A stretch of 64,000 bases of DNA from assembly GCA_017625935.1 (NCBI GenBank), contig JAGALA010000054.1, positions 71,655-135,654 of the forward strand. Reading direction: 5' to 3'. Source of the DNA: Clostridia bacterium (GTDB lineage Bacteria > Bacillota > Clostridia > Oscillospirales > CAG-272). The notes beneath the pieces were generated by a model that was given only the letters and a program-made list of their open reading frames with translations, made no database searches and had not been told where the DNA came from. The translations under genes and the position numbers were made by a program. Positions 1-64,000 of the stretch are shown piece after piece (position 1 is the stretch's first letter; each line of letters starts with the position of its first letter).

Positions 1-540
1 TTGACTGCTTGTGCAGATGATATGAAAAAATCAAGAGAGGTTGCATTCCTCGGTATTATCAGCGCCCTTGGCGTTGTGATTTTGTTTCTCGGCGCTATCG
101 TAGATGTGCTCGATATGACCGCCGCTGTTTTTGCCGCACTTATGCTCCTTATCGCATGGCAGGAGCTTCGGTACAAGGCGGTTTTGGTCTATTTTGTAAC
201 CGCGATAATTTCATTCTTTTTTGTGATGTTTAGCATATTACCCGCGGTGGAGTATCTGATTTTCGGGCTTTATCCTATCTTAAAGCCGCTAATTGAAAAG
301 ACCCCAAAGGTGCTTGCATATGTCCTCAAGGGTATATATATTGTGCTCGCAAGCGTGGGCAGCGTGCTCGTTATGTATTTCTTTGTTCCTGCCTCAATAG
401 AAAAGCCTTATATGATTGCGGTTTATATTTTAATGTTCGCCGCTGTTATCGTTCTTTTCGATGTGCTTATGGCAAAATTCAAAAAATACTATGTATTAAA
501 GCTGAGACGCATTTTGAGAATAGATAGATTTTTTAGATAA
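1..540 (+). CDS. Hypothetical integral membrane protein, 5' end possibly outside the window
   Basis: The reading frame is open from the first base, so the true start may lie upstream. An in-frame ATG at 22 (MKKSREVAFLG) would give 172 residues but has no clear ribosome site. The product is almost entirely hydrophobic, with about five membrane segments and a basic C-terminal tail (KLRRILRIDRFFR), so it should sit in the cytoplasmic membrane with a cytoplasmic tail. Its layout recalls small ECF-type substrate-binding membrane proteins, but I see no diagnostic motif and assign no function. It is followed by a strong terminator and is not co-transcribed with yicC. Confidence 0.7.
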   Translation: MTACADDMKKSREVAFLGIISALGVVILFLGAIVDVLDMTAAVFAALMLLIAWQELRYKAVLVYFVTAIISFFFVMFSILPAVEYLIFGLYPILKPLIEKTPKVLAYVLKGIYIVLASVGSVLVMYFFVPASIEKPYMIAVYILMFAAVIVLFDVLMAKFKKYYVLKLRRILRIDRFFR

Positions 541-560
541 TATCACTAACAAAATACACA

Positions 561-588
561 AAAAACACGGCCTTATCGCCGTGTTTTT
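561..588 (+). terminator. Intrinsic terminator after the first gene
   Basis: A perfect 11-bp stem (561-571 with 578-588) has a 6-nt loop and ends in five T. It separates the membrane-protein gene from the yicC operon. Confidence 0.9.
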
Positions 589-618
589 ATTCATTCATAC
601 AATAATTCAAGAAAAAAG

Positions 619-647
619 TTGACAATTTATTTTATATAATGTAAAAT
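619..647 (+). promoter_or_regulatory. Sigma-A promoter of the yicC operon
   Basis: TTGACA at 619-624 and TAAAAT at 642-647 are separated by 17 bp. The site lies about 45 bp before the yicC start and right after a terminator, so it is the likely head of the long housekeeping operon. Confidence 0.85.
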
Positions 648-690
648 TATTATGTACATTTATGTTATATATAATAAAGGACGGACAAAT

Positions 691-1578
691 ATGTTTAGAA
701 GTATGACTGCCTTTGGCAGAGCGAGAGAAACCGTTAGCGGAAAGGATATCACGGCTGAAATTAAGTCGGTCAACAACAGATACCTCGACTGCACGGTGAA
801 AATCACGAAGCTTTATAGCTTCCTTGAGGAAAAAATCAAAAAATATCTTCTTGAAAAGGGAATTACAAGAGGTAAGGTTGAGGTTTATATTTCCGTTGAT
901 CAGCTTGAGCAGGCAGGCGTTGAAATTAACCTTGATACCGCGTACGCGCACTCGTACATAGAGGCGCTAAAGAAATTACGCGACACCTTTGACTTAAAGG
1001 ACGATATCTCCGTTTCTCGCGTTGCAATGAACAAGGATATTTTCACGGTGAAAAAGCCCGAGGACGATATCGAGGGTGACTGGGCGGATATCAAGTCCGT
1101 GCTTGACAAGGCAATTGACACCTTCCTTGAAAGACGAAGCGAGGAGGGCGAAAACCTTTACAAAAACATCGTTGAAAAAATCGACAACATCAAGGGCTAT
1201 CTTAGTGTTATCGAGAAAAACTCCGAGAGCGATATTAAGGGCTACGCCTCAAAGCTTGAGGATAGGATTTTGAAATTCTTGAACGATAACTCGGTTCAGA
1301 TAGACGAGCAGAGGATTTTAACAGAGGTTGCAATTTTTGCGGATAAGGTTGCAATCGATGAAGAGCTTGTGCGCTTAAACAGCCACTTCCAAGCGTTTTA
1401 CGGTATTGCAGAGTCGGGTGAGCCCGCGGGCAGAAAGCTTGATTTCTTGCTTCAGGAAATGAACCGAGAGACAAACACAATTGGTTCAAAGGCTTCAAAT
1501 ACCGAAACGGCGCATTTGGTGGTGAACATTAAGAACGAGCTCGAAAAAATCAGAGAGCAAATTCAAAATATTGAGTAA
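691..1578 (+). CDS. yicC: YicC family endoribonuclease
   Basis: A 295-residue YicC protein, full length for the family. The N-terminus MFRSMTAFGRA and the C-terminal block GRKLDFLLQEMNRETNTIGS (within the DUF1732 part) are the family signatures. Members are metal-dependent endoribonucleases tied to RNA turnover and stress. A longer frame opens at 652, but the AAAGGA site at 676-681 serves the ATG at 691 and the family always begins MxxSMTGF-like, so I chose 691. It heads the operon yicC-remA-gmk-rpoZ-priA, a classical Firmicute order, and lies directly behind a near-consensus promoter. Confidence 0.95.
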   Translation: MFRSMTAFGRARETVSGKDITAEIKSVNNRYLDCTVKITKLYSFLEEKIKKYLLEKGITRGKVEVYISVDQLEQAGVEINLDTAYAHSYIEALKKLRDTFDLKDDISVSRVAMNKDIFTVKKPEDDIEGDWADIKSVLDKAIDTFLERRSEEGENLYKNIVEKIDNIKGYLSVIEKNSESDIKGYASKLEDRILKFLNDNSVQIDEQRILTEVAIFADKVAIDEELVRLNSHFQAFYGIAESGEPAGRKLDFLLQEMNRETNTIGSKASNTETAHLVVNIKNELEKIREQIQNIE

Positions 1579-1583
1579 GAAGT

Positions 1584-1847
1584 ATGAAATTTGTAAATAT
1601 CGGCTTTAACAATATGATTCTTGATACGCGCATCGTTGCCGTTATCTCGCCCGAATCCGCACCTGCAAAAAGAATGGTTGGCGAGGCGAAGGACAGCGCG
1701 CGTATAATAGATTGCACAGGCGGTCGCCGCACAAAATCGGTTATCGTTACCGACACGGATCACGTTATTTTATGCGCGCTTTCGTGTGAGGCACTTTACA
1801 CACGACTAAACGATAATAAAAATGACGATAATGGAGATAGGATATGA
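1584..1847 (+). CDS. remA: RemA-like extracellular matrix regulator (DUF370)
   Basis: An 87-residue RemA/DUF370 protein, the usual size. The family signatures MKFVNIGFNNMI near the start and RMVGEAKDSARIIDCTGGRR in the middle are visible. In Bacillus subtilis RemA is a DNA-binding activator of biofilm matrix and osmoprotection genes. In Clostridia it is nearly always found between yicC and gmk, as here, and its target genes are unknown in this lineage. It starts 5 nt after yicC and overlaps the gmk start by 4 nt (ATGA at 1844-1847), so it is translationally coupled to gmk. The very C-terminus is short, polar and variable. Confidence 0.93.
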   Translation: MKFVNIGFNNMILDTRIVAVISPESAPAKRMVGEAKDSARIIDCTGGRRTKSVIVTDTDHVILCALSCEALYTRLNDNKNDDNGDRI

Positions 1848-2452
1848 GAAAGGGACTATTGTTTATTGTTTCGGGCCCTGCGGGCAGTGGCAAGGGCACA
1901 GTTGTTAACACGCTTGTGAAAAACCACCCCGAAATTTTCCTCTCCGTCTCCGCAACAACAAGAAAACCGCGTCCCGGTGAGGAGCACGGCGTTCACTATT
2001 ACTACATTTCAAAGGAAGAATTTGAAGAGAAAATTAAGAACGGTCAGATGCTCGAATACACAACCTATAGCGGCAACTACTACGGCACGCCTCTTAAGGA
2101 AATCGAGGAGGCAATGGAGAGGGGTAAGGATATTATCCTTGAAATTGAGGTTGACGGTGGCATGCAGGTTAAGAAAAAGCTGCCCGACTCCGCGGTGACT
2201 GTTATGCTGACTCCGCCCGACAGAGAGGTGCTCGAAGCCAGACTTCGCGGCAGAGGCACGGAAACCGAGGACGTTATAAGGTGGCGTCTTGAGCGTGCTA
2301 AGGAGGAGATTTTGCTCCTTCCCGATTATGACTACTCGGTTGTAAACGAGGACGGCAAGAGCGATTTATGTGCTGAGGCTTTATATAAAATTATTCAGGC
2401 TGAGCACCAAAGAACAAAATACACAAAGACAATTATTGAAAAATTTATATAA
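1844..2452 (+). CDS. gmk: Guanylate kinase
   Basis: A 202-residue guanylate kinase that phosphorylates GMP to GDP with ATP in the cytoplasm. The P-loop GPAGSGKGT is at residues 11-19, the GMP-binding block SVSATTRKPRPGE follows at about 37-49, and the lid region RLRGRGTETEDVI is near residue 130. Length and motifs are standard. The ATG overlaps the remA stop, and rpoZ follows after 15 nt, as in most Firmicutes. Confidence 0.98.
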   Translation: MRKGLLFIVSGPAGSGKGTVVNTLVKNHPEIFLSVSATTRKPRPGEEHGVHYYYISKEEFEEKIKNGQMLEYTTYSGNYYGTPLKEIEEAMERGKDIILEIEVDGGMQVKKKLPDSAVTVMLTPPDREVLEARLRGRGTETEDVIRWRLERAKEEILLLPDYDYSVVNEDGKSDLCAEALYKIIQAEHQRTKYTKTIIEKFI

Positions 2453-2467
2453 GACAAGGAGAAAAAT

Positions 2468-2956
2468 ATGCTTTATCCATCAATTCAAGAGCTTTTGAAA
2501 TCAACAGAGAAGAACGGCGAGGAGCGCCTCAACAAATATTCCATTACTATGGTTACCGCTAAGTGCGCGCGCGTTATCACAAACGAGTACGCAGAGCAAT
2601 GCTACTTGGCAAACAAGAAGGGCAAAAACGATGACGGCACAACTGTAAAGAAGGAATATAAGGACGAAAAGAGTGTTAAAAACGCACTTCGCGAAATGGC
2701 TGCGGGTGAGTTTGAAATTTACCTTCCGGGCGATGAGGGCTACGAGGATTCTTTGGTTGAAATTAAGAACTATCAAGAGCCGAAGGAAGAAAACGTTTTC
2801 GTAAAGCCAACTAAGGTTGAAGCACACGAGGACGACGAGGATGAGGACGATTTCGATGAGGAAATCGACGACGAGGAAATGTCCACAGAGGAATTAATGG
2901 GCGCAACAGGCGTGTTTGACGATGATAGCGGCTATACAATCGAGGACGCTGAATAA
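2468..2956 (+). CDS. rpoZ: RNA polymerase omega subunit with long acidic tail
   Basis: The first 75 residues match omega: MLYPSIQELL, then KYSITMVTAKCARVITN, the conserved block that clamps the beta-prime C-terminus. Position between gmk and priA confirms the call. At 162 residues it is about twice the usual 65-90. The extra part includes a stretch from about residue 118 that is extremely acidic (a run of E/D such as HEDDEDEDDFDEEIDDEEM). Long acidic omega tails occur in some Clostridia and their role is not known. Start is supported by AAGGAG 5 nt upstream. Confidence 0.88.
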   Translation: MLYPSIQELLKSTEKNGEERLNKYSITMVTAKCARVITNEYAEQCYLANKKGKNDDGTTVKKEYKDEKSVKNALREMAAGEFEIYLPGDEGYEDSLVEIKNYQEPKEENVFVKPTKVEAHEDDEDEDDFDEEIDDEEMSTEELMGATGVFDDDSGYTIEDAE

Positions 2957-2990
2957 TTTAGCAGAAAAATAAAAATCAAGGAGGCGCAGT

Positions 2991-5498
2991 ATGTGCGGTG
3001 AGTATATAAAAGTTCATATTCTTGATGTGCCATACCACGCCGACCGTGAATATACCTACTACGTGCCAAACGAGTTTCGCGAGGAGATAGAGCTTGGCAC
3101 ATCGGTTGTTGTCCCCTTCGGTCGCTCCGACAGACAAAAAACCGCAATAGTAACAAGCGTGGAAATTAGTCAAACGGAAAAAATCAGCTCGTTTATAAAG
3201 CCGATTTCGTCCGTGCTTTCAGACCTTTTAAAGCTAAGTGGCGAAATGCTTGAATTATGCTTTTTTATGAAAAACCGCACCCTTTGCACAATCGGTGAAG
3301 CGGTAAAATCAATCATTCCGTCGCTTGTTATGACAAAAACGCGCCAAAGATATTTTGCCATCGAAACGTCAAAACAGCTTGACCCTATGTCAAGACAGCT
3401 GTACGATTATATTTCGTTAAACGGCGGAGTGGACGACAAGCATCTTAGCGTTAAATTTGAAAACAGTGAGCTTACCCTTTCGCGCCTTATCAAAATGGGT
3501 GTGCTTTCCAAGGAAACCTTTATCTCGGAGGATGACAAAAATAAGTACGAGGCAAGGGTTTTTCTTGCGGTTTCAAAGGAAGAAGCACTTTTAGTGGCAG
3601 ACGGACGCGGAGATATTAAGCTGAGGAGCAAGACCCACGCCGAGATTTTGCGCTATCTTTGTGAGTACGATGAGCTGACAGATAAGCAGCTATATGAGGA
3701 TGTGCCTTGCCAAAAATCGCAGCTCGATTCGCTATCTTCAAAGGGACTTATAAAAATCGAAAAGCAAGAAATTTTAAGGGATCCGTATGCGCTCCTTAAA
3801 AGCTCAGCCGATGAAAAAAAGGATATCACCTTAAACGAGGAGCAGACGGCGGCTTTTGAAAAGCTGCGTGCGCTATATTCTGAAAAAGCACCGAGGGGTG
3901 CACTTCTTTACGGCGTAACAGGTAGCGGAAAAACGAGCGTCATTAAAAAAATGATTGACGAGGTTATAAATGACGGACGCGGAGTGATTATCCTCGTGCC
4001 CGAGATTTCCTTAACACCGCAAACCGTTTCCGTTTTCGCTTCATACTACAAGGAGCGCGTTGCGGTTATCCACTCGTCTCTTTCGGCTGGAGAGCGCTTT
4101 GACACCTACAAAAAAATCTCAAGGGGAGAGGCGAGCATCGTTATCGGCACTCGCTCCGCAATCTTTGCGCCCCTTAAAAATATAGGTATGATTGTTATCG
4201 ACGAGGAGCAGGAGCATACCTATAAATCAGATACAAACCCGAAATATAGCGCACACGATATTGCAAGATTCAGGTGCGCTAAAAATAATGCACTTATGCT
4301 TCTTGCATCGGCAACGCCCTCACTCGAGTCCTTCTATAAGGCGAAGGGTGGCACTTATACGCTTGTTGAAATGAAAAAGCGATATGGGGATGCGGTTTTG
4401 CCCGATGTTATAATTACCGATATGCGCAAGGAGCGCGCAAGAGGAAACTCAAGCCCGTACAGCAAAAAGCTCGCAGAGTATCTTTTGCGTACCAAAGAAG
4501 ACCAAAAGCAGTCAATCCTCTTTCTGAACCGCCGCGGATATCTCTCGTCCGTCAGCTGTCAAAGCTGTGGCGAGGCTTTGGAGTGTCCGCATTGCTCCGT
4601 TGCGCTTACATACCATTCGTATAAGAAAATTAACGAGGAAATAAACGCCTCAAACGCACACGAGGTGCTTGAAAAAAGCGGTGTGCTCCGTTGTCACTAC
4701 TGCGGTTACCGTATGCGCTTGCCCGAAAAATGCAAGTGCGGAGAAAGTGATTTCAGCTACGTTGGCTTCGGCACTCAACGCGCGGAGGAAGCCCTTGTCG
4801 ATATGATTCCCGACATAAAAACGCTTCGCTTGGATGCGGACACAACGACGTCGAAATCATCGTACGAGAAAATCCTCGGAGAATTTAAAAATAAGCAGGC
4901 AGACACGCTAATCGGCACACAAATGGTAACAAAGGGACACGATTTTCCGCTCGTTACCTTAGTCGGTGTTATGCTTGCTGACACTATGCTATATACAAGC
5001 GACTATCGCGCAAGCGAGCATACCTTTTCTATGATCACTCAGGTTATAGGCAGGGCAGGGCGCGCACGCGACCGCGGTGTTGCCATAATTCAAACCAATT
5101 CACCAAACGACCAAACCTTAATCCTTGCCGCAAACCAGGATTATGATGCGTTTTACGAAAACGAAATAAAGATAAGAAGCGCCTATACCTTCCCGCCGTT
5201 TTGCGACATCGCGCTGATAAACATCTCAGCAGGTGATGAAATGGCGCTGAATACGTTATCGGGTGAGGTTTTCTCAAGGCTCCAAGAGGAGCTGACAAAT
5301 GCGGGTGCACCCGCATACGTTTACGGTCCGTTTGAAGCGCCGATATACAAGGCGCAGGGCAGATACCGCAAAAGAATAATTATAAAATGCAAATTAAACA
5401 GCCAAACACGTGAGCTGTTTTCAAAAATATATACGGAATTTTCATCGAGGGGCGAAAAGAGGTTTATATCAATTGACTTTAATCCCTCGTCTTTATAA
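2991..5498 (+). CDS. priA: Primosomal replication-restart helicase PriA
   Basis: An 835-residue PriA. The N-terminal DNA-binding domain (about 1-200) precedes a superfamily 2 helicase core with Walker A GVTGSGKT near residue 310 and Walker B IDEEQEHTY near 404. Zinc-binding cysteines follow in CQSCGEALECPHCS and CHYCGYRMRLPEKCKC around 520-585, then the GIGTQ-like block GFGTQRAEE. PriA reloads DnaB at stalled forks and recombination intermediates. The usual DEEH box reads DEEQ here. Start at 2991 follows AAGGAGG. It lies in the standard order before def and fmt, 9 nt from def. Confidence 0.97.
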   Translation: MCGEYIKVHILDVPYHADREYTYYVPNEFREEIELGTSVVVPFGRSDRQKTAIVTSVEISQTEKISSFIKPISSVLSDLLKLSGEMLELCFFMKNRTLCTIGEAVKSIIPSLVMTKTRQRYFAIETSKQLDPMSRQLYDYISLNGGVDDKHLSVKFENSELTLSRLIKMGVLSKETFISEDDKNKYEARVFLAVSKEEALLVADGRGDIKLRSKTHAEILRYLCEYDELTDKQLYEDVPCQKSQLDSLSSKGLIKIEKQEILRDPYALLKSSADEKKDITLNEEQTAAFEKLRALYSEKAPRGALLYGVTGSGKTSVIKKMIDEVINDGRGVIILVPEISLTPQTVSVFASYYKERVAVIHSSLSAGERFDTYKKISRGEASIVIGTRSAIFAPLKNIGMIVIDEEQEHTYKSDTNPKYSAHDIARFRCAKNNALMLLASATPSLESFYKAKGGTYTLVEMKKRYGDAVLPDVIITDMRKERARGNSSPYSKKLAEYLLRTKEDQKQSILFLNRRGYLSSVSCQSCGEALECPHCSVALTYHSYKKINEEINASNAHEVLEKSGVLRCHYCGYRMRLPEKCKCGESDFSYVGFGTQRAEEALVDMIPDIKTLRLDADTTTSKSSYEKILGEFKNKQADTLIGTQMVTKGHDFPLVTLVGVMLADTMLYTSDYRASEHTFSMITQVIGRAGRARDRGVAIIQTNSPNDQTLILAANQDYDAFYENEIKIRSAYTFPPFCDIALINISAGDEMALNTLSGEVFSRLQEELTNAGAPAYVYGPFEAPIYKAQGRYRKRIIIKCKLNSQTRELFSKIYTEFSSRGEKRFISIDFNPSSL

Positions 5499-5507
5499 GG
5501 AGTTAAA

Positions 5508-5978
5508 ATGGCAGTACTTAAGATTGTTACAGAAAGCGAAAACGAGGAGTTTTTGAGAAAAAAGAGCCGTGAGGTGACTGAAATCACACCAAGAATCACA
5601 ACATTGATTGACGATATGGTGGAAACTATGCGCGCGGCAAACGGCTGTGGCTTGGCGGCTGTGCAGGTTGGCGTTTTGCGCCGTATAGTCGTTATCGAAA
5701 CGGAGGAGGGGCTCTTTGAGTTTATAAACCCTGTTATAACAAGAAAAAGCGGCACACAGGAGGGGGCAGAGGGCTGTCTTTCCTTGCCCGGCAAATGGGG
5801 CAAAACAAAGCGTCCGCAGTGCGTAACGGTTGAAGCGCTTGACATAAACGGAAATAAGATCGAGGTGACGGGCTTTGACCTCCTTGCCAAGGCAATGTGC
5901 CACGAGATTGACCACCTTGACGGAATTTTATACACAGATAAGGTTATAAAAATGTTAGAGGCGGATGAGGTAGAATGA
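5508..5978 (+). CDS. def: Peptide deformylase
   Basis: A 156-residue peptide deformylase, which removes the N-formyl group from nascent proteins. The three motifs are intact: GCGLAAVQVG (46-55), EGCLS (88-92) and HEIDH (132-136). C90, H132 and H136 are the metal ligands and E133 the catalytic glutamate. The stop overlaps the fmt start by 4 nt (ATGA), so deformylase and the formyltransferase that makes its substrate are coupled. Confidence 0.98.
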   Translation: MAVLKIVTESENEEFLRKKSREVTEITPRITTLIDDMVETMRAANGCGLAAVQVGVLRRIVVIETEEGLFEFINPVITRKSGTQEGAEGCLSLPGKWGKTKRPQCVTVEALDINGNKIEVTGFDLLAKAMCHEIDHLDGILYTDKVIKMLEADEVE

Positions 5979-6901
5979 GAATACTTTTTATGGGCACGCC
6001 CGATTTTGCCGCCGCTAACCTGAAAGCAATATACGAAAGCGGCGAGGAAATTGTCGGCGTTGTTACAACTCCCGACAAGCCGAGGGGAAGGGGAATGGTA
6101 TTAACCCCAAGCCCTGTAAAAGCGTACGCGCTTGAAAAAAATCTTAACGTATATCAGCCGCTTACCTTAAAGGACGGCGCGTTTCTTGATACGTTAAATG
6201 AATTAAAGCCCGAATTAATTATCGTCGTTGCATACGGCAAGATTTTACCAAGCTACGTCCTTGATTACCCGAAATACGCGTGCATAAACGCGCACGCATC
6301 AATTTTGCCAAGGTACCGAGGGGCTGCACCCATTCAGCGTGCCATCATTGACGGCGAGAGTGAGACGGGCGTCAGCATAATGAAAATGGATGTTGGGCTT
6401 GACACAGGCGACGTTATTCTTATAAACAAGGTATCAATAGAAAAAGACGATAACTTTGAAGCAGTTCACGATAAGCTTGTCGTAGCCGCAAGTGAGGGTC
6501 TTATCGAAGCGATAAAGCGCTTTGAAGACGGAACGGTCAGCTACACAAAGCAGGGCGAGGACTTTACCTACGCGGAGAAAATCACCAAGCAGGACTGCTT
6601 AATTGATTTTGACAAGGATGCGTGCGCGGTTCACAACCAAATAAGAGGCCTTAGCCCAATACCTGTTGCGTTTACAAAAATGAGCGACGGAAAGATACTG
6701 AAGGTCACAAAATCACACACGTCCCCCACCGATTTCACAGGTGAAAGCGGCGAGGTTGTTTCCTTGGACGGCGGAATTTTCGTTAAATGCAAGAGGGGCA
6801 CGGTTGTCCTTGACGAGGTCATCCCCGAGGGCAAGGGGAAAATGAGTGCCGCTTCGTTTATAAACGGCAGAAAAATCGCAGTAGGCGATATTTTAGGATA
6901 A
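5975..6901 (+). CDS. fmt: Methionyl-tRNA formyltransferase
   Basis: A 308-residue enzyme that formylates initiator Met-tRNA with 10-formyl-THF. It opens with MRILFMGTPDFAA. The hydrolase-like catalytic triad is N105, H107 (in NAHASILPRYRGAAPI) and D143 (in GLDTGD). The C-terminal OB-like tRNA-binding domain follows from about residue 205. Length and motifs are standard. Coupled to def by an ATGA overlap and followed by rsmB after 21 nt. Confidence 0.98.
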   Translation: MRILFMGTPDFAAANLKAIYESGEEIVGVVTTPDKPRGRGMVLTPSPVKAYALEKNLNVYQPLTLKDGAFLDTLNELKPELIIVVAYGKILPSYVLDYPKYACINAHASILPRYRGAAPIQRAIIDGESETGVSIMKMDVGLDTGDVILINKVSIEKDDNFEAVHDKLVVAASEGLIEAIKRFEDGTVSYTKQGEDFTYAEKITKQDCLIDFDKDACAVHNQIRGLSPIPVAFTKMSDGKILKVTKSHTSPTDFTGESGEVVSLDGGIFVKCKRGTVVLDEVIPEGKGKMSAASFINGRKIAVGDILG

Positions 6902-6922
6902 AATTCAGAAGGGAGAGGGAAA

Positions 6923-8227
6923 ATGTTCAATCCAAGACAAGGCGCGCTTAATTCACTTATAAAGTGGGAAGAAAACGGCGTTTTTTCAAATCTTGAATTA
7001 AATACCGTCATTTCACGCACGGACGCGCCAAGAAACGATATTTCCCTTTATACCCTTTTGTTCCTCGGCGTTATCGAAAAAAGAATGCTCCTTGATTTCA
7101 TTATCGCCAAATATTCGCGCATACCCTTAGAGGAAATAGACACACAAACAAAAAATGCGCTCCGCTTGGGAATTTATCAGCTTTTGTTTACCGATAAAAT
7201 TCCCGATTACAGCGCGGTTGACGAAAGTGTAAGCCTTGCCTCAAAAAAGACAAGGGGCTTTGTCAACGCAATTTTGAGGAGCTTTTTAAGAGATAATAAA
7301 AAAATAGATTTACCAAGTGACAAGTGGGAGAAAGCTTCAATTGAAGCGTCAATGCCAAAGGAGATAATAGACATTTTTGTCAGCTCCTACGGCGAGGACT
7401 GCGCATATGAGCTATGTAGGCTCGAGCAAAAAAAATCACCGCTTTGCTTGCGCGTGAACACCTTGAAAACAACCGCCGATGAAATTGTCGATATGATTTT
7501 AGCGCGCGCAGGCGTTTGCGAAAAATCAAAGCTCGCACGCGATATAGTAAAAACGGATTTGCCGATTTCTCAGCTTGATGATTTAATTTCAAGCGGTCTT
7601 GTCTTTGTGCAGGACGAGTCCTCGCGCATTGCAAGTGAGGTTTTGGCGGCGGAGCGCGGCGACACCGTTGCCGACGTTTGCGCGTGTCCCGGCGGCAAGA
7701 GCTTTAGTATTGCAATTGATATGCAAAACGAGGGTGCACTCTATGCCTCTGACCTACACGAAAGCAAGCTTTCCTTAGTAACAAAGGGATCAAAGCGCCT
7801 CGGCATTGACATCATTTCAACAAGGGTTCAAAATGCAAAGGAATACAAGCCCGAGGGTGACATTTTGTTTGACAAAATTCTTTGCGACGTGCCCTGCTCG
7901 GGTCTTGGCGTTATCTTTAAGAAGCCTGATATAAAATATAAATCAACCGATGCATACAAAAATTTACCGAGCGTTCAGTACGAGATTTTGTGTGCATCGT
8001 CTAAATTCCTTAAGCGCGGCGGCGTGCTCGTTTACTCAACCTGTACGTTAAATCGCGCGGAGAATGAAGCAAATATAGAAAAATTTTTGCTTGAAAACAA
8101 GGACTTTGAACCGTATGATTTCGAGCTTGGCGATATAAAATCGAAATGTGGGGCGTACACCTTTTTCCCACATATAACCGAAACTGACGGATTTTTCGTT
8201 GCAAGACTCAGAAAAAAGGATGAATAG
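6923..8227 (+). CDS. rsmB: 16S rRNA (cytosine-967 C5)-methyltransferase RsmB
   Basis: A 434-residue RsmB. The N-terminal NusB-like RNA-binding domain covers about 1-135. The Rossmann methyltransferase domain carries the SAM motif DVCACPGGKS near 250, and the two working cysteines lie in DVPCSGLG (about 320) and YSTCT (about 370). The enzyme makes m5C967 in 16S rRNA. Start follows GGGAGAGGG. The 3' end overlaps the next gene rlmN by 8 nt, so the two rRNA methylases are likely coupled. Confidence 0.96.
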   Translation: MFNPRQGALNSLIKWEENGVFSNLELNTVISRTDAPRNDISLYTLLFLGVIEKRMLLDFIIAKYSRIPLEEIDTQTKNALRLGIYQLLFTDKIPDYSAVDESVSLASKKTRGFVNAILRSFLRDNKKIDLPSDKWEKASIEASMPKEIIDIFVSSYGEDCAYELCRLEQKKSPLCLRVNTLKTTADEIVDMILARAGVCEKSKLARDIVKTDLPISQLDDLISSGLVFVQDESSRIASEVLAAERGDTVADVCACPGGKSFSIAIDMQNEGALYASDLHESKLSLVTKGSKRLGIDIISTRVQNAKEYKPEGDILFDKILCDVPCSGLGVIFKKPDIKYKSTDAYKNLPSVQYEILCASSKFLKRGGVLVYSTCTLNRAENEANIEKFLLENKDFEPYDFELGDIKSKCGAYTFFPHITETDGFFVARLRKKDE

Positions 8228-9269
8228 CACAGAAATGAAAATCGATATTTTATCACTCTCACTTAGCGAGCTGACTGAAAAAATTATAGAAATCGGCGAG
8301 CCGAAATTCCGTGCTAAGCAGATTTTTGATTGGCTATGCAAGGGCGCGTGGGACGAGGAAATGAAGAATATTCCAAAAGCACTTCGCCTGAAGCTGAACG
8401 AATACTTCTTTTATCCGCTCCCAACTATCGAAAGAAAGCTCGTTTCCAAAATAGACGGCACGCAAAAATACCTTTTCAAGCTATACGACGGTGAGCTTAT
8501 CGAGTCGGTGTTTATGCGCTATCAGCACGGAAACACCCTTTGCATCTCCTCTCAGGTCGGATGCCGTATGGGCTGTAAATTTTGCGCTTCAACCTTGCTT
8601 GGAAGGACAAGAGATTTATACCCGTCAGAAATGCTCGGTCAGATTATCGCCGCCGAAAAGGACACGGGTGAGCGCATTTCAAACGTAGTTATGATGGGAA
8701 TTGGCGAGCCGCTTGATAACTACGATAACACAATCAAGTTCTTAAAGCTCGTCTCAAGCGACGACGGATTAAATATAGGACTACGCCACATTTCCGTTTC
8801 TACCTGCGGCTTGGTTGACAAGATTGAAAGATTAAGCTCGGAAAATTTACCCGTGACCCTTTCAATTTCCTTGCACGCGTACGACAATAGCGTAAGAGAC
8901 GAAATAATGCCTGTAAATAAGAAGTACCCAATTGAGATTTTGCTTGGGGCGTGTCAAAAATACTTTGAGAAAACCTCACGCCGTATTTCGTTTGAATATA
9001 CCTTAATAGCAGGCAAAAACGATACTGTCGAGGGTGCTTGCCGCTTGGCAGCCATAATAAAAAAATACATAAAATCACCGTGTCACGTGAATCTGATACC
9101 GCTTAACGAGGTCAAGGAAACAAAGCTTGAAACCTCAAAAAACGTGACTAATTTTAAGAATAAGCTTTTGTCCCTCGGCATTAATGCAACGGTTAGAAGG
9201 CGCTTGGGCGCTGACATCAACGCATCGTGCGGACAGCTAAGAAAAGGCGCAAAGGAGGTTAACCAATGA
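8220..9269 (+). CDS. rlmN: Dual-specificity 23S rRNA/tRNA methyltransferase RlmN (radical SAM)
   Basis: RlmN makes m2A at A2503 of 23S rRNA and at A37 of some tRNAs. The radical-SAM cluster motif CRMGCKFC (CxxxCxxC) is at about 114-121. The methylated cysteine is in the C-terminal ASCGQL near 336, and the partner motif GIGEPLDNY is present. I chose ATG 8220 (overlapping the rsmB stop) and the next candidate is 8235 (MKIDILSL). Neither has an ideally spaced ribosome site, so the start is uncertain by five codons. The 3' end overlaps stp by 4 nt (ATGA). Confidence 0.96.
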   Translation: MNSTEMKIDILSLSLSELTEKIIEIGEPKFRAKQIFDWLCKGAWDEEMKNIPKALRLKLNEYFFYPLPTIERKLVSKIDGTQKYLFKLYDGELIESVFMRYQHGNTLCISSQVGCRMGCKFCASTLLGRTRDLYPSEMLGQIIAAEKDTGERISNVVMMGIGEPLDNYDNTIKFLKLVSSDDGLNIGLRHISVSTCGLVDKIERLSSENLPVTLSISLHAYDNSVRDEIMPVNKKYPIEILLGACQKYFEKTSRRISFEYTLIAGKNDTVEGACRLAAIIKKYIKSPCHVNLIPLNEVKETKLETSKNVTNFKNKLLSLGINATVRRRLGADINASCGQLRKGAKEVNQ

Positions 9270-10042
9270 TTTGCTCAGCAAACACCAACGTTGGAATGAA
9301 GCGTGAAATAAATCAGGACAATTTTATGATTCGCAAATATACCGATAAAACCACGCTTTGCGTTGTCTGTGACGGCATGGGCGGAATCAAGGGCGGCGAG
9401 GAGGCGTCGAAGATAGCGGCGGAAACCTTTGTTCAAACGGTTGACCAATTTATTATTCCATATCTTAAAAATAAGCAAAAGCAGGTTAGCACAAGTGATA
9501 TCAAGCGCGCACTTTCCAAGGGCGTCGATATCGCTAACGAGAAGGTATATATTGCCGCGAAGAAAAGCGTCAACCACAAGGGTATGGGCACAACACTCGT
9601 CGGCGCGCTTATAATTGACAAGGTTGTTTTCGCAATTAACGTTGGAGATAGCCGCCTTTATAGCTTAAAGGGAAGCACGGTTAAGCAGATTACAAAGGAC
9701 CACTCATACGTGCAGTACCTTGTCGATATGGGACAAATGACGCGCGAGGAGGCGGAAAACTCCTCACATAAAAACATAATTACAAGGGCTGTCGGCACGG
9801 AGATTTCCGTCGAGGGCGATATCTTTACGGTTCGCTTGGAGGAGGGTAGCTATCTGCTTTTCTGTACCGACGGACTTACAAATATGGTTGATAATGCAAC
9901 CATTTGCGACATCGTTTCAAACGAGCGCAATTCATCAAGGGTCGATCAGGTTGAGCTTGACTTAAAGGTAAGGCGCCTTATCGACACGGCAAATGCAAAC
10001 GGCGGGCACGATAATATAACCGCTGTATTAGTAAGAATTTAA
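9266..10042 (+). CDS. stp: PP2C-family serine/threonine phosphatase
   Basis: A 258-residue PPM-type phosphatase (Stp/PrpC). Metal-binding motifs are REINQDNF (13-20), VCDGMGG (34-40), GDSRLY, and GGHDNITAVLV at the end. It should reverse phosphorylation by the kinase that follows 12 nt downstream. The pair stp-prkC upstream of rsgA is the standard Firmicute arrangement. The AAGGAGG site lies inside the end of rlmN, giving ATGA-coupled translation. Confidence 0.96.
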   Translation: MICSANTNVGMKREINQDNFMIRKYTDKTTLCVVCDGMGGIKGGEEASKIAAETFVQTVDQFIIPYLKNKQKQVSTSDIKRALSKGVDIANEKVYIAAKKSVNHKGMGTTLVGALIIDKVVFAINVGDSRLYSLKGSTVKQITKDHSYVQYLVDMGQMTREEAENSSHKNIITRAVGTEISVEGDIFTVRLEEGSYLLFCTDGLTNMVDNATICDIVSNERNSSRVDQVELDLKVRRLIDTANANGGHDNITAVLVRI

Positions 10043-10054
10043 GGGGGGTAGGCG

Positions 10055-11005
10055 ATGAAGAAAAACGAATTGGTTGAAAAATACAAGCAATACGAGAATA
10101 ACATTCTTGACGATAGATATATTATTGACAAGCTTATTGGCATTGGCGGTATGGCAGTCGTTTTCCGCGCCCGCGATACCTTCCTTAATAATATGACCGT
10201 AGCAATTAAAATTTTGAAGGACGACGTGGCGGCTGACGAGGTAGTTGTTAAGCGCTTCAAAAACGAGTCCAAGGCGGAGAGCATGCTCAAGCACAACAAT
10301 ATCGTTACCGTGCATGCAGTTTCCACCAAGGGCAGAATTAAGTATATTGTTATGGAATTCCTTTACGGTCTTACCCTAAAAAGCTATATGTCTGCAAAGG
10401 GTGAGCCACTAAGATTTGAGGAAATTGTCAGCTACTGCGCGCAAATTTTAAGGGCACTCGGCGAGGCACACAGAAATAATATAATTCACAGAGATATCAA
10501 GCCGCAAAACATTATGCTTCTTGAAAACGGACGCGTAAAGGTGATGGATTTCGGTATTGCCAAATTGCCCGATGCCGAAACAATAACGGTGACAGACAAG
10601 GCGGTTGGTACAGTTTACTATATGAGCCCTGAGCAGGCAGGCGGCAAAAAGAGCATAGACGCAAGGAGTGATATTTATTCCTTAGGCGCTATGATGTACG
10701 AGCTTGCCACGGGTCAAACCCCATTCAAGGGCGAAACACCGCTTCAGGTGCTTATGAAGCATATGCAGGAGGAGCCAACACCGCCAAGACAGATAAACCC
10801 ATCAATCCCTGTCGGACTTGAGCAAATCATTCTTTGCGCAATGAGCAAGGAGCCGACAAACCGCTTTCAAACCGCAGAGGAGATGCTCGGCTACTTAAAA
10901 AGACTTCAAGCGGACAGAAAAATTAAATTTGACGAATTACCCTCAAACTCTGCAATGCAGAATTTCTGGGGCAGAATAAAGAGAATATTTAAAAAGAAAA
11001 AATGA
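10055..11005 (+). CDS. prkC: PrkC-like serine/threonine kinase without membrane anchor or PASTA domains
   Basis: A 316-residue eukaryotic-type kinase. The glycine loop GIGGMAVVFRARD is at 29-41, the ATP lysine is K52, the catalytic loop HRDIKPQN is at 145-152 and DFG at 165-167. The activation segment TVTDKAVGTVYYMSPEQ carries threonines of the type autophosphorylated in PrkC. Unusually, it ends soon after the kinase domain (about 300) in a short basic helix FWGRIKRIFKKKK. There is no transmembrane helix and there are no PASTA repeats, although most Clostridial PrkC proteins at this locus have both. It is therefore predicted cytosolic or peripherally membrane-bound by its basic tail. The 3' end overlaps rsgA by 4 nt. 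Confidence 0.93.
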   Translation: MKKNELVEKYKQYENNILDDRYIIDKLIGIGGMAVVFRARDTFLNNMTVAIKILKDDVAADEVVVKRFKNESKAESMLKHNNIVTVHAVSTKGRIKYIVMEFLYGLTLKSYMSAKGEPLRFEEIVSYCAQILRALGEAHRNNIIHRDIKPQNIMLLENGRVKVMDFGIAKLPDAETITVTDKAVGTVYYMSPEQAGGKKSIDARSDIYSLGAMMYELATGQTPFKGETPLQVLMKHMQEEPTPPRQINPSIPVGLEQIILCAMSKEPTNRFQTAEEMLGYLKRLQADRKIKFDELPSNSAMQNFWGRIKRIFKKKK

Positions 11006-11934
11006 TTTTAGGAACAGTTATAAAATGCTTGGGCGGACTTTATACAGTTCGCTTAGATAGCGAAATTGACGGCAAAAAATACGTTACCGTGCGTGCTCGC
11101 GGCGCGTTCAGGCACGAAAAAATTGTGTTGCTTGCAGGCGACAGAGTGGAGCTCGAAAAAACATCTGAGGGCTCGTTTTTTACCGCGAGAATTCTTCCGA
11201 GAAAGAATTCTTTGATACGTCCACCGCTTGCAAACCTTGACTACATATTCGTTGTCATTTCATCAAAAAAGCCGACCCCCTCGCTATTTATCGTTGATAA
11301 AATGATTTCAATAGCGGAGCATAATAAAATAAAGCCCGTTATCGTCATATCAAAATCCGACCTCGACTCGGACTATGCAGACGAGCTTTACGGCATTTAC
11401 AAGCGAAGCGGCTTTGATGTGTTTATTACCTCGTCACAGAAAAACGAGGGAATAGGTGAGCTGCTTGAATTTTTAAGAGAAATTACAAAAAGCGGCGACC
11501 CTGTGTGCGCTTTTGCAGGTGCATCGGGTGCAGGAAAAAGCACTCTTATGAACGTATTGTTCCCGAAGCTTTCACTTGAAACGGGAAATTTAAGTGAGAA
11601 GATAGAGAGAGGAAAGAACACCACTCGCCACACCGAGCTTTTTGTTCTTTCTGAACTTTTGGGGCAGGAATATAACGGCTATTTAGCCGACACCCCCGGC
11701 TTTTCCTTGCTCGATTTTGAACGCTTCGACTTTTTCGAGCTTGAGGATTTGTTTTCCACCTTCCGCGAGTTTGACAGCTCCGTTGGAAAGTGCAAATACA
11801 CAAAATGCTCACACACCAAGGAGGACGGCTGCGACGTTATTCGTCGAGTAAAATCCGGCGAAATCGAAAAATCAAGGCACGAAAGCTACTGTGAGCTTTA
11901 TTCAACGTTAAAGAACAAGCCAAAGTGGAAATAA
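11002..11934 (+). CDS. rsgA: Ribosome small-subunit-dependent GTPase RsgA
   Basis: A 310-residue RsgA (YloQ/CpgA), a late 30S assembly GTPase. An N-terminal OB fold is followed by a circularly permuted GTPase: SKSD (G4) comes before GASGAGKST (G1, about 173-181) and DTPGF (G3). The C-terminal zinc finger shows Cys-x4-Cys-x-His-x5-Cys (CKYTKCSHTKEDGC). Full length. It starts inside the end of the kinase gene, as is usual for this locus. The rpe and thiamine-pyrophosphokinase genes that normally follow in Firmicutes are replaced by a PHP and a glycosidase gene. Confidence 0.96.
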   Translation: MILGTVIKCLGGLYTVRLDSEIDGKKYVTVRARGAFRHEKIVLLAGDRVELEKTSEGSFFTARILPRKNSLIRPPLANLDYIFVVISSKKPTPSLFIVDKMISIAEHNKIKPVIVISKSDLDSDYADELYGIYKRSGFDVFITSSQKNEGIGELLEFLREITKSGDPVCAFAGASGAGKSTLMNVLFPKLSLETGNLSEKIERGKNTTRHTELFVLSELLGQEYNGYLADTPGFSLLDFERFDFFELEDLFSTFREFDSSVGKCKYTKCSHTKEDGCDVIRRVKSGEIEKSRHESYCELYSTLKNKPKWK

Positions 11935-12015
11935 CCGACCACGTGTCTGTTTTTTAACTAAATTTACGCAAAATTACAACATTTAAGACCTATATTCAGG
12001 CACTAAGGAGAGATT

Positions 12016-12678
12016 ATGTTTAAGACAGAGCTTCATTGTCACTCAAAAAGCGTTAGCGCGTGTGCAAGAGTTTCAAACGAAGAAATCATTCAAAAATTTA
12101 CCGAGGCGGGCTATACGTCACTTGTCCTTACCAACCACTTTAACAAGGGAACGCAGGATTTTCTTGGATGTGCAAATTACCAAGACTTTGTCACCGCGTA
12201 TTTAAAGGGCTATGAGAATTTAAAGCGCGATGCAAGCGGAAAATTAAACGTTATTTTGGGTATGGAGCTTCGCTTCAACGAGAACTCAAACGACTATTTG
12301 GTTTTCGGTATAACCGAGGAGCTTTTGCGTGCTCACGAGGATATTTTTTCTCTCAATCCCGAAAGCTTTTCAAAAATCTCAAGAGAAAACGGGCTCGTCT
12401 TTGTTCAGGCGCACCCATTCCGCAATACTATGACCGTTATAAATCCCGCCTTCCTTGACGGTGTCGAGGTATATAACGGACACAAGGGACACGATTCAAG
12501 AAACGAAATTGCCGATATGTGGGCTGATAAATATGGTCTTATCAAAACCTCAGGCACGGATTTTCACTATCCGCACGTGCCTGCAAACGCAGGAATTTTA
12601 ACGGACGAGAAAATTACCACAAGCGAGCAGCTTCTTGAAATTTTAAAGTCAGGCAGCTACTCACTTATAAAGGAATAA
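12016..12678 (+). CDS. PHP-domain metal-dependent phosphoesterase
   Basis: A 220-residue PHP protein. Metal-binding residues are visible in ELHCHS (H7, H9), LTNHFN (near 41), QAHPFR (about 138-142) and SGTDFHYP (about 192). This is the whole fold, so it is a stand-alone PHP enzyme of the trpH/histidinol-phosphatase-like type. The substrate cannot be told from sequence. RBS AAGGAGAG precedes the start, and the next gene, an alpha-galactosidase, starts 10 nt after its stop, so the two are an operon. An 81-nt gap after rsgA shows no hairpin, so read-through from the housekeeping operon is possible. Confidence 0.85.
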   Translation: MFKTELHCHSKSVSACARVSNEEIIQKFTEAGYTSLVLTNHFNKGTQDFLGCANYQDFVTAYLKGYENLKRDASGKLNVILGMELRFNENSNDYLVFGITEELLRAHEDIFSLNPESFSKISRENGLVFVQAHPFRNTMTVINPAFLDGVEVYNGHKGHDSRNEIADMWADKYGLIKTSGTDFHYPHVPANAGILTDEKITTSEQLLEILKSGSYSLIKE

Positions 12679-12688
12679 AGGAGCTAAA

Positions 12689-14428
12689 ATGGCAAAATTT
12701 ATTTTTGGCGAGCTTGAGCTTTCTACCAAAACCGAAAATCCACTCACGAGCGAAAATATTATTTGCACACAAAAGGGCGAGATTGCAAAGTTTTCACTTG
12801 ACATTGACTTTGGCAAGAAAATAATGCCAAGCGAATACACAGTATCTTGGACAATGCCACAAATTGATACAGTAGCATTTTGGTCTCCGCGCCACCACTT
12901 TGACGTTTACCTAAAGCCCGATTGGGAGAAAAACCGTTCAAGAAGCTCACTTGCAAGCGGAATGCCCGTTTGTGCGCTCGTTAGCAAAAAAGGCGAAAAC
13001 CGCGCAACGGTTTATGCAGATGAATTAAAGCTCCCCGTCTGCTTAGCGGCTGGCGTTGTCGAGGAAACAGGCGACCTTGTGTACGAAATTCAGCTTTTTT
13101 CCGAGCCAACGGCGAAAATGAAGGAATATCATTTTGACTTCACCATAGACACACGCCCCCTTCCGTTTATAGACACAGTTAAGGACGCACGTGCGCATTG
13201 GGAAAGCATTGGCTATAAATACGCCTATACACCGAGGGACGCACGCGTTCCGCTTTATTCCACGTGGTATAGCTTCCACCAAAGGACAATTCCCGACGAG
13301 ATTTTGGAGGAATGCCGTGTTGCGCGCGCGCTCGGTATGGAAACCTTGATTGTTGACGACGGATGGCAAACGAGTGATAATTCCCGCGGCTACGGCTACT
13401 GCGGTGACTGGGAGGTCGCAAGCGACAAAATCCCCGATATGAAAAAATTTGTTGACGGCGTGCACGACCTCGGTATGAAATTTATGCTTTGGTTCAGCGT
13501 GCCGTTTGTTGGCTGCCACAGTAAAAATTTTGAACGCTTTAAGGGTATGTATCTCTCAAAAAGGCTCACCACAAATACAATGGTGCTTGACCCGAGATTT
13601 AGCGAGGTGCGTGACTTTATCGCAGGGATTTATGAAAGATTTATGCTTGATTACGGCGTTGACGGCTTCAAGCTTGATTTTATCGATAGCTTCCGCTTGG
13701 GCGAGGAAAGCTCCGAGGAGTACGATAAGATGACAACCTCGTCGGTTGACGAGGCGGTTGAATTGCTCCTTGACGAGATTTCAAGAAGATTAAAAGCAAT
13801 CAACCCCGAGGTGCTTATTGAGTTTAGACAGTCCTACGTAGGACCTGCAATCGGCAAGTACGGTAATATGTTCAGAGTTTGCGACTGCCCAAACGACGTG
13901 CTTGTAAACCGCACTCACTCACTTACAATGCGTCTGACGCAAGGCAAGGGCGCTGTGCATAGCGATATGCTGATGTGGAATAAAAACGAAAAGGATGAAG
14001 CACTTATGCACCAGCTCCTTTCAATTATGTTCTGCGTGCCTCAAATCTCCGTGCGCTTTGACAATATTACCGAGGGGCACAAGAAAATTCTTGCAAATTA
14101 CCTCGATTTTTGGTGCAAGCATAGCGAAACAATCTTAGACGGCGAAATCGATTTTGAGGGCCTTGATGCAAACTACACTATTGCAAGCGCATATAAGGAC
14201 GGCGAAAAAATCACCGTTTTATACCAAGGCGTTGCCCTAGAGATTGACACAAGCATTAAAAACTACGTTTTCAACGCTTCAGGCAATGATGCGGTTTACC
14301 TTGATTTGTCAGGTAGCGCAAGCTACGAAATTTACGATATGTACGGCAACAATGATGAGCAGGGAACACTTGCAGGCGGTGCATGCAGACTAAATGTGCC
14401 CAACGGTGGTATGATAAAAATTATTTAA
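12689..14428 (+). CDS. Alpha-galactosidase-like glycoside hydrolase (GH36 / clan GH-D)
   Basis: A 579-residue clan GH-D glycosidase without a signal peptide, hence cytoplasmic. An N-terminal beta-sandwich (about 1-170) precedes a TIM barrel. The barrel shows LIVDDGWQ (start of strand), FMLWFSVPF, FKLDFIDS with the nucleophile Asp near 330, and FRVCDCPNDV near 398, the region that carries the acid/base Asp. A short C-terminal beta domain ends the protein. It is shorter than typical 700+ residue GH36 enzymes. It probably hydrolyses alpha-galactosides taken up by the cell, though the exact sugar is inferred only from the family. It follows the PHP gene closely and is closed by a strong terminator. 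Confidence 0.85.
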   Translation: MAKFIFGELELSTKTENPLTSENIICTQKGEIAKFSLDIDFGKKIMPSEYTVSWTMPQIDTVAFWSPRHHFDVYLKPDWEKNRSRSSLASGMPVCALVSKKGENRATVYADELKLPVCLAAGVVEETGDLVYEIQLFSEPTAKMKEYHFDFTIDTRPLPFIDTVKDARAHWESIGYKYAYTPRDARVPLYSTWYSFHQRTIPDEILEECRVARALGMETLIVDDGWQTSDNSRGYGYCGDWEVASDKIPDMKKFVDGVHDLGMKFMLWFSVPFVGCHSKNFERFKGMYLSKRLTTNTMVLDPRFSEVRDFIAGIYERFMLDYGVDGFKLDFIDSFRLGEESSEEYDKMTTSSVDEAVELLLDEISRRLKAINPEVLIEFRQSYVGPAIGKYGNMFRVCDCPNDVLVNRTHSLTMRLTQGKGAVHSDMLMWNKNEKDEALMHQLLSIMFCVPQISVRFDNITEGHKKILANYLDFWCKHSETILDGEIDFEGLDANYTIASAYKDGEKITVLYQGVALEIDTSIKNYVFNASGNDAVYLDLSGSASYEIYDMYGNNDEQGTLAGGACRLNVPNGGMIKII

Positions 14429-14432
14429 TGAA

Positions 14433-14462
14433 AAACGGCTGTCACTAAAACGACAGCCGTTT
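14433..14462 (+). terminator. Terminator after the glycosidase gene (probably bidirectional)
   Basis: A perfect 11-bp stem (14433-14443 with 14452-14462) has an 8-nt loop. It lies between the glycosidase on the plus strand and spoVM on the minus strand and could end both transcripts. Confidence 0.85.
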
Positions 14463-14480
14463 ACTTATGTGCGCAGAAGG

Positions 14481-14561
14481 TTAATTCTCCTTGGAGATTT
14501 TGAAGATTTTCCTTAAAAAAGGAACGAAAAACCTCGGCGACTTAAAAATTACGATTTTCAT
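14481..14561 (-). CDS. spoVM: SpoVM-like sporulation peptide (26 residues)
   Basis: A 26-codon gene, exactly the length of Bacillus SpoVM. The peptide begins MKIVIFKSPRFF and ends in a basic helix finishing KISKEN. It shares with B. subtilis SpoVM the M1, K2, K7, P9, F11 and R17 positions and the amphipathic basic character. P9 is the residue known to matter for recognising the curved forespore membrane. A perfect GGAGGGG site lies 6 nt upstream (14568-14574). SpoVM anchors SpoIVA to the forespore at the start of coat assembly. Its position near stp-prkC-rsgA matches the Bacillus neighbourhood, although here it is on the opposite strand. Confidence 0.85.
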   Translation of the reverse strand: MKIVIFKSPRFFVPFLRKIFKISKEN

Positions 14562-14690
14562 TTGAATCCCCTCCGTTTATTATCATAATATGACAGATTC
14601 AATGCTTTTGATAAACAAATTTGAAGGATCAAAACCGTTACCGAGCGAAAAGCTTAAATATTAATGGAAAACACCTAAAAAACAAACACA

Positions 14691-14712
14691 GGGTGGGCAA
14701 AATTGCCCACCC
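14691..14712 (-). terminator. Terminator of hpf
   Basis: A perfect 10-bp stem (14691-14700 with 14703-14712) is followed on the minus strand by a T-rich run. It lies 11 bp after the hpf stop. Confidence 0.85.
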
Positions 14713-14723
14713 TTTATTATTAT

Positions 14724-15248
14724 TTATTCAGGAACGATAAGACCGTATCCGCCTCTTTTGCGCTTATAAACAACGCAGGTTTCAAGCGTGTCTGCGTCCT
14801 TGAACACGAAAAAGTCGTGCCCAAGCATGTTCATTTGCAAAATTGCTTCTTCAACGTTCATTGGCTTGAATGGGAATGTTTTGGTTCTGATTTCCTGAAC
14901 GAATTCCTCCTCGTATTCATCGCCAAGGTCGTCGTTGATTATATCAAACGCGCCACTCTTTAGCTTCTTTTGGAGGCGTGTTTTGTTTTTTCTTATCTGT
15001 CTTTCAAGTGCTTCAGTTGCGGCGTCAATCGCGTTAGCGAAGGTTTTATCGGCCTCCTCAGCTCGGAAAACCATACCGTCTGCACGAATGGTAATTTCTA
15101 CTCTTTCAAGGTCGTTTGGCATTGAAAAGGTGATATCCATCTCGGCATCGTCGCCAAAAAACTTGTCAAATTTTGCAAGCTTTTTCTCGGCGGTTTCCTT
15201 TACTTGGTCGTAAACTCTCATTTGTCTTGCTGTGAAATTCATTTTCAT
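14724..15248 (-). CDS. hpf: Ribosome hibernation promoting factor, long form
   Basis: A 174-residue long HPF. The N-terminal S30AE domain (about 1-100, MNFTARQMRV at the start) blocks the decoding site of 30S. The C-terminal domain (about 120-174, with the KTFPFKPMNVEEAILQMNML block) dimerises to form 100S ribosomes. An upstream ATG at 15287 exists, but AAGAAGG at the right distance and family length favour 15248 (MKMNF). A TATAAT-like -10 is seen at 15303-15308 without a matching -35. It is transcribed away from pfkA, with which it shares a 430-bp intergenic region. Confidence 0.96.
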   Translation of the reverse strand: MKMNFTARQMRVYDQVKETAEKKLAKFDKFFGDDAEMDITFSMPNDLERVEITIRADGMVFRAEEADKTFANAIDAATEALERQIRKNKTRLQKKLKSGAFDIINDDLGDEYEEEFVQEIRTKTFPFKPMNVEEAILQMNMLGHDFFVFKDADTLETCVVYKRKRGGYGLIVPE

Positions 15249-15487
15249 AAAAGCACCTTCTTTGCTAATGGATTTCAGAAGAGTCAAGCTCCTCTGTTGA
15301 TTATATTATACCACACTTTATTGTGAAAATAAATAGAAAAAATGAAAAAAATCTAAATTTTTTGTATATTTTACCTAAAAATCTTGTGAAAATCTCAAAA
15401 AAGCATATCTTTGATGAAAAAATTCACGCCAAAGCTATAATTCTTGAAAAAACAGACAAAATATTATTAAAAGTCACGCTTTTTTAT

Positions 15488-15516
15488 TTGACTTTTAATA
15501 TAAAATATGTTATACT
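15488..15516 (+). promoter_or_regulatory. Sigma-A promoter of pfkA
   Basis: TTGACT (15488-15493) and TATACT (15511-15516) with a 17-bp spacer. Transcription would start near 15523, leaving a leader of about 155 nt. Confidence 0.85.
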
Positions 15517-15522
15517 TAATTT

Positions 15523-15661
15523 TGTGATTGGCGCGCGCGTCTATATGCAATTTAATTTATGGCTCGTAAAACGCGAAATAAAGGCGGTAGCCACACTTGA
15601 AAAATGGCTTGATTTTAGTTTTTAAATCGGGCTTTTTTGATTTTTTGGAGCGTGCCAATCC
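15523..15661 (+). ncRNA. Structured 5' leader of pfkA with possible attenuator
   Basis: An 11-bp closing helix joins 15526-15536 with 15651-15661 (one G-U pair). Inside it, TGGCT at 15560-15564, AGCCA at 15589-15593 and TGGCT at 15606-15610 can pair in two mutually exclusive ways. The third segment is also the 5' side of a terminator-like hairpin (15608-15616 with 15625-15633) followed by two T runs. The layout is that of an attenuator or riboswitch expression platform. I do not recognise a known class. Confidence 0.5.
15608..15647 (+). terminator. Terminator-like hairpin inside the pfkA leader
   Basis: A 9-bp stem with two G-U pairs (15608-15616 with 15625-15633), an 8-nt loop, then six T, GA and six T. 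It sits before the gene start, so it could act as a conditional terminator. Confidence 0.55.
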
Positions 15662-15678
15662 CTATAAATGGAGAATTT

Positions 15679-16908
15679 ATGGCTTTAAAGGCAAACGCAA
15701 TTGTCGGTCAATCGGGCGGCCCTACCGCCGCTATCAATGCAACGCTTTCGGGCATCATTCGCGCATCGGCTGATTCTGAAAATATTGAAAAGCTGTACGG
15801 TATGAAAAACGGCATTGAAGGGCTTATTGACGGTAAAATTGTCGATATTTCATATCTTTTCGGCGACGAAAAATCGCTTTACACGCTTGAGTCAACCCCT
15901 GCCGCCGCCTTGGGCTCGTGCAGAAAAAAGCTGCCCACGTGTGGGGAAAACAAGGAAATTTACGAAAAAATTCTCGGTCATCTTAAAAGCTTTAATATCC
16001 GTTACCTTTTCTATATCGGCGGAAACGACTCAATGGACACGGTGAAGAAGCTAAGTGAATATTTTGAAGCGAATAACTGCGATATTAGCGTTATAGGTGT
16101 GCCTAAAACGATAGACAATGACCTTTGTATAACCGACCACGCACCGGGCTACGGCTCAGCGGCAAAGTATGTTGCAACAGCGGTTTACGAAATCTCGCGC
16201 GACTCTGCGGTATATACCGTGGATGCGGTTACAATTATAGAGCTTATGGGCAGAGATGCAGGCTGGCTTGCCTGTGCCGCCGCGCTCCCTAAATATTATA
16301 CAGGCGTTGGCGCTGACCTTGTTTATTTGCCAGAGGTTCCGTTTTCAAGCGCACGGTTTATAAGCGATGTAAAAAATGAGCTTTTAACTCACCCAAACGT
16401 AGTGGTAGCGGTGAGCGAGGGGATAAAACACGAAAACGGCAGCTACGTTGCAGACAGTATGGCAAGTGGCACAATTGACGTCTTTGGACATAAATATCTC
16501 GGCGGAGCATCGAGAAATCTCGAAGCGCTTGTAAGGCGCAAAATCGGATGCAAGGTGCGCTCCGTTGAATTAAACCTGCCTCAGCGCTGTGCATCTCATA
16601 TAGCATCAAAAACCGATATAGACGAAAGCGTGTTGGTTGGCGCGTATGCGGTTAAGTTGGCAACCAAGGGCAACACGGGAAAAATGGTCACAACTACAAG
16701 AAAAGGCGGGGACGTGTACGAAATTTCGCTTGATTCTGTGGACGCTTCGCGCGTTGCAGGCTGTGTTAGGTCAGTTCCGCCCGAGTTTATAAACGTACAG
16801 AAAAACGGCGTAACTCGTGCGTGCATTGATTATATTTCGCCACTTATTCTCGGAGAGAGAAAAATAGAATATAAAAACGGAATACCCGTTCATTTAACAA
16901 TAAAATGA
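15679..16908 (+). CDS. pfkA: 6-phosphofructokinase, probably pyrophosphate-dependent
   Basis: A 409-residue phosphofructokinase that phosphorylates fructose-6-phosphate. The N-terminal QSGGPTAAIN loop is followed by IGGNDSMDT near 113-121, where ATP enzymes have GGDGS. GVPKTIDND is near 139-147: the Lys in PKTIDND is the mark of PPi-dependent enzymes, where ATP enzymes have Gly. ELMGRDAGW is also present. Length exceeds the 320 residues of the ATP type. PPi use is inferred from these residues. I chose ATG 15679 because GGAGA precedes it, and a longer frame from a TTG at 15637 would run into the leader helix. It forms a two-gene unit with the DUF1846 gene 15 nt downstream. Confidence 0.93.
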   Translation: MALKANAIVGQSGGPTAAINATLSGIIRASADSENIEKLYGMKNGIEGLIDGKIVDISYLFGDEKSLYTLESTPAAALGSCRKKLPTCGENKEIYEKILGHLKSFNIRYLFYIGGNDSMDTVKKLSEYFEANNCDISVIGVPKTIDNDLCITDHAPGYGSAAKYVATAVYEISRDSAVYTVDAVTIIELMGRDAGWLACAAALPKYYTGVGADLVYLPEVPFSSARFISDVKNELLTHPNVVVAVSEGIKHENGSYVADSMASGTIDVFGHKYLGGASRNLEALVRRKIGCKVRSVELNLPQRCASHIASKTDIDESVLVGAYAVKLATKGNTGKMVTTTRKGGDVYEISLDSVDASRVAGCVRSVPPEFINVQKNGVTRACIDYISPLILGERKIEYKNGIPVHLTIK

Positions 16909-16923
16909 TTTTGAGGGAGAGTT

Positions 16924-18408
16924 ATGTACAGAATAGGATTTGACAATATCAAATATTTGAAGCTTCAGTCAGAAAAAATCAAGGAGAGAATTGCTCGCTT
17001 TGGCGGCAAGCTTTATCTTGAATTTGGCGGCAAGCTCTTTGATGACTACCACGCCTCGCGCGTGCTTCCCGGCTTTGAACCGGACAGTAAAATAAGAATG
17101 CTTGCTGAGCTTAAGGACCAGGCAGAGGTTATCATTGCGGTTAATTCGGCTGATATAGAAAAGAACAAGGTCAGAGGCGACCTTGGCATCACCTATGACC
17201 TTGATGTGCTCCGCTTGATTGACGCTTTCCGCGGCTTCGGGCTATACGTTGGTAGCGTTGTACTTACAAGATACGACTCCTCGCAAGCAGTTGAAATCTT
17301 TAAAAACAAGCTCGAGGGGCTTGGAATCAAGGTTTATAAGCACTATGCAATCAAAAACTATCCTTACGATATTGATTATATTGTAAGCGATGAGGGCTTT
17401 GGTCAAAACGAGTACATAGAAACCCAGCGCGAGCTTGTTGTTGTCACAGCTCCCGGACCGGGTAGCGGAAAGATGGCAACGTGTCTTTCTCAAATCTACC
17501 ACGAAAACAAGCGCGGTCAAAGGGCGGGCTACGCAAAGTTTGAAACCTTCCCTGTGTGGAATCTTGCTCTTTCTCATCCTGTCAACGTAGCCTACGAGGC
17601 GGCAACAGCCGACTTGAACGATATAAATATGATTGACCCATTTCATTTGGAGGCGTATGGCACAACCGCGGTAAACTACAACCGTGACGTTGAAATTTTC
17701 CCTGTGCTTCGCGCACTATACGAGGGAATTATGGGCGAGTGCCCGTACAAATCACCAACCGATATGGGTGTAAATATGGCAGGAAATTGCATTTTCGATG
17801 ACGAGGCGGTAAGAGAGAGCGCAAACAATGAAATTATAAGAAGATATTACTCCGCGCTTTGCCAACAAAGAAAGGGCAATCTTTGCGATGAGGAAATCAA
17901 CAAAATCAAGCTTCTTATGAATCAAAGCGCAATCAATGCCAAGCAGAGAAGATGTATTCAAGCCGCTCTTGACAGAGCTGAAGCAACAGGTGCTCCGGCG
18001 GCGGCAATCGAGCTTCCCGACGGCAGAATCGTTACGGGAAAAACCTCGTCACTTCTTGGCGCTTCAAGCGCGGTGCTTGTAAATGCAATAAAAGCAATTG
18101 CAGGCATTGACAAGGACGTTGACATAATTTCACACGAGGTTTTAGAGCCCGTTCAAAGATTGAAAATCGAAAACCTTGGCAACCACAATCCGCGCCTTCA
18201 TACCGACGAGGTGCTTATCGCTCTTGCAATCACCGCTGCGAGCGATGAAACCGCAAAGCGCGCAATGGAAGCGTTAAACGAGCTTAAAAACGCAGAGCTT
18301 CACTCATCTGTGATTCTATCCCCGATAGACGTGGCAACCTTCAGAAAGCTTGGCATTCACCTAACCTGTGAGCCGATTTATCAAACGAAAAAGCTTTTTC
18401 ACGGTTGA
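16924..18408 (+). CDS. DUF1846 family protein of unknown function
   Basis: A 494-residue DUF1846 protein (MYRIGFDNIKYLKLQSEKI at the start), full length for a family that is common in Firmicutes. A glycine-rich loop TAPGPGSGKMATC near 180 resembles a nucleotide-binding P-loop and is conserved in the family. Structures exist for the family but the reaction is not established. RBS GAGGGAG precedes the start. Co-transcription with PPi-phosphofructokinase suggests a link to central carbon or nucleotide metabolism, but that is only inference. A strong terminator follows. Confidence 0.9.
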   Translation: MYRIGFDNIKYLKLQSEKIKERIARFGGKLYLEFGGKLFDDYHASRVLPGFEPDSKIRMLAELKDQAEVIIAVNSADIEKNKVRGDLGITYDLDVLRLIDAFRGFGLYVGSVVLTRYDSSQAVEIFKNKLEGLGIKVYKHYAIKNYPYDIDYIVSDEGFGQNEYIETQRELVVVTAPGPGSGKMATCLSQIYHENKRGQRAGYAKFETFPVWNLALSHPVNVAYEAATADLNDINMIDPFHLEAYGTTAVNYNRDVEIFPVLRALYEGIMGECPYKSPTDMGVNMAGNCIFDDEAVRESANNEIIRRYYSALCQQRKGNLCDEEINKIKLLMNQSAINAKQRRCIQAALDRAEATGAPAAAIELPDGRIVTGKTSSLLGASSAVLVNAIKAIAGIDKDVDIISHEVLEPVQRLKIENLGNHNPRLHTDEVLIALAITAASDETAKRAMEALNELKNAELHSSVILSPIDVATFRKLGIHLTCEPIYQTKKLFHG

Positions 18409-18429
18409 TTTTTATATTTAATAAAACAA

Positions 18430-18456
18430 AAAGACCGAGCGTTTGGCTCGGTCTTT
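18430..18456 (+). terminator. Terminator between the DUF1846 gene and the XRE gene
   Basis: A perfect 11-bp stem (18430-18440 with 18446-18456) and a 5-nt loop lie between two convergent genes. It probably works in both directions. Confidence 0.9.
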
Positions 18457-18472
18457 GCTTTACTTTTTGAGA

Positions 18473-18769
18473 TTAGTTAGCTGACTCCTCGGCTATTTTA
18501 TCCATATGCTTTTTGATTGCTGACTTTATATCGAACAGCAAAGCCATATCGTTTTCGGAAAGGGAGTTAAAGTAACTGAGTGAGAGAAGAAAATCTGCGC
18601 TGATGTTAAGAATTTGACAAATTCTGCGAAGCTGCATTAAGCTTGGCTCCTGCACGTTACGCTCGATTTTCGAGTAACCTGATTGGCTCATCGGAATCTG
18701 ACGCGCCACTTTCTCTTGTGAAAGATCCAAGTCCTCTCTTGCGTTTCTAATTTTTTCGCCTATATTCAT
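18473..18769 (-). CDS. XRE-family transcriptional regulator
   Basis: A 98-residue protein with a single N-terminal helix-turn-helix of the Cro/CI type: KIRNAREDLDLSQEKVA and MSQSGYSKIERN are helices 1-3 of the domain at about 5-60. The C-terminal 35 residues are a charged helix. No effector domain is seen. RBS AGAGG lies 9 nt upstream. Its upstream region carries repeated AGTATA half-sites, one covering its own -10, which suggests autoregulation. Target genes are unknown. Confidence 0.88.
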   Translation of the reverse strand: MNIGEKIRNAREDLDLSQEKVARQIPMSQSGYSKIERNVQEPSLMQLRRICQILNISADFLLSLSYFNSLSENDMALLFDIKSAIKKHMDKIAEESAN

Positions 18770-18807
18770 ATCTGTCGTACCTCTGTAAAAATAAAAACTG
18801 TATATAT

Positions 18808-18874
18808 TATACTATTTTTTATGAAAAATGGGGGATTTTATTCGCATATAAAATAGTATATTATGAAATATACT
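18808..18874. promoter_or_regulatory. Candidate operators and -10 of the XRE gene
   Basis: TATACTATTTT (18808-18818) and its exact reverse complement (18850-18860) form an 11-bp inverted repeat. A third half-site TATACT is at 18869-18874. The left arm overlaps the minus-strand TATAAT of the XRE gene (18806-18811). No good -35 is seen. Confidence 0.4.
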
Positions 18875-18881
18875 TTTGTAG

Positions 18882-18907
18882 TTTATCAAAAACAGTTATT
18901 TGATAAA
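18882..18907. repeat. Inverted repeat downstream of recG
   Basis: TTTATCAAA (18882-18890) is inverted at 18899-18907. It has no T run on the recG strand, so it is a weak terminator candidate at best. Confidence 0.35.
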
Positions 18908-18950
18908 AAACGGTTCTTTATTTTCTTTTTGCGTAGCAAAAGTTTGAAAA

Positions 18951-21077
18951 TCAATTGATTGTGCTCATCTGCTCGCCTAAAATTTTTTCGACCTCTATGG
19001 CAAGAAGAGAATGCTCCGGAAGTGATAGCTCAGGGTCGCACTCAAGTGTTTTCTTTGCCGCATCAAATGACATATGGAGTAGCGCTGTGTCAGAGCAGGA
19101 CTTTGCAATTCCCAAATCAATCTCGCCTGATTGGCGCACGCTTTTGTCACTTGAGAAGAAGTCACCGGGACCTCTCATTTTAAGGTCGTGCTCGGCAATT
19201 TGATAGCCGTCGTATACGGTTTTCATTATGTTAAGTCGCTCGCGTGCGGTCTCGCCCTTAGAATCCGAAACTAAAATGCAATATGATTGCGTGCTTCCGC
19301 GTCCAACGCGTCCTCTTAGCTGGTGAAGCTGGGAAAGACCAAAGCGCTCCGCATTTTCTACAATCATAAGCGATGCGTTTGGCACGTTTACGCCAACCTC
19401 AATAACCGTGGTGGAAACCAAAACGTCAATCTCACCAAGAGCAAAGCGCGACATAACAGAATCCTTTTCCTTGCCCTTCATTTTCCCGTGGATAAATTCA
19501 ACGGTAAAATCGGGGAATTTTTCACCAAGCTCACGCGCAAAGTCAACTGCGGATTTCAAGGGCGGCTTTTCCTCGAAATAGAAGGGAGAGAATGGGTCAA
19601 AATCCGATGCGTTGTCAATATCGTCGTGTTTTTCCTCAACACTTGGACAAACGATGTAAACCTGTGAGCCGCTTGACACCTGCTTTCTTATAAATTCGTT
19701 GAGGCGTGCGCGGTAGCTCTCGTCAACAACAAATGTTTGAACTCTTTTGCGCCCGGGTGGCAGCTCGTCAATAAGCGAAATGTCAAGGTCACGGTAAATC
19801 ATAAATTGAAGCGTCCTTGGTATTGGTGTCGCACTCATAACAAGCGTATGCGCACTCGCGCCCTTTTCTGAGAGGGTAGCACGCTGATTTGCACCGAATC
19901 TATGCTGCTCGTCGGTTATTGCAAGCGCTAAATTATTAAACTCCACACCGCTCTGAATTAACGCGTGTGTGCCGATTACAAATGAACATTTTCCGCTTTT
20001 TATGCGACCCTGTGTCGCTTTTTTGTCCTTTGCGGGTGTGCTTCCCGTTAAGAGCTCACAGCTGATTCCAAGCGAACCAAAGAGTGGAGAGAGGGATTCG
20101 TAGTGCTGCGTTGCAAGAATTTCCGTTGGTGCCATCAAAGCACATTGATATCCGTTTTTGCAGGCAAGATATGCGCCGATAGCGGCGCAAAGAGTCTTTC
20201 CGCTTCCAACGTCGCCAACGACAATTCTGTTCATCGGTGACGTCAGCTCCTCCCCCTTACACATATCGCCTATCATATCGTTGATAGCGCGCATTTGCGC
20301 ATTTGTCGGTGCATAGGGAAGCAATGCTAAAAATTCGCTGATATCACGGTCCTTAAGTGAAGGTGCGAGCCTGCTTTTTTGTGAAACCTTGATTTTTGAA
20401 AGTGTCAGCGCGAAAAGATAAAGCTCGTTAAAGGTCAGTCGCTTAATAGCGCGGTTAAGTGCTTCCTCACTTTCGGGGAAATGGATATTTTCAAGCGCGT
20501 AGGAAAGCGTGCAAAGACTGTTTTCTGCACGCACATTGCTCGGCAAAAAGTCAACTAAAAATTCGGGTAATGATGATATGATTTCACGCTCAAGCTTATG
20601 AAAAAGCTTTTGGTTCATACGCGAAAACATAGGATAAACGGGTATTAGAGCATCAAGCGGCTTAGATGGCAAAATCGGCTCATAGGACGGCGAATTCATA
20701 CACAGGGTCCGCTTTTCCTTGGTTGCCTTGCCCCAAAATCTGAAGGTTGCGCCCTGCGAAAATACCTCTTTCAGATAGTTTTGATTGAAGTAGGTGATGT
20801 TTACCGTTCCGCTGCCGTCAAACGCCTTGAACTTGAGCAGCGACATTCCACGCCTGATAAGTGAAACACGCGGCTCGTTTGCGATAGTTAATACGTATGA
20901 GTGATATTCACCGTATGCACTCTCGTCACTCAATTCCTTTACGTCAGCTCTGTTTTGATATGCTCTCGGAAAACGGTAAAGCATATCCTTTACAGTGTAT
21001 AAGCCGCCACTGAAAAGCATTTTTTCAAGCTTTTCGCCAACGCCGTAAAGCTCTCTTACAGGTGAGTCTAAATTCAT
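18951..21077 (-). CDS. recG: ATP-dependent DNA helicase RecG
   Basis: A 708-residue RecG that regresses forks and processes Holliday junctions. The N-terminal wedge (OB) domain covers about 60-160. The helicase core has Walker A GDVGSGKT near 287-294, DEQHRFG near 385, and motif VI QLRGRVGRG near 590. The C-terminal part carries the KMRGPGDFF block. Motifs are intact. RBS GGAAGGAG precedes the ATG at 21077. Its upstream neighbour on the same strand is a ROK kinase, from which it is separated by a terminator, so recG probably has its own promoter, which I could not place. Confidence 0.97.
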   Translation of the reverse strand: MNLDSPVRELYGVGEKLEKMLFSGGLYTVKDMLYRFPRAYQNRADVKELSDESAYGEYHSYVLTIANEPRVSLIRRGMSLLKFKAFDGSGTVNITYFNQNYLKEVFSQGATFRFWGKATKEKRTLCMNSPSYEPILPSKPLDALIPVYPMFSRMNQKLFHKLEREIISSLPEFLVDFLPSNVRAENSLCTLSYALENIHFPESEEALNRAIKRLTFNELYLFALTLSKIKVSQKSRLAPSLKDRDISEFLALLPYAPTNAQMRAINDMIGDMCKGEELTSPMNRIVVGDVGSGKTLCAAIGAYLACKNGYQCALMAPTEILATQHYESLSPLFGSLGISCELLTGSTPAKDKKATQGRIKSGKCSFVIGTHALIQSGVEFNNLALAITDEQHRFGANQRATLSEKGASAHTLVMSATPIPRTLQFMIYRDLDISLIDELPPGRKRVQTFVVDESYRARLNEFIRKQVSSGSQVYIVCPSVEEKHDDIDNASDFDPFSPFYFEEKPPLKSAVDFARELGEKFPDFTVEFIHGKMKGKEKDSVMSRFALGEIDVLVSTTVIEVGVNVPNASLMIVENAERFGLSQLHQLRGRVGRGSTQSYCILVSDSKGETARERLNIMKTVYDGYQIAEHDLKMRGPGDFFSSDKSVRQSGEIDLGIAKSCSDTALLHMSFDAAKKTLECDPELSLPEHSLLAIEVEKILGEQMSTIN

Positions 21078-21132
21078 ACCGTTCTCCTTCCTAAAATATC
21101 AAATTCGTACACAGGTAAGCCGATTTTTACAA

Positions 21133-21166
21133 AAAGCACCCGCAAAAGCTCTTTAGCGGGTGCTTT
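21133..21166 (-). terminator. Terminator of the ROK kinase gene
   Basis: A perfect 11-bp stem (21133-21143 with 21156-21166) encloses 12 nt and is followed on the minus strand by T-rich sequence. Confidence 0.85.
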
Positions 21167-21192
21167 GTTAGTGAGGGGGTTCCCCGAACAGT

Positions 21193-21222
21193 TGTAGGGG
21201 ACGGCGTCCTCGACGTCCCGCC
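21193..21222. repeat. Short GC-rich REP-like palindrome
   Basis: TTGTAGGGGACGGCGTCCTC begins a GC-rich unit with a 6-bp stem (GGGACG 21198-21203 with CGTCCC 21214-21219). It shares its TTGTAGGGG edge with a unit at 53722-53749 in inverted orientation. Such units are commonly dispersed in Clostridial intergenic DNA. Confidence 0.5.
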
Positions 21223-21248
21223 TGTGCCTGGGGTTATTTATTCTTGGA

Positions 21249-22205
21249 TTATAAACCGAGCACAGCCGCGCCAATGATACCTGCATCATTGCCGAGCTCT
21301 GCAATCTTAATTTCGGTTTGCTTGCCCTTCGAATATGTTTCCTTGAAAACAGCTTCCTTAAGAGGAACAAGGAGGTAGTCCTTTTCGCCGCAAACGCCGC
21401 CTCCGATTGAGAGCACGTTTGGTTGGAAAATATTGATGATGTTAGCGATGCCGCAAGCAAGGTAGGAAATATATTCGTCAACGATTTCCTTACCAACCTC
21501 GTCACCCTGCTTCATTGCCGCAAATGCAACTCTTGCATTGCAGGCTTCGATGTTTCCGCCGATTAAATCCTCGATAATGGTTTTTCTGCCTTCTTTTCTT
21601 GATGCGAGCACGTGCTCCTTAGTCATATTTGTAAGACCTGTTGCGGAGCTGTAGGTTTCCCAACAGCCGCGTCTGCCACAGGAGCATTGCTTTCCGTCCT
21701 TTTCAATTACAATATGACCAAGCTCGGCACCTGCAAAGTTGAAGCCGGAATATACCTTTCCGTCAAGCACGATGCCGCCGCCAAGACCTGTGCCAAGGGT
21801 AATCATTACTGAAAACTTAGCACCTCTTGCAACACCTGCGATTGCCTCTGCCTTTGCTGCCGCGTTTGCATCATTTTCAATATATACCTTTTCGATTCCC
21901 GTGTATTCTCTTAGCAAGTCGGCAATAGGGAAGTTTTCAAACGGGAGATTGTTTGCGTATTCAACAACGCCTGTTTCGGAATTTGCGGTTCCCGGGGAGG
22001 CAATGCCCGCATATGCAATATCATCCAAGGTAAGACCGCAGTCCTCAACAAGTGAAAGACAAAGCTTTGCCATATCCTTGATGATTTCCTTGCCATCTCT
22101 GTGTGCAAGGGTTGGCACGCTCTTTTTCTTGATGATGTTGTAGCTTTCGTCAACAATACCTGCGGCGATGTTTGTGCCGCCGAGGTCGATACCTAAATAG
22201 TACAT
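21249..22205 (-). CDS. glcK: ROK-family glucokinase
   Basis: A 318-residue ROK sugar kinase. The phosphate loop GIDLGGTNIAAGIV is at 5-18, and the catalytic Asp is D112 in ENDANA. The sugar/zinc motif has E161, H164 and the cysteines of CSCGRRGCWE (C174, C176, C181). No DNA-binding domain precedes the kinase, so it is an enzyme and not a ROK repressor. Glucose is the likely substrate from length and motifs, though other hexoses are possible. It has a perfect sigma-A promoter and lies divergent from the large sugar transporter operon, which fits a role in phosphorylating imported sugars. Confidence 0.93.
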   Translation of the reverse strand: MYYLGIDLGGTNIAAGIVDESYNIIKKKSVPTLAHRDGKEIIKDMAKLCLSLVEDCGLTLDDIAYAGIASPGTANSETGVVEYANNLPFENFPIADLLREYTGIEKVYIENDANAAAKAEAIAGVARGAKFSVMITLGTGLGGGIVLDGKVYSGFNFAGAELGHIVIEKDGKQCSCGRRGCWETYSSATGLTNMTKEHVLASRKEGRKTIIEDLIGGNIEACNARVAFAAMKQGDEVGKEIVDEYISYLACGIANIINIFQPNVLSIGGGVCGEKDYLLVPLKEAVFKETYSKGKQTEIKIAELGNDAGIIGAAVLGL

Positions 22206-22237
22206 AATTATACCTTCCTTGAGTTTTTATTACTTCA

Positions 22238-22266
22238 ATTATAGACCGATTTTTTCCCAATGTCAA
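22238..22266 (-). promoter_or_regulatory. Consensus sigma-A promoter of the ROK kinase
   Basis: On the minus strand TTGACA (22266-22261), a 17-bp spacer, and TATAAT (22243-22238). All 12 consensus bases match. Confidence 0.93.
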
Positions 22267-22370
22267 CATTTTAGTTAGATAAAATGTAAAATTTTGAAAA
22301 AATGACAAAAAAACGGCGAAAAAGTCAAATTTGTGCACTATGTATATGTGACAAAATTATGTGCAGAAAA

Positions 22371-22387
22371 TTGTGCAAGTTGCACAA
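22371..22387. promoter_or_regulatory. Perfect 17-bp palindromic operator candidate
   Basis: TTGTGCAAGTTGCACAA is a perfect 8-bp inverted repeat around one G. Partial copies (TTGTGCA, ATGTGCA) lie just upstream. It sits between two divergent sugar-related promoters and looks like a LacI-type or similar dimer site. Confidence 0.5.
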
Positions 22388-22573
22388 TGTGTAGAAATTT
22401 TATAAATAAGGCACGCATAAATTATAGTTTCCTTTATTTTGTTGACTTTGTAGCACCAAAATACCGAAAAAAATTTTTTTGCTACCCTCACAAATGTACG
22501 CATTGACGGTAGGCAAAACGCAAGTTTTTCCACACCTGTGTCGGCAATTGGCTTTCCTTGGAAAAATGGTCTC

Positions 22574-22602
22574 TTGACTTTAATATATTCTTGTGCTACA
22601 AT
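22574..22602 (+). promoter_or_regulatory. Sigma-A promoter of the sugar transport operon
   Basis: TTGACT (22574-22579) and TACAAT (22597-22602) with a 17-bp spacer, about 90 bp before the first gene. Confidence 0.8.
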
Positions 22603-22690
22603 ATTATATACTAATATATACGCATATGTATATCCGTGCGGCTATGCGCTATGCCGCACCTGATTAGAACAAACATCATGGAGGTTTCTT

Positions 22691-25600
22691 ATGAAAGAAA
22701 AGGCAAAAAGACTACTTGCATTTTTCCTTTGCATGCTGATGCTGCTTGCGACGTTATCGTTCCCTGCATTCGCACAGGAAAACAGCGGTAGCTCGTCGGG
22801 AAGCACGTCTTCCGACAAAACGTCAATGTCCGACGTTAGTGCTATCCTCAATGCGCTTTCCTACGATGAGTATATGGAAAACGTTTTGAGCAAGTACCAA
22901 AACAAGGAGTTTGAAAAGGGACACGTTATCGAGGTTGATATCCTCGGCGGTGTCTTTACTGTGGGTGACACCACAACTGATTTAAGAGAATTTTATAAGG
23001 ACAGCACCAAGTGTGATGAGCCCTCACCCGATGGCAAAAACGATGGCGTTTTTCTCGGCTCGGAAGGTACAGCCACTTGGACATTTGTCGTTGACGACGA
23101 TTTCGCAGGTAACTATACCATTCAAATCGTTTACTGTCAGGCTGACGACCGTGTGGTTGACAAATCACAGGCAGATGACGACGACAAGGACGGTACAAGT
23201 AACGCAATTGAGCGTATTTTCTACTTGAACGGAAGCTTTCCTTTCGCGGAGGCACGTACGCTCGTGCTTAATAAGGTATGGGAATATGACTATTCCAAGA
23301 CCGAGGACGGAGAAAATACCTTTAAGAATGAAAAGGAAAACGGAAAGGGCGACGATATTCGTCCCGCGGTATACAAGGATCCTACTTGGGTACAGTATAC
23401 CATCAGTGATGCAAACGGATATTACGTAAATCCGTTTGAATTCTACTTCAAGCCGGGCGAAAACTCAATTTCACTTGAGGGTCAAAGAGAGGACTTGATT
23501 GTTCAGTCAATTAAGCTCGTTCCTTACGAAGCTCCTATTTCATATAAGGAATACATTGCCGAAATGGAAGCGCTTCACGGCAAGGTTTCCGAGAATAGAG
23601 TTGACTCCTCAGTTTTCCAAGAGGCAGAGGAGCCGCTTAACGTTTCCGCTATTACTATGTACCCCGTTTACGACAGAACATCGTCTATCACAAGCGGACT
23701 TACAGGTAAGCAAAGCCACAAGGCGGTAAAATACAATACCGCAGGTAAGGAGCAATGGCAAAACGTTGGCGAATGGATGAGCTACGATATTGAGGTTCCC
23801 GAATCCGGCTACTACTCAATAGCTGTTAGATACAAGCAGGCACTCCTTAGCGGTATGTACGTATCAAGAAAGCTCTACATTGACGACAAGGTTCCGTTTG
23901 CAGAGGCTGCAAACTGCCGTTTCCCACACTCAAACTCATGGCAGACATGCTTCCTTGGCGACGGTAAAACAGAGTTCGAATTCTACTTTGAGGCAGGAAA
24001 AACCTACAATATTAAGTTAGAAGCAACTCTTGGTGAAATGGGCACACAGATTAAGCAGGTTAGCGATTCGTTGGCAAATATCAACAGCTGCTATCTTGAA
24101 ATCTTAAAGCTCACAGGTACAGACCCTGACGCAAACCGTTCATACGGCTTTACAAGAGTTATGCCTGACGTTTTGAAGACCATGCTTTACGAAGCACAAA
24201 ACCTTGAAGCTGTTTATAATTACCTCGTTGCTGTAAACAAGGCACAGGACGGTGGTACGGGTGAGGGTGAAAAGACCGCAACAATCAAGCAGGTATATCA
24301 GCTTCTTGAAAAGATGGCAACAAACGAAAGCGAAATTCCCTCGAACCTTTCAACATTAAAATCACAAATCGGTTCACTCGGTACATGGATCAACAGCGCA
24401 AAGACCCAGCCGCTCCAGGTTGACTATTATCAGCTTCAATCTAAGGAAGAGGACTTACCTCGCGCCGATGCAAACTTTTTACAGGCATTTTGGTTTGAAA
24501 TAAGACTTTTCTTTGCTTCATTCACCGGCAATGAAAGCGAAAAGCCAACCAAAAATAAGAATAAAAAAGACCCCGAAACAATCGAGGTTTGGGTTACAAC
24601 AGGTCGTGACCAAGCACAAATCATAAGAAATCTCATTGAAAATGATTTTACTCCTGATAAACACACAATCTATGTAGATGGCAAGGCAGAAGAGGTTGAT
24701 ATAAACGTTGATATCAAGCTTATTGCGGGCGGTACGCTCTTACCGTCAATTATCGCAGGCGTTGGCCCTGAGCTTTCCTTGATGGAGGCAAGCTCAACGA
24801 TTATTGACTACGCGCTTCGTAATGCTATTAAGCCGCTCAATGATTACATAAACAACGATATCGAAAATTACGATCCCGCATCGGGCAAGGATAACATTCT
24901 CGAGGTGTTCCCTGATGCCGCATTCGAGCCGCTTACACTTTATAACTTCGGCTACGGTGACTCATACGGCTGGACAGATGAGGACGTCTATCTCTGGCGC
25001 GACGACGTTAAAAACGGCGTTGATGCAAACGGAGAGGGCACGGATGATGACCAAACCTACGGCTACGGCTGGATAAACAAGGACAAGGACGGTAAGGTTG
25101 AGTCAAGAGGAATCGAGCTTTATGCAATGCCCGATTCGCTTACCTTCTCAATGATGTTCTACCGCAAGGACGTTTTGACATCGCTTGAAATCGAGCTTCC
25201 CGAAACGTGGGACGATATGCTCGCTATTTTGCCTATTCTTCAATTTAATAATATGGAGATAGGTATTCAAAATGATATATACACCTTCACCTATCAAAAC
25301 GGATACGAGGCGTATGCAAACAACGGTATGACAATCAATTTCGGCTCAGCGGGCGTTCTTAACTCGTTTGAGCAAATGTGTAACTACTATACACAGTATT
25401 CACTTCCATACACTTATGATTTTGCAAACCGTTTCCGTACGGGTGAAATGCCAATCGGTATTTCGGCGTACACATCGTGTAACCAGCTTTCAGTCTTCGC
25501 TTCCGAGCTTTCGGGACTTTGGACATTCGTTCCACTTCCGGGTCAGGTTGTAAAGGATGAGGCAGGAAATACAATTTACAACGCTGACGGCTCACCGATG

Positions 25601-26077
25601 ATTAACAGAAACGCAATAGCAACGGTAACAGGTTGCGTTATGATCGATAACGGAAACGACAAGGTTCAGCAGGGACGCGACCTTCGCGCTTGGGAATTTA
25701 TCAGATGGTACACAGGCAGTGAATTCCAAGCTGACTATTCAAATGAAATAGTTTCTATTTTGGGTATTGCCGCAAGACCTGCAACGGCTAACAGAAAGGC
25801 ACTTGAGGATCTTCCTTGGACTGCTGAGGAAAAGAACAATATCAGCAAGCAGTTTGAAAGCTTGGTTGCCGTTCCTAACCATCCGGGTAGCTACTATCTT
25901 GCCCGTTACATAAACTTTGCATTCTTGGCAGCATACAACGAGGGTAAGGATGCATCCGATGCGCTTAACGAATATGTTGCTACAATCAATAAGGAGCTCG
26001 AAAGAAGAAGAAAAGAATTCGGCATGCTCACTTATGATGATTATATGTCGCTCAATCCCGATGGGATTTTGAACTGA
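22691..26077 (+). CDS. Extracellular solute-binding protein fused to N-terminal carbohydrate-binding modules
   Basis: A 1128-residue exported protein. The signal peptide (1-29) ends SFPAFAQE, a signal peptidase I site, and there is no lipobox cysteine. Two similar beta-rich domains follow (about 65-275 and 290-465), each with a FAEA..W element and, in the second, GEWMSYDIEVPESGYYSIAV, typical of CBM6/35-like modules. A helical linker (about 470-620) leads to a family-1 sugar-binding protein (about 625-1120, from IEVWVTTGRDQAQIIRN through the ETWDDMLAILPILQ hinge region). Classic binding proteins are about 430 residues. It should capture glycans or oligosaccharides for the permeases encoded next. 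How it stays at the cell surface is unclear. RBS GGAGG precedes the start. Confidence 0.85.
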   Translation: MKEKAKRLLAFFLCMLMLLATLSFPAFAQENSGSSSGSTSSDKTSMSDVSAILNALSYDEYMENVLSKYQNKEFEKGHVIEVDILGGVFTVGDTTTDLREFYKDSTKCDEPSPDGKNDGVFLGSEGTATWTFVVDDDFAGNYTIQIVYCQADDRVVDKSQADDDDKDGTSNAIERIFYLNGSFPFAEARTLVLNKVWEYDYSKTEDGENTFKNEKENGKGDDIRPAVYKDPTWVQYTISDANGYYVNPFEFYFKPGENSISLEGQREDLIVQSIKLVPYEAPISYKEYIAEMEALHGKVSENRVDSSVFQEAEEPLNVSAITMYPVYDRTSSITSGLTGKQSHKAVKYNTAGKEQWQNVGEWMSYDIEVPESGYYSIAVRYKQALLSGMYVSRKLYIDDKVPFAEAANCRFPHSNSWQTCFLGDGKTEFEFYFEAGKTYNIKLEATLGEMGTQIKQVSDSLANINSCYLEILKLTGTDPDANRSYGFTRVMPDVLKTMLYEAQNLEAVYNYLVAVNKAQDGGTGEGEKTATIKQVYQLLEKMATNESEIPSNLSTLKSQIGSLGTWINSAKTQPLQVDYYQLQSKEEDLPRADANFLQAFWFEIRLFFASFTGNESEKPTKNKNKKDPETIEVWVTTGRDQAQIIRNLIENDFTPDKHTIYVDGKAEEVDINVDIKLIAGGTLLPSIIAGVGPELSLMEASSTIIDYALRNAIKPLNDYINNDIENYDPASGKDNILEVFPDAAFEPLTLYNFGYGDSYGWTDEDVYLWRDDVKNGVDANGEGTDDDQTYGYGWINKDKDGKVESRGIELYAMPDSLTFSMMFYRKDVLTSLEIELPETWDDMLAILPILQFNNMEIGIQNDIYTFTYQNGYEAYANNGMTINFGSAGVLNSFEQMCNYYTQYSLPYTYDFANRFRTGEMPIGISAYTSCNQLSVFASELSGLWTFVPLPGQVVKDEAGNTIYNADGSPMINRNAIATVTGCVMIDNGNDKVQQGRDLRAWEFIRWYTGSEFQADYSNEIVSILGIAARPATANRKALEDLPWTAEEKNNISKQFESLVAVPNHPGSYYLARYINFAFLAAYNEGKDASDALNEYVATINKELERRRKEFGMLTYDDYMSLNPDGILN

Positions 26078-26108
26078 TTCTAAAATACTAATGAAGGAGA
26101 AAATGTAG

Positions 26109-27182
26109 ATGGAAAACCGTAATGAAAATTTACAAGACGTCGAAGCTGTTGAAATACAGAGCGGCGAAGCCGTAAATGCAGACGAGCAAATACATAGTGA
26201 CAGTATTTTAGAAGCAGAAGCACCTAAGAAAAAAGCGAAAAAGGTTAAAAAGAAGGCAACTGCAAGAAAGGATATGACAAGGGCACAGTGGACCTGGCAC
26301 GAAATTAAGCGTAACAAAATAGCTTATGTTATGGTTGCGCCGTTCTTCCTTGTATTCCTTCTCTTTACCGTATTCCCCGTTGGACTTTCACTTGTACTCA
26401 GCTTTACAAACTTTAACATGCTCGAATTCAAATGGGACATGTTCATAGAAATTAAGAACTATACACGTCTTTTCTTCGAGGATGATATATTCATTCTCGC
26501 TTGCAAGAACACTCTCGTGTTCGCAGCGGTAACAGGACCTGTTTCGTATGTTCTTTCATTCCTTGTTGCTTGGTTCATTAATGAGCTTTCACCGAGAATC
26601 AGAGCAATTGTTACACTTATTTTCTATGCACCATCAATCGCCGGCTCAGTTTACCTCATTTGGGGTACACTTTTCCACAATGACAGCCAGGGCTGGGTAA
26701 ACGGTATGCTTATTAAAATGAATATCATAGATACGCCTATTTTGTGGTTCTACGATGAAAAGTATGCTATGACGCTTTGTATCGTGGTTGCACTGTGGAT
26801 GTCACTCGGTACTGCGTTCCTTTCGTTTATCGCAGGTCTTCAAACGGTTGATAAGAGCTTGTTTGAGGCGGCAGCCGTTGACGGAATTAAAAACAGATGG
26901 CAGGAGCTATGGTATGTTACACTTCCAATGATGCGTCCGCAGCTTATGTTCGGTGCCGTAATGTCAATTACGGGTGCGTTCGGCTTCGGCGGCGTCGTTA
27001 CCAACCTTTGCGGATTCCCGTCAGTCAACTATTCGTGCCATACTATTATGCACTGCTTGGAGGACTACGGAAACCAGCGTTGGGAGGTTGGATATGCCTC
27101 CGCTATCGCGGTTGTGCTATTCTTAATAATGATCGGCGCTAATACGATCGTTAACAAAATGCTATCGAAGGTAGGACAATGA
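26109..27182 (+). CDS. Sugar ABC transporter permease (MalF/LplB type)
   Basis: A 357-residue permease with six hydrophobic segments. The EAA loop that contacts the ATPase is EAAAVDGIKNRWQELWYVTLP, followed by a Pro-rich turn. A 70-residue cytoplasmic extension precedes the first membrane segment: acidic first, then a lysine-rich stretch (KKKAKKVKKKA). It pairs with the permease that starts 2 nt after its stop. No ATP-binding subunit is encoded in this operon, so a shared MsmX-type ATPase from elsewhere is inferred. RBS GAAGGAG lies 11 nt before the chosen ATG. Confidence 0.93.
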   Translation: MENRNENLQDVEAVEIQSGEAVNADEQIHSDSILEAEAPKKKAKKVKKKATARKDMTRAQWTWHEIKRNKIAYVMVAPFFLVFLLFTVFPVGLSLVLSFTNFNMLEFKWDMFIEIKNYTRLFFEDDIFILACKNTLVFAAVTGPVSYVLSFLVAWFINELSPRIRAIVTLIFYAPSIAGSVYLIWGTLFHNDSQGWVNGMLIKMNIIDTPILWFYDEKYAMTLCIVVALWMSLGTAFLSFIAGLQTVDKSLFEAAAVDGIKNRWQELWYVTLPMMRPQLMFGAVMSITGAFGFGGVVTNLCGFPSVNYSCHTIMHCLEDYGNQRWEVGYASAIAVVLFLIMIGANTIVNKMLSKVGQ

Positions 27183-27183
27183 T

Positions 27184-28056
27184 ATGCAAAAAATGAGAGT
27201 TAGAAATCATCAGGTTGTCCTTAACCGTTCGGTAGGAGGAGACGCGGGAATATTTACCTTCCTTATTATAATGGGAGCGTTTATGTTCTTGCCAATGTTA
27301 TATGTAATAATGCAGTCCTTAAAGCCGCTTGACGAGCTTTGGATGTTCCCACCGAGATTTTACGTTGTTCATCCAACCTTCAAGAACTTCCAGGATTTGT
27401 TTACGCTGCTTAGCGACTCTTGGGTTCCGTTCTCAAGATACATATTCAACACAGTATTTATCACGTTTATGGGTACGTTTGGTAACTTGCTCCTGTCGTC
27501 CTTGGCGGCATATGCAATTTCAAAAATCCCATTCCCCGGCAGAAAGGGAATGTTCTGGCTCATTCAGCGTTCACTTATGTTTACATCAACAGTAACAGCG
27601 ATTGCCAACTTCATCACCCTTTCAACATTAGGACTTATGGATAACCCGTTTGCACTTATTATTCCTGCATGGGGCTCATCTATGGGACTTTACTTAATGA
27701 AGCAGTTTATGGACTCATCAATTTCAGACTCCGTGCTTGAAAGTGCGCGTCTTGACGGATGCAGTGAGTTCAGAACGTTCTTGACAATAGCGATGCCAAT
27801 GGTTAAGCCCGCTTGGCTTACACTTATCATTTATTCATTCCAGGGTCTTTGGAACACAGGTGCCTCAGCGTACATTTACAGTGAGCAATTAAAGACACTT
27901 AACTATGCGATAGGTCAAATTACCGCAGGCGGTATTGCCCGTGCGGGTGCATCTGCTGCTTCAAGCGTTGTTATGATGATAGTTCCTATCGGCGTATTCG
28001 TTATTTCACAAAGTAACATTATTGAAACAATGGCATCAAGTGGTATGAAGGATTAA
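27184..28056 (+). CDS. Carbohydrate ABC transporter permease (MalG/LplC type)
   Basis: A 290-residue permease with six membrane segments and the EAA loop ESARLDGCSEFRTFLTIAMP. It is the usual second subunit to the gene just upstream, from which it is separated by 1 nt. The pair should form the membrane channel for the fused binding protein. The next gene starts 11 nt downstream, so it lies inside the operon. Confidence 0.94.
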   Translation: MQKMRVRNHQVVLNRSVGGDAGIFTFLIIMGAFMFLPMLYVIMQSLKPLDELWMFPPRFYVVHPTFKNFQDLFTLLSDSWVPFSRYIFNTVFITFMGTFGNLLLSSLAAYAISKIPFPGRKGMFWLIQRSLMFTSTVTAIANFITLSTLGLMDNPFALIIPAWGSSMGLYLMKQFMDSSISDSVLESARLDGCSEFRTFLTIAMPMVKPAWLTLIIYSFQGLWNTGASAYIYSEQLKTLNYAIGQITAGGIARAGASAASSVVMMIVPIGVFVISQSNIIETMASSGMKD

Positions 28057-28066
28057 GGAGGGCAGT

Positions 28067-30325
28067 ATGAAAAAATTAGCAAGAATAATTGCATTTACGT
28101 TTGTCCTCGCCTTCGTTTTCTCCACTTGCGCATTTGCAGTAACACCGTATGACACGTACACATACTCAATTGACGGCGAGGTTCTTAAATCACCCGACGC
28201 GTACGTAGCCGACGGCGTTGCTCCAATCGACTCAGCAACAATTGGTCTTGACAACTTAGATGGCAAAAAGCTTAACAACCCAACAGATATCGAAACAGAT
28301 AGCGAGGGTAACATCTATATCACAGACCAAGGCGAAAACAGAATCATAGTTCTTAACAGATACTATGAATGGCAGGCAACAATTGAAACCTTCGTAAACA
28401 GCGACGGCGTTGAGGACTCATTTAACACCCCAACAAGCACGTTTGCAGTTAGCGACGGCGACTATAAGGGCTTATACGTTTGCGATAAGCTCAACAAGAG
28501 AATTATCAGATTCTCAATAGATGATTATTCATACGAGCATACGTACAAGGAGCCGCAAATCAACTTTGCTGACGACAAGGGCTCATATACCCCTGTTAGC
28601 TGTGTAGTTGACAAGCACGGCAGAATGTACGTTGCTTCGGACGGAACAACAGAGGGTATTATAGTTCTTACCTCAGGCGGTGAGTTTATCAACTTCATCG
28701 GCGCGCCAAAGGTTAGCGTTTCAGCGCTTCAGGCGGTGCTCCAAACGGTAAACCCATTCTCAAAGAAGGAATTTACAAACGTTCCGTCAACCTACACAAA
28801 CCTCGAGCTTGACAATACCTTCGGCGATTTCGTTTACGGTACTGTAAAGATTCTCGAAGATGACAAGCCACAGCAGGAGGCACAAATCACATCCAAGCAG
28901 CCTGACTATTCGCCTGTAAAGCTCCTTAACGCGGGCGGTACGGACATTATGCAGCGTACAGGCTTCTTCTCACCTGCAGGTGAGGTTGCGGTTAAGACAA
29001 TCAAGGTTAAAACCTCAATGAACAAGGATGCGTACAACGGTGTTTCAACAGTTCTTGACGTATCAAGCGGACCTGACGGCGTTTGGTCAATTATCGACAG
29101 AGAGCGCTCGAAGATCTACACCTATGACCGTTCAGGTAACCTCCTTTACATCTTCGGTGATAAGGGTGAGCAATTCGGTCAGATCTCACAGGCACAGGCA
29201 ATTACATATCAAACCTATGAGGTAGAGAAGGACGTTTTGGACGAAAACGGTAACGTTATCGGCACTGAACTTGTTCCCGTTACAAAAATCATCGTTCTTG
29301 ATATCAAAAACCTTTCATTTACAGTATATAGACAAACAGACTACGCTTCAGTTCTTTCGACAGCTATAAAGCTTCAAAACGCGGGCGAGTTTGACCTTGC
29401 CAAGGATGCTTGGGAAGAGGTTTTGGCAAGAAACAACAACTTCGACACGGCTTACGTTGAAATGGGTAAGGTTATTTACCGTAATGCAAACGGCGACCGC
29501 GAACAGCTCGACCAAGCACTCAAATACTTCAAAAACGCTTACGACACAGAAAACTTTGCAACGGTATTCAAGGCAATCCGTGCGCAATTTATGGAAAAAT
29601 GGTTCATTTTGATGGTTATTGCTATCGTTGCGGTGCTGTTCGGTGTTGTTAAGGTATTCGGCTACGCAGGAAAGGTTAACAAGGCAGCTGCTACCAAGGG
29701 CGGCAAGCGTACCCTCAAGGAGGAGTTAACCTACGGCTTCCATTTGATGTTCCACCCGTTCGACGGCTATTGGGACCTCAAGCACGAGAAGCGTGGTTCA
29801 ATGCGTGCATCAATTATCTTCATTATTATAACAGTAGTAGCGTTCTACTACTCAGGCATCGGTAAGGGATATTATTACAATCCAAAGGGCTCAACGGCAA
29901 CAATCTTCAGCCAGGCGGCAATGGTACTCATTCCATTCTTCCTCTTTGTTGTATCCAACTGGTGCTTCACAACGCTCTTTGACGGTGAGGGTAGCTTTAA
30001 GGATATCTTCATTTCAACCGCATATGCGCTATACCCATTACCGATTCTCGTAATTGTTTCAACAGCACTCACAAACGTATTGGTTGGTACTGAATCACAA
30101 ATTCCATCGCTCATCTTAACAGTAGCGTACATTTATATGGCATTCCTGATTATCATAGGTATGCAGGTTACACACGACTATTCAACAGGAAAGAATATAG
30201 TTACAATTGTTATGACGCTTGTCGGCATGGTAGTAATTATGTTCATCGCAGTATTGTTTATTTCACTTATCACAAAGATGTCGGGCTTCGTTTCGACGAT
30301 TATGAGTGAAATAAGCTACAGGTAG
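28067..30325 (+). CDS. Secreted propeller/TPR protein with C-terminal Yip1 membrane domain
   Basis: A 752-residue protein. A signal peptide (1-26, ending CAFAVTP) is followed by a beta-propeller of NHL-like repeats (about 55-430, for example NPTDIETDSEGNIYITDQGE and SCVVDKHGRMYVASDG). TPR-like helices follow (about 430-505, LKYFKNAYDTENFATVFKA), then a membrane segment near 513-535. A Yip1-type domain with five hydrophobic segments fills about 560-750. The sensor-like outer part and Yip1 part together suggest a membrane-anchored accessory of the transporter. The function is unknown. Its place between two permease pairs indicates a dedicated role in the uptake complex. Confidence 0.78.
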   Translation: MKKLARIIAFTFVLAFVFSTCAFAVTPYDTYTYSIDGEVLKSPDAYVADGVAPIDSATIGLDNLDGKKLNNPTDIETDSEGNIYITDQGENRIIVLNRYYEWQATIETFVNSDGVEDSFNTPTSTFAVSDGDYKGLYVCDKLNKRIIRFSIDDYSYEHTYKEPQINFADDKGSYTPVSCVVDKHGRMYVASDGTTEGIIVLTSGGEFINFIGAPKVSVSALQAVLQTVNPFSKKEFTNVPSTYTNLELDNTFGDFVYGTVKILEDDKPQQEAQITSKQPDYSPVKLLNAGGTDIMQRTGFFSPAGEVAVKTIKVKTSMNKDAYNGVSTVLDVSSGPDGVWSIIDRERSKIYTYDRSGNLLYIFGDKGEQFGQISQAQAITYQTYEVEKDVLDENGNVIGTELVPVTKIIVLDIKNLSFTVYRQTDYASVLSTAIKLQNAGEFDLAKDAWEEVLARNNNFDTAYVEMGKVIYRNANGDREQLDQALKYFKNAYDTENFATVFKAIRAQFMEKWFILMVIAIVAVLFGVVKVFGYAGKVNKAAATKGGKRTLKEELTYGFHLMFHPFDGYWDLKHEKRGSMRASIIFIIITVVAFYYSGIGKGYYYNPKGSTATIFSQAAMVLIPFFLFVVSNWCFTTLFDGEGSFKDIFISTAYALYPLPILVIVSTALTNVLVGTESQIPSLILTVAYIYMAFLIIIGMQVTHDYSTGKNIVTIVMTLVGMVVIMFIAVLFISLITKMSGFVSTIMSEISYR

Positions 30326-30339
30326 GGAGGACCGAGATT

Positions 30340-33198
30340 ATGAAAAAAAGAATAATAGCGGTTATCCTTGCCGCATTAACAGCACTTTCCGTGTTGGTTT
30401 TGCCGCTTAGCGCATCAGCCGCAAGCGTTGACCATATGAACGACGTGTTTACTTCCAAGGAAGAGCGCCTCGCTTCTATGGACTTTGTTGTGACAAGCGA
30501 TGATCCAAACAAGGAAGGCACGGGCGATGGCTCGTTAGAGCTCTACGTTGATTACGTATCGGGCGAGTTCGCAATCAGAAATAAGGTGACGGGAGAAATT
30601 ACTCTTTCCAACCCACACACCGTTTCTTCATCATTCACAAACGCATCAGATAAGGGCATTCGTCTTTCACAGCTTTACATCAACTTTTTCACGATTTCAA
30701 GCGGTAAGGACTCAATGCACACTCTTTACAGCTATAACGACTGCTTCGCATATAACCAAGGTAGCATCACAGCGATGGAGAACGGCATCAAGGTTGACTA
30801 CTCACTCGGTGAGGAAAGCAGAGAATTTGCAGTTCCTGTTAAAATCAGCATTGAAAAGTTCATAAATGCATTGGTTGCAGGCGGTATGACCGAGAAAAAG
30901 GCTAAGGAGTTCATCGAAAACAACTACGATGTTTATGACCCCGATCAAAAGTATATTGAGAACTTCCTTCTCACGCTTGACCCAACCATGAGAGATGAAA
31001 TGATTGCAAAGTATCCGCTTTGCGCAGAGGTTCCGTTTGTTTATTTGCCAAAGGGCAAGTTTGATAACAACGCTACCAAGAAAATCCTTGAGGAGCGCCT
31101 TATAAAGGCAAACCCCGATTACTTTAGGGTTGCAGGCGAGGGCGAGGAGGAAACTCAGCTTCAAAAGGATATGAAGGAGCTTTGGACCGAGGAGGACTCA
31201 GAGCTTTATAAAGAGACTCAAAAGCCAAACTTCAAGCTCAGCGTTAAATATGAGCTTACAAATGAAGGACTTGTGGCTACTGTTGACGCAGGCTCAGTTC
31301 AGTATGACAAAGAAAAATACTGTCTTTCAAGCATTTCCGTCCTTCCTTATTTTGCAGCAACCTCTCTTAAAGAGGACAGCTACGACAAGGGCTACATCTT
31401 TATGCCTGACGGTAGCGGTACAATTATAAGATTTGAGGACCTTATTGCAAAGCAAAAGTACGGTAAGCTCTCAGGCTCACTTTACGGTCCTGACTACGCT
31501 TACTATCAAATCAGCGAGAAAAACGTTGAGCAATACACAATGCCTGTTTTCGGCTTTGTAAATTTAAGTGAAAACAACGGAACAGGTTATTTTGCAATAA
31601 TCGAGGATGGCGATGCTCTTGCGACTATCACCGCAAGCACAGAGCAAAACTTCTATGCAAGCGCTTATGCATCCTTTAAGTATGCTGAATACGATACGTA
31701 CGATATCGATGCATCACTTACAGGAAACGCAACAAGCACAACCGCAATTACAGTAATTTCAAAGGACACCTACGACGGTGAATATAAGGTAAATTACAAA
31801 TTCTTAATGGCTGATGAAACAGCTGAAGCATATGGAATTGAGGGCACGTATGACACGTCATATCTCGGCATGGCAAAGCTATACAGAGAATACCTTGATA
31901 AAAACGAAGTAATCAGCAAGATTGAAGATCCGGATGAAAACGTAAAGCTTTTCCTTGAAATGTTCGGTTCAATCAAGGTTAAGGAGCAAATTTTTACCTT
32001 CCCTGTGACAATTGACAAGGAGCTTACAACATTCCAAGATATTATCAATATTCAAGCAGAGCTTTCAGAGCTTGGAATCAGCAATACCTCGTACATTTTG
32101 AAGGGCTTCTATAATGGCGGTCTTTCGGCGTCTTATCCGTCAAAGATAAAGTGGCAAAGAGTTCTTGGCGGAAAGAAGGGACTTACAGGTCTTCTTAATG
32201 ATGCTGAAAATAACGGCTACGATGTTGCAATAGACGTAGATTTTTCATACGCATATGCAACAAAGAGCTTCAGCGGCTTTAAGACAAAGCGCGATGCGGT
32301 AAAGACTCTTGACAACAGATATACAACAAAGCGTGCATATTATGCGGCAACACAAACCTTTGAAAGAACGAGCGGCGTTGCGGTTTCAACTGCTTCATTT
32401 ATCAATTTGTTTGATAGCTTTATGAAGTCTGTGGAAAAATATAACCTTACACTCTTGGCAACAAGAACGCTCGGCTCAGACTTAAACTCTGACTTCGACA
32501 AGAAGGATTACTACACAAGAGAGGATTCTAAGGACAATATAGTAAATCTTCTTAAGCATATGACAAATAACGGCGGTAACAGCTTCAAGCTTATTACCGA
32601 CGTTGGAAACGCTTATGCAATTCCGTATTCATCGGGCATATTGTCAGCACCTCTTGACAGCAGTAAGTACATAACAGCAAGCGAAACAATTCCATTCTAC
32701 GGTATGGTTTACCACGGCTCGGTTGAGTTTGCGGGAACTGCACTTAATATGGAGGGTGATGAGGACTTTATGTTCCTTCGCGCACTTGAAAACGGCGCCG
32801 CACTTTACTACACACTTGCAAAGGAAAACGTAGAAGCGCTTAAGTTTGACAAAGAATACAGCAAATATTATTCCGTAAGCTATGACTTCCTTAAGGATTC
32901 TATAGTTTCAACCTATAAGGAATATAACGATCTTATGAAGGATAAGCAGGATAAGTACATCGTTGACCATAAGTTCTTGAACGATGAGGACGATGGCGTA
33001 TCCGTTACGTTCAAAAATGGCACAAAGGTAAACAATTCACTCGTTGTTCTTGTTATGTACGAGGGCGGTGAAGGCTTCATTCTCAACTATAACAGTGAAG
33101 ATGTTGTTCTTACCTTGACTGATGAGAACGGAGCAGAAACAACACATATTATCGGTGCTATTAACTATTTAGAGTACAGTGAAAAGGAGGGCGCGTAA
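30340..33198 (+). CDS. DUF5696-family secreted protein
   Basis: A 952-residue exported protein with a signal peptide (1-29, ending SASAASVD). It matches the DUF5696 type seen with sugar ABC operons in Clostridia and Paenibacillus, based on size, position and blocks such as FMPDGSGTIIRFED near 365 and the middle region with repeated Y/F-rich strands. The middle could be a glycosidase-like barrel, but I see no catalytic motif I can defend. It has no membrane anchor or lipobox. The next gene begins at the base after its stop (TAAATG), so translation of the second permease pair is coupled to it. Confidence 0.7.
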   Translation: MKKRIIAVILAALTALSVLVLPLSASAASVDHMNDVFTSKEERLASMDFVVTSDDPNKEGTGDGSLELYVDYVSGEFAIRNKVTGEITLSNPHTVSSSFTNASDKGIRLSQLYINFFTISSGKDSMHTLYSYNDCFAYNQGSITAMENGIKVDYSLGEESREFAVPVKISIEKFINALVAGGMTEKKAKEFIENNYDVYDPDQKYIENFLLTLDPTMRDEMIAKYPLCAEVPFVYLPKGKFDNNATKKILEERLIKANPDYFRVAGEGEEETQLQKDMKELWTEEDSELYKETQKPNFKLSVKYELTNEGLVATVDAGSVQYDKEKYCLSSISVLPYFAATSLKEDSYDKGYIFMPDGSGTIIRFEDLIAKQKYGKLSGSLYGPDYAYYQISEKNVEQYTMPVFGFVNLSENNGTGYFAIIEDGDALATITASTEQNFYASAYASFKYAEYDTYDIDASLTGNATSTTAITVISKDTYDGEYKVNYKFLMADETAEAYGIEGTYDTSYLGMAKLYREYLDKNEVISKIEDPDENVKLFLEMFGSIKVKEQIFTFPVTIDKELTTFQDIINIQAELSELGISNTSYILKGFYNGGLSASYPSKIKWQRVLGGKKGLTGLLNDAENNGYDVAIDVDFSYAYATKSFSGFKTKRDAVKTLDNRYTTKRAYYAATQTFERTSGVAVSTASFINLFDSFMKSVEKYNLTLLATRTLGSDLNSDFDKKDYYTREDSKDNIVNLLKHMTNNGGNSFKLITDVGNAYAIPYSSGILSAPLDSSKYITASETIPFYGMVYHGSVEFAGTALNMEGDEDFMFLRALENGAALYYTLAKENVEALKFDKEYSKYYSVSYDFLKDSIVSTYKEYNDLMKDKQDKYIVDHKFLNDEDDGVSVTFKNGTKVNNSLVVLVMYEGGEGFILNYNSEDVVLTLTDENGAETTHIIGAINYLEYSEKEGA

Positions 33199-34329
33199 AT
33201 GAGTTTTGACACAAAAAACAAAAGAAGCTTTAAGGCGACCTCCCAAATCGTCGGTGAAGAGCAAAGCTACCTTGCTGAGCCAATTGCCCTTGCGGGTAGC
33301 GAAAAAATCGTTCCCTCAGAGGTAGTTGTCGAAGCGCCGACAGTGAGCGCACCTGAGGTAGCAGTAAATGAACCGGCTCCTTACATTCCCCGTAAGAAGA
33401 AAAAATTCAAGCTTAGCTTGACGGGCAAAAAAGCTCTTTCGGGATGGCTATTCTGCTTGCCGTTCGTTATCGGTATTCTTGGAATTTACCTTCCAATAGT
33501 TCTTAAATCAATTGAGGTTGGCTTCCACGGCTCAATGGGTAACAACCCTGCATTCACACTTGACGCATACAAGTTCGTATTTATTGAAGACGGTCAGTTC
33601 ACAACAACGGTTGTCGATGCTATTAAGGATTTGATTATTCAGATCCCGGCAATAGTTATCTTCTCGCTCTTTATGGCTATTATCCTTAACCAAAAGATGA
33701 CGGGCAGAACCTTCTTCCGTGCTGTTTTCTTCCTTCCTGTTATTTTGTCAACAGGTATTATCGATGCAATCGATACAAGAATTTCAGCAGGTGCAATAGT
33801 TGAGGGTGGCGCAATGGATGACAACACAGGCGGTGAGACAGCAGGACTTATGTCCTCGCTCGATATGGAAATGCTTTTATCAAGCGTTAATCTACGGTTG
33901 ACGCTTGGAAAAACAACCATTGACCTTGTTGAAATTGTAACAACACTCGTAAACAATATTTTTGAAATTGTTAGCCGTTCAGGCGTACAAATGCTTATCT
34001 TCTTATCAGGTCTTCAGTCGATTTCACCGTCGATTTATGAGTCCTGTCAGATGGAGGGTGCAACAGCTTGGGAAACCTTCTGGAAAATTACTCTACCAAT
34101 GATTAGCCCAATGATTCTCGTTAACGCGATTTATACGGTAGTTGACCTCTTTACCGCTGCGGATAACCGTGTAATGCAAGGTCTTGCAGGATACGGCGGT
34201 ATGTTCGGCGATAAGAACCCGGGTAACTTCTCTGCGGGAATTTGGGTATATACGGCACTCGTTCTTGTGGTAATTGTAGTCGTTGCACTACTTCTCAGAA
34301 CCGTCGTATTCTATCAGAGAAGAGATTAA
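33199..34329 (+). CDS. Sugar ABC transporter permease, second pair, with an insertion
   Basis: A 376-residue permease. A 70-residue polar N-terminal extension precedes the first membrane segment near 80. The EAA loop is ESCQMEGATAWETFWKITLP. Between membrane segments, around 190-250, there is an unusual 60-residue polar insertion (containing GGAMDDNTGGETAGLMSSLD), which is absent from ordinary MalF-type permeases. The gene starts directly at the stop of the DUF5696 gene and is followed after 12 nt by its partner. It is the third permease of the operon. Confidence 0.9.
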   Translation: MSFDTKNKRSFKATSQIVGEEQSYLAEPIALAGSEKIVPSEVVVEAPTVSAPEVAVNEPAPYIPRKKKKFKLSLTGKKALSGWLFCLPFVIGILGIYLPIVLKSIEVGFHGSMGNNPAFTLDAYKFVFIEDGQFTTTVVDAIKDLIIQIPAIVIFSLFMAIILNQKMTGRTFFRAVFFLPVILSTGIIDAIDTRISAGAIVEGGAMDDNTGGETAGLMSSLDMEMLLSSVNLRLTLGKTTIDLVEIVTTLVNNIFEIVSRSGVQMLIFLSGLQSISPSIYESCQMEGATAWETFWKITLPMISPMILVNAIYTVVDLFTAADNRVMQGLAGYGGMFGDKNPGNFSAGIWVYTALVLVVIVVVALLLRTVVFYQRRD

Positions 34330-34341
34330 GGAGGTGCTGAA

Positions 34342-35409
34342 ATGGATACTGTAAAAGTAAAAAGAGAAACCAAAAACAAAATCAAGGTTGATTTTGAAAG
34401 AGCACCTTTGTGGGTTCGCCTCAAGCAAAAATTCTTCTCATTTAATTTCTTGAAGAATGTAGTTTTTAAGATTTTTAGACTCATTCTGTTAATCGGTATT
34501 ACCTTTGTTATATTATATCCGTATATTTCAAAGATACTTAAATCCATAATGTCTGTCAGCGATATGAAGGATGCAACGGTTGTCCTTATTTCCAAGGCGC
34601 CGACGCTTAACCAATATTGGTACATTTTAACCGAAAACGGTTATTTGAAGGCGTTTATAACCACGTTCCTTGTGTCGTTCTCGATTGCTCTTATTCAGAC
34701 TCTTATCTGCGCACTTGTTGCATACGGCCTTGCTAAGTTCAAATTCAAGGGCAACGCAATTGTCTTTGCATTTGTTATCGCAACGCTTATGATTCCGCAG
34801 GAAACACTTAAGAACTCAATGACTGCATTCTTTAGACAAATCACAATGATTGAAACAACCTTGAACCCGGTAAGCTTGGTTCTCGAGCTTATCCAAAAGT
34901 GGACGGGCGTATTTGAAAACGGAGTTGGCTTCACAAACAGCTTAATTCCATTGTACGTTCTTTCCGTGTTCGGTCTCGGCTTTAAGAATGGACTTTTCAT
35001 CTTTATGCTAAGACAGTTCTTCAAGGGCGTTCCCGACGAGCTTGAGGAGTCCGCATTCGTTGACGGCTCAAGCACGTTAAGAACCTTCTTTAGTATTATT
35101 CTTCCAATTTCCGTGCCGATGCTCATCACCGTATTTATCTTTGCTTTCTCATGGCAATGGACAGATGACTTCTACACGAAGATATTCTTCAACGATGCAT
35201 CCAAGTTCTCATTTATGAGCACGATAGACGGTGTTCCTGCTACAATTCGTGAGATGATGAAGTACGAAACGTCATCAATTCAGCAGGCATACAGCGCAAC
35301 GCTTTCGGGTACTGCATCAATTCTTATAGCGCTTCCGCTTATAATTATGTACGTATTCCTGCAAAGACGTATCGTTGAGGGCGTTGAGCGTAGCGGTATC
35401 GTTGGATAA
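34342..35409 (+). CDS. Carbohydrate ABC transporter permease, second pair
   Basis: A 355-residue MalG-type permease with the EAA loop ESAFVDGSSTLRTFFSIILP and six membrane segments after a 45-residue basic N-terminal extension. A polar segment near 160-200 is longer than in typical members. RBS AAGGAGG precedes the start. It is the last gene of the operon. Two complete permease pairs with one binding protein imply either two channels for one substrate class or an unusual four-permease complex. Confidence 0.92.
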   Translation: MDTVKVKRETKNKIKVDFERAPLWVRLKQKFFSFNFLKNVVFKIFRLILLIGITFVILYPYISKILKSIMSVSDMKDATVVLISKAPTLNQYWYILTENGYLKAFITTFLVSFSIALIQTLICALVAYGLAKFKFKGNAIVFAFVIATLMIPQETLKNSMTAFFRQITMIETTLNPVSLVLELIQKWTGVFENGVGFTNSLIPLYVLSVFGLGFKNGLFIFMLRQFFKGVPDELEESAFVDGSSTLRTFFSIILPISVPMLITVFIFAFSWQWTDDFYTKIFFNDASKFSFMSTIDGVPATIREMMKYETSSIQQAYSATLSGTASILIALPLIIMYVFLQRRIVEGVERSGIVG

Positions 35410-35424
35410 AATGCTTATTTTCTC

Positions 35425-35448
35425 GCTTGGTGCGTTAGCACCGAGCGG
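35425..35448 (+). other. Hairpin after the transport operon
   Basis: A 10-bp GC-rich stem (CGCTTGGTGC with GCACCGAGCG, one G-U) lacks a T run, so it may be an RNA-stabilising 3' end, not a classical terminator. Confidence 0.5.
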
Positions 35449-35530
35449 GGAACACGGCAGAACGGATTTGTCAAAAAAATGATTTTTTAGAATATTTTAT
35501 TAAAAATTAAAGATAAATCCCAAAAAGATA

Positions 35531-35559
35531 TTGACAAAGGCAAAACAATTTGATATAAT
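35531..35559 (+). promoter_or_regulatory. Very strong sigma-A promoter of the 81-residue protein gene
   Basis: TTGACA (35531-35536), a 17-bp spacer and TATAAT (35554-35559) match all consensus bases. TG at 35551-35552 adds an extended -10. Confidence 0.93.
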
Positions 35560-35603
35560 AAATACAACCTAATGTATGTTATAAACACAAAAGGAGAATT
35601 GCG

Positions 35604-35849
35604 ATGAAATACGTTTCACCTATTTATGAAGTAGAAGTTATCTCTTCTGAGGACATCATGAACGATCCTTCAATGATGGCTGATAAGCTTGGTATCACAC
35701 TTAGCGGTGATATGGCTACAATTAAGCAAAACGTAAAGATCGAGTTGACTGACGAAAACGGTAGCACAGAGAATGTTGATCAGGATCCTGAAAACACAAC
35801 TGCATCCGGCGTTTCAATCAGCATGAACTTCGGTAGCTTGTTTAACTAA
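35604..35849 (+). CDS. Small acidic protein of unknown function (81 residues)
   Basis: An 81-residue protein starting MKYVSPIYEVEVISSEDIM, with AAGGAG 9 nt upstream. Small proteins with a KYxxPxxEVVxxxxEDI-type start are common in gut Clostridia and remain uncharacterised. The C-terminal half is polar and acidic (DENGSTENVDQDPENTTAS) and ends SISMNFGSLFN. No signal peptide, cysteine or membrane segment. It is a stand-alone unit between a near-perfect promoter and a strong terminator, so it should be abundant. Some relatives have been suspected of being precursor peptides, but no modification enzyme is nearby. Confidence 0.8.
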   Translation: MKYVSPIYEVEVISSEDIMNDPSMMADKLGITLSGDMATIKQNVKIELTDENGSTENVDQDPENTTASGVSISMNFGSLFN

Positions 35850-35866
35850 TTCTATTGAAAAAATTC

Positions 35867-35892
35867 AAAAGCCACACATCCGTGTGGCTTTT
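35867..35892 (+). terminator. Terminator of the small protein gene
   Basis: A perfect 11-bp stem (35867-35877 with 35882-35892) with a 4-nt loop, ending in TTTT. Confidence 0.9.
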
Positions 35893-35923
35893 GGTCGTTG
35901 AACGGAACAACTGAAAAACAACG

Positions 35924-35954
35924 AAAAAGCGAGTGAGAAAATCACTCGCTTTTT
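35924..35954. terminator. Second hairpin, terminator-like in both directions
   Basis: A perfect 13-bp stem (35924-35936 with 35942-35954) with A and T runs at its ends. Confidence 0.75.
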
Positions 35955-35972
35955 ATATCAAAATGCAAACAA

Positions 35973-36000
35973 AAGACGGCACGTAAGCTCGTGCCGTCTT
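35973..36000. other. Third GC-rich hairpin
   Basis: A perfect 11-bp stem (35973-35983 with 35990-36000) with a 6-nt loop. It has only a short T run, so its role is unclear. Confidence 0.6.
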
Positions 36001-36031
36001 GATTTGTGAACGAATATAGTTTTGAAAAAGA

Positions 36032-36063
36032 AAAACGGACAAGCATTTTTGCAAGTCCGTTTT
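36032..36063 (-). terminator. Terminator of asd
   Basis: A 9-bp stem (36032-36040 with 36055-36063) is followed on the minus strand by a T-rich run. It lies directly after the duplicated asd tail. Confidence 0.7.
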
Positions 36064-36069
36064 AAGTTA

Positions 36070-36114
36070 TTATTCTTTAATAAGCGCCTCAGCAATTTGA
36101 ATTGCGTTAGTAGC
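36070..36114 (-). pseudogene. Duplicated, synonymously diverged last 15 codons of asd
   Basis: Read on the minus strand this encodes ATNAIQIAEALIKE and a stop, the same as the asd C-terminus at 36115-36159. The period is exactly 45 nt, so it is a tandem in-frame copy after the asd stop. Five bases differ, all at third codon positions and all synonymous. The copy cannot be translated as part of asd. It looks like the leftover tail of an earlier allele. Confidence 0.85.
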
Positions 36115-37119
36115 TTATTCCTTAATAAGTGCCTCAGCAATTTGAATTGCATTTGTCGCTGCGCCTTTTCTCACCTGATCGCCACAACACCAAAGGGTGA
36201 TTGCATTCTTGTGAACGAGGTCCTTTCTGATTCTGCCTACGAATACAAGGTCTTGGTCAGAGGTTACAAGCGGCATTGGGTAAAGCTTGTTTTCGTTGTC
36301 GTCATAGAGCTTGCAGCCGTCAGCCTTTGCAACAGCCTCGCGTACAGCCTCAATGCTAAGCTCATCCTCAGTTACAACGGTAACTGAAATTGAGTGTGAA
36401 CGAACAACAGGAACTCTAACACAAGTACAGGTAACGTTAAGCTCGGGGAGGTGAAGGATTTTTCTGCCTTCGTTTTGCATCTTCATTTCCTCAGTTGTGT
36501 AGCCATCCTCGTTGAATGAGCCGATATGAGGAATAACGTTTTCTGCAATTTGGTATTGGAAAACCTCGCTCTTAATCTCGCCGCCCTCTAAAAGTGCTTT
36601 TGCTTGCTCACGGAGCTCAACGGGACCCTGCGCGCCTGCGCCTGAGGTCGCTTGGTAGGTTGAAGCAACCATGCCTGTGATTTTTGAAAGCTTGTTAAGT
36701 GCATTAACTGCAACAAGTGTGATAATTGTAGAGCAGTTTGGATTTGAAATAATACCCTTGTTTTTCTTTACGTCCTCTGCATTGATTTCGGGAACAACAA
36801 GCGGAACGTCGTCGCACATACGGAATGCGCTTGAGTTGTCAACGAAAACCGCACCTGCTTTTACAATGTCGGGAGCAAGCTCCTTGGCAATTGCGTTTGA
36901 AGCCGCACCTAAAACAATATCAAGTCCCTCAAATGCGCCTGCCTCAGCAAGCTTAACCTCAATTTCTTGACCCTTGAATGAGATTTTCTTGCCAACGCTG
37001 CGTGGGCTTGCCAAAAGTCTTAATTCGCCAATGGGGAAGTTTCTTTCCTCTAAAATTTTCATCATTTCGCGGCCAACAGCACCTGTTGCACCGAGAATAC
37101 CTACATTATATGTTTTCAT
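36115..37119 (-). CDS. asd: Aspartate-semialdehyde dehydrogenase
   Basis: A 334-residue enzyme that reduces aspartyl phosphate to the semialdehyde with NADPH. The nucleotide loop GATGAVGREMM is at 10-20. The active-site Cys129 is in SNPNCSTI, and the conserved GAGAQGP block is intact. It is the third gene of hom-lysC-asd, and its start overlaps the lysC stop by 1 nt (TAATG). Its 3' end is followed by a diverged copy of its own last 15 codons. Confidence 0.97.
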   Translation of the reverse strand: MKTYNVGILGATGAVGREMMKILEERNFPIGELRLLASPRSVGKKISFKGQEIEVKLAEAGAFEGLDIVLGAASNAIAKELAPDIVKAGAVFVDNSSAFRMCDDVPLVVPEINAEDVKKNKGIISNPNCSTIITLVAVNALNKLSKITGMVASTYQATSGAGAQGPVELREQAKALLEGGEIKSEVFQYQIAENVIPHIGSFNEDGYTTEEMKMQNEGRKILHLPELNVTCTCVRVPVVRSHSISVTVVTEDELSIEAVREAVAKADGCKLYDDNENKLYPMPLVTSDQDLVFVGRIRKDLVHKNAITLWCCGDQVRKGAATNAIQIAEALIKE

Positions 37120-38447
37120 TATTCATTTACCTCGCTTAAGTTATAAAGCACTTTTATTGTGTCCTTAAAGTTTCTGTCATTTACACCTATTATGATGTTG
37201 ATTTCGTCCGCGCCCTGCTCAATCATCTTGATGTTGATGTTGTTTTCGCCAAGTGCGGTGAAGATTTTGCCTGCAATACCGATGTTTGATTGGAGCTTTC
37301 TGCCTACAATTGCAATCAAGCTGATTTCGTTGTCAATCTTGATTGAATCGGGAGTGAGCGCATCGTTGAGCGCGGCAACAAGCTCGTGCATACGGTTTTC
37401 AATATGCTTTGAAGCAATAACAACAGAGAAGCTGTCAATACTGCTTGGAATGTGCTCGATAGGAATTTCAAAGCGCTCAAACACCTCAAGCGCGCGTCTT
37501 ACGTATCCTATCTCGTCATTCATTCTGCTTTTTGCAATTGTAATAATAGAGAAGTTCTTCTTACCCGAAATACCTGTTATGAAGTGCGAGGATTTGTTTT
37601 CGTCCTCCTCGTCAAAGCTCTCCATAATAAGAGTTCCGCGTGCGTTCATATCATTTGTGTTCTTGATATAAAGCGGAATGCTCTTTTGTCTGACAGGGAA
37701 TACAGTCTCCTCGTGAAGCACGTCAGCGCCCATATATGAAAGCTCACGAAGCTCCGCAAAGGTTACGTTTTCAATAGGTCTTGGATTGTCAACGATTCTT
37801 GGGTCAGCAGTCATAATGCCGCTAACGTCTGTCCAGTTCTCGTACATATCAGCATTGATTGCCGCCGCCGCAATAGCACCTGTAATATCGGAGCCACCGC
37901 GTGAGAACGTCTTGATATTTCCGTCGGGAGTCGCACCGTAGAAGCCGGGAATTACAATTCTTGGGCTTTTTTCAACGATTGATGCAAGGTTTTGATACGA
38001 GCGCTCGAAATCAACCTTACCGTTGAAGCCAAACACAAGCCAGCTTGCACTGTCCACAAACTCGTAGCCGAGATACTCAGCCATAAGGCGTGCGTTTAAG
38101 TATTCACCGCGTGAAACGATGTAGTCAACGCTTGTTTTCTTGTTGAGCATTGATGCGATCTTGTCAAATTCATATTCAATATCTTGGCTAAGACCGCAGC
38201 CCTTGTGAATCTCGCGGTATCTTTCCTTGATTTTTTCAAACATATCGTCACAGCCAATGCTGTATTTGATATGCGCGTGGCAAACGTAAAGAAGGTCGGT
38301 AACCTTTATGTCCTCCTTAAATCTTTTGCCCGGGGCAGAAACAACGACAATTGTGCGTGATTCATCTGCCTTAATGATGTTCTTAACCTTTTGGAACGAT
38401 TCTGCACTCGCAAGGGAAGAACCGCCAAACTTTACAACCTTCAACAT
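37119..38447 (-). CDS. lysC: Aspartate kinase
   Basis: A 442-residue monofunctional aspartate kinase, the first step of lysine/threonine/methionine synthesis. KFGGSS (6-11) and the SRGGSD motif near 180 form the kinase site, and two C-terminal ACT domains (about 300-440) should bind a feedback inhibitor. It lies 3 nt after hom and overlaps asd, so the three are one transcript. Confidence 0.96.
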   Translation of the reverse strand: MLKVVKFGGSSLASAESFQKVKNIIKADESRTIVVVSAPGKRFKEDIKVTDLLYVCHAHIKYSIGCDDMFEKIKERYREIHKGCGLSQDIEYEFDKIASMLNKKTSVDYIVSRGEYLNARLMAEYLGYEFVDSASWLVFGFNGKVDFERSYQNLASIVEKSPRIVIPGFYGATPDGNIKTFSRGGSDITGAIAAAAINADMYENWTDVSGIMTADPRIVDNPRPIENVTFAELRELSYMGADVLHEETVFPVRQKSIPLYIKNTNDMNARGTLIMESFDEEDENKSSHFITGISGKKNFSIITIAKSRMNDEIGYVRRALEVFERFEIPIEHIPSSIDSFSVVIASKHIENRMHELVAALNDALTPDSIKIDNEISLIAIVGRKLQSNIGIAGKIFTALGENNINIKMIEQGADEINIIIGVNDRNFKDTIKVLYNLSEVNE

Positions 38448-38450
38448 AAA

Positions 38451-39596
38451 TTATTCCTCAATACCCGCGAAGAATGCAAGCGGGTCGCTTTCTAAAATGG
38501 ATTTTGCAAGCTCGTGTATATCCGCAACGGAAACCGAATTTGTTACAATATAGTAGCAGTCGCCGATTTTTTCAGATGCGCAAACGAGCGAAGAATCGAG
38601 ATTAACGTTTGTTCTGATATAATATTTACGCATGCATCCTGAGTTATCAACGTCAAGCGGTGCGTATTCCTTATTAAGGGCTCTGTCACCATTTACAATA
38701 TCGCAAACGTCGGAGGCAAGCGCATTTCCCGTTGGGTATTTGCCCGCGCCCTGTCCGTAGAAGGAAAGACGGCCGAGGGATTTACCAAACAAGGAAATCA
38801 TATTAAAGTTTTTGTTTACGTTAGCTTCAAGTGCATCGCTTGAAAGGAGCACAGGCTCAACAAAGCAGGAAGCCGAATTCGCATTTTTAATGCCAAAGCC
38901 CATATATCGAACGGTTTTTCCAAGCTTTTCGGAAATATAGTCAATATCGGACTTTTTGATGTTTCTGAGTGAGAAAACAGAAACGTTTTCTTCCTTTATA
39001 ATAGTATTAAATGCAATAGAGGAGGAAATTGCTGTTTTTCTTGCCACGTCAAGACCGTCAATGTCTGCACTTGGGTTCGCCTCAGCATAGCCAAGTGACT
39101 GCGCTTCCTTTAAGACCTCATCAAAATCTCGGCCTTGGGAAATCATCGCATCAAGGATAAAGTTCGTTGTGCCGTTCATAATACCCATAATTTTGGATAT
39201 CTCGTCCGCGCGTACACTACGCTTTAAGTTATAAAGCCACGGAATACCGCCGCCAACGCTTGATGTAAAGCGCAGCGCAACGCCGTTTTCACGTGCAAGC
39301 TGATTTAATTCGTCGTAATACTCGCAAATTAAATGCTTGTTCGAGCTGACAACACATTTGCCCGCCTTAAGCGCCTTAACAACAAAAGTGTGTGCAGGCT
39401 CAAGACCGCCAATTGCCTCGGCAACAACGCCAACCTCGCTATCATTTAATATATCATTGTAATCAGAGGTGAGCTTGTCACCAAGCTCCGCGTGAGGGCG
39501 AATGTCAAGCACCCACTTAACGTCGTAGCCGTTTGAGGTAAGCACCTCGTATGCGCCGGAGCCAACCACGCCATACCCGAGAATTGCAATTTTCAT
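38451..39596 (-). CDS. hom: Homoserine dehydrogenase with a short C-terminal regulatory region
   Basis: A 381-residue homoserine dehydrogenase. The NAD(P) loop GYGVVGSG is at 7-14, followed by the catalytic domain with SSVGGGIPWL, MNGTTNFIL and GLDVARK. The C-terminal 60 residues are only part of the ACT domain found in 430-residue relatives. A separate ACT-domain protein is encoded past thrC. RBS AGGAAGGA precedes the start. It is the first gene of the hom-lysC-asd operon and is divergent from thrC. Confidence 0.95.
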   Translation of the reverse strand: MKIAILGYGVVGSGAYEVLTSNGYDVKWVLDIRPHAELGDKLTSDYNDILNDSEVGVVAEAIGGLEPAHTFVVKALKAGKCVVSSNKHLICEYYDELNQLARENGVALRFTSSVGGGIPWLYNLKRSVRADEISKIMGIMNGTTNFILDAMISQGRDFDEVLKEAQSLGYAEANPSADIDGLDVARKTAISSSIAFNTIIKEENVSVFSLRNIKKSDIDYISEKLGKTVRYMGFGIKNANSASCFVEPVLLSSDALEANVNKNFNMISLFGKSLGRLSFYGQGAGKYPTGNALASDVCDIVNGDRALNKEYAPLDVDNSGCMRKYYIRTNVNLDSSLVCASEKIGDCYYIVTNSVSVADIHELAKSILESDPLAFFAGIEE

Positions 39597-39656
39597 ATAA
39601 AATTTTGTCCTTCCTGAGAAAAAATCAAAAAAAATTTGTTTTTATTTCAAAAACAC

Positions 39657-39685
39657 TTGTTTTTCTATGGAGAATAGTGTATCAT
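39657..39685 (+). promoter_or_regulatory. Promoter of thrC
   Basis: TTGTTT (39657-39662) and TATCAT (39680-39685) with a 17-bp spacer in the divergent hom/thrC region. The predicted leader is about 28 nt, too short for a riboswitch or T-box. Confidence 0.6.
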
Positions 39686-39719
39686 ATATTCAACGAAAAA
39701 TCAAGGGGTAAAATGAAAA

Positions 39720-41216
39720 ATGTTTTATTTAAGTACAAGAAATAATAAAATTTCCAAAACACCGTCCGAGGCAGTGCTCGAGGGCATCGCAAGAGACGGC
39801 GGATTATATATGCCGAAAAGCTTTGACGGCTGCGCTTTCCCAATGGAAAAGCTTGAAGAAATGACAAACAAGGAAATCTCCGCTGAGGTTATTTCATTGC
39901 TATTTTCCGGGGATAAAATGCTCGCAAACGAAAACGGCGAGCTTGCGGGCGCATACGCGCTTGTTTCACGCGCATATGACGGAAAGTTTGAAAACGAGGA
40001 CTATGCACCGCTTGCAAAGGTGGGCGATGCTTACGTAATGGAGCTTTATCACGGACCAACGTGCGCTTTCAAGGACGTTGCGCTTCAGCTCCTGCCACAG
40101 CTCGTTTCCGCAGCTAAGGAATCAACGGGAGAGAAGGACGAGATTGTTATTCTTACCGCAACAAGCGGTGACACAGGCTCAGCGGCACTTTCGGGCTTCT
40201 CGGGCGTTGACGGCATTAAAATTATAGTTTTCTATCCAAGAAACGGCATCAGCGCGGTTCAAGAGCGCCAAATGGTATCTGTTGACGGAAAGAACACCTG
40301 CGTTTGCTCCGTTGGCGGTAACTTTGACGATGCACAAAGCGGTGTAAAGAATATTTTTGCGAGCTTGAAGCTACCGGAAGGCGTTAAGCTTTCAAGCGCA
40401 AACTCAATTAACATCGGCAGATTGGCACCGCAGGTTGCTTACTACTTCAAGTCATACAGAGATTTGCTTAAAAACGGCGAAATTAAGATGGGCGATAAGG
40501 TTAACTTCATCGTTCCGACAGGTAACTTCGGCGATATCTTAGCAGGCTACTTTGCAAAGAAAATGGGCTTGCCTGTTGGAAAGCTCGTTTGTGCATCAAA
40601 TGCAAACAAGGTCCTTACCGACTTCTTTGAAAACGGCGTATATAATAAAAATAGAAGCTTTTTCGTTACAAATTCGCCGTCAATGGATATTCTTATCTCC
40701 TCAAATCTTGAGCGTCTCCTTTACTTAACCTGCGGCGATGAAAAGTGTGCTTACTATATGGCACAGCTTAAGGAAAAGGGCGAATATAAGCTTGAAAAAG
40801 ATGAGCTTGATAAGATAAAGAGCGAGTTTGATGCAGGCTTCACAAGCGAGGACGAAACTATAAAAACAATCAGAGACGTGTATGAAAAGCACGGTTATTT
40901 AATGGATACACACACCGCCGTTGCGTGGAGCGTTTACGAAAAATGGCAAAAGGAAACGGGCAACACGGACAAGACCGTTGTCCTCTCAACCGCATCACCG
41001 TACAAGTTCTCAAACAGCGTTATGAATGCGCTCGGCAAGGAGTATGACGGCGAGTTTGACGCGCTTAAAAAGCTCAATGCATACACAGGCGCGAAAATTC
41101 CAAGCTCACTTGACGGAATTGAAAATAAGATTGTCTTCCACAAGGTTACTGTTGAAAAGGACGAAATGCTTTCCTTTGTTGACAAAATGGTAAACACGAA
41201 GGTTTGGCACGAATAA
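39720..41216 (+). CDS. thrC: Threonine synthase
   Basis: A 498-residue PLP enzyme that converts phosphohomoserine to threonine. It begins MFYLSTRNN, with the family block EGIARDGGLYMPK. The PLP lysine is near 117 in HGPTCAFKDVALQLL, and the TATSGDTGSAAL loop is clear. A small out-of-frame start (ATG 39713, ten codons) lies between the AGGGG site and this ATG and overlaps it. No homoserine kinase gene is in the window. The ACT-domain gene follows 137 bp later. Confidence 0.96.
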   Translation: MFYLSTRNNKISKTPSEAVLEGIARDGGLYMPKSFDGCAFPMEKLEEMTNKEISAEVISLLFSGDKMLANENGELAGAYALVSRAYDGKFENEDYAPLAKVGDAYVMELYHGPTCAFKDVALQLLPQLVSAAKESTGEKDEIVILTATSGDTGSAALSGFSGVDGIKIIVFYPRNGISAVQERQMVSVDGKNTCVCSVGGNFDDAQSGVKNIFASLKLPEGVKLSSANSINIGRLAPQVAYYFKSYRDLLKNGEIKMGDKVNFIVPTGNFGDILAGYFAKKMGLPVGKLVCASNANKVLTDFFENGVYNKNRSFFVTNSPSMDILISSNLERLLYLTCGDEKCAYYMAQLKEKGEYKLEKDELDKIKSEFDAGFTSEDETIKTIRDVYEKHGYLMDTHTAVAWSVYEKWQKETGNTDKTVVLSTASPYKFSNSVMNALGKEYDGEFDALKKLNAYTGAKIPSSLDGIENKIVFHKVTVEKDEMLSFVDKMVNTKVWHE

Positions 41217-41353
41217 AAAGCAAAACAGTGGGTGGAGTGTCGCTTTAATGGGCTAATTCCTCTCACAATACATAGAATTAGCAAAGCCCCAAATAAAAAT
41301 TCAAATGAATGATACCGCAACCGCTTTTTGGTTGCGATAGATGAGGTGTAAAT
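41217..41353 (+). other. Structured gap between thrC and the ACT-domain gene
   Basis: Two hairpins are visible: an 8-bp stem (41252-41259 with 41275-41282) and a 7-bp stem (41316-41322 with 41330-41336) just before the ribosome site. No T run follows, so these may control RNA processing or translation, not termination. Confidence 0.4.
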
Positions 41354-41791
41354 ATGAAAAGCAGATTTTTGCTCGTTGACAAGGAAATTTTGCCCGAATG
41401 CTACTTAAAGGTTATGGAGGCAAAGGAGCTTCTTTTAAGCGGAAAAGCAAAGGACATTACCGAGGCATCGAAAATTATAGGCATTGCAAGAAGTACATAT
41501 TACAAGTATAAGGATTACGTTTTTATGCCAAACTCAGACACGGAGTGCCGCAAAGCTGTAATTTCCTTCACCCTTTACCATAAATCGGGTATTCTTTCCG
41601 AGGTGCTCAACTTCATTAGTGAAAAGGGCGCAAACATCTTGACAATCACACAAAATTTACCTGTAAACAAGCGCGCAAACGTCGTGCTTTCCTTGGACGT
41701 TTCACAGCTCAGCACCGATATTTCGGCAATTTTGGACGAGCTTGGAACAAAGGAAGGCGTTACAGGCACAAAGCTGCTTGCAATTGAATAA
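41354..41791 (+). CDS. ACT-domain protein of the PheB/UPF0735 type
   Basis: A 145-residue protein. The N-terminal 60 residues have a helix-turn-helix-like segment (KDITEASKIIGIARSTYYKYKDYV). The C-terminal ACT domain (about 68-143) reads SFTLYHKSGILSEVLNFISE. Such proteins sit next to hom or thr genes in Clostridia and presumably sense an amino acid. Here it could supply the regulatory function reduced in the short homoserine dehydrogenase. GAGGTG precedes the start. Confidence 0.88.
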   Translation: MKSRFLLVDKEILPECYLKVMEAKELLLSGKAKDITEASKIIGIARSTYYKYKDYVFMPNSDTECRKAVISFTLYHKSGILSEVLNFISEKGANILTITQNLPVNKRANVVLSLDVSQLSTDISAILDELGTKEGVTGTKLLAIE

Positions 41792-41798
41792 GCAAAAT

Positions 41799-41836
41799 GA
41801 CGGTGGAATAAAAAAGCATTCTGCCGTCTTTTTTAT
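41799..41836 (+). terminator. Terminator after the ACT-domain gene
   Basis: An 11-bp stem with two G-U pairs (41799-41809 with 41818-41828), then a T run. Confidence 0.8.
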
Positions 41837-41888
41837 TACTATCACACGGATAAATACATATATTATATAAATAACTTAAGCTTTTTTA

Positions 41889-41917
41889 TTGACATTTGCA
41901 CAATAAAGTGCTAAAAT
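41889..41917 (+). promoter_or_regulatory. Sigma-A promoter of the repeat lipoprotein
   Basis: TTGACA (41889-41894) and TAAAAT (41912-41917) with a 17-bp spacer. Confidence 0.85.
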
Positions 41918-41962
41918 AGATATACAAGTAAGTGCAATTTGCACTAAATTTAAGGAGAACAT

Positions 41963-44122
41963 ATGAAAAAACACATTTTAGCAATCATTCTTTGTGTGCT
42001 TTGTGCTTCATTGGTGTTCGTTCTCGCTTCATGCGGCGATACCAACACTAACACAGATAGCGGTTCGGGTGAATGTACTGAGCATAGCTTTGGTGATTGG
42101 ACAACAGAAACATACGCATCCTGCACATCAGCAGGCCTTAAGGTAAGAGTATGTACAAAGTGCTCTTTTGAGGAAGAAGAGGAAATTCCTGCAGGACACA
42201 AGTTTGGCGAGTGGAAAACCGTTACTGAGCTTTCTTGTGAGCAAGACGGAGTAGAGGAAAGAATTTGCTCGGCTTGTGACTTTGTTGAAGAGAAAACCAC
42301 AGAGGCAACTGGTCACGCATGGGGTGACTGGGCAGTTACTACTCCCGGCGACTGCACAAATAAAGGTGAAGAAACAAGAGTGTGTGATAATTGCGGCGCC
42401 GATGAAACACGTGAAATAGCGGCAGACGGTCACAATTGGACTGATTGGGGCATCGGCTGGGACAACGAGGAATTTGCAGAGGCCCCAACCTGTACAGAAG
42501 AGGGCTATCTTGGTAGAGTTTGCTTGGACTGCGGTGATGAAGAAAGAGATCCAATACCTGTAAAAGGCCACGAATGGGGTGATTGGAACGTAGTTGGCTC
42601 TTGTGCTGACGGTGCAACAAAGACAAGATCTTGCACTGTTTGTCAAGAGTCTGAAACAGAAACAACTGAGCCGGGTGAGCACGCAAACATCGTTTTCGAG
42701 GGCGCAAAGGAAGCTACACGTGAAGAGGATGGCTCAACAGGTACAAAGAAATGCTTGGCTTGCGGCGAAACGCTTGAGTATGCTAAGATAATTAGAATTG
42801 TTAATGTTGCTTTGGGCTCAACTACAACGTGTGGATCACCTGCGGGTCAGTTCTGGGCTTCAACGGATGCATACACTCAAAAGATGGTTGATGGAAACAG
42901 GGAAACAGGCGTATGCAGCAATCCTAAGGTCACAAGCATTTCTGATACAATCACATTTGTATCTCCTACTAATATTAATAAGGTTATTCTTGTTGTTAAC
43001 GGCAAGGGCTCAACAACAGATTCTAAGAGCTACGATAAAATTACAAACAACGACTATACAATTTCATTTACAATTTACAATGCAGATGGAAAGGCGATCT
43101 ACATATCAGAGAGTTACCAAACTGTTGATCAAATAGAAATTGAGGTTGACGTAGTATTGCCCGAGGGCGAATTAGCTTCAAGTATGGTAGTTAAACGCTT
43201 TAAGCAAGCATATATCTGTGAAAATTATCTTTGGGAGGTTGAGGTTCTCAACACACTTTATCTCTCACCTTGTGAAGCCAACGGACATACATGGGGAGAA
43301 ACAACTACAGTTGAACCAACATGCAGTAAGGAAGCGCTCACAGACGGATATACAACAAAAACATGCACAACCTGCGGTGAAGTTGACAAACAGGTTCTTG
43401 TTGCAACACATAAATGGACAGAGTGGAATGTTACAAACTTCTCCTGTATTGATGGCGGAACAATGACAAGAAGCTGTACATCTTGTGGCAAGGAGGAAAG
43501 CCAAACGACAGAAGGTGGAGAGCACGGTGAGATAGAGCTTAAAGGAGCAAAAGAGGCAACTCTTGAAGCAGAGGGCTATACAGGTGACAAGGTATGTAAG
43601 GTTTGCGGTCAAACAACAGAAACAGGCGTAGTAATTCCTAAGCATGTAAATGTAGCACTTGGTGCAACCGTTACTACTACAGCTACACATTGGCACGTTA
43701 CCGGACAAAATAATGGTAATGGCTTGAAGCCACTCGTAGATGGAGACCCCGCAACAGGTGTTGCAAGTGACCCAAGCAATCCAACTAACATTTTAACGAT
43801 AGAATTAGCAGAAGCAAATTCTGATATATTCAAATTCATTTTCGTTGTAAATGGATCAGGTTATTGTCCAGGACCATATATGAATCTTGAAAATACTAAC
43901 AATGCTTATGAGCTTTCTTTCGTTCTTTATGATGAAAATGGAGAAGTTATTTACACATCCGAAAAATATCAAACTCTTGATAAAAAGCAAATAGAGGTTG
44001 ATGTTGATCTTGGCGGCAAAGCTGTTAAGAAGATAGAGGTTAAGCGCTTTAAACAGGCATATACTTCCGAAATTGCTATTTGGGAAGTAATGGCGATTGC
44101 CAACGGAAAAGTAGCGGAATAA
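41963..44122 (+). CDS. Lipoprotein with nine Cys-rich repeats and two discoidin-like domains
   Basis: A 719-residue surface lipoprotein. The signal peptide ends in the lipobox LASC with C24 as the lipid anchor. Six repeats of about 38 residues follow (34-275), each of the form GHxWGDW...C...G...R.C..C, which pairs His and Cys residues like a small metal-binding or disulphide module. A discoidin/F5-8C-like domain follows (about 279-430), then three more repeats (436-560) and a second discoidin-like domain (about 561-715). The last part of the first block and its domain are clearly duplicated in the second. Discoidin-like domains usually bind glycans. Substrate and function are unknown. Transcribed alone. 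Confidence 0.8.
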   Translation: MKKHILAIILCVLCASLVFVLASCGDTNTNTDSGSGECTEHSFGDWTTETYASCTSAGLKVRVCTKCSFEEEEEIPAGHKFGEWKTVTELSCEQDGVEERICSACDFVEEKTTEATGHAWGDWAVTTPGDCTNKGEETRVCDNCGADETREIAADGHNWTDWGIGWDNEEFAEAPTCTEEGYLGRVCLDCGDEERDPIPVKGHEWGDWNVVGSCADGATKTRSCTVCQESETETTEPGEHANIVFEGAKEATREEDGSTGTKKCLACGETLEYAKIIRIVNVALGSTTTCGSPAGQFWASTDAYTQKMVDGNRETGVCSNPKVTSISDTITFVSPTNINKVILVVNGKGSTTDSKSYDKITNNDYTISFTIYNADGKAIYISESYQTVDQIEIEVDVVLPEGELASSMVVKRFKQAYICENYLWEVEVLNTLYLSPCEANGHTWGETTTVEPTCSKEALTDGYTTKTCTTCGEVDKQVLVATHKWTEWNVTNFSCIDGGTMTRSCTSCGKEESQTTEGGEHGEIELKGAKEATLEAEGYTGDKVCKVCGQTTETGVVIPKHVNVALGATVTTTATHWHVTGQNNGNGLKPLVDGDPATGVASDPSNPTNILTIELAEANSDIFKFIFVVNGSGYCPGPYMNLENTNNAYELSFVLYDENGEVIYTSEKYQTLDKKQIEVDVDLGGKAVKKIEVKRFKQAYTSEIAIWEVMAIANGKVAE

Positions 44123-44131
44123 TTAAAACAC

Positions 44132-44161
44132 AAAAAACGGACACAGATGTGTCCGTTTTTT
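44132..44161 (+). terminator. Terminator of the repeat lipoprotein
   Basis: A perfect 13-bp stem (44132-44144 with 44149-44161) and a 4-nt loop. Confidence 0.92.
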
Positions 44162-44175
44162 TATAAAACAAAATG

Positions 44176-44200
44176 AAAACGCACCAAAACGGTGCGTTTT
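44176..44200 (+). terminator. Second tandem terminator
   Basis: A perfect 10-bp stem (44176-44185 with 44191-44200), ending in TTTT. Confidence 0.8.
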
Positions 44201-44361
44201 CTACATTATACTATTGAAATGTGGAAAAAAGATTAACGATTTTCTCAAATAAAAATGGAAATGTTAAACATTCTCGATAAAACCGTGATTTCGGTTTTAC
44301 ACGCATCTGACTGCAAAATCCCCAACCTCACCTTGAGGGACAGTAGTGGGTATAGAAAGTG

Positions 44362-44408
44362 CGAGCAAGGGAACGTCGGCGTACTTTGTACGGTAGAGCC
44401 CTTGCTCG
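44362..44408. repeat. Nested hairpin, possible structured RNA or mobile palindrome
   Basis: An outer 10-bp perfect stem (44362-44371 with 44399-44408) encloses an inner 5-bp stem (44380-44384 with 44388-44392). It has the look of a dispersed palindromic element or a small RNA. Confidence 0.45.
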
Positions 44409-44430
44409 TGATTAGAAAAGCACATAAAAG

Positions 44431-44454
44431 AAAACAGGCAAAATTGCCTGTTTT
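44431..44454 (-). terminator. Bidirectional terminator, end of the ABC exporter gene
   Basis: A perfect 10-bp stem (44431-44440 with 44445-44454) flanked by A and T runs, downstream of the minus-strand exporter gene. Confidence 0.75.
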
Positions 44455-44541
44455 CTACATTAAATACTATTATAGTTTAAGAAAATACGAATTTTTAATA
44501 TTCGTGCTTTTCGTTCTATGATTACTAATGCGCCCTCAACC

Positions 44542-47500
44542 TTACTCAGTTCTTAATGCAATAACAGGATCCTTCTTCGCCGCTACCCTCGACGGAATAA
44601 GTCCCGCAATAAGAGTAAGCATCATACTAACAACAATAAGTATGAATGCAGGCCAGAAGCCGAGCGACGCCTTTAGTCCAACAAGACCTGTAAGTGCTAA
44701 AATCACGATATTTACGATAACAATCAAAACAAGAGTTATCAAAATACCGAATATACCCGATACAAAGCCAACAATTACTGTTTCAGCATTGAATACTCTT
44801 GAAACGTCCTTCTTTGACGCACCCATTGCACGAAGCACACCGATTTCCTTCGTTCTTTCCTGTACGGAAATAAGCGTTATAACGCCAATCATAATTGATG
44901 AAACGATAAGTGATGTTGCAACAAATGCAATTAATGCATACGTGATTGCATTAATAATGGTTGTGATAGAGGACATCATAAGTCCGATATAGTCCGTATA
45001 GCTGATTCTTTGATTTTCCTCAACGTTTTTGTTGTACTCGTTGTCGATAATATCCTTAACCTTGTCCTTGTCATCAAAGGTAGGAGTAAAGATATTTATG
45101 CCTGAGGGGGACTCTAAGTCAACGTTTCCGAAAAGCTCTAAGTTATCGTCGTAGCTTGTGGTTGAAAAATCAATCACGTCATCGTAATAACGCGCACATT
45201 GCTCATCTGTGAGTGTGGCAATTTTTGCATCAAGAGCAGCAGCACGCGCCTCGGGTGTCGGCATTGACATATTAAGACCCTGCAATACCATCATATCAAT
45301 CTGCGCCTTCATTGCTTGAATGATAGTCGGCTTTAAAATTGCTTTAAGCTCGTCAAGGGTGAAATCCTCGAAATAAGCGGCAATTTCCTCGGGTGTTGAA
45401 TTCATTTGCTCCGCAATTGAGGTTGATATTTGTAAAATCAAAGCATCGCGGTCAGTCATACCTGCCATAGCGCCCTCAACCATAACGTCAAGCTGAGCGT
45501 CATATGTGTCAAGACACGAAATCTTGTAGAAAATTTCAGCCTTTTGTTGAACGGAAAGAGTGCTTATATAATCCTTTAAGTAGCTCGCCTTCTCACTCTC
45601 GCTCATAGTATCAGCGGTTGATTTGAATGGCTTGCCCGTTAAAACATCGATGGTTGGGTTTGCAAGCTGAGCCTTTACAACCTCGCTGTTTGCTGCCTTT
45701 TCGATAATGTGCTCGGTAAGCAGACTTGTGTAGCCGATAGAGCCCGAAATCATACCCTGGTCAACGTCGTCCTTAAGACGGATGATACCCGTTACCTTTA
45801 ATTCAAGGGCATTATTGTATAGGCTTGTAAGGAGTGCCTCGTTTGAGCTTGCGTCAACGTAAACGTCACCGATTTTCTGATAGCAGTCAGCGGGCAAAAT
45901 CACCTTAAACGTAAGACCGCTTGATGTGCCGTCATAGCAAATCTCGTCAAAATTCTTTGACCATTCCTTGCCCGTGTCCTCAAGAGGCTTTCCACTTGCC
46001 GCCGCATCGATGATAGCGTCAATATCCTCCTTTGAAAGAAGACCGAGAGCATAAAGTGTTAAATCGTCAAGCTCGTTATCCTCGTCAACAACAAGCACAA
46101 TCTCGTCGTATTCGTTTGGCCATTGACCGTGGATAAGGTCGTACTGACTTGTTAAAACGTCACTGATGACCTTGTCTTCCTTTATTCCCGGGAGCAGCTC
46201 CTGCCACATATTCATGCCCGACATAGAGATAAAGCCGCCGCTTGAGCCTGCGCCGCCCGCGGATGAGCCGGAGTCGCTATCCGCGCCACCCGACATACTT
46301 ATCTTCATAAAGTAGTCCGCAAGCATTTCCATCATAAGCTCGGACGTGTCGGATTTGATAATTTCGCCGTCTTGGTTTTTTGTATAAATATTTAGCTTGA
46401 TATTATATGAATACTGCACCGCGCTTACTGCCTTGCCAAGCTCGGAATTGGGGTCATCAAGCTCCTTTTCAAGATATGATTTGAAGGACGCAAGGTCGTT
46501 TTCGTTCACCTCGGTTTTGCTGAGTGATTCAACAAGCTCCGCGATAAGCTGGTCCTTGTAAAGCTTTCCGTCCTCACGGTCCTCCTTGCTTTCGTCCTCG
46601 TCGCCTGCACCTAAGATAGTGCCTATTAAGCTGCTCATATCAACCGTTTCGCCTTGAAGAGCAAGCGGATAAGCGGAGAGCGTTGTTTCCTGAACGTGTC
46701 TGATAAAACCGTTAATTCCGTTTGAAACTGCGAAAATAAGTGCAATTCCGATAATACCGATGCTGCCTGCAAATGAGGTGAGTATCGTGCGTCCCTTCTT
46801 TGTAAGAAGGTTGTTAAGCGAAAGGGAAAACGCCGTGAAAATCGACATAGAGGTTTTCTTCTTTTTCCCCTTGGCGTTAATTTTCGCTTTGTGTTCAGCT
46901 CTTTTGCGTGCCTTTAATTTTACCTCGCTCTTTTGCTTGCCCGAGCTGAAGGAGTCAACTACTGTGTCGCAAATATGCTCGGCATTAACAAGCGGCTCAG
47001 CTTGGAATTCCACGCCTGCCTCGTATGGGTTTGAATCGCTTATTACAAGTCCGTCCAAAAGATTTATAATTCTTGTGGAATACTGCTCGGCAAGCTCGGG
47101 ATTGTGCGTAACCATAATTACAAGCTTATCCTTGGAAATTTCCTTGATAAGCTCCATAATTTGAACGCTTGTTTCGGAGTCAAGCGCCCCCGTCGGCTCA
47201 TCAGCAAGCAAAATCTCGGGGTCGTTTACAAGAGCACGCGCAATTGCAACTCTTTGCATTTGTCCGCCCGACATTTGGTTCGGTCTTTTGTTTATTTGGT
47301 CACCGAGTCCAACCTTGATAAGCGCTTCCTTTGCACGCGCGCGGCGCTCCTTTTTGCCGATGCCCGAAAGCGTCAGCGCAAGCTCCACGTTTGAAAGCAC
47401 CGTCTGGTGCGGAATTAGGTTGTAGCTTTGGAAAATAAATCCGATAGAGTGGTTTCTGTATGTGTCCCAATCTCTGTCAGTAAATTTCTTGGTGCTTTTT

Positions 47501-47697
47501 CCGTTGATGATCAAATCACCGTCGGAATACTTGTCAAGACCGCCGATGATGTTAAGCAAGGTCGTTTTTCCACAGCCGCTTTGACCGAGGATTGAAACAA
47601 ACTCGCTTTTTCTAAACTCTAAGGAAACACCCTTAAGAGCATGCACGGTCGAGTCACCGCTTACATAGTCCTTTTTGATGTTAGTTAGCTTCAGCAT
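44542..47697 (-). CDS. ABC transporter, fused ATPase and FtsX/MacB-type permease
   Basis: A 1051-residue MacB-like protein. The ATPase (about 1-225) has Walker A GQSGCGKT (38-45), signature MSGGQMQR and Walker [14 protein letters not shown] lysine-rich linker leads to a first membrane segment (about 305-325). A 550-residue extracytoplasmic region follows, then three membrane segments of the FtsX domain at the end (about 910-1051, with [18 protein letters not shown]). These mechanotransmission pumps export lipoproteins, peptides or antibiotics, or signal cell-wall stress. The extracellular part is about 150-300 residues longer than in MacB. It is a single-gene transcript with a consensus promoter. 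Confidence 0.92.
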
Positions 47698-47741
47698 TTT
47701 TCGCCTTTCTTTAGTATTGGAAATAATAAAAATATAAGTAT

Positions 47742-47770
47742 ATTTTATAACTATAAAAAGCGCGTGTCAA
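47742..47770 (-). promoter_or_regulatory. Promoter of the ABC exporter gene
   Basis: On the minus strand TTGACA (47770-47765), a 17-bp spacer, and TAAAAT (47747-47742). Confidence 0.85.
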
Positions 47771-47814
47771 TATAATATGTGCAATTTTCACTTAATTTTC
47801 ACAAAAGAAAAGCC

Positions 47815-47843
47815 TTGCATATATACGCTCATTATGATATAAT
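47815..47843 (+). promoter_or_regulatory. Promoter of the deacetylase lipoprotein
   Basis: TTGCAT (47815-47820), a 17-bp spacer and TATAAT (47838-47843), with TG at 47835-47836 as an extended -10. Confidence 0.85.
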
Positions 47844-47888
47844 ATTATAGACCGTAAATAAACCGAATATAAACGAAAAGGAGAAAAA

Positions 47889-49259
47889 ATGAAAAAAAGA
47901 ATTCTTTCAATTGTTTTGCTTCTTTGTATGCTGTTTGCCCTAAGCGCGTGCGGCACTCCCGCAGTAACCGACACGGGCAGCACCGACACAGGTAGTGATG
48001 ATACAGGCAGCGGTGACACAAATAGCGACACAAGCACAAGCACAGGCGGCGGCACGTACGTTCCCCCAATTCTCGACCACGATACAATAAAGTACGAGGC
48101 GAAGTATTCCGATACTAAGAAAACAAAAATAAAATACGGTAACTATTCCGTTAAGGCACCAAAATTTACCGATTATTATAATAACTATGAAGCGGCGCTT
48201 TCAATGACCTTTGATGACGGTGCAAGCATTTCAGCCGCAAGACTTGCTCACGATATTATGACGCCGTATGGCTTAAAGGGTACGCTCCTTGTTAATATCG
48301 GTAACATAAATGGCAACCTTTCCGAATGGCAGGAGCTTGTTTCAAAGGGTACACTCGATATCGGCTCACACGGCTGGGATCATAAGGACCCAAGCTCAAT
48401 CACCGCGGGTGAAATGAAGCACGAAATCAAGGATTCATATGACTATTTGCAAGAGCATTTTCCGAATGAAAATCCTGTTACGTATGCAACACCGTTATCC
48501 CGACTTACAAGCGCGTACGAGCAGTATCTAAAGGACACGGGCTTTATTGCAAACCGCTTGGAAACCGGCGGAACGATGATTACACCAACCACCGAAAATC
48601 CTAACTTTTATTCCTTGTATTCAAAGCGTATTGACACAGGCAACAACGTTGAAACAAACGTAAGAGTTAATGTTGGTGATGCGCTTGACTCAGGCAAATG
48701 GTTTATCGAGCTTTTCCACAGTGTAAGAACACAGGACTCAACCGACATTCCCGAGGAGGATTTCAGAAATCATTGCAAGTGGCTCTACGACAACTATAAT
48801 GGCAAGGTTTGGTTCGCCTCATACGATGACGTTGCAAAATATATGGTTCAAAAGCAAAGCGCAACGGTTGAATATACAGCAGCTGATAGCGAGTCAATGA
48901 CCTTCGTTGCCAAGGTTGACAAAAACTACGGTCAGGAAATGACACTTAAAATTTATTTGCCGTTCTTTATCGATTCCGCATATGCAGAAATCAATGGTGA
49001 AACCCAGTATTTAACTCTTGACAAGGAGCCAAACACAAGAGTTGTTTACGTAAACACCGTAATTGAGGAAGAGGGCACCGAAATCAAAATCGTAATGGGT
49101 GGCAACGATAAATACTTCAACAACTGCCAACACGAGTATGTGGTAAACGAGGTTGTTGCGCCAACTGCTGACACATTCGGCTATACAGAAATGGTTTGCT
49201 TGAACGAAAAGTGCGCTCATACATATAAGGAGCAATATACAAACAAATTAGGAAAATAA
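47889..49259 (+). CDS. Polysaccharide deacetylase lipoprotein (NodB, CE4)
   Basis: A 456-residue lipoprotein with lipobox LSAC (C21) and a Thr/Ser/Gly/Asp-rich linker (25-60). The NodB domain covers about 95-290. SMTFDDG near 102-108 carries the catalytic Asp pair and DIGSHGWDHK near 156-165 the zinc histidines. A beta-rich part follows. The last 45 residues hold one Cys/His repeat of the type seen nine times in the lipoprotein gene at 41963-44122 (CQHEYVV..GYTEMVCLNEKC). It should deacetylate a cell-wall or surface polysaccharide. Confidence 0.88.
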   Translation: MKKRILSIVLLLCMLFALSACGTPAVTDTGSTDTGSDDTGSGDTNSDTSTSTGGGTYVPPILDHDTIKYEAKYSDTKKTKIKYGNYSVKAPKFTDYYNNYEAALSMTFDDGASISAARLAHDIMTPYGLKGTLLVNIGNINGNLSEWQELVSKGTLDIGSHGWDHKDPSSITAGEMKHEIKDSYDYLQEHFPNENPVTYATPLSRLTSAYEQYLKDTGFIANRLETGGTMITPTTENPNFYSLYSKRIDTGNNVETNVRVNVGDALDSGKWFIELFHSVRTQDSTDIPEEDFRNHCKWLYDNYNGKVWFASYDDVAKYMVQKQSATVEYTAADSESMTFVAKVDKNYGQEMTLKIYLPFFIDSAYAEINGETQYLTLDKEPNTRVVYVNTVIEEEGTEIKIVMGGNDKYFNNCQHEYVVNEVVAPTADTFGYTEMVCLNEKCAHTYKEQYTNKLGK

Positions 49260-49264
49260 AAGTT

Positions 49265-49288
49265 AAAAGCAGGCGTTTGCCTGCTTTT
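49265..49288 (+). terminator. Terminator of the deacetylase gene
   Basis: A perfect 10-bp stem (49265-49274 with 49279-49288) and a 4-nt loop. Confidence 0.88.
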
Positions 49289-49338
49289 AATATATTAAAT
49301 AAATGAACATATGTGCAAATAATAATATAATGAATAAA

Positions 49339-49365
49339 CAAAAAGCTCCGATTTCTCGGAGCTTT
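49339..49365. terminator. Left copy of a duplicated hairpin (terminator)
   Basis: The stem AGCTCCG-loop ATTTCT-CGGAGCT is the same as the one at 49973-49998, in the same orientation. It ends the minus-strand regulator gene and lies after the deacetylase. Confidence 0.8.
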
Positions 49366-49609
49366 ATTGCTTTAACAGCTCGTCGCATGAGATGTTAAAA
49401 ATCTCTGCTATTTTTAAGAGTTCAATGTCAGTAACGAAGCGTTGCCCCGATTCTATCCTTTGAATTGCGTTTTTATCAACATCAATGCCGTATAGCTGTA
49501 GCTTTTCTGCCAATATGCGTTGAGACATTTTGGGTATTTGAGCTTTTCTTAGCTTATAAACATTTTCACCACAAATGTTGTTTTTTCCCGCCGCCTTGTT
49601 TTTGAACAT
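49364..49609 (-). CDS. XRE-family regulator (81 residues)
   Basis: A small Cro/CI-type regulator starting MFKNKAAGKNN. The helix-turn-helix runs over most of the protein: NVYKLRKAQIPKMSQRILAE, then KNAIQRIESGQRFVTDIEL. I chose ATG 49609 because AGAGG lies just upstream, and a longer frame from 49639 would take in the regulatory region. It is divergent from a small membrane protein gene, and TGACATT half-sites lie between them, so it probably controls both. Confidence 0.83.
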   Translation of the reverse strand: MFKNKAAGKNNICGENVYKLRKAQIPKMSQRILAEKLQLYGIDVDKNAIQRIESGQRFVTDIELLKIAEIFNISCDELLKQ

Positions 49610-49633
49610 AATAAACCTCTTATAAATATAATT

Positions 49634-49702
49634 TGACATTCAGTGCTTGACAATTATATTTTATTATGTTAACATAAAGAAAATGACATTCACAAAATGT
49701 CA
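49634..49702. promoter_or_regulatory. Divergent promoter/operator between the XRE gene and the small membrane protein gene
   Basis: TTGACA (49647-49652) and TAACAT (49670-49675) with a 17-bp spacer face the membrane-protein gene. TGACATT at 49684-49690 is inverted at 49696-49702 (a 19-bp operator), and another TGACATT half-site lies at 49634-49640. Confidence 0.6.
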
Positions 49703-49717
49703 AAATGCGGAGGAACT

Positions 49718-49969
49718 ATGGTAATTACATATTTTATGCGTTTGGGACTAACAGCACTTGCCGTTACTAATCCAATTCTTTCTTTATTTTTGAGTAATAT
49801 AATGCTCAAGTGGGAGGAAAAAGGAATTATAAACGCAGATGCAACGGCAAAAAACAGTATAAGAATCGCCTTAATAGCTTTAACTGTTTGGTTTATTTTA
49901 TGTCTTGTTATTCTTGCGATTGGATTGCTTTTTACTACTGCTTTGCGATACTACATAGTGCGAACATAA
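49718..49969 (+). CDS. Small two-helix membrane protein
   Basis: An 83-residue protein starting MVITYFMRLG with GGAGG 5 nt upstream. It has two hydrophobic segments (about 8-28 and 50-75) separated by a polar loop (KWEEKGIINADATAKNS). No recognised domain. The pairing with a divergent XRE regulator and an operator in between resembles regulated small membrane toxins or stress proteins, but no toxin family is recognised. Confidence 0.7.
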   Translation: MVITYFMRLGLTALAVTNPILSLFLSNIMLKWEEKGIINADATAKNSIRIALIALTVWFILCLVILAIGLLFTTALRYYIVRT

Positions 49970-49972
49970 CAA

Positions 49973-49998
49973 AAAAGCTCCGATTTCTCGGAGCTTTT
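49973..49998. terminator. Right copy of the duplicated hairpin (bidirectional terminator)
   Basis: A 10-bp stem (49973-49982 with 49989-49998), with the same stem and loop as 49339-49365. It ends the small membrane gene on the plus strand and pckG on the minus strand. Confidence 0.85.
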
Positions 49999-50010
49999 GT
50001 TGTTATTAAA

Positions 50011-51816
50011 TTACTTTTGAAGTCTTGCTTCAAGAGCTGATAATTCATCGTACATTGTCTTTGGAACTCTGTCGCCAACCTGTGCGTAGAATGCTTTGAT
50101 GTTTTCAACGTCCTCAAGCCATGATTCCTTGTCAACGCTGAGAAGACCCTCAATTGTGTTAATATCAAGGTCAAGACCCTCGATGTTGATGTCCTTAGCA
50201 TAAGGAACGTAGCCGATTGCTGTTTCGCGTGCGTCAACCTTGTCCTCGCATCTTGCTAAAATCCAGTCAAGCACTCTCATATTGTCGCCGAAGCCCGGCC
50301 AAATGAAGTGACCCTCGTCATCGGTACGGAACCAGTTAACGTGGAAAATCTTCGGTGCGTTAGGAATCTTGTGTCCCATATCGAGCCAATGCTGGAAGTA
50401 GTCACCCATGTTGTAGCCAACGAACGGACGCATTGCCATTGGGTCACGGCGAACTACGCCAACTGCACCTGCAGCTGCCGCTGTTGTCTCAGAAGCCATG
50501 ATTGAACCAACGAATGAGCCGTGCTGCCAACCAAATGATTGATATACAAGCGGAGCAGTCTTTGCGCGACGGCCGCCGAATACGATAGCTGAGATAGGAA
50601 CGCCTGCAGGATTGTCAAATTCCTTTGAAATGCAAGGACAGTTCTTTGCAAGTGCTGTAAAGCGGGAGTTAGGATGAGCCGCGGAGGTGTTAACCTTATC
50701 CTTCTTGTCATACTTTGTCTTATCCCACTTTTCGCCCTTCCAGTTGATGCAGTTGTCAGGAGCGTTGTCGTTAAGACCCTCCCACCATACTGTGTTGTCA
50801 TCAAGCACGTGGCCAACGTTTGTGAAGATTGTATCTCTCATTGTTGTAGCGAGAGCATTTGGATTTGACTTGCTATTTGTACCGGGGGCAACTCCAAAGA
50901 AGCCGTTTTCAGGGTTGATAGCCCAAAGTCTGCCGTCCTTACCAACGCGGAGCCAAGCAATATCGTCACCTACGCACCAAACCTTGTAGCCCTTTTCTGT
51001 GTAGGACTTAGGCGGAATAAGCATAGCGAGGTTTGTCTTACCGCAAGCTGATGGGAATGCAGCAGAGATGTACTTTGTTTCGCCGTTTGGATATTCAACG
51101 CCGAGAATGAGCATATGCTCAGCCATCCAGCCCTCCTTGCGTCCGAGGTAGGAAGCAATTCTGAGCGCGAAGCACTTCTTACCGAGAAGCACGTTTCCGC
51201 CGTAACCGGAGTTAACTGACCAGATTGTGTTGTCCTCAGGGAAGTGGCAGATGTATCTGTTTTCCTCTTCAATGTTGCATCTTGCGTGAAGCCCCTTAAT
51301 AAAGCCCTCGCCGTCGCCCATTGCTTCAGCAACGTGCTTACCTGCTCTTGTCATAATGAGCATATTGAGTACAACGTAGATTGAGTCTGTAAGCTCAATG
51401 CCGTACTTAGCAAAGTCTGAGCCAACCTGACCCATAGCGTAAGGGATAACGTACATTGTACGTCCCTTGTATGAATTCTTATAAAGCTTTGAGAGCTTTT
51501 CGTAGCATTCCTTTGGATCCATCCAGTTATTGATGTTACCTGCATCCTCTTTTGTTCTTGTGCAGATAAAGGTTCTGCCCTCAACACGTGCAACGTCGTT
51601 GATAGCTGTACGGTGGAGATAGCAGTTAGGAAGGATTTCCTCGTTCAATTTTTCAAGCTCGCCGATAGCGCAAGCCTCATCACGAAGCGCCTGTGTTTGC
51701 TCCTCGCTGCCGTCAATCCAAACAATCTTGTCAGGATTAACCATTTCTGCCATTTCCTCAATCCAGTCGAGGATAAGCTTAGAATCTGTGAGTGCTTTGT
51801 TTTCAAATTTAAGCAT
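50011..51816 (-). CDS. pckG: Phosphoenolpyruvate carboxykinase (GTP type)
   Basis: A 601-residue GTP-type PEPCK that interconverts oxaloacetate and PEP. The kinase loop FPSACGKTNLAM lies near 252-263 with the reactive Cys of GTP enzymes, and VGDDIAWL and GVPISAIVFGGRR are the other family blocks. It is longer than and distinct from the ATP type (about 530 residues). In a fermenter it can run toward oxaloacetate to make succinate and conserve energy. It has its own promoter and a shared terminator, so it is monocistronic. Confidence 0.97.
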   Translation of the reverse strand: MLKFENKALTDSKLILDWIEEMAEMVNPDKIVWIDGSEEQTQALRDEACAIGELEKLNEEILPNCYLHRTAINDVARVEGRTFICTRTKEDAGNINNWMDPKECYEKLSKLYKNSYKGRTMYVIPYAMGQVGSDFAKYGIELTDSIYVVLNMLIMTRAGKHVAEAMGDGEGFIKGLHARCNIEEENRYICHFPEDNTIWSVNSGYGGNVLLGKKCFALRIASYLGRKEGWMAEHMLILGVEYPNGETKYISAAFPSACGKTNLAMLIPPKSYTEKGYKVWCVGDDIAWLRVGKDGRLWAINPENGFFGVAPGTNSKSNPNALATTMRDTIFTNVGHVLDDNTVWWEGLNDNAPDNCINWKGEKWDKTKYDKKDKVNTSAAHPNSRFTALAKNCPCISKEFDNPAGVPISAIVFGGRRAKTAPLVYQSFGWQHGSFVGSIMASETTAAAAGAVGVVRRDPMAMRPFVGYNMGDYFQHWLDMGHKIPNAPKIFHVNWFRTDDEGHFIWPGFGDNMRVLDWILARCEDKVDARETAIGYVPYAKDINIEGLDLDINTIEGLLSVDKESWLEDVENIKAFYAQVGDRVPKTMYDELSALEARLQK

Positions 51817-51889
51817 AATCTATACCTCTTTCATTAAATTAAAAAATTCAAGGTTAAACGAAACAAAAGTCCCAAATTTAACCATTGTA

Positions 51890-51919
51890 ATTATAGCACA
51901 AAGTATTTATAATTTGCAA
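51890..51919 (-). promoter_or_regulatory. Promoter of pckG
   Basis: On the minus strand TTGCAA (51919-51914), an 18-bp spacer, and TATAAT (51895-51890). Confidence 0.75.
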
Positions 51920-51962
51920 TATAAAAATGTAAATATTTCAAGAAATATTTGACTTTTTTCGC

Positions 51963-52940
51963 TTATTTTAAAAGCGCGACAATTCTCTGGCTCAAAACGT
52001 CCTTTTCGCGCGGGTGAATGTCGATGTTATCGCACACGTCGCGGCAAATTACCGTCTTAACCAAGGGAATTTCGTCCTGCGCGCGCAACTGCTCGCTCTG
52101 TATTTTTTCCCAAGCGTAGCCCGCACGGTCAAGATGGTCAGCAAGCTGAATAACGATAAAGCGCATTTTCTCGTTATTAAACTCGCGCCTCCAAGAGGTG
52201 ATAAGAGCGCGCAAAAGCTCAAGATAAATGTCTGCCTCGTTTACGCTTGCGTTGCTCTCTCCCTGATACCAAAGCACTGTGTTAAATACAAACGGAAGGA
52301 TTTTCTCCATCATATTTTCCCAAAGCACTCCGTCGTCATTCCAAATAGGATACCATACGTGGTCAGCAAAGCGATTTTCGATTTCAAATTCGGGCACAAG
52401 GGCAACGTCCCTTGGCATCCAGCTTTGAATTACCGAGGCACCCTGATAGCACGCGATAAGACCGATTTTTCTATTCTTACTTGCTAAGCCCTTAGCAACA
52501 TAGTAGCCGATTGCGCTGAAATAAGGTGCATTTTCAAGTGAAAGCGGCACCCAGCCGTCACGGCTTGAAAATCTTTCGCCCGTCTCCATACGGTCAACTG
52601 TATAAAGGCGCACATCCTCGTTTGCGCGGTAGTTTTCCTTTGATTCGCTTGACTCATATAGCTTAAATTGCATATTTGACTGTCCGCCAAGCAAAATTAC
52701 ATCACCGAAATATACGTCGCGAAGCACAATAAATGCTCCGTCAAGCTCAACAGTTATATCGTATGGCCCACCGTAGTCAAACGGATCAAATTCAACAAGC
52801 CACTCGCCGTCAGTCTCCGCTTCCTTCCGTACTCCGTCCAAGGTTATCGCAACCTTGCCGCAGCCGTCACCGAAAAAGCGCACAGGCGCCAATGCCTGAA
52901 GCACCATATTGCTTCCAAAAATAGAGTTTAACCTTACCAT
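51963..52940 (-). CDS. Sialate O-acetylesterase-like SGNH hydrolase
   Basis: A 325-residue SGNH esterase without a signal peptide. GGQSNM (85-90) holds the nucleophile Ser88. LWYQGESN near 212-219 is the conserved oxyanion/Gly-Asn block, and DIHPREKD near 306-313 supplies the Asp-His pair. An N-terminal beta domain (about 1-75) is typical of 9-O-acetylesterases. It probably removes acetyl groups from sialic acids or plant xylan-type sugars inside the cell. RBS AGGAGGC precedes the start. No terminator was found downstream. Confidence 0.85.
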   Translation of the reverse strand: MVRLNSIFGSNMVLQALAPVRFFGDGCGKVAITLDGVRKEAETDGEWLVEFDPFDYGGPYDITVELDGAFIVLRDVYFGDVILLGGQSNMQFKLYESSESKENYRANEDVRLYTVDRMETGERFSSRDGWVPLSLENAPYFSAIGYYVAKGLASKNRKIGLIACYQGASVIQSWMPRDVALVPEFEIENRFADHVWYPIWNDDGVLWENMMEKILPFVFNTVLWYQGESNASVNEADIYLELLRALITSWRREFNNEKMRFIVIQLADHLDRAGYAWEKIQSEQLRAQDEIPLVKTVICRDVCDNIDIHPREKDVLSQRIVALLK

Positions 52941-53022
52941 AAATGCCTCCTATGAAAAAAATCTATCATTATTTTATCATAAAGGGTTTCAAATTCCAAC
53001 AGAAAATGCTAAAATAAAATTG

Positions 53023-53214
53023 GATTTGTCTCTGTCACATCACCTGACTGATTTTTAGCGGTAAAATACTGTGAAATACGGCGCGTTATTGCTCAGTTAC
53101 AGACGTTCTTCGAGTATGCGCCTTCACAAAACGCTTGTCTTTCCCCGTATTTTCTTCGCTAAATCACAAAATATGTTAATCAGTGATTCTCTGTGACAGA
53201 GCCATAGATTTGTC
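53023..53214. mobile_element. MITE-like inverted-repeat element
   Basis: Ends carry a perfect 10-bp terminal inverted repeat (CTCTGTCACA at 53030-53039, inverted at 53192-53201). Further inside, the arms match imperfectly (ACTGATT..TAGCG..AAAATAC on both sides). The 8-bp GATTTGTC is directly repeated at 53023-53030 and 53207-53214 and may be a target duplication. About 190 bp, no coding capacity, in the gap between the esterase and CYTH genes. Confidence 0.6.
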
Positions 53215-53230
53215 AAAACGGAGATATCTT

Positions 53231-53674
53231 ATGGAGATTGAAAGAAAGTTTTTAGTTAAAGAGCTGCCAAGCCTTGACGGAGTAAAATCAAGCGAAATTA
53301 TGCAGGGCTATGTCAGCACCTTGCCCGAAATTAGAGTGCGCAAGCTGGACGACAAATATTACCGCACCGAAAAGGATGAGGGAACGGTGGTAAGAGAAGA
53401 GCGCGAATGGGAGATAACCAAGGACGAGGCGGACAAGCTTTTCTCGGAGGTTAAAACCAATATTATAAAGAAAACAAGATACTATATCCCATACGGCAAT
53501 TATACGGTAGAGCTTGATATTTATAAGGGAAAATTCGAGGGGCTTGTCGTTTGCGAAATTGAGTTTCCAACGCTAAATGAAGCAAATGAGTTTACCCCGC
53601 CCGACTGGTTCGGCGAGGACATCAGCGAAAAAAAGGAATACAGAAACAAGATTTTGGCTCTAAAAGAGCTTTAA
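53231..53674 (+). CDS. CYTH-domain protein
   Basis: A 147-residue CYTH (ygiF/thiamine-triphosphatase type) protein. The EXEXK signature is EIERKF (2-7). Basic residues of the tunnel (RVRKLDDKYYRTEK, REEREWEITKDE) and the acidic EIEF near the end are present. Family members hydrolyse inorganic or organic triphosphates. ATG 53231 has AACGGAG 7 nt upstream. A longer frame from 53183 would start inside the MITE-like element and lacks this site. Confidence 0.9.
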   Translation: MEIERKFLVKELPSLDGVKSSEIMQGYVSTLPEIRVRKLDDKYYRTEKDEGTVVREEREWEITKDEADKLFSEVKTNIIKKTRYYIPYGNYTVELDIYKGKFEGLVVCEIEFPTLNEANEFTPPDWFGEDISEKKEYRNKILALKEL

Positions 53675-53677
53675 CTA

Positions 53678-53706
53678 TTGACAAAAAGCCATTGATTTGA
53701 TAAAAT
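53678..53706 (+). promoter_or_regulatory. Promoter of tyrS
   Basis: TTGACA (53678-53683) and TAAAAT (53701-53706) with a 17-bp spacer. The predicted leader (about 47 nt) contains a REP-like palindrome and is too short for a T-box. Confidence 0.85.
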
Positions 53707-53721
53707 TATCAATATATTATA

Positions 53722-53749
53722 GACGGACGAGCAATGCTCGCCCCTACAA
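53722..53749. repeat. REP-like palindrome in the tyrS leader
   Basis: The core CGAGCAATGCTCG is a perfect 6-bp inverted repeat around one base, followed by CCCCTACAA. Its reverse complement begins TTGTAGGGG like the unit at 21193. Confidence 0.55.
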
Positions 53750-53760
53750 AGAGGTAGAAA

Positions 53761-54978
53761 ATGAAGATTTATGACGAGTTAGTTGCCCGCGGTCTTATCG
53801 CGCAGGTAACAAATGAAGAAGAAATAAGAGAAATGATTGATAACGGCAAGGCCGTTTTCTATATCGGCTTTGACCCAACGGCAGACAGCCTGCACGTTGG
53901 ACACTTTATGGCTCTTTGCTTAATGAAGCGACTTCAAATGGCAGGCAACCGCCCAATTGCACTTATCGGCGGCGGCACGGCATATATCGGTGACCCCTCG
54001 GGCAGAACCGATATGCGTTCAATGATGACAAAGGAGTCAATTGAGCATAACTGTGAATGCTTCAAGAAGCAAATGTCACGCTTTATCGAGTTTGGAGAGG
54101 GCAAGGCGCAAATGGTAAATAACGCCGATTGGCTTCTTGACCTTAACTATATCGAGTTCATTCGTGATATCGGCGCTTGCTTCTCTGTAAACAATATGCT
54201 TCGCGCAAAGTGCTATGAGCAGCGTCTTGAAAAGGGACTTTCATTCCTTGAATTTAACTATATGCTTATGCAATCATATGACTTTTTGGAGCTTTACAAC
54301 CGTTACGGCTGCAATATGCAGTTCGGCGGCGATGACCAATGGTCAAATATGCTCGGCGGTACTGAGCTTATAAGAAAGAAGCTCGGCAAGGACGCGCACG
54401 CAATGACAATTACCCTCCTTCTTAACTCCGAGGGCAAGAAAATGGGTAAAACACAGTCGGGTGCTGTATGGCTCGACCCAAACAAGACCGCACCGTACGA
54501 TTTCTACCAATACTGGAGAAACGTTGCAGATGCTGACGTTCTTAAGTGCATAAGAATGCTTACCTTCCTTCCTCTTGAGGAAATTGACAAGATGGACAAA
54601 TGGGAGGGTAGCCAATTAAATACCGCAAAGGAAATCCTCGCGTACGAGCTTACAAAGCTTGTTCACGGTGAAGAAGAGGCGGAAAAGGCACAAACGGCAG
54701 CAAAATCAATCTTCGGCGCAGGCGGCAGCGAAAATATGCCAACCGAAACGCTTTCCGAGGGCGATTTTATAGACGGCAAAATCGATATTCTTTCAATCCT
54801 TGTTAAAGCAGGACTCACCCCGTCAAGAAGCGAGGCAAGACGTGCAGTCGAGCAGGGCGGCGTTACCGTCGATGGCGACAAGGTGACAGATTTCAAAAAG
54901 ACCTATTCAAAGGACGAGGTTGCAAACGGACTTGTTGTCCGCCGCGGCAAAAAAGCATTTAAGAAGGTAATACTCTAA
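53761..54978 (+). CDS. tyrS: Tyrosyl-tRNA synthetase
   Basis: A 405-residue class I synthetase. HVGH (45-48) and KMGKT near 226-230 are the HIGH and KMSKS signatures, and [13 protein letters not shown] is the tyrosine site. A C-terminal S4 RNA-binding domain fills about 340-405. Complete. Unlike many Clostridial tyrS genes it lacks a T-box leader. It has its own promoter and terminator. Confidence 0.97.
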
Positions 54979-54983
54979 AACCC

Positions 54984-55012
54984 AAAACAGGAGGCACAAT
55001 GCCTCCTGTTTT
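54984..55012 (+). terminator. Terminator of tyrS
   Basis: A perfect 12-bp stem (54984-54995 with 55001-55012) and a 5-nt loop. Confidence 0.92.
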
Positions 55013-55039
55013 AATTTACGCTTGTATTAAAAGATTCCG

Positions 55040-55095
55040 TTATCGGCAAAAAATAAATAAAAAACTCTAAAATTATGTTGATATTTTGCCGATAA
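55040..55095. promoter_or_regulatory. Inverted-repeat operator over the Fic gene promoter
   Basis: TTATCGGCAAAA (55040-55051) is repeated exactly inverted at 55084-55095. The right copy lies between the -35 and -10 of the Fic gene. Centre-to-centre distance is 44 bp, about four helical turns. Confidence 0.6.
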
Positions 55096-55106
55096 AATGT
55101 TATAAT
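55078..55106 (+). promoter_or_regulatory. Promoter of the Fic gene
   Basis: TTGATA (55078-55083) and TATAAT (55101-55106) with a 17-bp spacer that contains the operator arm. Confidence 0.85.
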
Positions 55107-55136
55107 ATATACAGGATAAAATTTAGAGGTGCAAAT

Positions 55137-56027
55137 ATGAGCTATATATCAGTACGTGAAATATCAAAAAAATGGAATATGTCAGAGCGTAGTGTTAGAA
55201 ACTACTGTGCCGAAGGAAGAGTAGAGGGAGCAATTCTTATTGGCAAGACCTGGACAATACCTGAGGACGCAAAAAAGCCCGAAAGAAAAAACAAGCAAGC
55301 GGAAACAAAAAGGACATTGCTTAATGTTCTTAAGGCTGAAAAGCAAGCCAAAATGACAGGTGGTATATATCACAAGGTGCAAATCGAGCTGACCTATAAC
55401 TCCAACCATATTGAGGGAAGCCGCTTGACACACGACCAAACAAGATATATCTATGAAACTAACACAATAGGCGTTAGTGATACAGCTGTGAATGTTGATG
55501 ATGTAGTGGAAACAGCAAATCACTTCAGATGTATTGATTTGATTATTGATAAAGCCAATGGGGTTATAACCGAATCGCTAATAAAGGAGCTGCACCGAAT
55601 TCTCAAAAACGGAACCTCGGATAGCAGAATATCTTGGTTTGTCGTTGGCGATTACAAGAAAGTTCCAAACGAGGTAGGCGGTAAGGATACAACACCACCC
55701 GAGAATGTAGCAAAGGAAATGAAAAAGCTCCTTGAAGAGTATAACAAGAGTGAAAATAAAACACTTGAAGAAATAATAGATTTTCATTATCAGTTTGAGT
55801 GTATTCACCCATTCCAAGACGGAAATGGAAGAGTTGGTAGATTACTGCTGTTCAAGGAATGCTTAAAGCACAATATAGTTCCGTTTGTAATTGATGAAAG
55901 CCTAAAAATGTTCTACTACCGTGGGCTTACCGAATGGAAACGTGAAAAGGGCTATCTTGTAGATACATGCCTCACCGCCCAAGACAAATTCAAAGCTTGG
56001 CTTGACTACTTTAGGGTTGAATATTAA
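55137..56027 (+). CDS. Fic-family AMP/NMP transferase with N-terminal DNA-binding domain
   Basis: A 296-residue Fic protein. The N-terminal 50 residues are an excisionase/MerR-like helix-turn-helix (ISVREISKKWNMSERSVRNY..VEGAILIGKTW). The Fic domain (about 75-290) has the complete active motif HPFQDGNGRVGR near 224-235. An N-terminal inhibitory motif of class II type, SNHIEG (S-xxx-EG), sits near 90-95 and would block ATP until relieved. The enzyme should AMPylate a protein, perhaps itself. Start at 55137 has AGAGG 6 nt upstream, and a longer frame from 55086 overlaps the promoter. Its own DNA-binding domain and the inverted repeat over its promoter suggest autorepression. Confidence 0.9.
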   Translation: MSYISVREISKKWNMSERSVRNYCAEGRVEGAILIGKTWTIPEDAKKPERKNKQAETKRTLLNVLKAEKQAKMTGGIYHKVQIELTYNSNHIEGSRLTHDQTRYIYETNTIGVSDTAVNVDDVVETANHFRCIDLIIDKANGVITESLIKELHRILKNGTSDSRISWFVVGDYKKVPNEVGGKDTTPPENVAKEMKKLLEEYNKSENKTLEEIIDFHYQFECIHPFQDGNGRVGRLLLFKECLKHNIVPFVIDESLKMFYYRGLTEWKREKGYLVDTCLTAQDKFKAWLDYFRVEY

Positions 56028-56153
56028 CGCATAAATGATTTTAGAAAAACCTAAAACAAATCGTTTTTGGTCGAGAAATATGCGAATATTGATGATAGAA
56101 TTAAGTCAGTAAACAAAGTGCACGACTGTTTGCAAAAATGAAAGGAGCTTATT

Positions 56154-57371
56154 ATGGAAAATAATGAACTTATAACCAATGCTTTGCGTTATATCAATGG
56201 CGAATGCAAAAATAGTGAGCTTACCATTGAGGACATCGCTGTAAACGCAGGCTTTTGTACTGACTATTTTAATCGTATATTTTTAAATCACACAGGCTTT
56301 AATGTAATGGAATATGTTCGCTTTACAAGGCTTAGCTATGCTGCGACAGAATTAAGACGCACAGACAAATCTATACTTGATATAGGATTGAAATATGGCT
56401 ATGACTCACACGACGGATTTACTCGTGCTTTTAAAAAGCAATATGGAAAGACACCAAGCGAATATCGTGAGGAAATGAAAAATATTCCTGTTACATTTGC
56501 AGATTATAATATGAATGCAACATCAGGAAACAGAGTTGCTCACGCACTAAGTGAGTTTAAGCAAATCCCGTCTGATATTGTAATTGATTATCTGTTGAAG
56601 CTTGATGCTAAAAAATTCGGCTATGATGCTTTGTCTATTAAATGGAATGGCACATCAATTTTAACCGATTGCAATTTTGAAGAAAATGGTTGTTTCATCG
56701 GTGCAGATATGTTTTTTGGAGAAAAGCCTTATTTATACTTGCATGTAAGACATAAGAAAGATATTGCAAGATATGTGAAAACGCTTGCAAAGCTAAATCC
56801 AAGTGTTATACAGTTATCAGTTGAGGAAGAAATAAGCGAGCAAGAAATAAAGGACTGTTTAAGCGATATAAGATATAACAATCTTAACTCTTTGCCACAG
56901 GCTATGTATTTGGGTGAGCCCTTTGAAATTTCAGAGTCAGAATATACAATGCGTTTTCTTAATGAAAACGATATAAATAAGGCTCTTGCTTGGGCTGAAG
57001 AAATGAATGTTGAGAAGGGTTGGACTTGGGGGCTTAACCATATATTAAAGCTACCTCGTGAAAGTCATCCGGATGACCAACCTATCGGTATGTTCTGTAA
57101 TGGCAAGCTAATAGGTGTGTCAAGAGTTTCGCTAATGGAAGCTCACGGATTTAAGATTAATAATTGTATTGTTACAGCAATCTTACCTGAATATAAAACA
57201 GATGAATTACACGAAATGCTTTATAAATTCTCGCTTAATGAAATGATTAAGCAAGGCTGTATTCCTTATGAGGATATGCAATTCGGAGAACAAGCGAAGA
57301 ACAACGGTAATTTCACAGCAATAGATATTGGATACGAAATTGTAAAATACACAAGACTAATTGAGTTTTAA
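56154..57371 (+). CDS. AraC-family DNA-binding protein fused to an acetyltransferase-like domain
   Basis: A 405-residue protein. The AraC double helix-turn-helix is N-terminal (about 1-110), with LTIEDIAVNAGFCTDYFNRI and SILDIGLKYGYDSHDGFTRA. A middle region (about 115-260) is of unknown type. The C-terminal part (about 265-400) reads like a GNAT domain (YTMRFLNENDINKALAWAEE, then KLIGVSRVSL), although a full acetyl-CoA loop is not obvious. RBS AAAGGAG precedes the start. Ligand and targets are unknown. It is transcribed alone, ending at a shared terminator. Confidence 0.82.
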   Translation: MENNELITNALRYINGECKNSELTIEDIAVNAGFCTDYFNRIFLNHTGFNVMEYVRFTRLSYAATELRRTDKSILDIGLKYGYDSHDGFTRAFKKQYGKTPSEYREEMKNIPVTFADYNMNATSGNRVAHALSEFKQIPSDIVIDYLLKLDAKKFGYDALSIKWNGTSILTDCNFEENGCFIGADMFFGEKPYLYLHVRHKKDIARYVKTLAKLNPSVIQLSVEEEISEQEIKDCLSDIRYNNLNSLPQAMYLGEPFEISESEYTMRFLNENDINKALAWAEEMNVEKGWTWGLNHILKLPRESHPDDQPIGMFCNGKLIGVSRVSLMEAHGFKINNCIVTAILPEYKTDELHEMLYKFSLNEMIKQGCIPYEDMQFGEQAKNNGNFTAIDIGYEIVKYTRLIEF

Positions 57372-57384
57372 ACTCAACTTCCTA

Positions 57385-57418
57385 AAAAGCGAGTGCTGAT
57401 TTTTCGGCACTCGCTTTT
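57385..57418. terminator. Shared terminator of the AraC and XRE-TPR genes
   Basis: A perfect 12-bp stem (57385-57396 with 57407-57418) between convergent genes. Confidence 0.88.
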
Positions 57419-57421
57419 AAC

Positions 57422-58570
57422 TTATAAACCATATTTTTGCAACAATTTTAAGGCTTTATTAATATGACTTTCAATTAACTCTTTTTTACTGTCTTTGCAC
57501 TCGCTAATGGCAATATTAAGACAATCACGCACCATTTCTTGCTGATATTTTAAACGGTCAGTTTTTGAATATCTTTCTAAGCCGTCATCATTGAGTAACA
57601 GGCAAGAGCCTTTAGAGCCATTACTTGCAAACTCCAAATAAGCTTTTGAAGCCTCGATTAGTTCATCAAAACACTCAATTGCACGAGCTTCATTTTCGAG
57701 TTTCAAATGCTTGCTAATAAGCCCACAAAGCAATCTTAATTTTTGATAAACTTGGTTAAATGTAAGGTGATCTCCGCCCGATAAAAGTGCATTTATAATG
57801 CGTAGCATATATTCTTCAAGCTCAATTTGTTCTTGAATAGTTTTCTCGGGCAATGATGCTACAAGAGAAATGCTCTTAATTAAAAATCTTGCACGGTAGG
57901 TAAAGCTTTGCTTGCAGAATTTTTCAACACTTGCATAATCGCCACAGAGTTTAACAACTTCGGCAGAGAAATAAGCTCTATCACCATACTTAAATGGCAT
58001 TTTTGAGAGAGCTTCGTTAGCTTTCCCCTTTTGTCCTATACGCATATACACGGAGGCAATCAAAAATCTTGCCTCTGCGTGTAAGTCAGCATCCTCGCTA
58101 AATCTAAAAATGCAGTTAGCGAAGCGCTCACATTCCTTAATAGTAGTAGCTTCATCAAAAATATCGAATTTCCCAAAGTAAAGCTCTGCCATATCAAGTA
58201 GATATTTTGCAGCTTTAGGATTTGTAGGATGTGTGCAGAAATAGTCGTACATTAAGCGAAAACCTTTTTCTGCTTTTTTTGGCTCCGGAGGCCATTTGCA
58301 AGGGCTGAGTGTTTCTATTTCCATACACTTTTTGTATATATTTTCAAATTCCTTCGTGTCATTATCATCAACAACACCAAGCAAAATATCGGTTGAAATA
58401 TTGAGTGCCCGTGAAAGTGGAACGATTTGTGAAATATCAGGCATACCTGCATCAGTTTCCCACTTGGAAATTGCTTGTGTGCTAACACCAATCATATCAG
58501 CTAAATCCTGTTGAGTCCAACCTTCATTTTTACGAAAAGCCTTAAGCCTTTGTCCAAAAGTCATAGCCAT
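57422..58570 (-). CDS. XRE-family regulator with helical repeat domain
   Basis: A 382-residue protein. A typical helix-turn-helix (RLKAFRKNEGWTQQDLADM, VSTQAISKWETDAG) is at about 6-62. A long all-helical C-terminal part (about 75-380) is consistent with TPR-like repeats that bind a partner or peptide, as in Rap/PlcR-like sensors. ATG candidates at 58576, 58570 and 58564 exist. AAGGAG at 58579-58584 gives the best spacing (8 nt) to 58570. Function beyond DNA binding is unknown. Confidence 0.82.
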   Translation of the reverse strand: MAMTFGQRLKAFRKNEGWTQQDLADMIGVSTQAISKWETDAGMPDISQIVPLSRALNISTDILLGVVDDNDTKEFENIYKKCMEIETLSPCKWPPEPKKAEKGFRLMYDYFCTHPTNPKAAKYLLDMAELYFGKFDIFDEATTIKECERFANCIFRFSEDADLHAEARFLIASVYMRIGQKGKANEALSKMPFKYGDRAYFSAEVVKLCGDYASVEKFCKQSFTYRARFLIKSISLVASLPEKTIQEQIELEEYMLRIINALLSGGDHLTFNQVYQKLRLLCGLISKHLKLENEARAIECFDELIEASKAYLEFASNGSKGSCLLLNDDGLERYSKTDRLKYQQEMVRDCLNIAISECKDSKKELIESHINKALKLLQKYGL

Positions 58571-58600
58571 AATCATATCTCCTTTGTGCTTTGTACCTTA

Positions 58601-58606
58601 AGTATA
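58601..58606 (-). promoter_or_regulatory. Candidate -10 of the XRE-TPR gene
   Basis: TATACT on the minus strand, about 30 bp before the start. A poor -35 (TGGATT) lies 17 bp upstream of it. Confidence 0.45.
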
Positions 58607-58744
58607 GCATACAAAAAACACAAAATCCACAAAACAAACGAAGAATGTAAATCCACGCTCCGTTGATTTCGACAATTTTGTTAAATTTCAGTTTTACAAA
58701 TAACATAATTCAAGCAATCTACATTGAAAAATTGTATATAACAG

Positions 58745-58773
58745 TTGATTTTTCCTTCGTAAAATGGTAAACT
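58745..58773 (+). promoter_or_regulatory. Promoter of the GH3 gene
   Basis: TTGATT (58745-58750) and TAAACT (58768-58773) with a 17-bp spacer. Confidence 0.7.
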
Positions 58774-58810
58774 AAAAATAACGTAAAATATTTCCACAAA
58801 GGAGAGAAAA

Positions 58811-61516
58811 ATGAAGTACGAAAACAACTGCTATAAGGGCTATGATCTCGGCTCGCTTCCCAAGGATTCAATTAAGGAGCTTGAGGATTTTTCACTTGAA
58901 TGCGCCAAAGAGGGCATAGTAATGCTTGAAAACAAAAATGACGTGCTTCCCCTGAAAAAGGGCGAGGGAGTGTCTGTTTTTGGCAGAATTCAAAGAGAGT
59001 ATTATAAGAGCGGAACAGGCTCGGGTGGCCTCGTTAACGTAAAATACGTTACAAATATAGTTGACGAGCTTAAAAGCCTTAACTACGTAAAAATAAACGA
59101 GGAGCTGCTTTCCGTTTATGAGGAATGGAAAAAGGAGAACCCGTTTGACAAAGGACAGGGCTGGGGCGGTGAGCCGTGGTGCCAAAAGGAAATGGACATC
59201 GACATAGACCTTGTTAAAAAAGCAAGAGAGTTTGGCGAAAAGGCGATAGTTGTTATCGGACGTACCGCGGGCGAGGACAGAGACAATTCAGCCACCGAGG
59301 GAAGCTATCTTCTTTCCAAGGGTGAGGAAGCACTGCTCGAAAAGGTATCAAGCGTTTTTGATAAAATAATCGTTGTTTTGAACGTTGGTGCAATTATCGA
59401 TATGAAATGGGTTGAAAAATACAACGTATCGGGCGTTTTGTACGTATGGCAGGGAGGAATGTGCGGCGGACGTGCGTGCGCAGAGGTTTTAACAGGCTGT
59501 TCCCCATCGGGTAAGCTTGCCGACTCAATTGCGTACGACATCAGCGATTATTCATCAACTGCCAACTTCGGCGGTAAGGAAAACAACCTCTACAAGGAGG
59601 ACATTTACGTTGGATACCGCTATTTTGAAACCTTCGCACCCGAAAAAGCACTTTATCCGTTTGGCTACGGTCTTTCATATGCGCGCTTTGAAATTAATTC
59701 CACCGCGTGCCTAAAGGACGGCAAAATTTCGGTTGAAGCAACCGTTAAGAATATAGGTGAGTACGAGGGCAAGGAGGTAGTTCAAATCTACTTCGGCGCA
59801 CCGAACGGAAAGCTCGGAAAGCCAAGGTGCGAGCTTATTGCATACGCTAAAACAAAAACGCTTAAAAAAGGCGAATCCGAGACACTCTCCCTCGAATTTT
59901 CGCCAAGCGATATGGCTTCCTTTGACGATAGCGGCGCAACAGGCAACAAGAGCTGCTTCGTGCTTGAGGCAGGTCAGTACATAATTTACGCAGGCAACTC
60001 CTCACGCAATATTTTACCTGTTTTCGTATATATGCAAGACGAAACAGAGGTTGTTTCAAAATGCACTCAGGCGCTCAGCCCGAAAACACCTTTTGAAAGA
60101 ATGAAAAATGTTGACGGCAAAATCGAATACGAAGACGTGCCGACAATGGACTACGACCTGATTGACAGAATTAACGCTAATTTGCCAAAGGAAATAGAGT
60201 ACACAGGCGACAGGGGAATTAAGCTTGAGGACGTACGAACGGGCAAGAATACAATTGACGAGTTTATCGCTCAGCTTACCAAGGAGCAGCTCTCTTGCCT
60301 TGTGCGCGGAGAGGGAATGAACTCGCCAAAGGTAACGGCAGGCACAGGCTGTGCCTTCGGCGGTGTTACTGAGGAGCTTATTTCATACGGAGTGCCGATT
60401 GTGTGCGCAACAGACGGCCCGTCAGGCATCAGAATGGACTCGGGAGCAGCCGCTACGAGTATGCCAAACGGCACCTGTCTTGCCTGCACCTTCAATGACG
60501 AGCTCGTTTCAGACCTTTATTCCCTTGAGGGCGTTGAGATGACCGCTTACGAAATTGACGTGATTCTCGGCCCCGGAATTAACATTCACAGAAGCCCGTT
60601 AAACGGTAGAAACTTTGAATATTTCTCCGAGGACCCATATCTTACAGGTAAAATGGCATCAGCAATTTCAAGGGGTTTAAATCGCGTTGGCGTTTATGCA
60701 ACAATTAAGCACTTTATGGCAAACAGCCAGGAGTGGTACAGACACACAAATGACTCCGTGCTTTCTGAAAGAGCAATTCGAGAAATTTACGCGCGTCCGT
60801 TTGAAATCGCAATTAAGGACGGCGCAGTTAAGTCAATTATGACCGCGTATAACGCAGTAAACGGCTACCACGCCGCATCAAACTATGACCTTACAAAAAC
60901 TATGCTCCGTGATGACTGGGGCTACGACGGCTTCGTTATGACGGATTGGTGGGCGCATATTACCAACCTTGACGGTACAACCTCAACGAGCGACTTTGCA
61001 TCGATGGTTAAAGCCCAAAACGATATTTATATGGTTATGGAAACCGCAAAGGACCATAACGATAATCTCATTCCTTCGCTTGAAAGCAGTTACTTAACGC
61101 TCGGTGAGCTTCAGATTTGTGCAAAGAGAATTTGCGAGTTCGCAATGACCACGCACGCATATGAGCGCTTCCGTGCAAGCGGCTTCAAATACGATGCGTC
61201 CTCACTTGACACAAGCACAATGACGCTCGAAAAGGAGACCTCGGGAGTAGAGCTTGGCGCACCTGTTGCGCTTGGACTTGCAAAATCGGGCAAGTATTTA
61301 ATAGAGCTTGAATTTACCACACCTCAAAGCGAGCTTGCACAAATTAAAATCCCAATGCTCCTCGACGGCCGCGACGCCTGCACCTTCGTTGCAAAGGGCA
61401 CAAACGGCAAAACAGGAGTAGTTAAAGCCCAAGTGTCAATTATGAACTGGGCAAAAGCAGTTGTTTTCTCATCCGAAAACGAGGTTGAAATCAAGTCCGT
61501 AAAATTCTATATTTAA
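58811..61516 (+). CDS. Beta-glucosidase-like GH3 enzyme with inverted domain order
   Basis: A 901-residue GH3 glycosidase without a signal peptide. The usual second domain comes first: the alpha/beta sandwich (about 25-300, GRTAGEDRDNSATEG) and a fibronectin-like domain (about 300-410). The TIM-barrel catalytic domain comes last (about 470-800). KHFMANSQE near 633 binds substrate and FVMTDWWA near 712 carries the nucleophile Asp. This inverted order is known for beta-glucosidases of Ruminococcus and Butyrivibrio. A C-terminal beta module (about 810-901) may bind carbohydrate. It likely works inside the cell on imported oligosaccharides. RBS AAGGAGAG. Confidence 0.9.
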   Translation: MKYENNCYKGYDLGSLPKDSIKELEDFSLECAKEGIVMLENKNDVLPLKKGEGVSVFGRIQREYYKSGTGSGGLVNVKYVTNIVDELKSLNYVKINEELLSVYEEWKKENPFDKGQGWGGEPWCQKEMDIDIDLVKKAREFGEKAIVVIGRTAGEDRDNSATEGSYLLSKGEEALLEKVSSVFDKIIVVLNVGAIIDMKWVEKYNVSGVLYVWQGGMCGGRACAEVLTGCSPSGKLADSIAYDISDYSSTANFGGKENNLYKEDIYVGYRYFETFAPEKALYPFGYGLSYARFEINSTACLKDGKISVEATVKNIGEYEGKEVVQIYFGAPNGKLGKPRCELIAYAKTKTLKKGESETLSLEFSPSDMASFDDSGATGNKSCFVLEAGQYIIYAGNSSRNILPVFVYMQDETEVVSKCTQALSPKTPFERMKNVDGKIEYEDVPTMDYDLIDRINANLPKEIEYTGDRGIKLEDVRTGKNTIDEFIAQLTKEQLSCLVRGEGMNSPKVTAGTGCAFGGVTEELISYGVPIVCATDGPSGIRMDSGAAATSMPNGTCLACTFNDELVSDLYSLEGVEMTAYEIDVILGPGINIHRSPLNGRNFEYFSEDPYLTGKMASAISRGLNRVGVYATIKHFMANSQEWYRHTNDSVLSERAIREIYARPFEIAIKDGAVKSIMTAYNAVNGYHAASNYDLTKTMLRDDWGYDGFVMTDWWAHITNLDGTTSTSDFASMVKAQNDIYMVMETAKDHNDNLIPSLESSYLTLGELQICAKRICEFAMTTHAYERFRASGFKYDASSLDTSTMTLEKETSGVELGAPVALGLAKSGKYLIELEFTTPQSELAQIKIPMLLDGRDACTFVAKGTNGKTGVVKAQVSIMNWAKAVVFSSENEVEIKSVKFYI

Positions 61517-61525
61517 GGAGAAATC

Positions 61526-61771
61526 ATGAGATCTAATCATACTACTTTAAGAATAGTTGGTGGCATTTTTGCAGTTTGTGGGATCATTGCCACAATCGTC
61601 GGCGCAATAATTGGTTTCATGGCTTATGTTATTCCGGGAATTATAATTTTAATATGCGGTATTTTTACAACCGTTGCTAATACCTGTCTATATTTCGGAC
61701 TTGCAAACGTTCAAGAAAATCAACTGCTACTTGCAGAAATGATAGAAGCGAACAAAAATGATGAAGAATAA
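61526..61771 (+). CDS. Small membrane protein after the GH3 gene
   Basis: An 81-residue protein with two hydrophobic segments (about 8-32 and 33-60) and a polar tail. GGAG lies 7 nt upstream, and it starts 9 nt after the GH3 stop, so it is co-transcribed. No family is recognised. Its coupling to the glycosidase suggests a link to sugar uptake or surface attachment, but that is inference. Confidence 0.7.
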   Translation: MRSNHTTLRIVGGIFAVCGIIATIVGAIIGFMAYVIPGIIILICGIFTTVANTCLYFGLANVQENQLLLAEMIEANKNDEE

Positions 61772-61814
61772 ACAATTGATAAAATTAAAAAAACATTGAA
61801 TAATGTTTTATAAT

Positions 61815-61842
61815 AAAAAGGCACTCAAACGAGTGCCTTTTT
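61815..61842. terminator. Bidirectional terminator between the small membrane gene and fba
   Basis: A perfect 12-bp stem (61815-61826 with 61831-61842) with A and T runs. Confidence 0.92.
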
Positions 61843-61859
61843 AACATATAAAATTGTAA

Positions 61860-62723
61860 TTATGCTTTGTTTACAGAACCGAAAAGCTCCATCTTCTCCT
61901 TAACAGTTGCCTTGATTGCCTCAAAGCCGGGAGCTAAAAGCTTTCTTGGGTCAAAGCCCTTACCGGAGAGGTCCTTGCCCTCTTCAATGTACTTTCTTGT
62001 TGCTGCAGCAAATGAAAGCTGGCACTCTGTGTTAACGTTAATCTTTGAAACGCCAAGTGAGATAGCCTTCTTAATCATTTCCTCAGGGATACCTGTGCCG
62101 CCGTGGAGAACGAGAGGCATATCGCCTGTCTTTTCAGAGATAGCACCAAGAACGTCGAAGTTAAGACCTGCCCAGTTAGCGGGATACTTACCGTGGATAT
62201 TACCGATACCTGCTGCAAGCATTGTAACGCCAAGGTCAGCAACCATCTTGCACTCGTCAGGATCTGCACATTCGCCTGCGCCTACAACGCCGTCCTCTTC
62301 ACCGCCGATAGAGCCAACCTCTGCCTCAAGTGAAATGCCAAGAACGTTACAAGCGTTTACAAGCTCTGTTGTCTTCTTAATGTTTTCCTCGATTGGGTAG
62401 TGTGAGCCGTCGAACATAACAGAGGAGAAGCCTGCGTTGATGCACGCCTTAGCACCCTCGTATGAGCCGTGGTCGAGGTGAAGTGCAACAGGAACAGTAA
62501 TGTTAAGACACTTGATCATGCCCTTAACCATACCAACTATTGTTTCGTAGCCGCACATATATTTGCCCGCACCCTCGGAAACACCGAGAATAACAGGTGA
62601 GTTGCACTCTTGAGCGGTAAGAAGGATTGCCTTTGTCCACTCAAGGTTGTTGATGTTGAATTGACCTACTGCGTATTTGCCTGCCTTTGCTTTTTCAAGC
62701 ATTTCTTTTGCTGAAACTAACAT
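61860..62723 (-). CDS. fba: Fructose-bisphosphate aldolase, class II
   Basis: A 287-residue zinc aldolase that cleaves fructose-1,6-bisphosphate. HLDHGS (82-87) has the catalytic Asp84 and zinc His85. Two further zinc histidines lie in GNIHGKYP and LHGGTGIP, and KINVNTECQ binds phosphate. Length fits class II Firmicute enzymes (for example 285-290). It has its own promoter and terminator. Confidence 0.97.
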   Translation of the reverse strand: MLVSAKEMLEKAKAGKYAVGQFNINNLEWTKAILLTAQECNSPVILGVSEGAGKYMCGYETIVGMVKGMIKCLNITVPVALHLDHGSYEGAKACINAGFSSVMFDGSHYPIEENIKKTTELVNACNVLGISLEAEVGSIGGEEDGVVGAGECADPDECKMVADLGVTMLAAGIGNIHGKYPANWAGLNFDVLGAISEKTGDMPLVLHGGTGIPEEMIKKAISLGVSKINVNTECQLSFAAATRKYIEEGKDLSGKGFDPRKLLAPGFEAIKATVKEKMELFGSVNKA

Positions 62724-62765
62724 AATTTTAATCTCCTTTATGATACTTAAAAATTTTTCGTGTAT

Positions 62766-62794
62766 ATTTTACTACAAAATAACCGTAAAATCAA
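62766..62794 (-). promoter_or_regulatory. Promoter of fba
   Basis: On the minus strand TTGATT (62794-62789), a 17-bp spacer, and TAAAAT (62771-62766). Confidence 0.85.
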
Positions 62795-62807
62795 TATATT
62801 TTTAAAA

Positions 62808-63311
62808 TTACTTAAAAATAGTTATAATAAAGTCGCCGCGCATCTCGGTTTGAAAGCTTAGCGCGGTTGTGTCCACCCTCGTTATCTCTGCGGAGTTTAA
62901 GCCGTATTTTTTTATATACGCTTCCTTACGTGTCCAAATTTCAAAGAATTTTCCAAGCTTATTTTCGCTTTCTTTAATCTCATTTTGCTCGTTTGGCGTA
63001 AAATATCTCTTGGAAAAGCTATCCACGCGGTCTAAGTACGCGGGGTCAATTTTTTCACAGTCGATGCCAATCGGAGTATCGCTTACCGCCACAGCACAAA
63101 GCCCGTTTGTGTGCGAAATACTGAAATGAATATTCGCGCCGTCAATATACGGCTTTCCGTTTTCATTTCTTGAAATTTCGTAGTCTACAATTCCGTGCGC
63201 ACCGAGCATCTTGTCAAGCAGAGAATAGGCAGAATTATGCTCCAAAGCTCTCTTTTCCTTGGGAGATACTGTACCGCTATAGTCAATTTGCATAAATTCA
63301 AGCTCAAGCAT
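62808..63311 (-). CDS. 4'-phosphopantetheinyl transferase
   Basis: A 167-residue transferase that converts apo-ACP to holo-ACP with CoA. PIGIDCEKID (80-89) has the magnesium Asp84 and Glu86, and WTRKEAYIKKYG (126-137) has the catalytic Glu130 and Lys. It is shorter than Sfp (about 225) because the N-terminal half is reduced, yet larger than AcpS. RBS GGGAGAGG precedes the ATG. It follows acpP on the same strand after a terminator, which suggests it modifies that carrier protein. Confidence 0.88.
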   Translation of the reverse strand: MLELEFMQIDYSGTVSPKEKRALEHNSAYSLLDKMLGAHGIVDYEISRNENGKPYIDGANIHFSISHTNGLCAVAVSDTPIGIDCEKIDPAYLDRVDSFSKRYFTPNEQNEIKESENKLGKFFEIWTRKEAYIKKYGLNSAEITRVDTTALSFQTEMRGDFIITIFK

Positions 63312-63352
63312 CGTTCCTCTCCCACCTAAAATTTCGTTTATTTAGTAAAAAA

Positions 63353-63372
63353 CAGAGGCAAAAACGCCTCTG
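63353..63372 (-). terminator. Terminator between acpP and the transferase gene
   Basis: A 7-bp stem (63353-63359 with 63366-63372) followed on the minus strand by a T run. Some read-through to the transferase gene may occur. Confidence 0.75.
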
Positions 63373-63389
63373 CTTATATGCCATTTGAA

Positions 63390-63617
63390 TTATTGAGCGT
63401 TTTCTTCGAGATACTCAACTACATCACCAACAGTGATGAACTTATGTATGTCGTCCTCGTTGAATTCAACGCCGAACTCGTCCTCGCAAACAAGAACAAG
63501 GTCAGCAAGCTCAAGTGAGTTTACGCCAAGGTCATTTGCAAGCTCAGAATTAGGAGTAACGTCATCAGGATTGAGGGATAACTCTTCAACAAGAATTTTC
63601 TTAAGTCTTTCAAACAT
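63390..63617 (-). CDS. acpP: Acyl carrier protein
   Basis: A 75-residue ACP, the usual size and strongly acidic. The phosphopantetheine Ser is S34 in GVNSLELADLV. The residue before it is Asn, where the classic motif has Asp (DSL). It should serve fatty acid synthesis or a special pathway. It has a sigma-A promoter and an AAGGAG site, and it lies upstream of a phosphopantetheinyl transferase. Confidence 0.95.
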   Translation of the reverse strand: MFERLKKILVEELSLNPDDVTPNSELANDLGVNSLELADLVLVCEDEFGVEFNEDDIHKFITVGDVVEYLEENAQ

Positions 63618-63676
63618 AAAATAAAATCTCCTTCAAAATTAAGGGTTTTACACACCTTTAGTGCGCAACCTCAACT

Positions 63677-63705
63677 ATTATATAGTTTTTGCTGTAATAA
63701 GTCAA
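63677..63705 (-). promoter_or_regulatory. Promoter of acpP
   Basis: On the minus strand TTGACT (63705-63700), a 17-bp spacer, and TATAAT (63682-63677). Confidence 0.88.
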
Positions 63706-63810
63706 TAGTGAAATTGCACAAAAATTTTTCGATAAAATTGTATCAATTACTGCAAAATCGCTAAAAAATGTTGATAAAATTAACCATTTTATCAAGACTG
63801 ACAGTTGGCG

Positions 63811-64000
63811 TTAATCGTCATTTTTGCTTTTGATATTAGCCAATGGATTGTTGTCAATTGCGTCCTGCATTCCTTGGTTTGAAACGTGTGTATATATCTG
63901 CGTGGTGTTTAGCTGCTCGTGTCCTAAAATCTCCTTTAATACACGCACGTCAACCTTTCCCGTTTGGTACATTAAGGTTGCCGCTGTATGTCGTAGCTTA
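63811..64000 (-). CDS. Tyrosine recombinase, C-terminal fragment (runs off the window)
   Basis: Reading the minus strand from the window end gives 63 residues and a stop at 63811-63813. The sequence begins KLRHTAATLMYQTGKVDVR and continues LGHEQLNTTQIYTHV: the Arg and His of LRHTAATL, the LGH box and the Tyr nucleophile of IYTHV are the C-terminal catalytic signature of XerC/XerD-type or phage-type integrases. A 17-residue polar tail follows. The N-terminal part lies beyond 64000, so whether it is Xer or the integrase of a mobile element cannot be told. Confidence 0.85.
   Translation of the reverse strand, partial: KLRHTAATLMYQTGKVDVRVLKEILGHEQLNTTQIYTHVSNQGMQDAIDNNPLANIKSKNDD

Follow-up and report, generated by a model that had tools for sequence, protein, structure and literature searches.

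In the 64,000-nucleotide stretch of Clostridia bacterium DNA analysed here (the window), ORF calling placed seven abutting, same-strand open reading frames that together span exactly 22691-35409. These genes and the intergenic region upstream of them are listed below.

22206..22690, + strand: divergent intergenic region, 485 bp, with promoter-like sites (consensus match only)
22691..26077, + strand: large binding protein, 1128 aa (Pfam SBP_bac_8, 1.3e-8)
26109..27182, + strand: permease P1, MalF/UgpA type, 357 aa (Pfam BPD_transp_1; EAA motif EAAAVDGIKNRWQELWYVTLP; single clade in the permease tree)
27184..28056, + strand: permease P2, MalG/UgpE type, 290 aa (Pfam BPD_transp_1; UgpE-like, 1.2e-19; single clade)
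28067..30325, + strand: propeller/Yip1 protein, here called X, 752 aa (Pfam Yip1 1e-14, SGL 5e-7)
30340..33198, + strand: DUF5696 protein, exported, 952 aa (PF18952, E 7e-137)
33199..34329, + strand: permease P3, MalF/UgpA type, 376 aa (Pfam BPD_transp_1; EAA loop present; outer segment extended and variable)
34342..35409, + strand: permease P4, MalG/UgpE type, 355 aa (Pfam BPD_transp_1; EAA loop present; outer segment extended and variable)

The gaps between the seven genes are 31, 1, 10, 14, 0, and 12 bp, and each gene is preceded by a purine-rich ribosome-binding site. The Pfam order (SBP_bac_8, BPD_transp_1, BPD_transp_1, SGL/NHL propeller with Yip1, DUF5696, BPD_transp_1, BPD_transp_1) agrees with the operon proposed in an earlier sequence-only reading of this DNA, in which a solute-binding protein (SBP) and two permeases are followed by a propeller/Yip1 protein, a DUF5696 protein, and two more permeases. 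The putative control region of the operon, at 22206..22690, includes a TTGACT-17-TACAAT site with an extended -10 at 22574-22602, a consensus match only. The operon is flanked by recG, a ROK kinase gene, asd, an aspartokinase gene, hom, and thrC. A Pfam search of the operon and its immediate flanks found no ATPase gene, as that reading had stated. None of the adjoining genes encodes a polysaccharide-degrading enzyme, a xylan CAZyme, a signalling kinase, or a regulator.

The large binding protein is made up of a signal sequence, two tandem CBM35-like modules (~65-480), a helical stalk (~490-620), and a family-1 solute-binding core (~630-1110). A profile of its family hits cycloisomaltooligosaccharide glucanotransferase 5x7g in the CBM region of that enzyme (E 2e-9), and two tandem modules can be seen in the alignment, which has invariant columns; this bears out the suggested fusion of a binding protein to CBMs. 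Against the PDB, the top match of the same profile is Lin1841 (5ysb; E 1e-33), the Listeria 1,2-beta-oligoglucan-binding protein and the closest solved structure to the core; this match of a whole-family profile holds at the family level only, and a substrate assignment based on it was dropped. No lipobox is present in the signal sequence, and by a crude pattern one occurs in 6 of 63 relatives, although in only 8 of 32 small SBPs as well. Anchoring of the SBP as a lipoprotein is usual in Gram-positive CUT1 importers, although not strictly defining.

Both permease pairs are of the ordinary CUT1 kind, MalF/MalG-type, and their EAA loops are intact, the ITFP endings in P3 having been confirmed by eye; the proposal that the system is unlike ordinary sugar ABC importers is not supported in this respect. 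P1, P2, P3, and P4 form one clade each in a permease tree, which was used for these clades only and not for the outgroup ORFs of the window's own genome. The core segment of P3 has 148 residues in the window and 125-153 across P3 proteins, compared to 126-128 in P1, and that of P4 has 136 residues in the window and 108-136 across P4 proteins, compared to 103-104 in P2. Nor is the missing ATPase unusual among Firmicute CUT1 importers that share one of the MsmX type (PMC7658222, PMC5730181), and the window's own genome carries one intact, free-standing MsmX-like ATPase of 370 aa away from permeases as well as a fragment of a second at a contig edge. Such ATPases, encoded elsewhere, would pair with the permeases of the operon; in Paenibacillus cellulosilyticus, a UgpC-type ATPase lies directly upstream of it. 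The operon shares with these importers a family-1 SBP and two MetI-like EAA permeases of MalF/MalG type per importer, with a candidate remote ATPase, but differs from them in having two permease pairs per SBP, a CBM-bearing SBP without a lipobox, and two conserved accessory proteins. As many loci outside the window's family have extra small SBPs beside the module, the two pairs look like ordinary importers to which accessories have been added.

The accessory protein X consists of a signal peptide, an NHL beta-propeller, TPR, a TM segment, and a five-TM Yip1 domain, and its profile matches NHL propellers and TPR in the PDB. The suggestion of three extracellular proteins was only partly right because X, with about seven hydrophobic segments, is a membrane protein. 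Most lineages have propeller and Yip1 in a single fused gene, whereas in 26 of 83 loci they are encoded by two neighbouring genes, a hint of joint function.

The second accessory protein, DUF5696, is a full-length GH129 homologue with neither of the two GH129 catalytic aspartates. An hhalign comparison of the two families (probability 99.3%, E 4e-20) extends over 466 columns and covers the N-terminal, barrel, and C-terminal regions, and the DUF5696 profile matches 5opq/8rzg (E 5e-13) and NagBb 5wzn (E 1e-8) in the PDB. NagBb is a GH129 alpha-N-acetylgalactosaminidase, and 5opq is the 3,6-anhydro-D-galactosidase DagB. At the positions of the NagBb catalytic residues Asp330 and Asp435, the window protein has S596 and A707. 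By the NagBb chain count, D330 sits in GYDN and the aspartate of HLDGW is 322; an acid (D/E) is found at D330 in 11/49, at D435 in 2/49, and at D322 in 2/49 of the DUF5696 family, so that none of these positions is conserved as acidic. Because both catalytic aspartates are absent, DUF5696 probably binds glycan and does not cut it. The family alignment has no invariant acidic residue in the barrel, yet D718 (84%) and E817 (96%) are conserved, and given these two residues a relocated active site is conceivable; DagB itself differs from NagBb at one of two catalytic residues (PMC5698469). An AlphaFold2 model of DUF5696 from three sequences reached a pLDDT of 34. The GH129 profile PF11308 gave no match in 199 genomes, which reflects its limited sensitivity here because true GH129 genes surfaced through weak DUF5696 matches. 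Some weak DUF5696 matches, in ORFs of 560-680 aa, fall on alpha-amylases and were set aside as remote barrel matches only.

A co-occurrence survey showed the linkage to be conserved, and the scattering of accessory genes that the sequence-only reading had named as its refutation is clearly not seen. The X gene lies directly upstream of DUF5696 in 81 of 83 loci, P3-P4 lie directly downstream in 80 of 83, and SBP-P1-P2 lie directly upstream in 60 of the 83, the linkage holding over about 16 Firmicute families, patchy and multi-copy lineages included. Among 398 genomes of the phylum, 37 have DUF5696 and all 37 also hold the propeller/Yip1 protein (39 in total) and the large CBM-type SBP (40 in total); the hypergeometric log10 p of about -48 to -49 ignores phylogeny and overstates independence, since DUF5696-positive genomes cluster by genus and family. 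In the window's family, DUF5696 is present in 113 of 117 near-complete genomes, usually as a single copy. By distance correlation the genes fall into two modules, one of SBP-P1-P2 (0.84-0.88) and one of X-DUF5696-P3-P4 (0.80-0.86), with values of 0.60-0.70 between SBP/P1/P2 and DUF5696/P3/P4 and intermediate ones for X (0.74-0.79). A scan of genome contigs with one protein as query returned two loci only, and viral contigs scanned with single-protein queries gave no match.

The gene order has already been seen in Caldicellulosiruptor bescii, in the xylan-induced xylan degradation locus xloEFG-X-GH129-axoFGE (Athe_0174-0185; PMC8579813), which runs SBP-permease-permease-X-GH129/DUF5696-permease-permease and was annotated as two CUT1 transporters, XloEFG and AxoFGE, with the DUF5696 counterpart annotated GH129. 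No ATPase is listed in that operon, and the shared ATPase, MsmK, is encoded elsewhere; a second SBP (AxoE), seven CAZymes, and predicted XynR/AraR control are given for the C. bescii locus, and all of these are absent from the surroundings of the operon in the window. The suggestion of a system not formally described is thus not supported as it stands, since this layout had been noticed in part; the passages of PMC8579813 consulted contain no discussion of X and GH129, and our literature search found no study of X or DUF5696 and no paper naming DUF5696. The window's lineage differs from C. bescii by having no adjoining second SBP or polysaccharide-degrading enzyme. Small SBPs adjoin 34 of 60 loci outside the window's family compared to 0 of 22 within it, and none of these 22 has a second SBP at the AxoE position after the second permease pair. 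The window's own genome contains three further SBP_bac_1 matches only, each next to its own permeases; this genome is 95% complete, and a second SBP could therefore sit in an assembly gap. In many other lineages, the module adjoins glycoside hydrolases (GH26, 43, 42, 10, 31, 28, and 5) and AraC/LacI regulators, as in Gram-positive PULs (gpPULs; PMC5320581), which unite a polysaccharide-degrading enzyme, a transporter, and a regulator at one locus and from which the window operon differs in having no such enzyme or regulator alongside.

On balance, we think it fairly probable that the seven genes specify a conserved system for oligosaccharide uptake, made of two co-inherited modules and powered by MsmX-like ATPases elsewhere, with X as a scaffold and DUF5696 as a non-cutting binder. 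Module 1 (SBP-P1-P2) would be a CUT1-type ABC importer, and the two CBMs on the SBP stalk suggest that a polymer or surface glycan may be held while the binding core takes an oligosaccharide. Module 2 (X-DUF5696-P3-P4) would add a second permease pair, a membrane scaffold, and an exported GH129-like protein. In it, X, whose extracellular NHL propeller and TPR are joined to the Yip1 membrane domain, may tether exported parts at the membrane next to the permeases, and DUF5696, having lost the GH129 catalytic aspartates, most likely binds glycan uncut; we infer both roles. Free-standing MsmX-like ATPases would power both pairs. With one SBP for two permease pairs in the window's family, P3-P4 may either share that SBP or receive their ligand from DUF5696. 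Elsewhere, in many lineages, the module is accompanied by small extra SBPs and by glycoside hydrolases that would determine the substrate, which is xylan in C. bescii. The surface glycan-capture machine of the sequence-only reading may describe this arrangement. Tentatively, and as a possibility only, DUF5696 could be a retired glycosidase turned receptor, held by X and delivering ligand to P3-P4, so that the seven proteins would form one polymer-capturing surface complex feeding two channels, a functional Gram-positive counterpart to SusCD-type capture. Gram-positive gut bacteria lack the SusCD machinery with which Bacteroidetes import complex glycans, and to our knowledge little is known about the way in which they retain long glycans on their surface. 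The X and DUF5696 module, spread over about 16 Firmicute families and part of the core genome of one gut family, suggests that a class of components has been missed and raises the question of whether a catalytically dead glycosidase may serve as an import receptor.

A reading that we consider unlikely is that DUF5696 is catalytically active and founds a new glycoside hydrolase family related to GH129, trimming captured glycan at the surface, with one product imported through P1-P2 and the other through P3-P4. The full-length homology, the GH129 annotation of the C. bescii copy (PMC8579813), the partly different catalytic residues of the related DagB (PMC5698469), and the conservation of D718 and E817 are consistent with such an enzyme; the scarcity of acids at the three NagBb positions and the lack of an invariant barrel acid argue against it, as does the presence of the module beside glycoside hydrolases for many different linkages, unlike a linkage-specific enzyme.

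In another reading, which we judge quite improbable, the locus is a simple tandem of two ordinary CUT1 importers for different oligosaccharides in which X and DUF5696 are passengers of operon inheritance. In its favour, the C. bescii authors treated their locus as two transporters (PMC8579813), and many loci have a second SBP; against it, X and DUF5696 are found together and beside P3-P4 at nearly all loci of about 16 families, patchy and multi-copy lineages included, and they co-vary most with P3-P4. Very improbable, in our view, is a sensing system in which the propeller/Yip1 protein and P3-P4 signal glycan capture to a two-component system, like transporter-like sensors elsewhere. A histidine kinase and a response regulator do adjoin the Butyrivibrio operon and the outer segments of P3 and P4 are variable, but the window operon has no such neighbours and P3 and P4 retain the ATPase-docking EAA loops.

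The operon's seven genes lie on a single strand; each start codon is preceded by a purine-rich site, and the intergenic gaps are 31, 1, 10, 14, 0, and 12 bp. The gene order and domains of the sequence-only reading were recovered from the open reading frames and their Pfam matches. Both flanks are housekeeping, recG and a sugar kinase upstream and aspartate-semialdehyde dehydrogenase, aspartokinase, homoserine dehydrogenase, and threonine synthase downstream. The contig measures 147 kb in an assembly of 2.08 Mb that is 95% complete.

Features in and around the operon (window coordinates)
12689-14428: melibiase/GH31-like barrel protein, 579 aa; possible glycosidase, same genome region
21249-22205, divergent from the operon: ROK-family sugar kinase, glucokinase-like, just under the NCBIfam cut-off
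22691-35409, + strand: seven genes, in order SBP_bac_8 (large binding protein, SBP); BPD_transp_1 twice (permeases P1, P2); SGL/NHL with Yip1 (propeller/Yip1 protein); DUF5696 (E 7e-137); BPD_transp_1 twice (permeases P3, P4)
41963-44122: 719-aa protein downstream of threonine synthase, no Pfam match above cut-off
44542-47697: 1051-aa single chain with N-terminal ABC ATPase and C-terminal FtsX permease domain

Conserved linkage was confirmed at 83 DUF5696 loci from relatives and from across the phylum, each examined within a neighbourhood of at most 20 kb. The propeller/Yip1 gene lies immediately 5′ of DUF5696 in 81 loci and P3-P4 immediately 3′ in 80, while SBP-P1-P2 directly precedes this block in 60; in others it follows P4 or is encoded at a separate site in the genome. 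Since propeller and Yip1 domain are two neighbouring genes in 26 of the 83 loci, the window's propeller/Yip1 protein is a fusion of partners. The co-occurrence survey proposed by the earlier reading gave the same picture: among 398 phylum genomes, DUF5696 was found in 37, the propeller/Yip1 protein in 39, and the large SBP with carbohydrate-binding modules (CBMs) in 40, and all 37 DUF5696 genomes, from 20 genera and about 16 families, had the other two (hypergeometric log10 p about -48, a value that ignores shared ancestry). DUF5696 is a core gene in the window's own family, present in 113 of 117 near-complete genomes and mostly single copy; outside it the gene is patchy and sometimes multi-copy, up to six per genome. 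Six matches occur in a 1.8-Mb genome of the window's order (G067, L061-L065). Two human faecal 'Bacteriophage sp.' records, MT835587.1 (L158) and MT835600.1 (L159), carry the whole module as eight genes with propeller and Yip1 separate, and look like bacterial contigs deposited as phage.

Pairwise distances across 31 loci correlated at 0.84-0.88 among SBP, P1, and P2 and at 0.80-0.86 among propeller/Yip1, DUF5696, P3, and P4. For SBP/P1/P2 against DUF5696/P3/P4 the correlation fell to 0.60-0.70, and propeller/Yip1 held an intermediate position at 0.74-0.79. Each of the four permeases forms a single clade; P1 and P3 belong to the MalF/UgpA type, the other two to the MalG/UgpE type. The distance from the first core helix to the ATPase-docking EAA loop, which all four retain, is near constant in P1 (126-128) and P2 (103-104) and widely variable in P3 (125-153) and P4 (108-136); by the usual topology of the family, the extra residues would lie in an outer segment. 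None of the seven genes encodes an ATPase. The window's genome has four MalK-type OB-domain genes, one encoding a 370-aa MsmX-like ATPase beside an oxidoreductase, one a fragment at a contig edge, and, of the remaining two, one adjoining its own permease. In Paenibacillus cellulosilyticus, a UgpC-type ATPase immediately precedes the equivalent operon, and in Bacillus, ATPases common to several sugar importers are established (PMC7658222, PMC5730181). The suggestion that the system is unlike ordinary importers holds for its unusual and constant accessory proteins, but not for its permeases and ATPase logic.

In the large SBP, a signal sequence is followed by two tandem CBM35-like modules, then by a helical stalk and finally by the binding core. 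Its family profile matches Lin1841 (5ysb, E 1e-33) over the core, and its CBM part matches the CBMs of 5x7g (E 2e-9). The window's protein has no lipobox, and by a crude pattern 6 of 63 relatives have one versus 8 of 32 small SBPs, a contrast that is weak because the small proteins also score so low. A family of small SBPs (SBP_bac_1 match in 27 of 34 scanned) flanks none of the 22 loci in the window's family, against 34 of the 60 in other families. Butyrivibrio fibrisolvens and P. cellulosilyticus likewise have small SBPs a short way downstream. The window's genome yielded just three further SBP_bac_1 proteins, each adjoining its own permeases, so in this lineage P3-P4 has no visible partner besides the large SBP or DUF5696.

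The DUF5696 family profile reaches the GH129-type structures DagB (5opq, 8rzg; E 5e-13) and NagBb (5wzn; E 1e-8), and bona fide GH129 genes from relatives, which match NagBb by phmmer at E 7e-120, align with DUF5696 over 466 columns (hhalign 99.3%, E 4e-20). The true GH129 alpha-N-acetylgalactosaminidase homologues L117-L120 of related genomes go uncalled by the Pfam GH129 model at its cut-off. In the alignment, NagBb D330, the second of its catalytic residues, corresponds to S596 of the window's protein, with Asp or Glu in 11 of 49 family members. D322, the Asp replaced in NagBb mutant entry 5wzq, corresponds to K588 (acidic in 2 of 49), and D435, one of the two catalytic residues (PMC5698469), to A707 (also 2 of 49). 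The family has thus retained the fold, whereas the catalytic acids known from GH129 have been lost. D718 and E817 are conserved, so the protein may have a different active site. Structure prediction from few sequences gave a pLDDT of 34. In the window's family, DUF5696 proteins at L051, L053, L054, and L055 span 1263-2061 aa, the added parts giving no convincing Pfam match.

Elsewhere, the module neighbours GH26, GH43, GH42, GH10, GH31, GH28, and GH5 genes and AraC/LacI regulators, and so serves many glycans across lineages. No glycoside hydrolase or regulator of these kinds neighbours the window's operon to indicate its substrate.

The claim that the system is not formally described stands in part: a literature search found no paper mentioning DUF5696, and one joining Yip1 with sugar import gave nothing relevant, but the available portion of PMC8579813 gives the Caldicellulosiruptor bescii locus for xylan degradation as xloEFG-X-GH129-axoFGE-xynF... 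What is new is the reading of DUF5696 as a putative pseudo-GH129, the co-inheritance as two modules, and, in one gut family, the core status and single binding protein. For the C. bescii locus, that portion describes two CUT1 transporters and induction on xylan, with XynR and AraR as its predicted regulators, and leaves X and GH129 undiscussed. Two sampled loci, L105 and L109, read SBP-P1-P2-X-DUF5696-P3-P4-SBP and then encode GH43 proteins that carry CBMs, and are probably the xylan locus itself; at L106, in the same genus, GH26 takes the place of the GH43 proteins.
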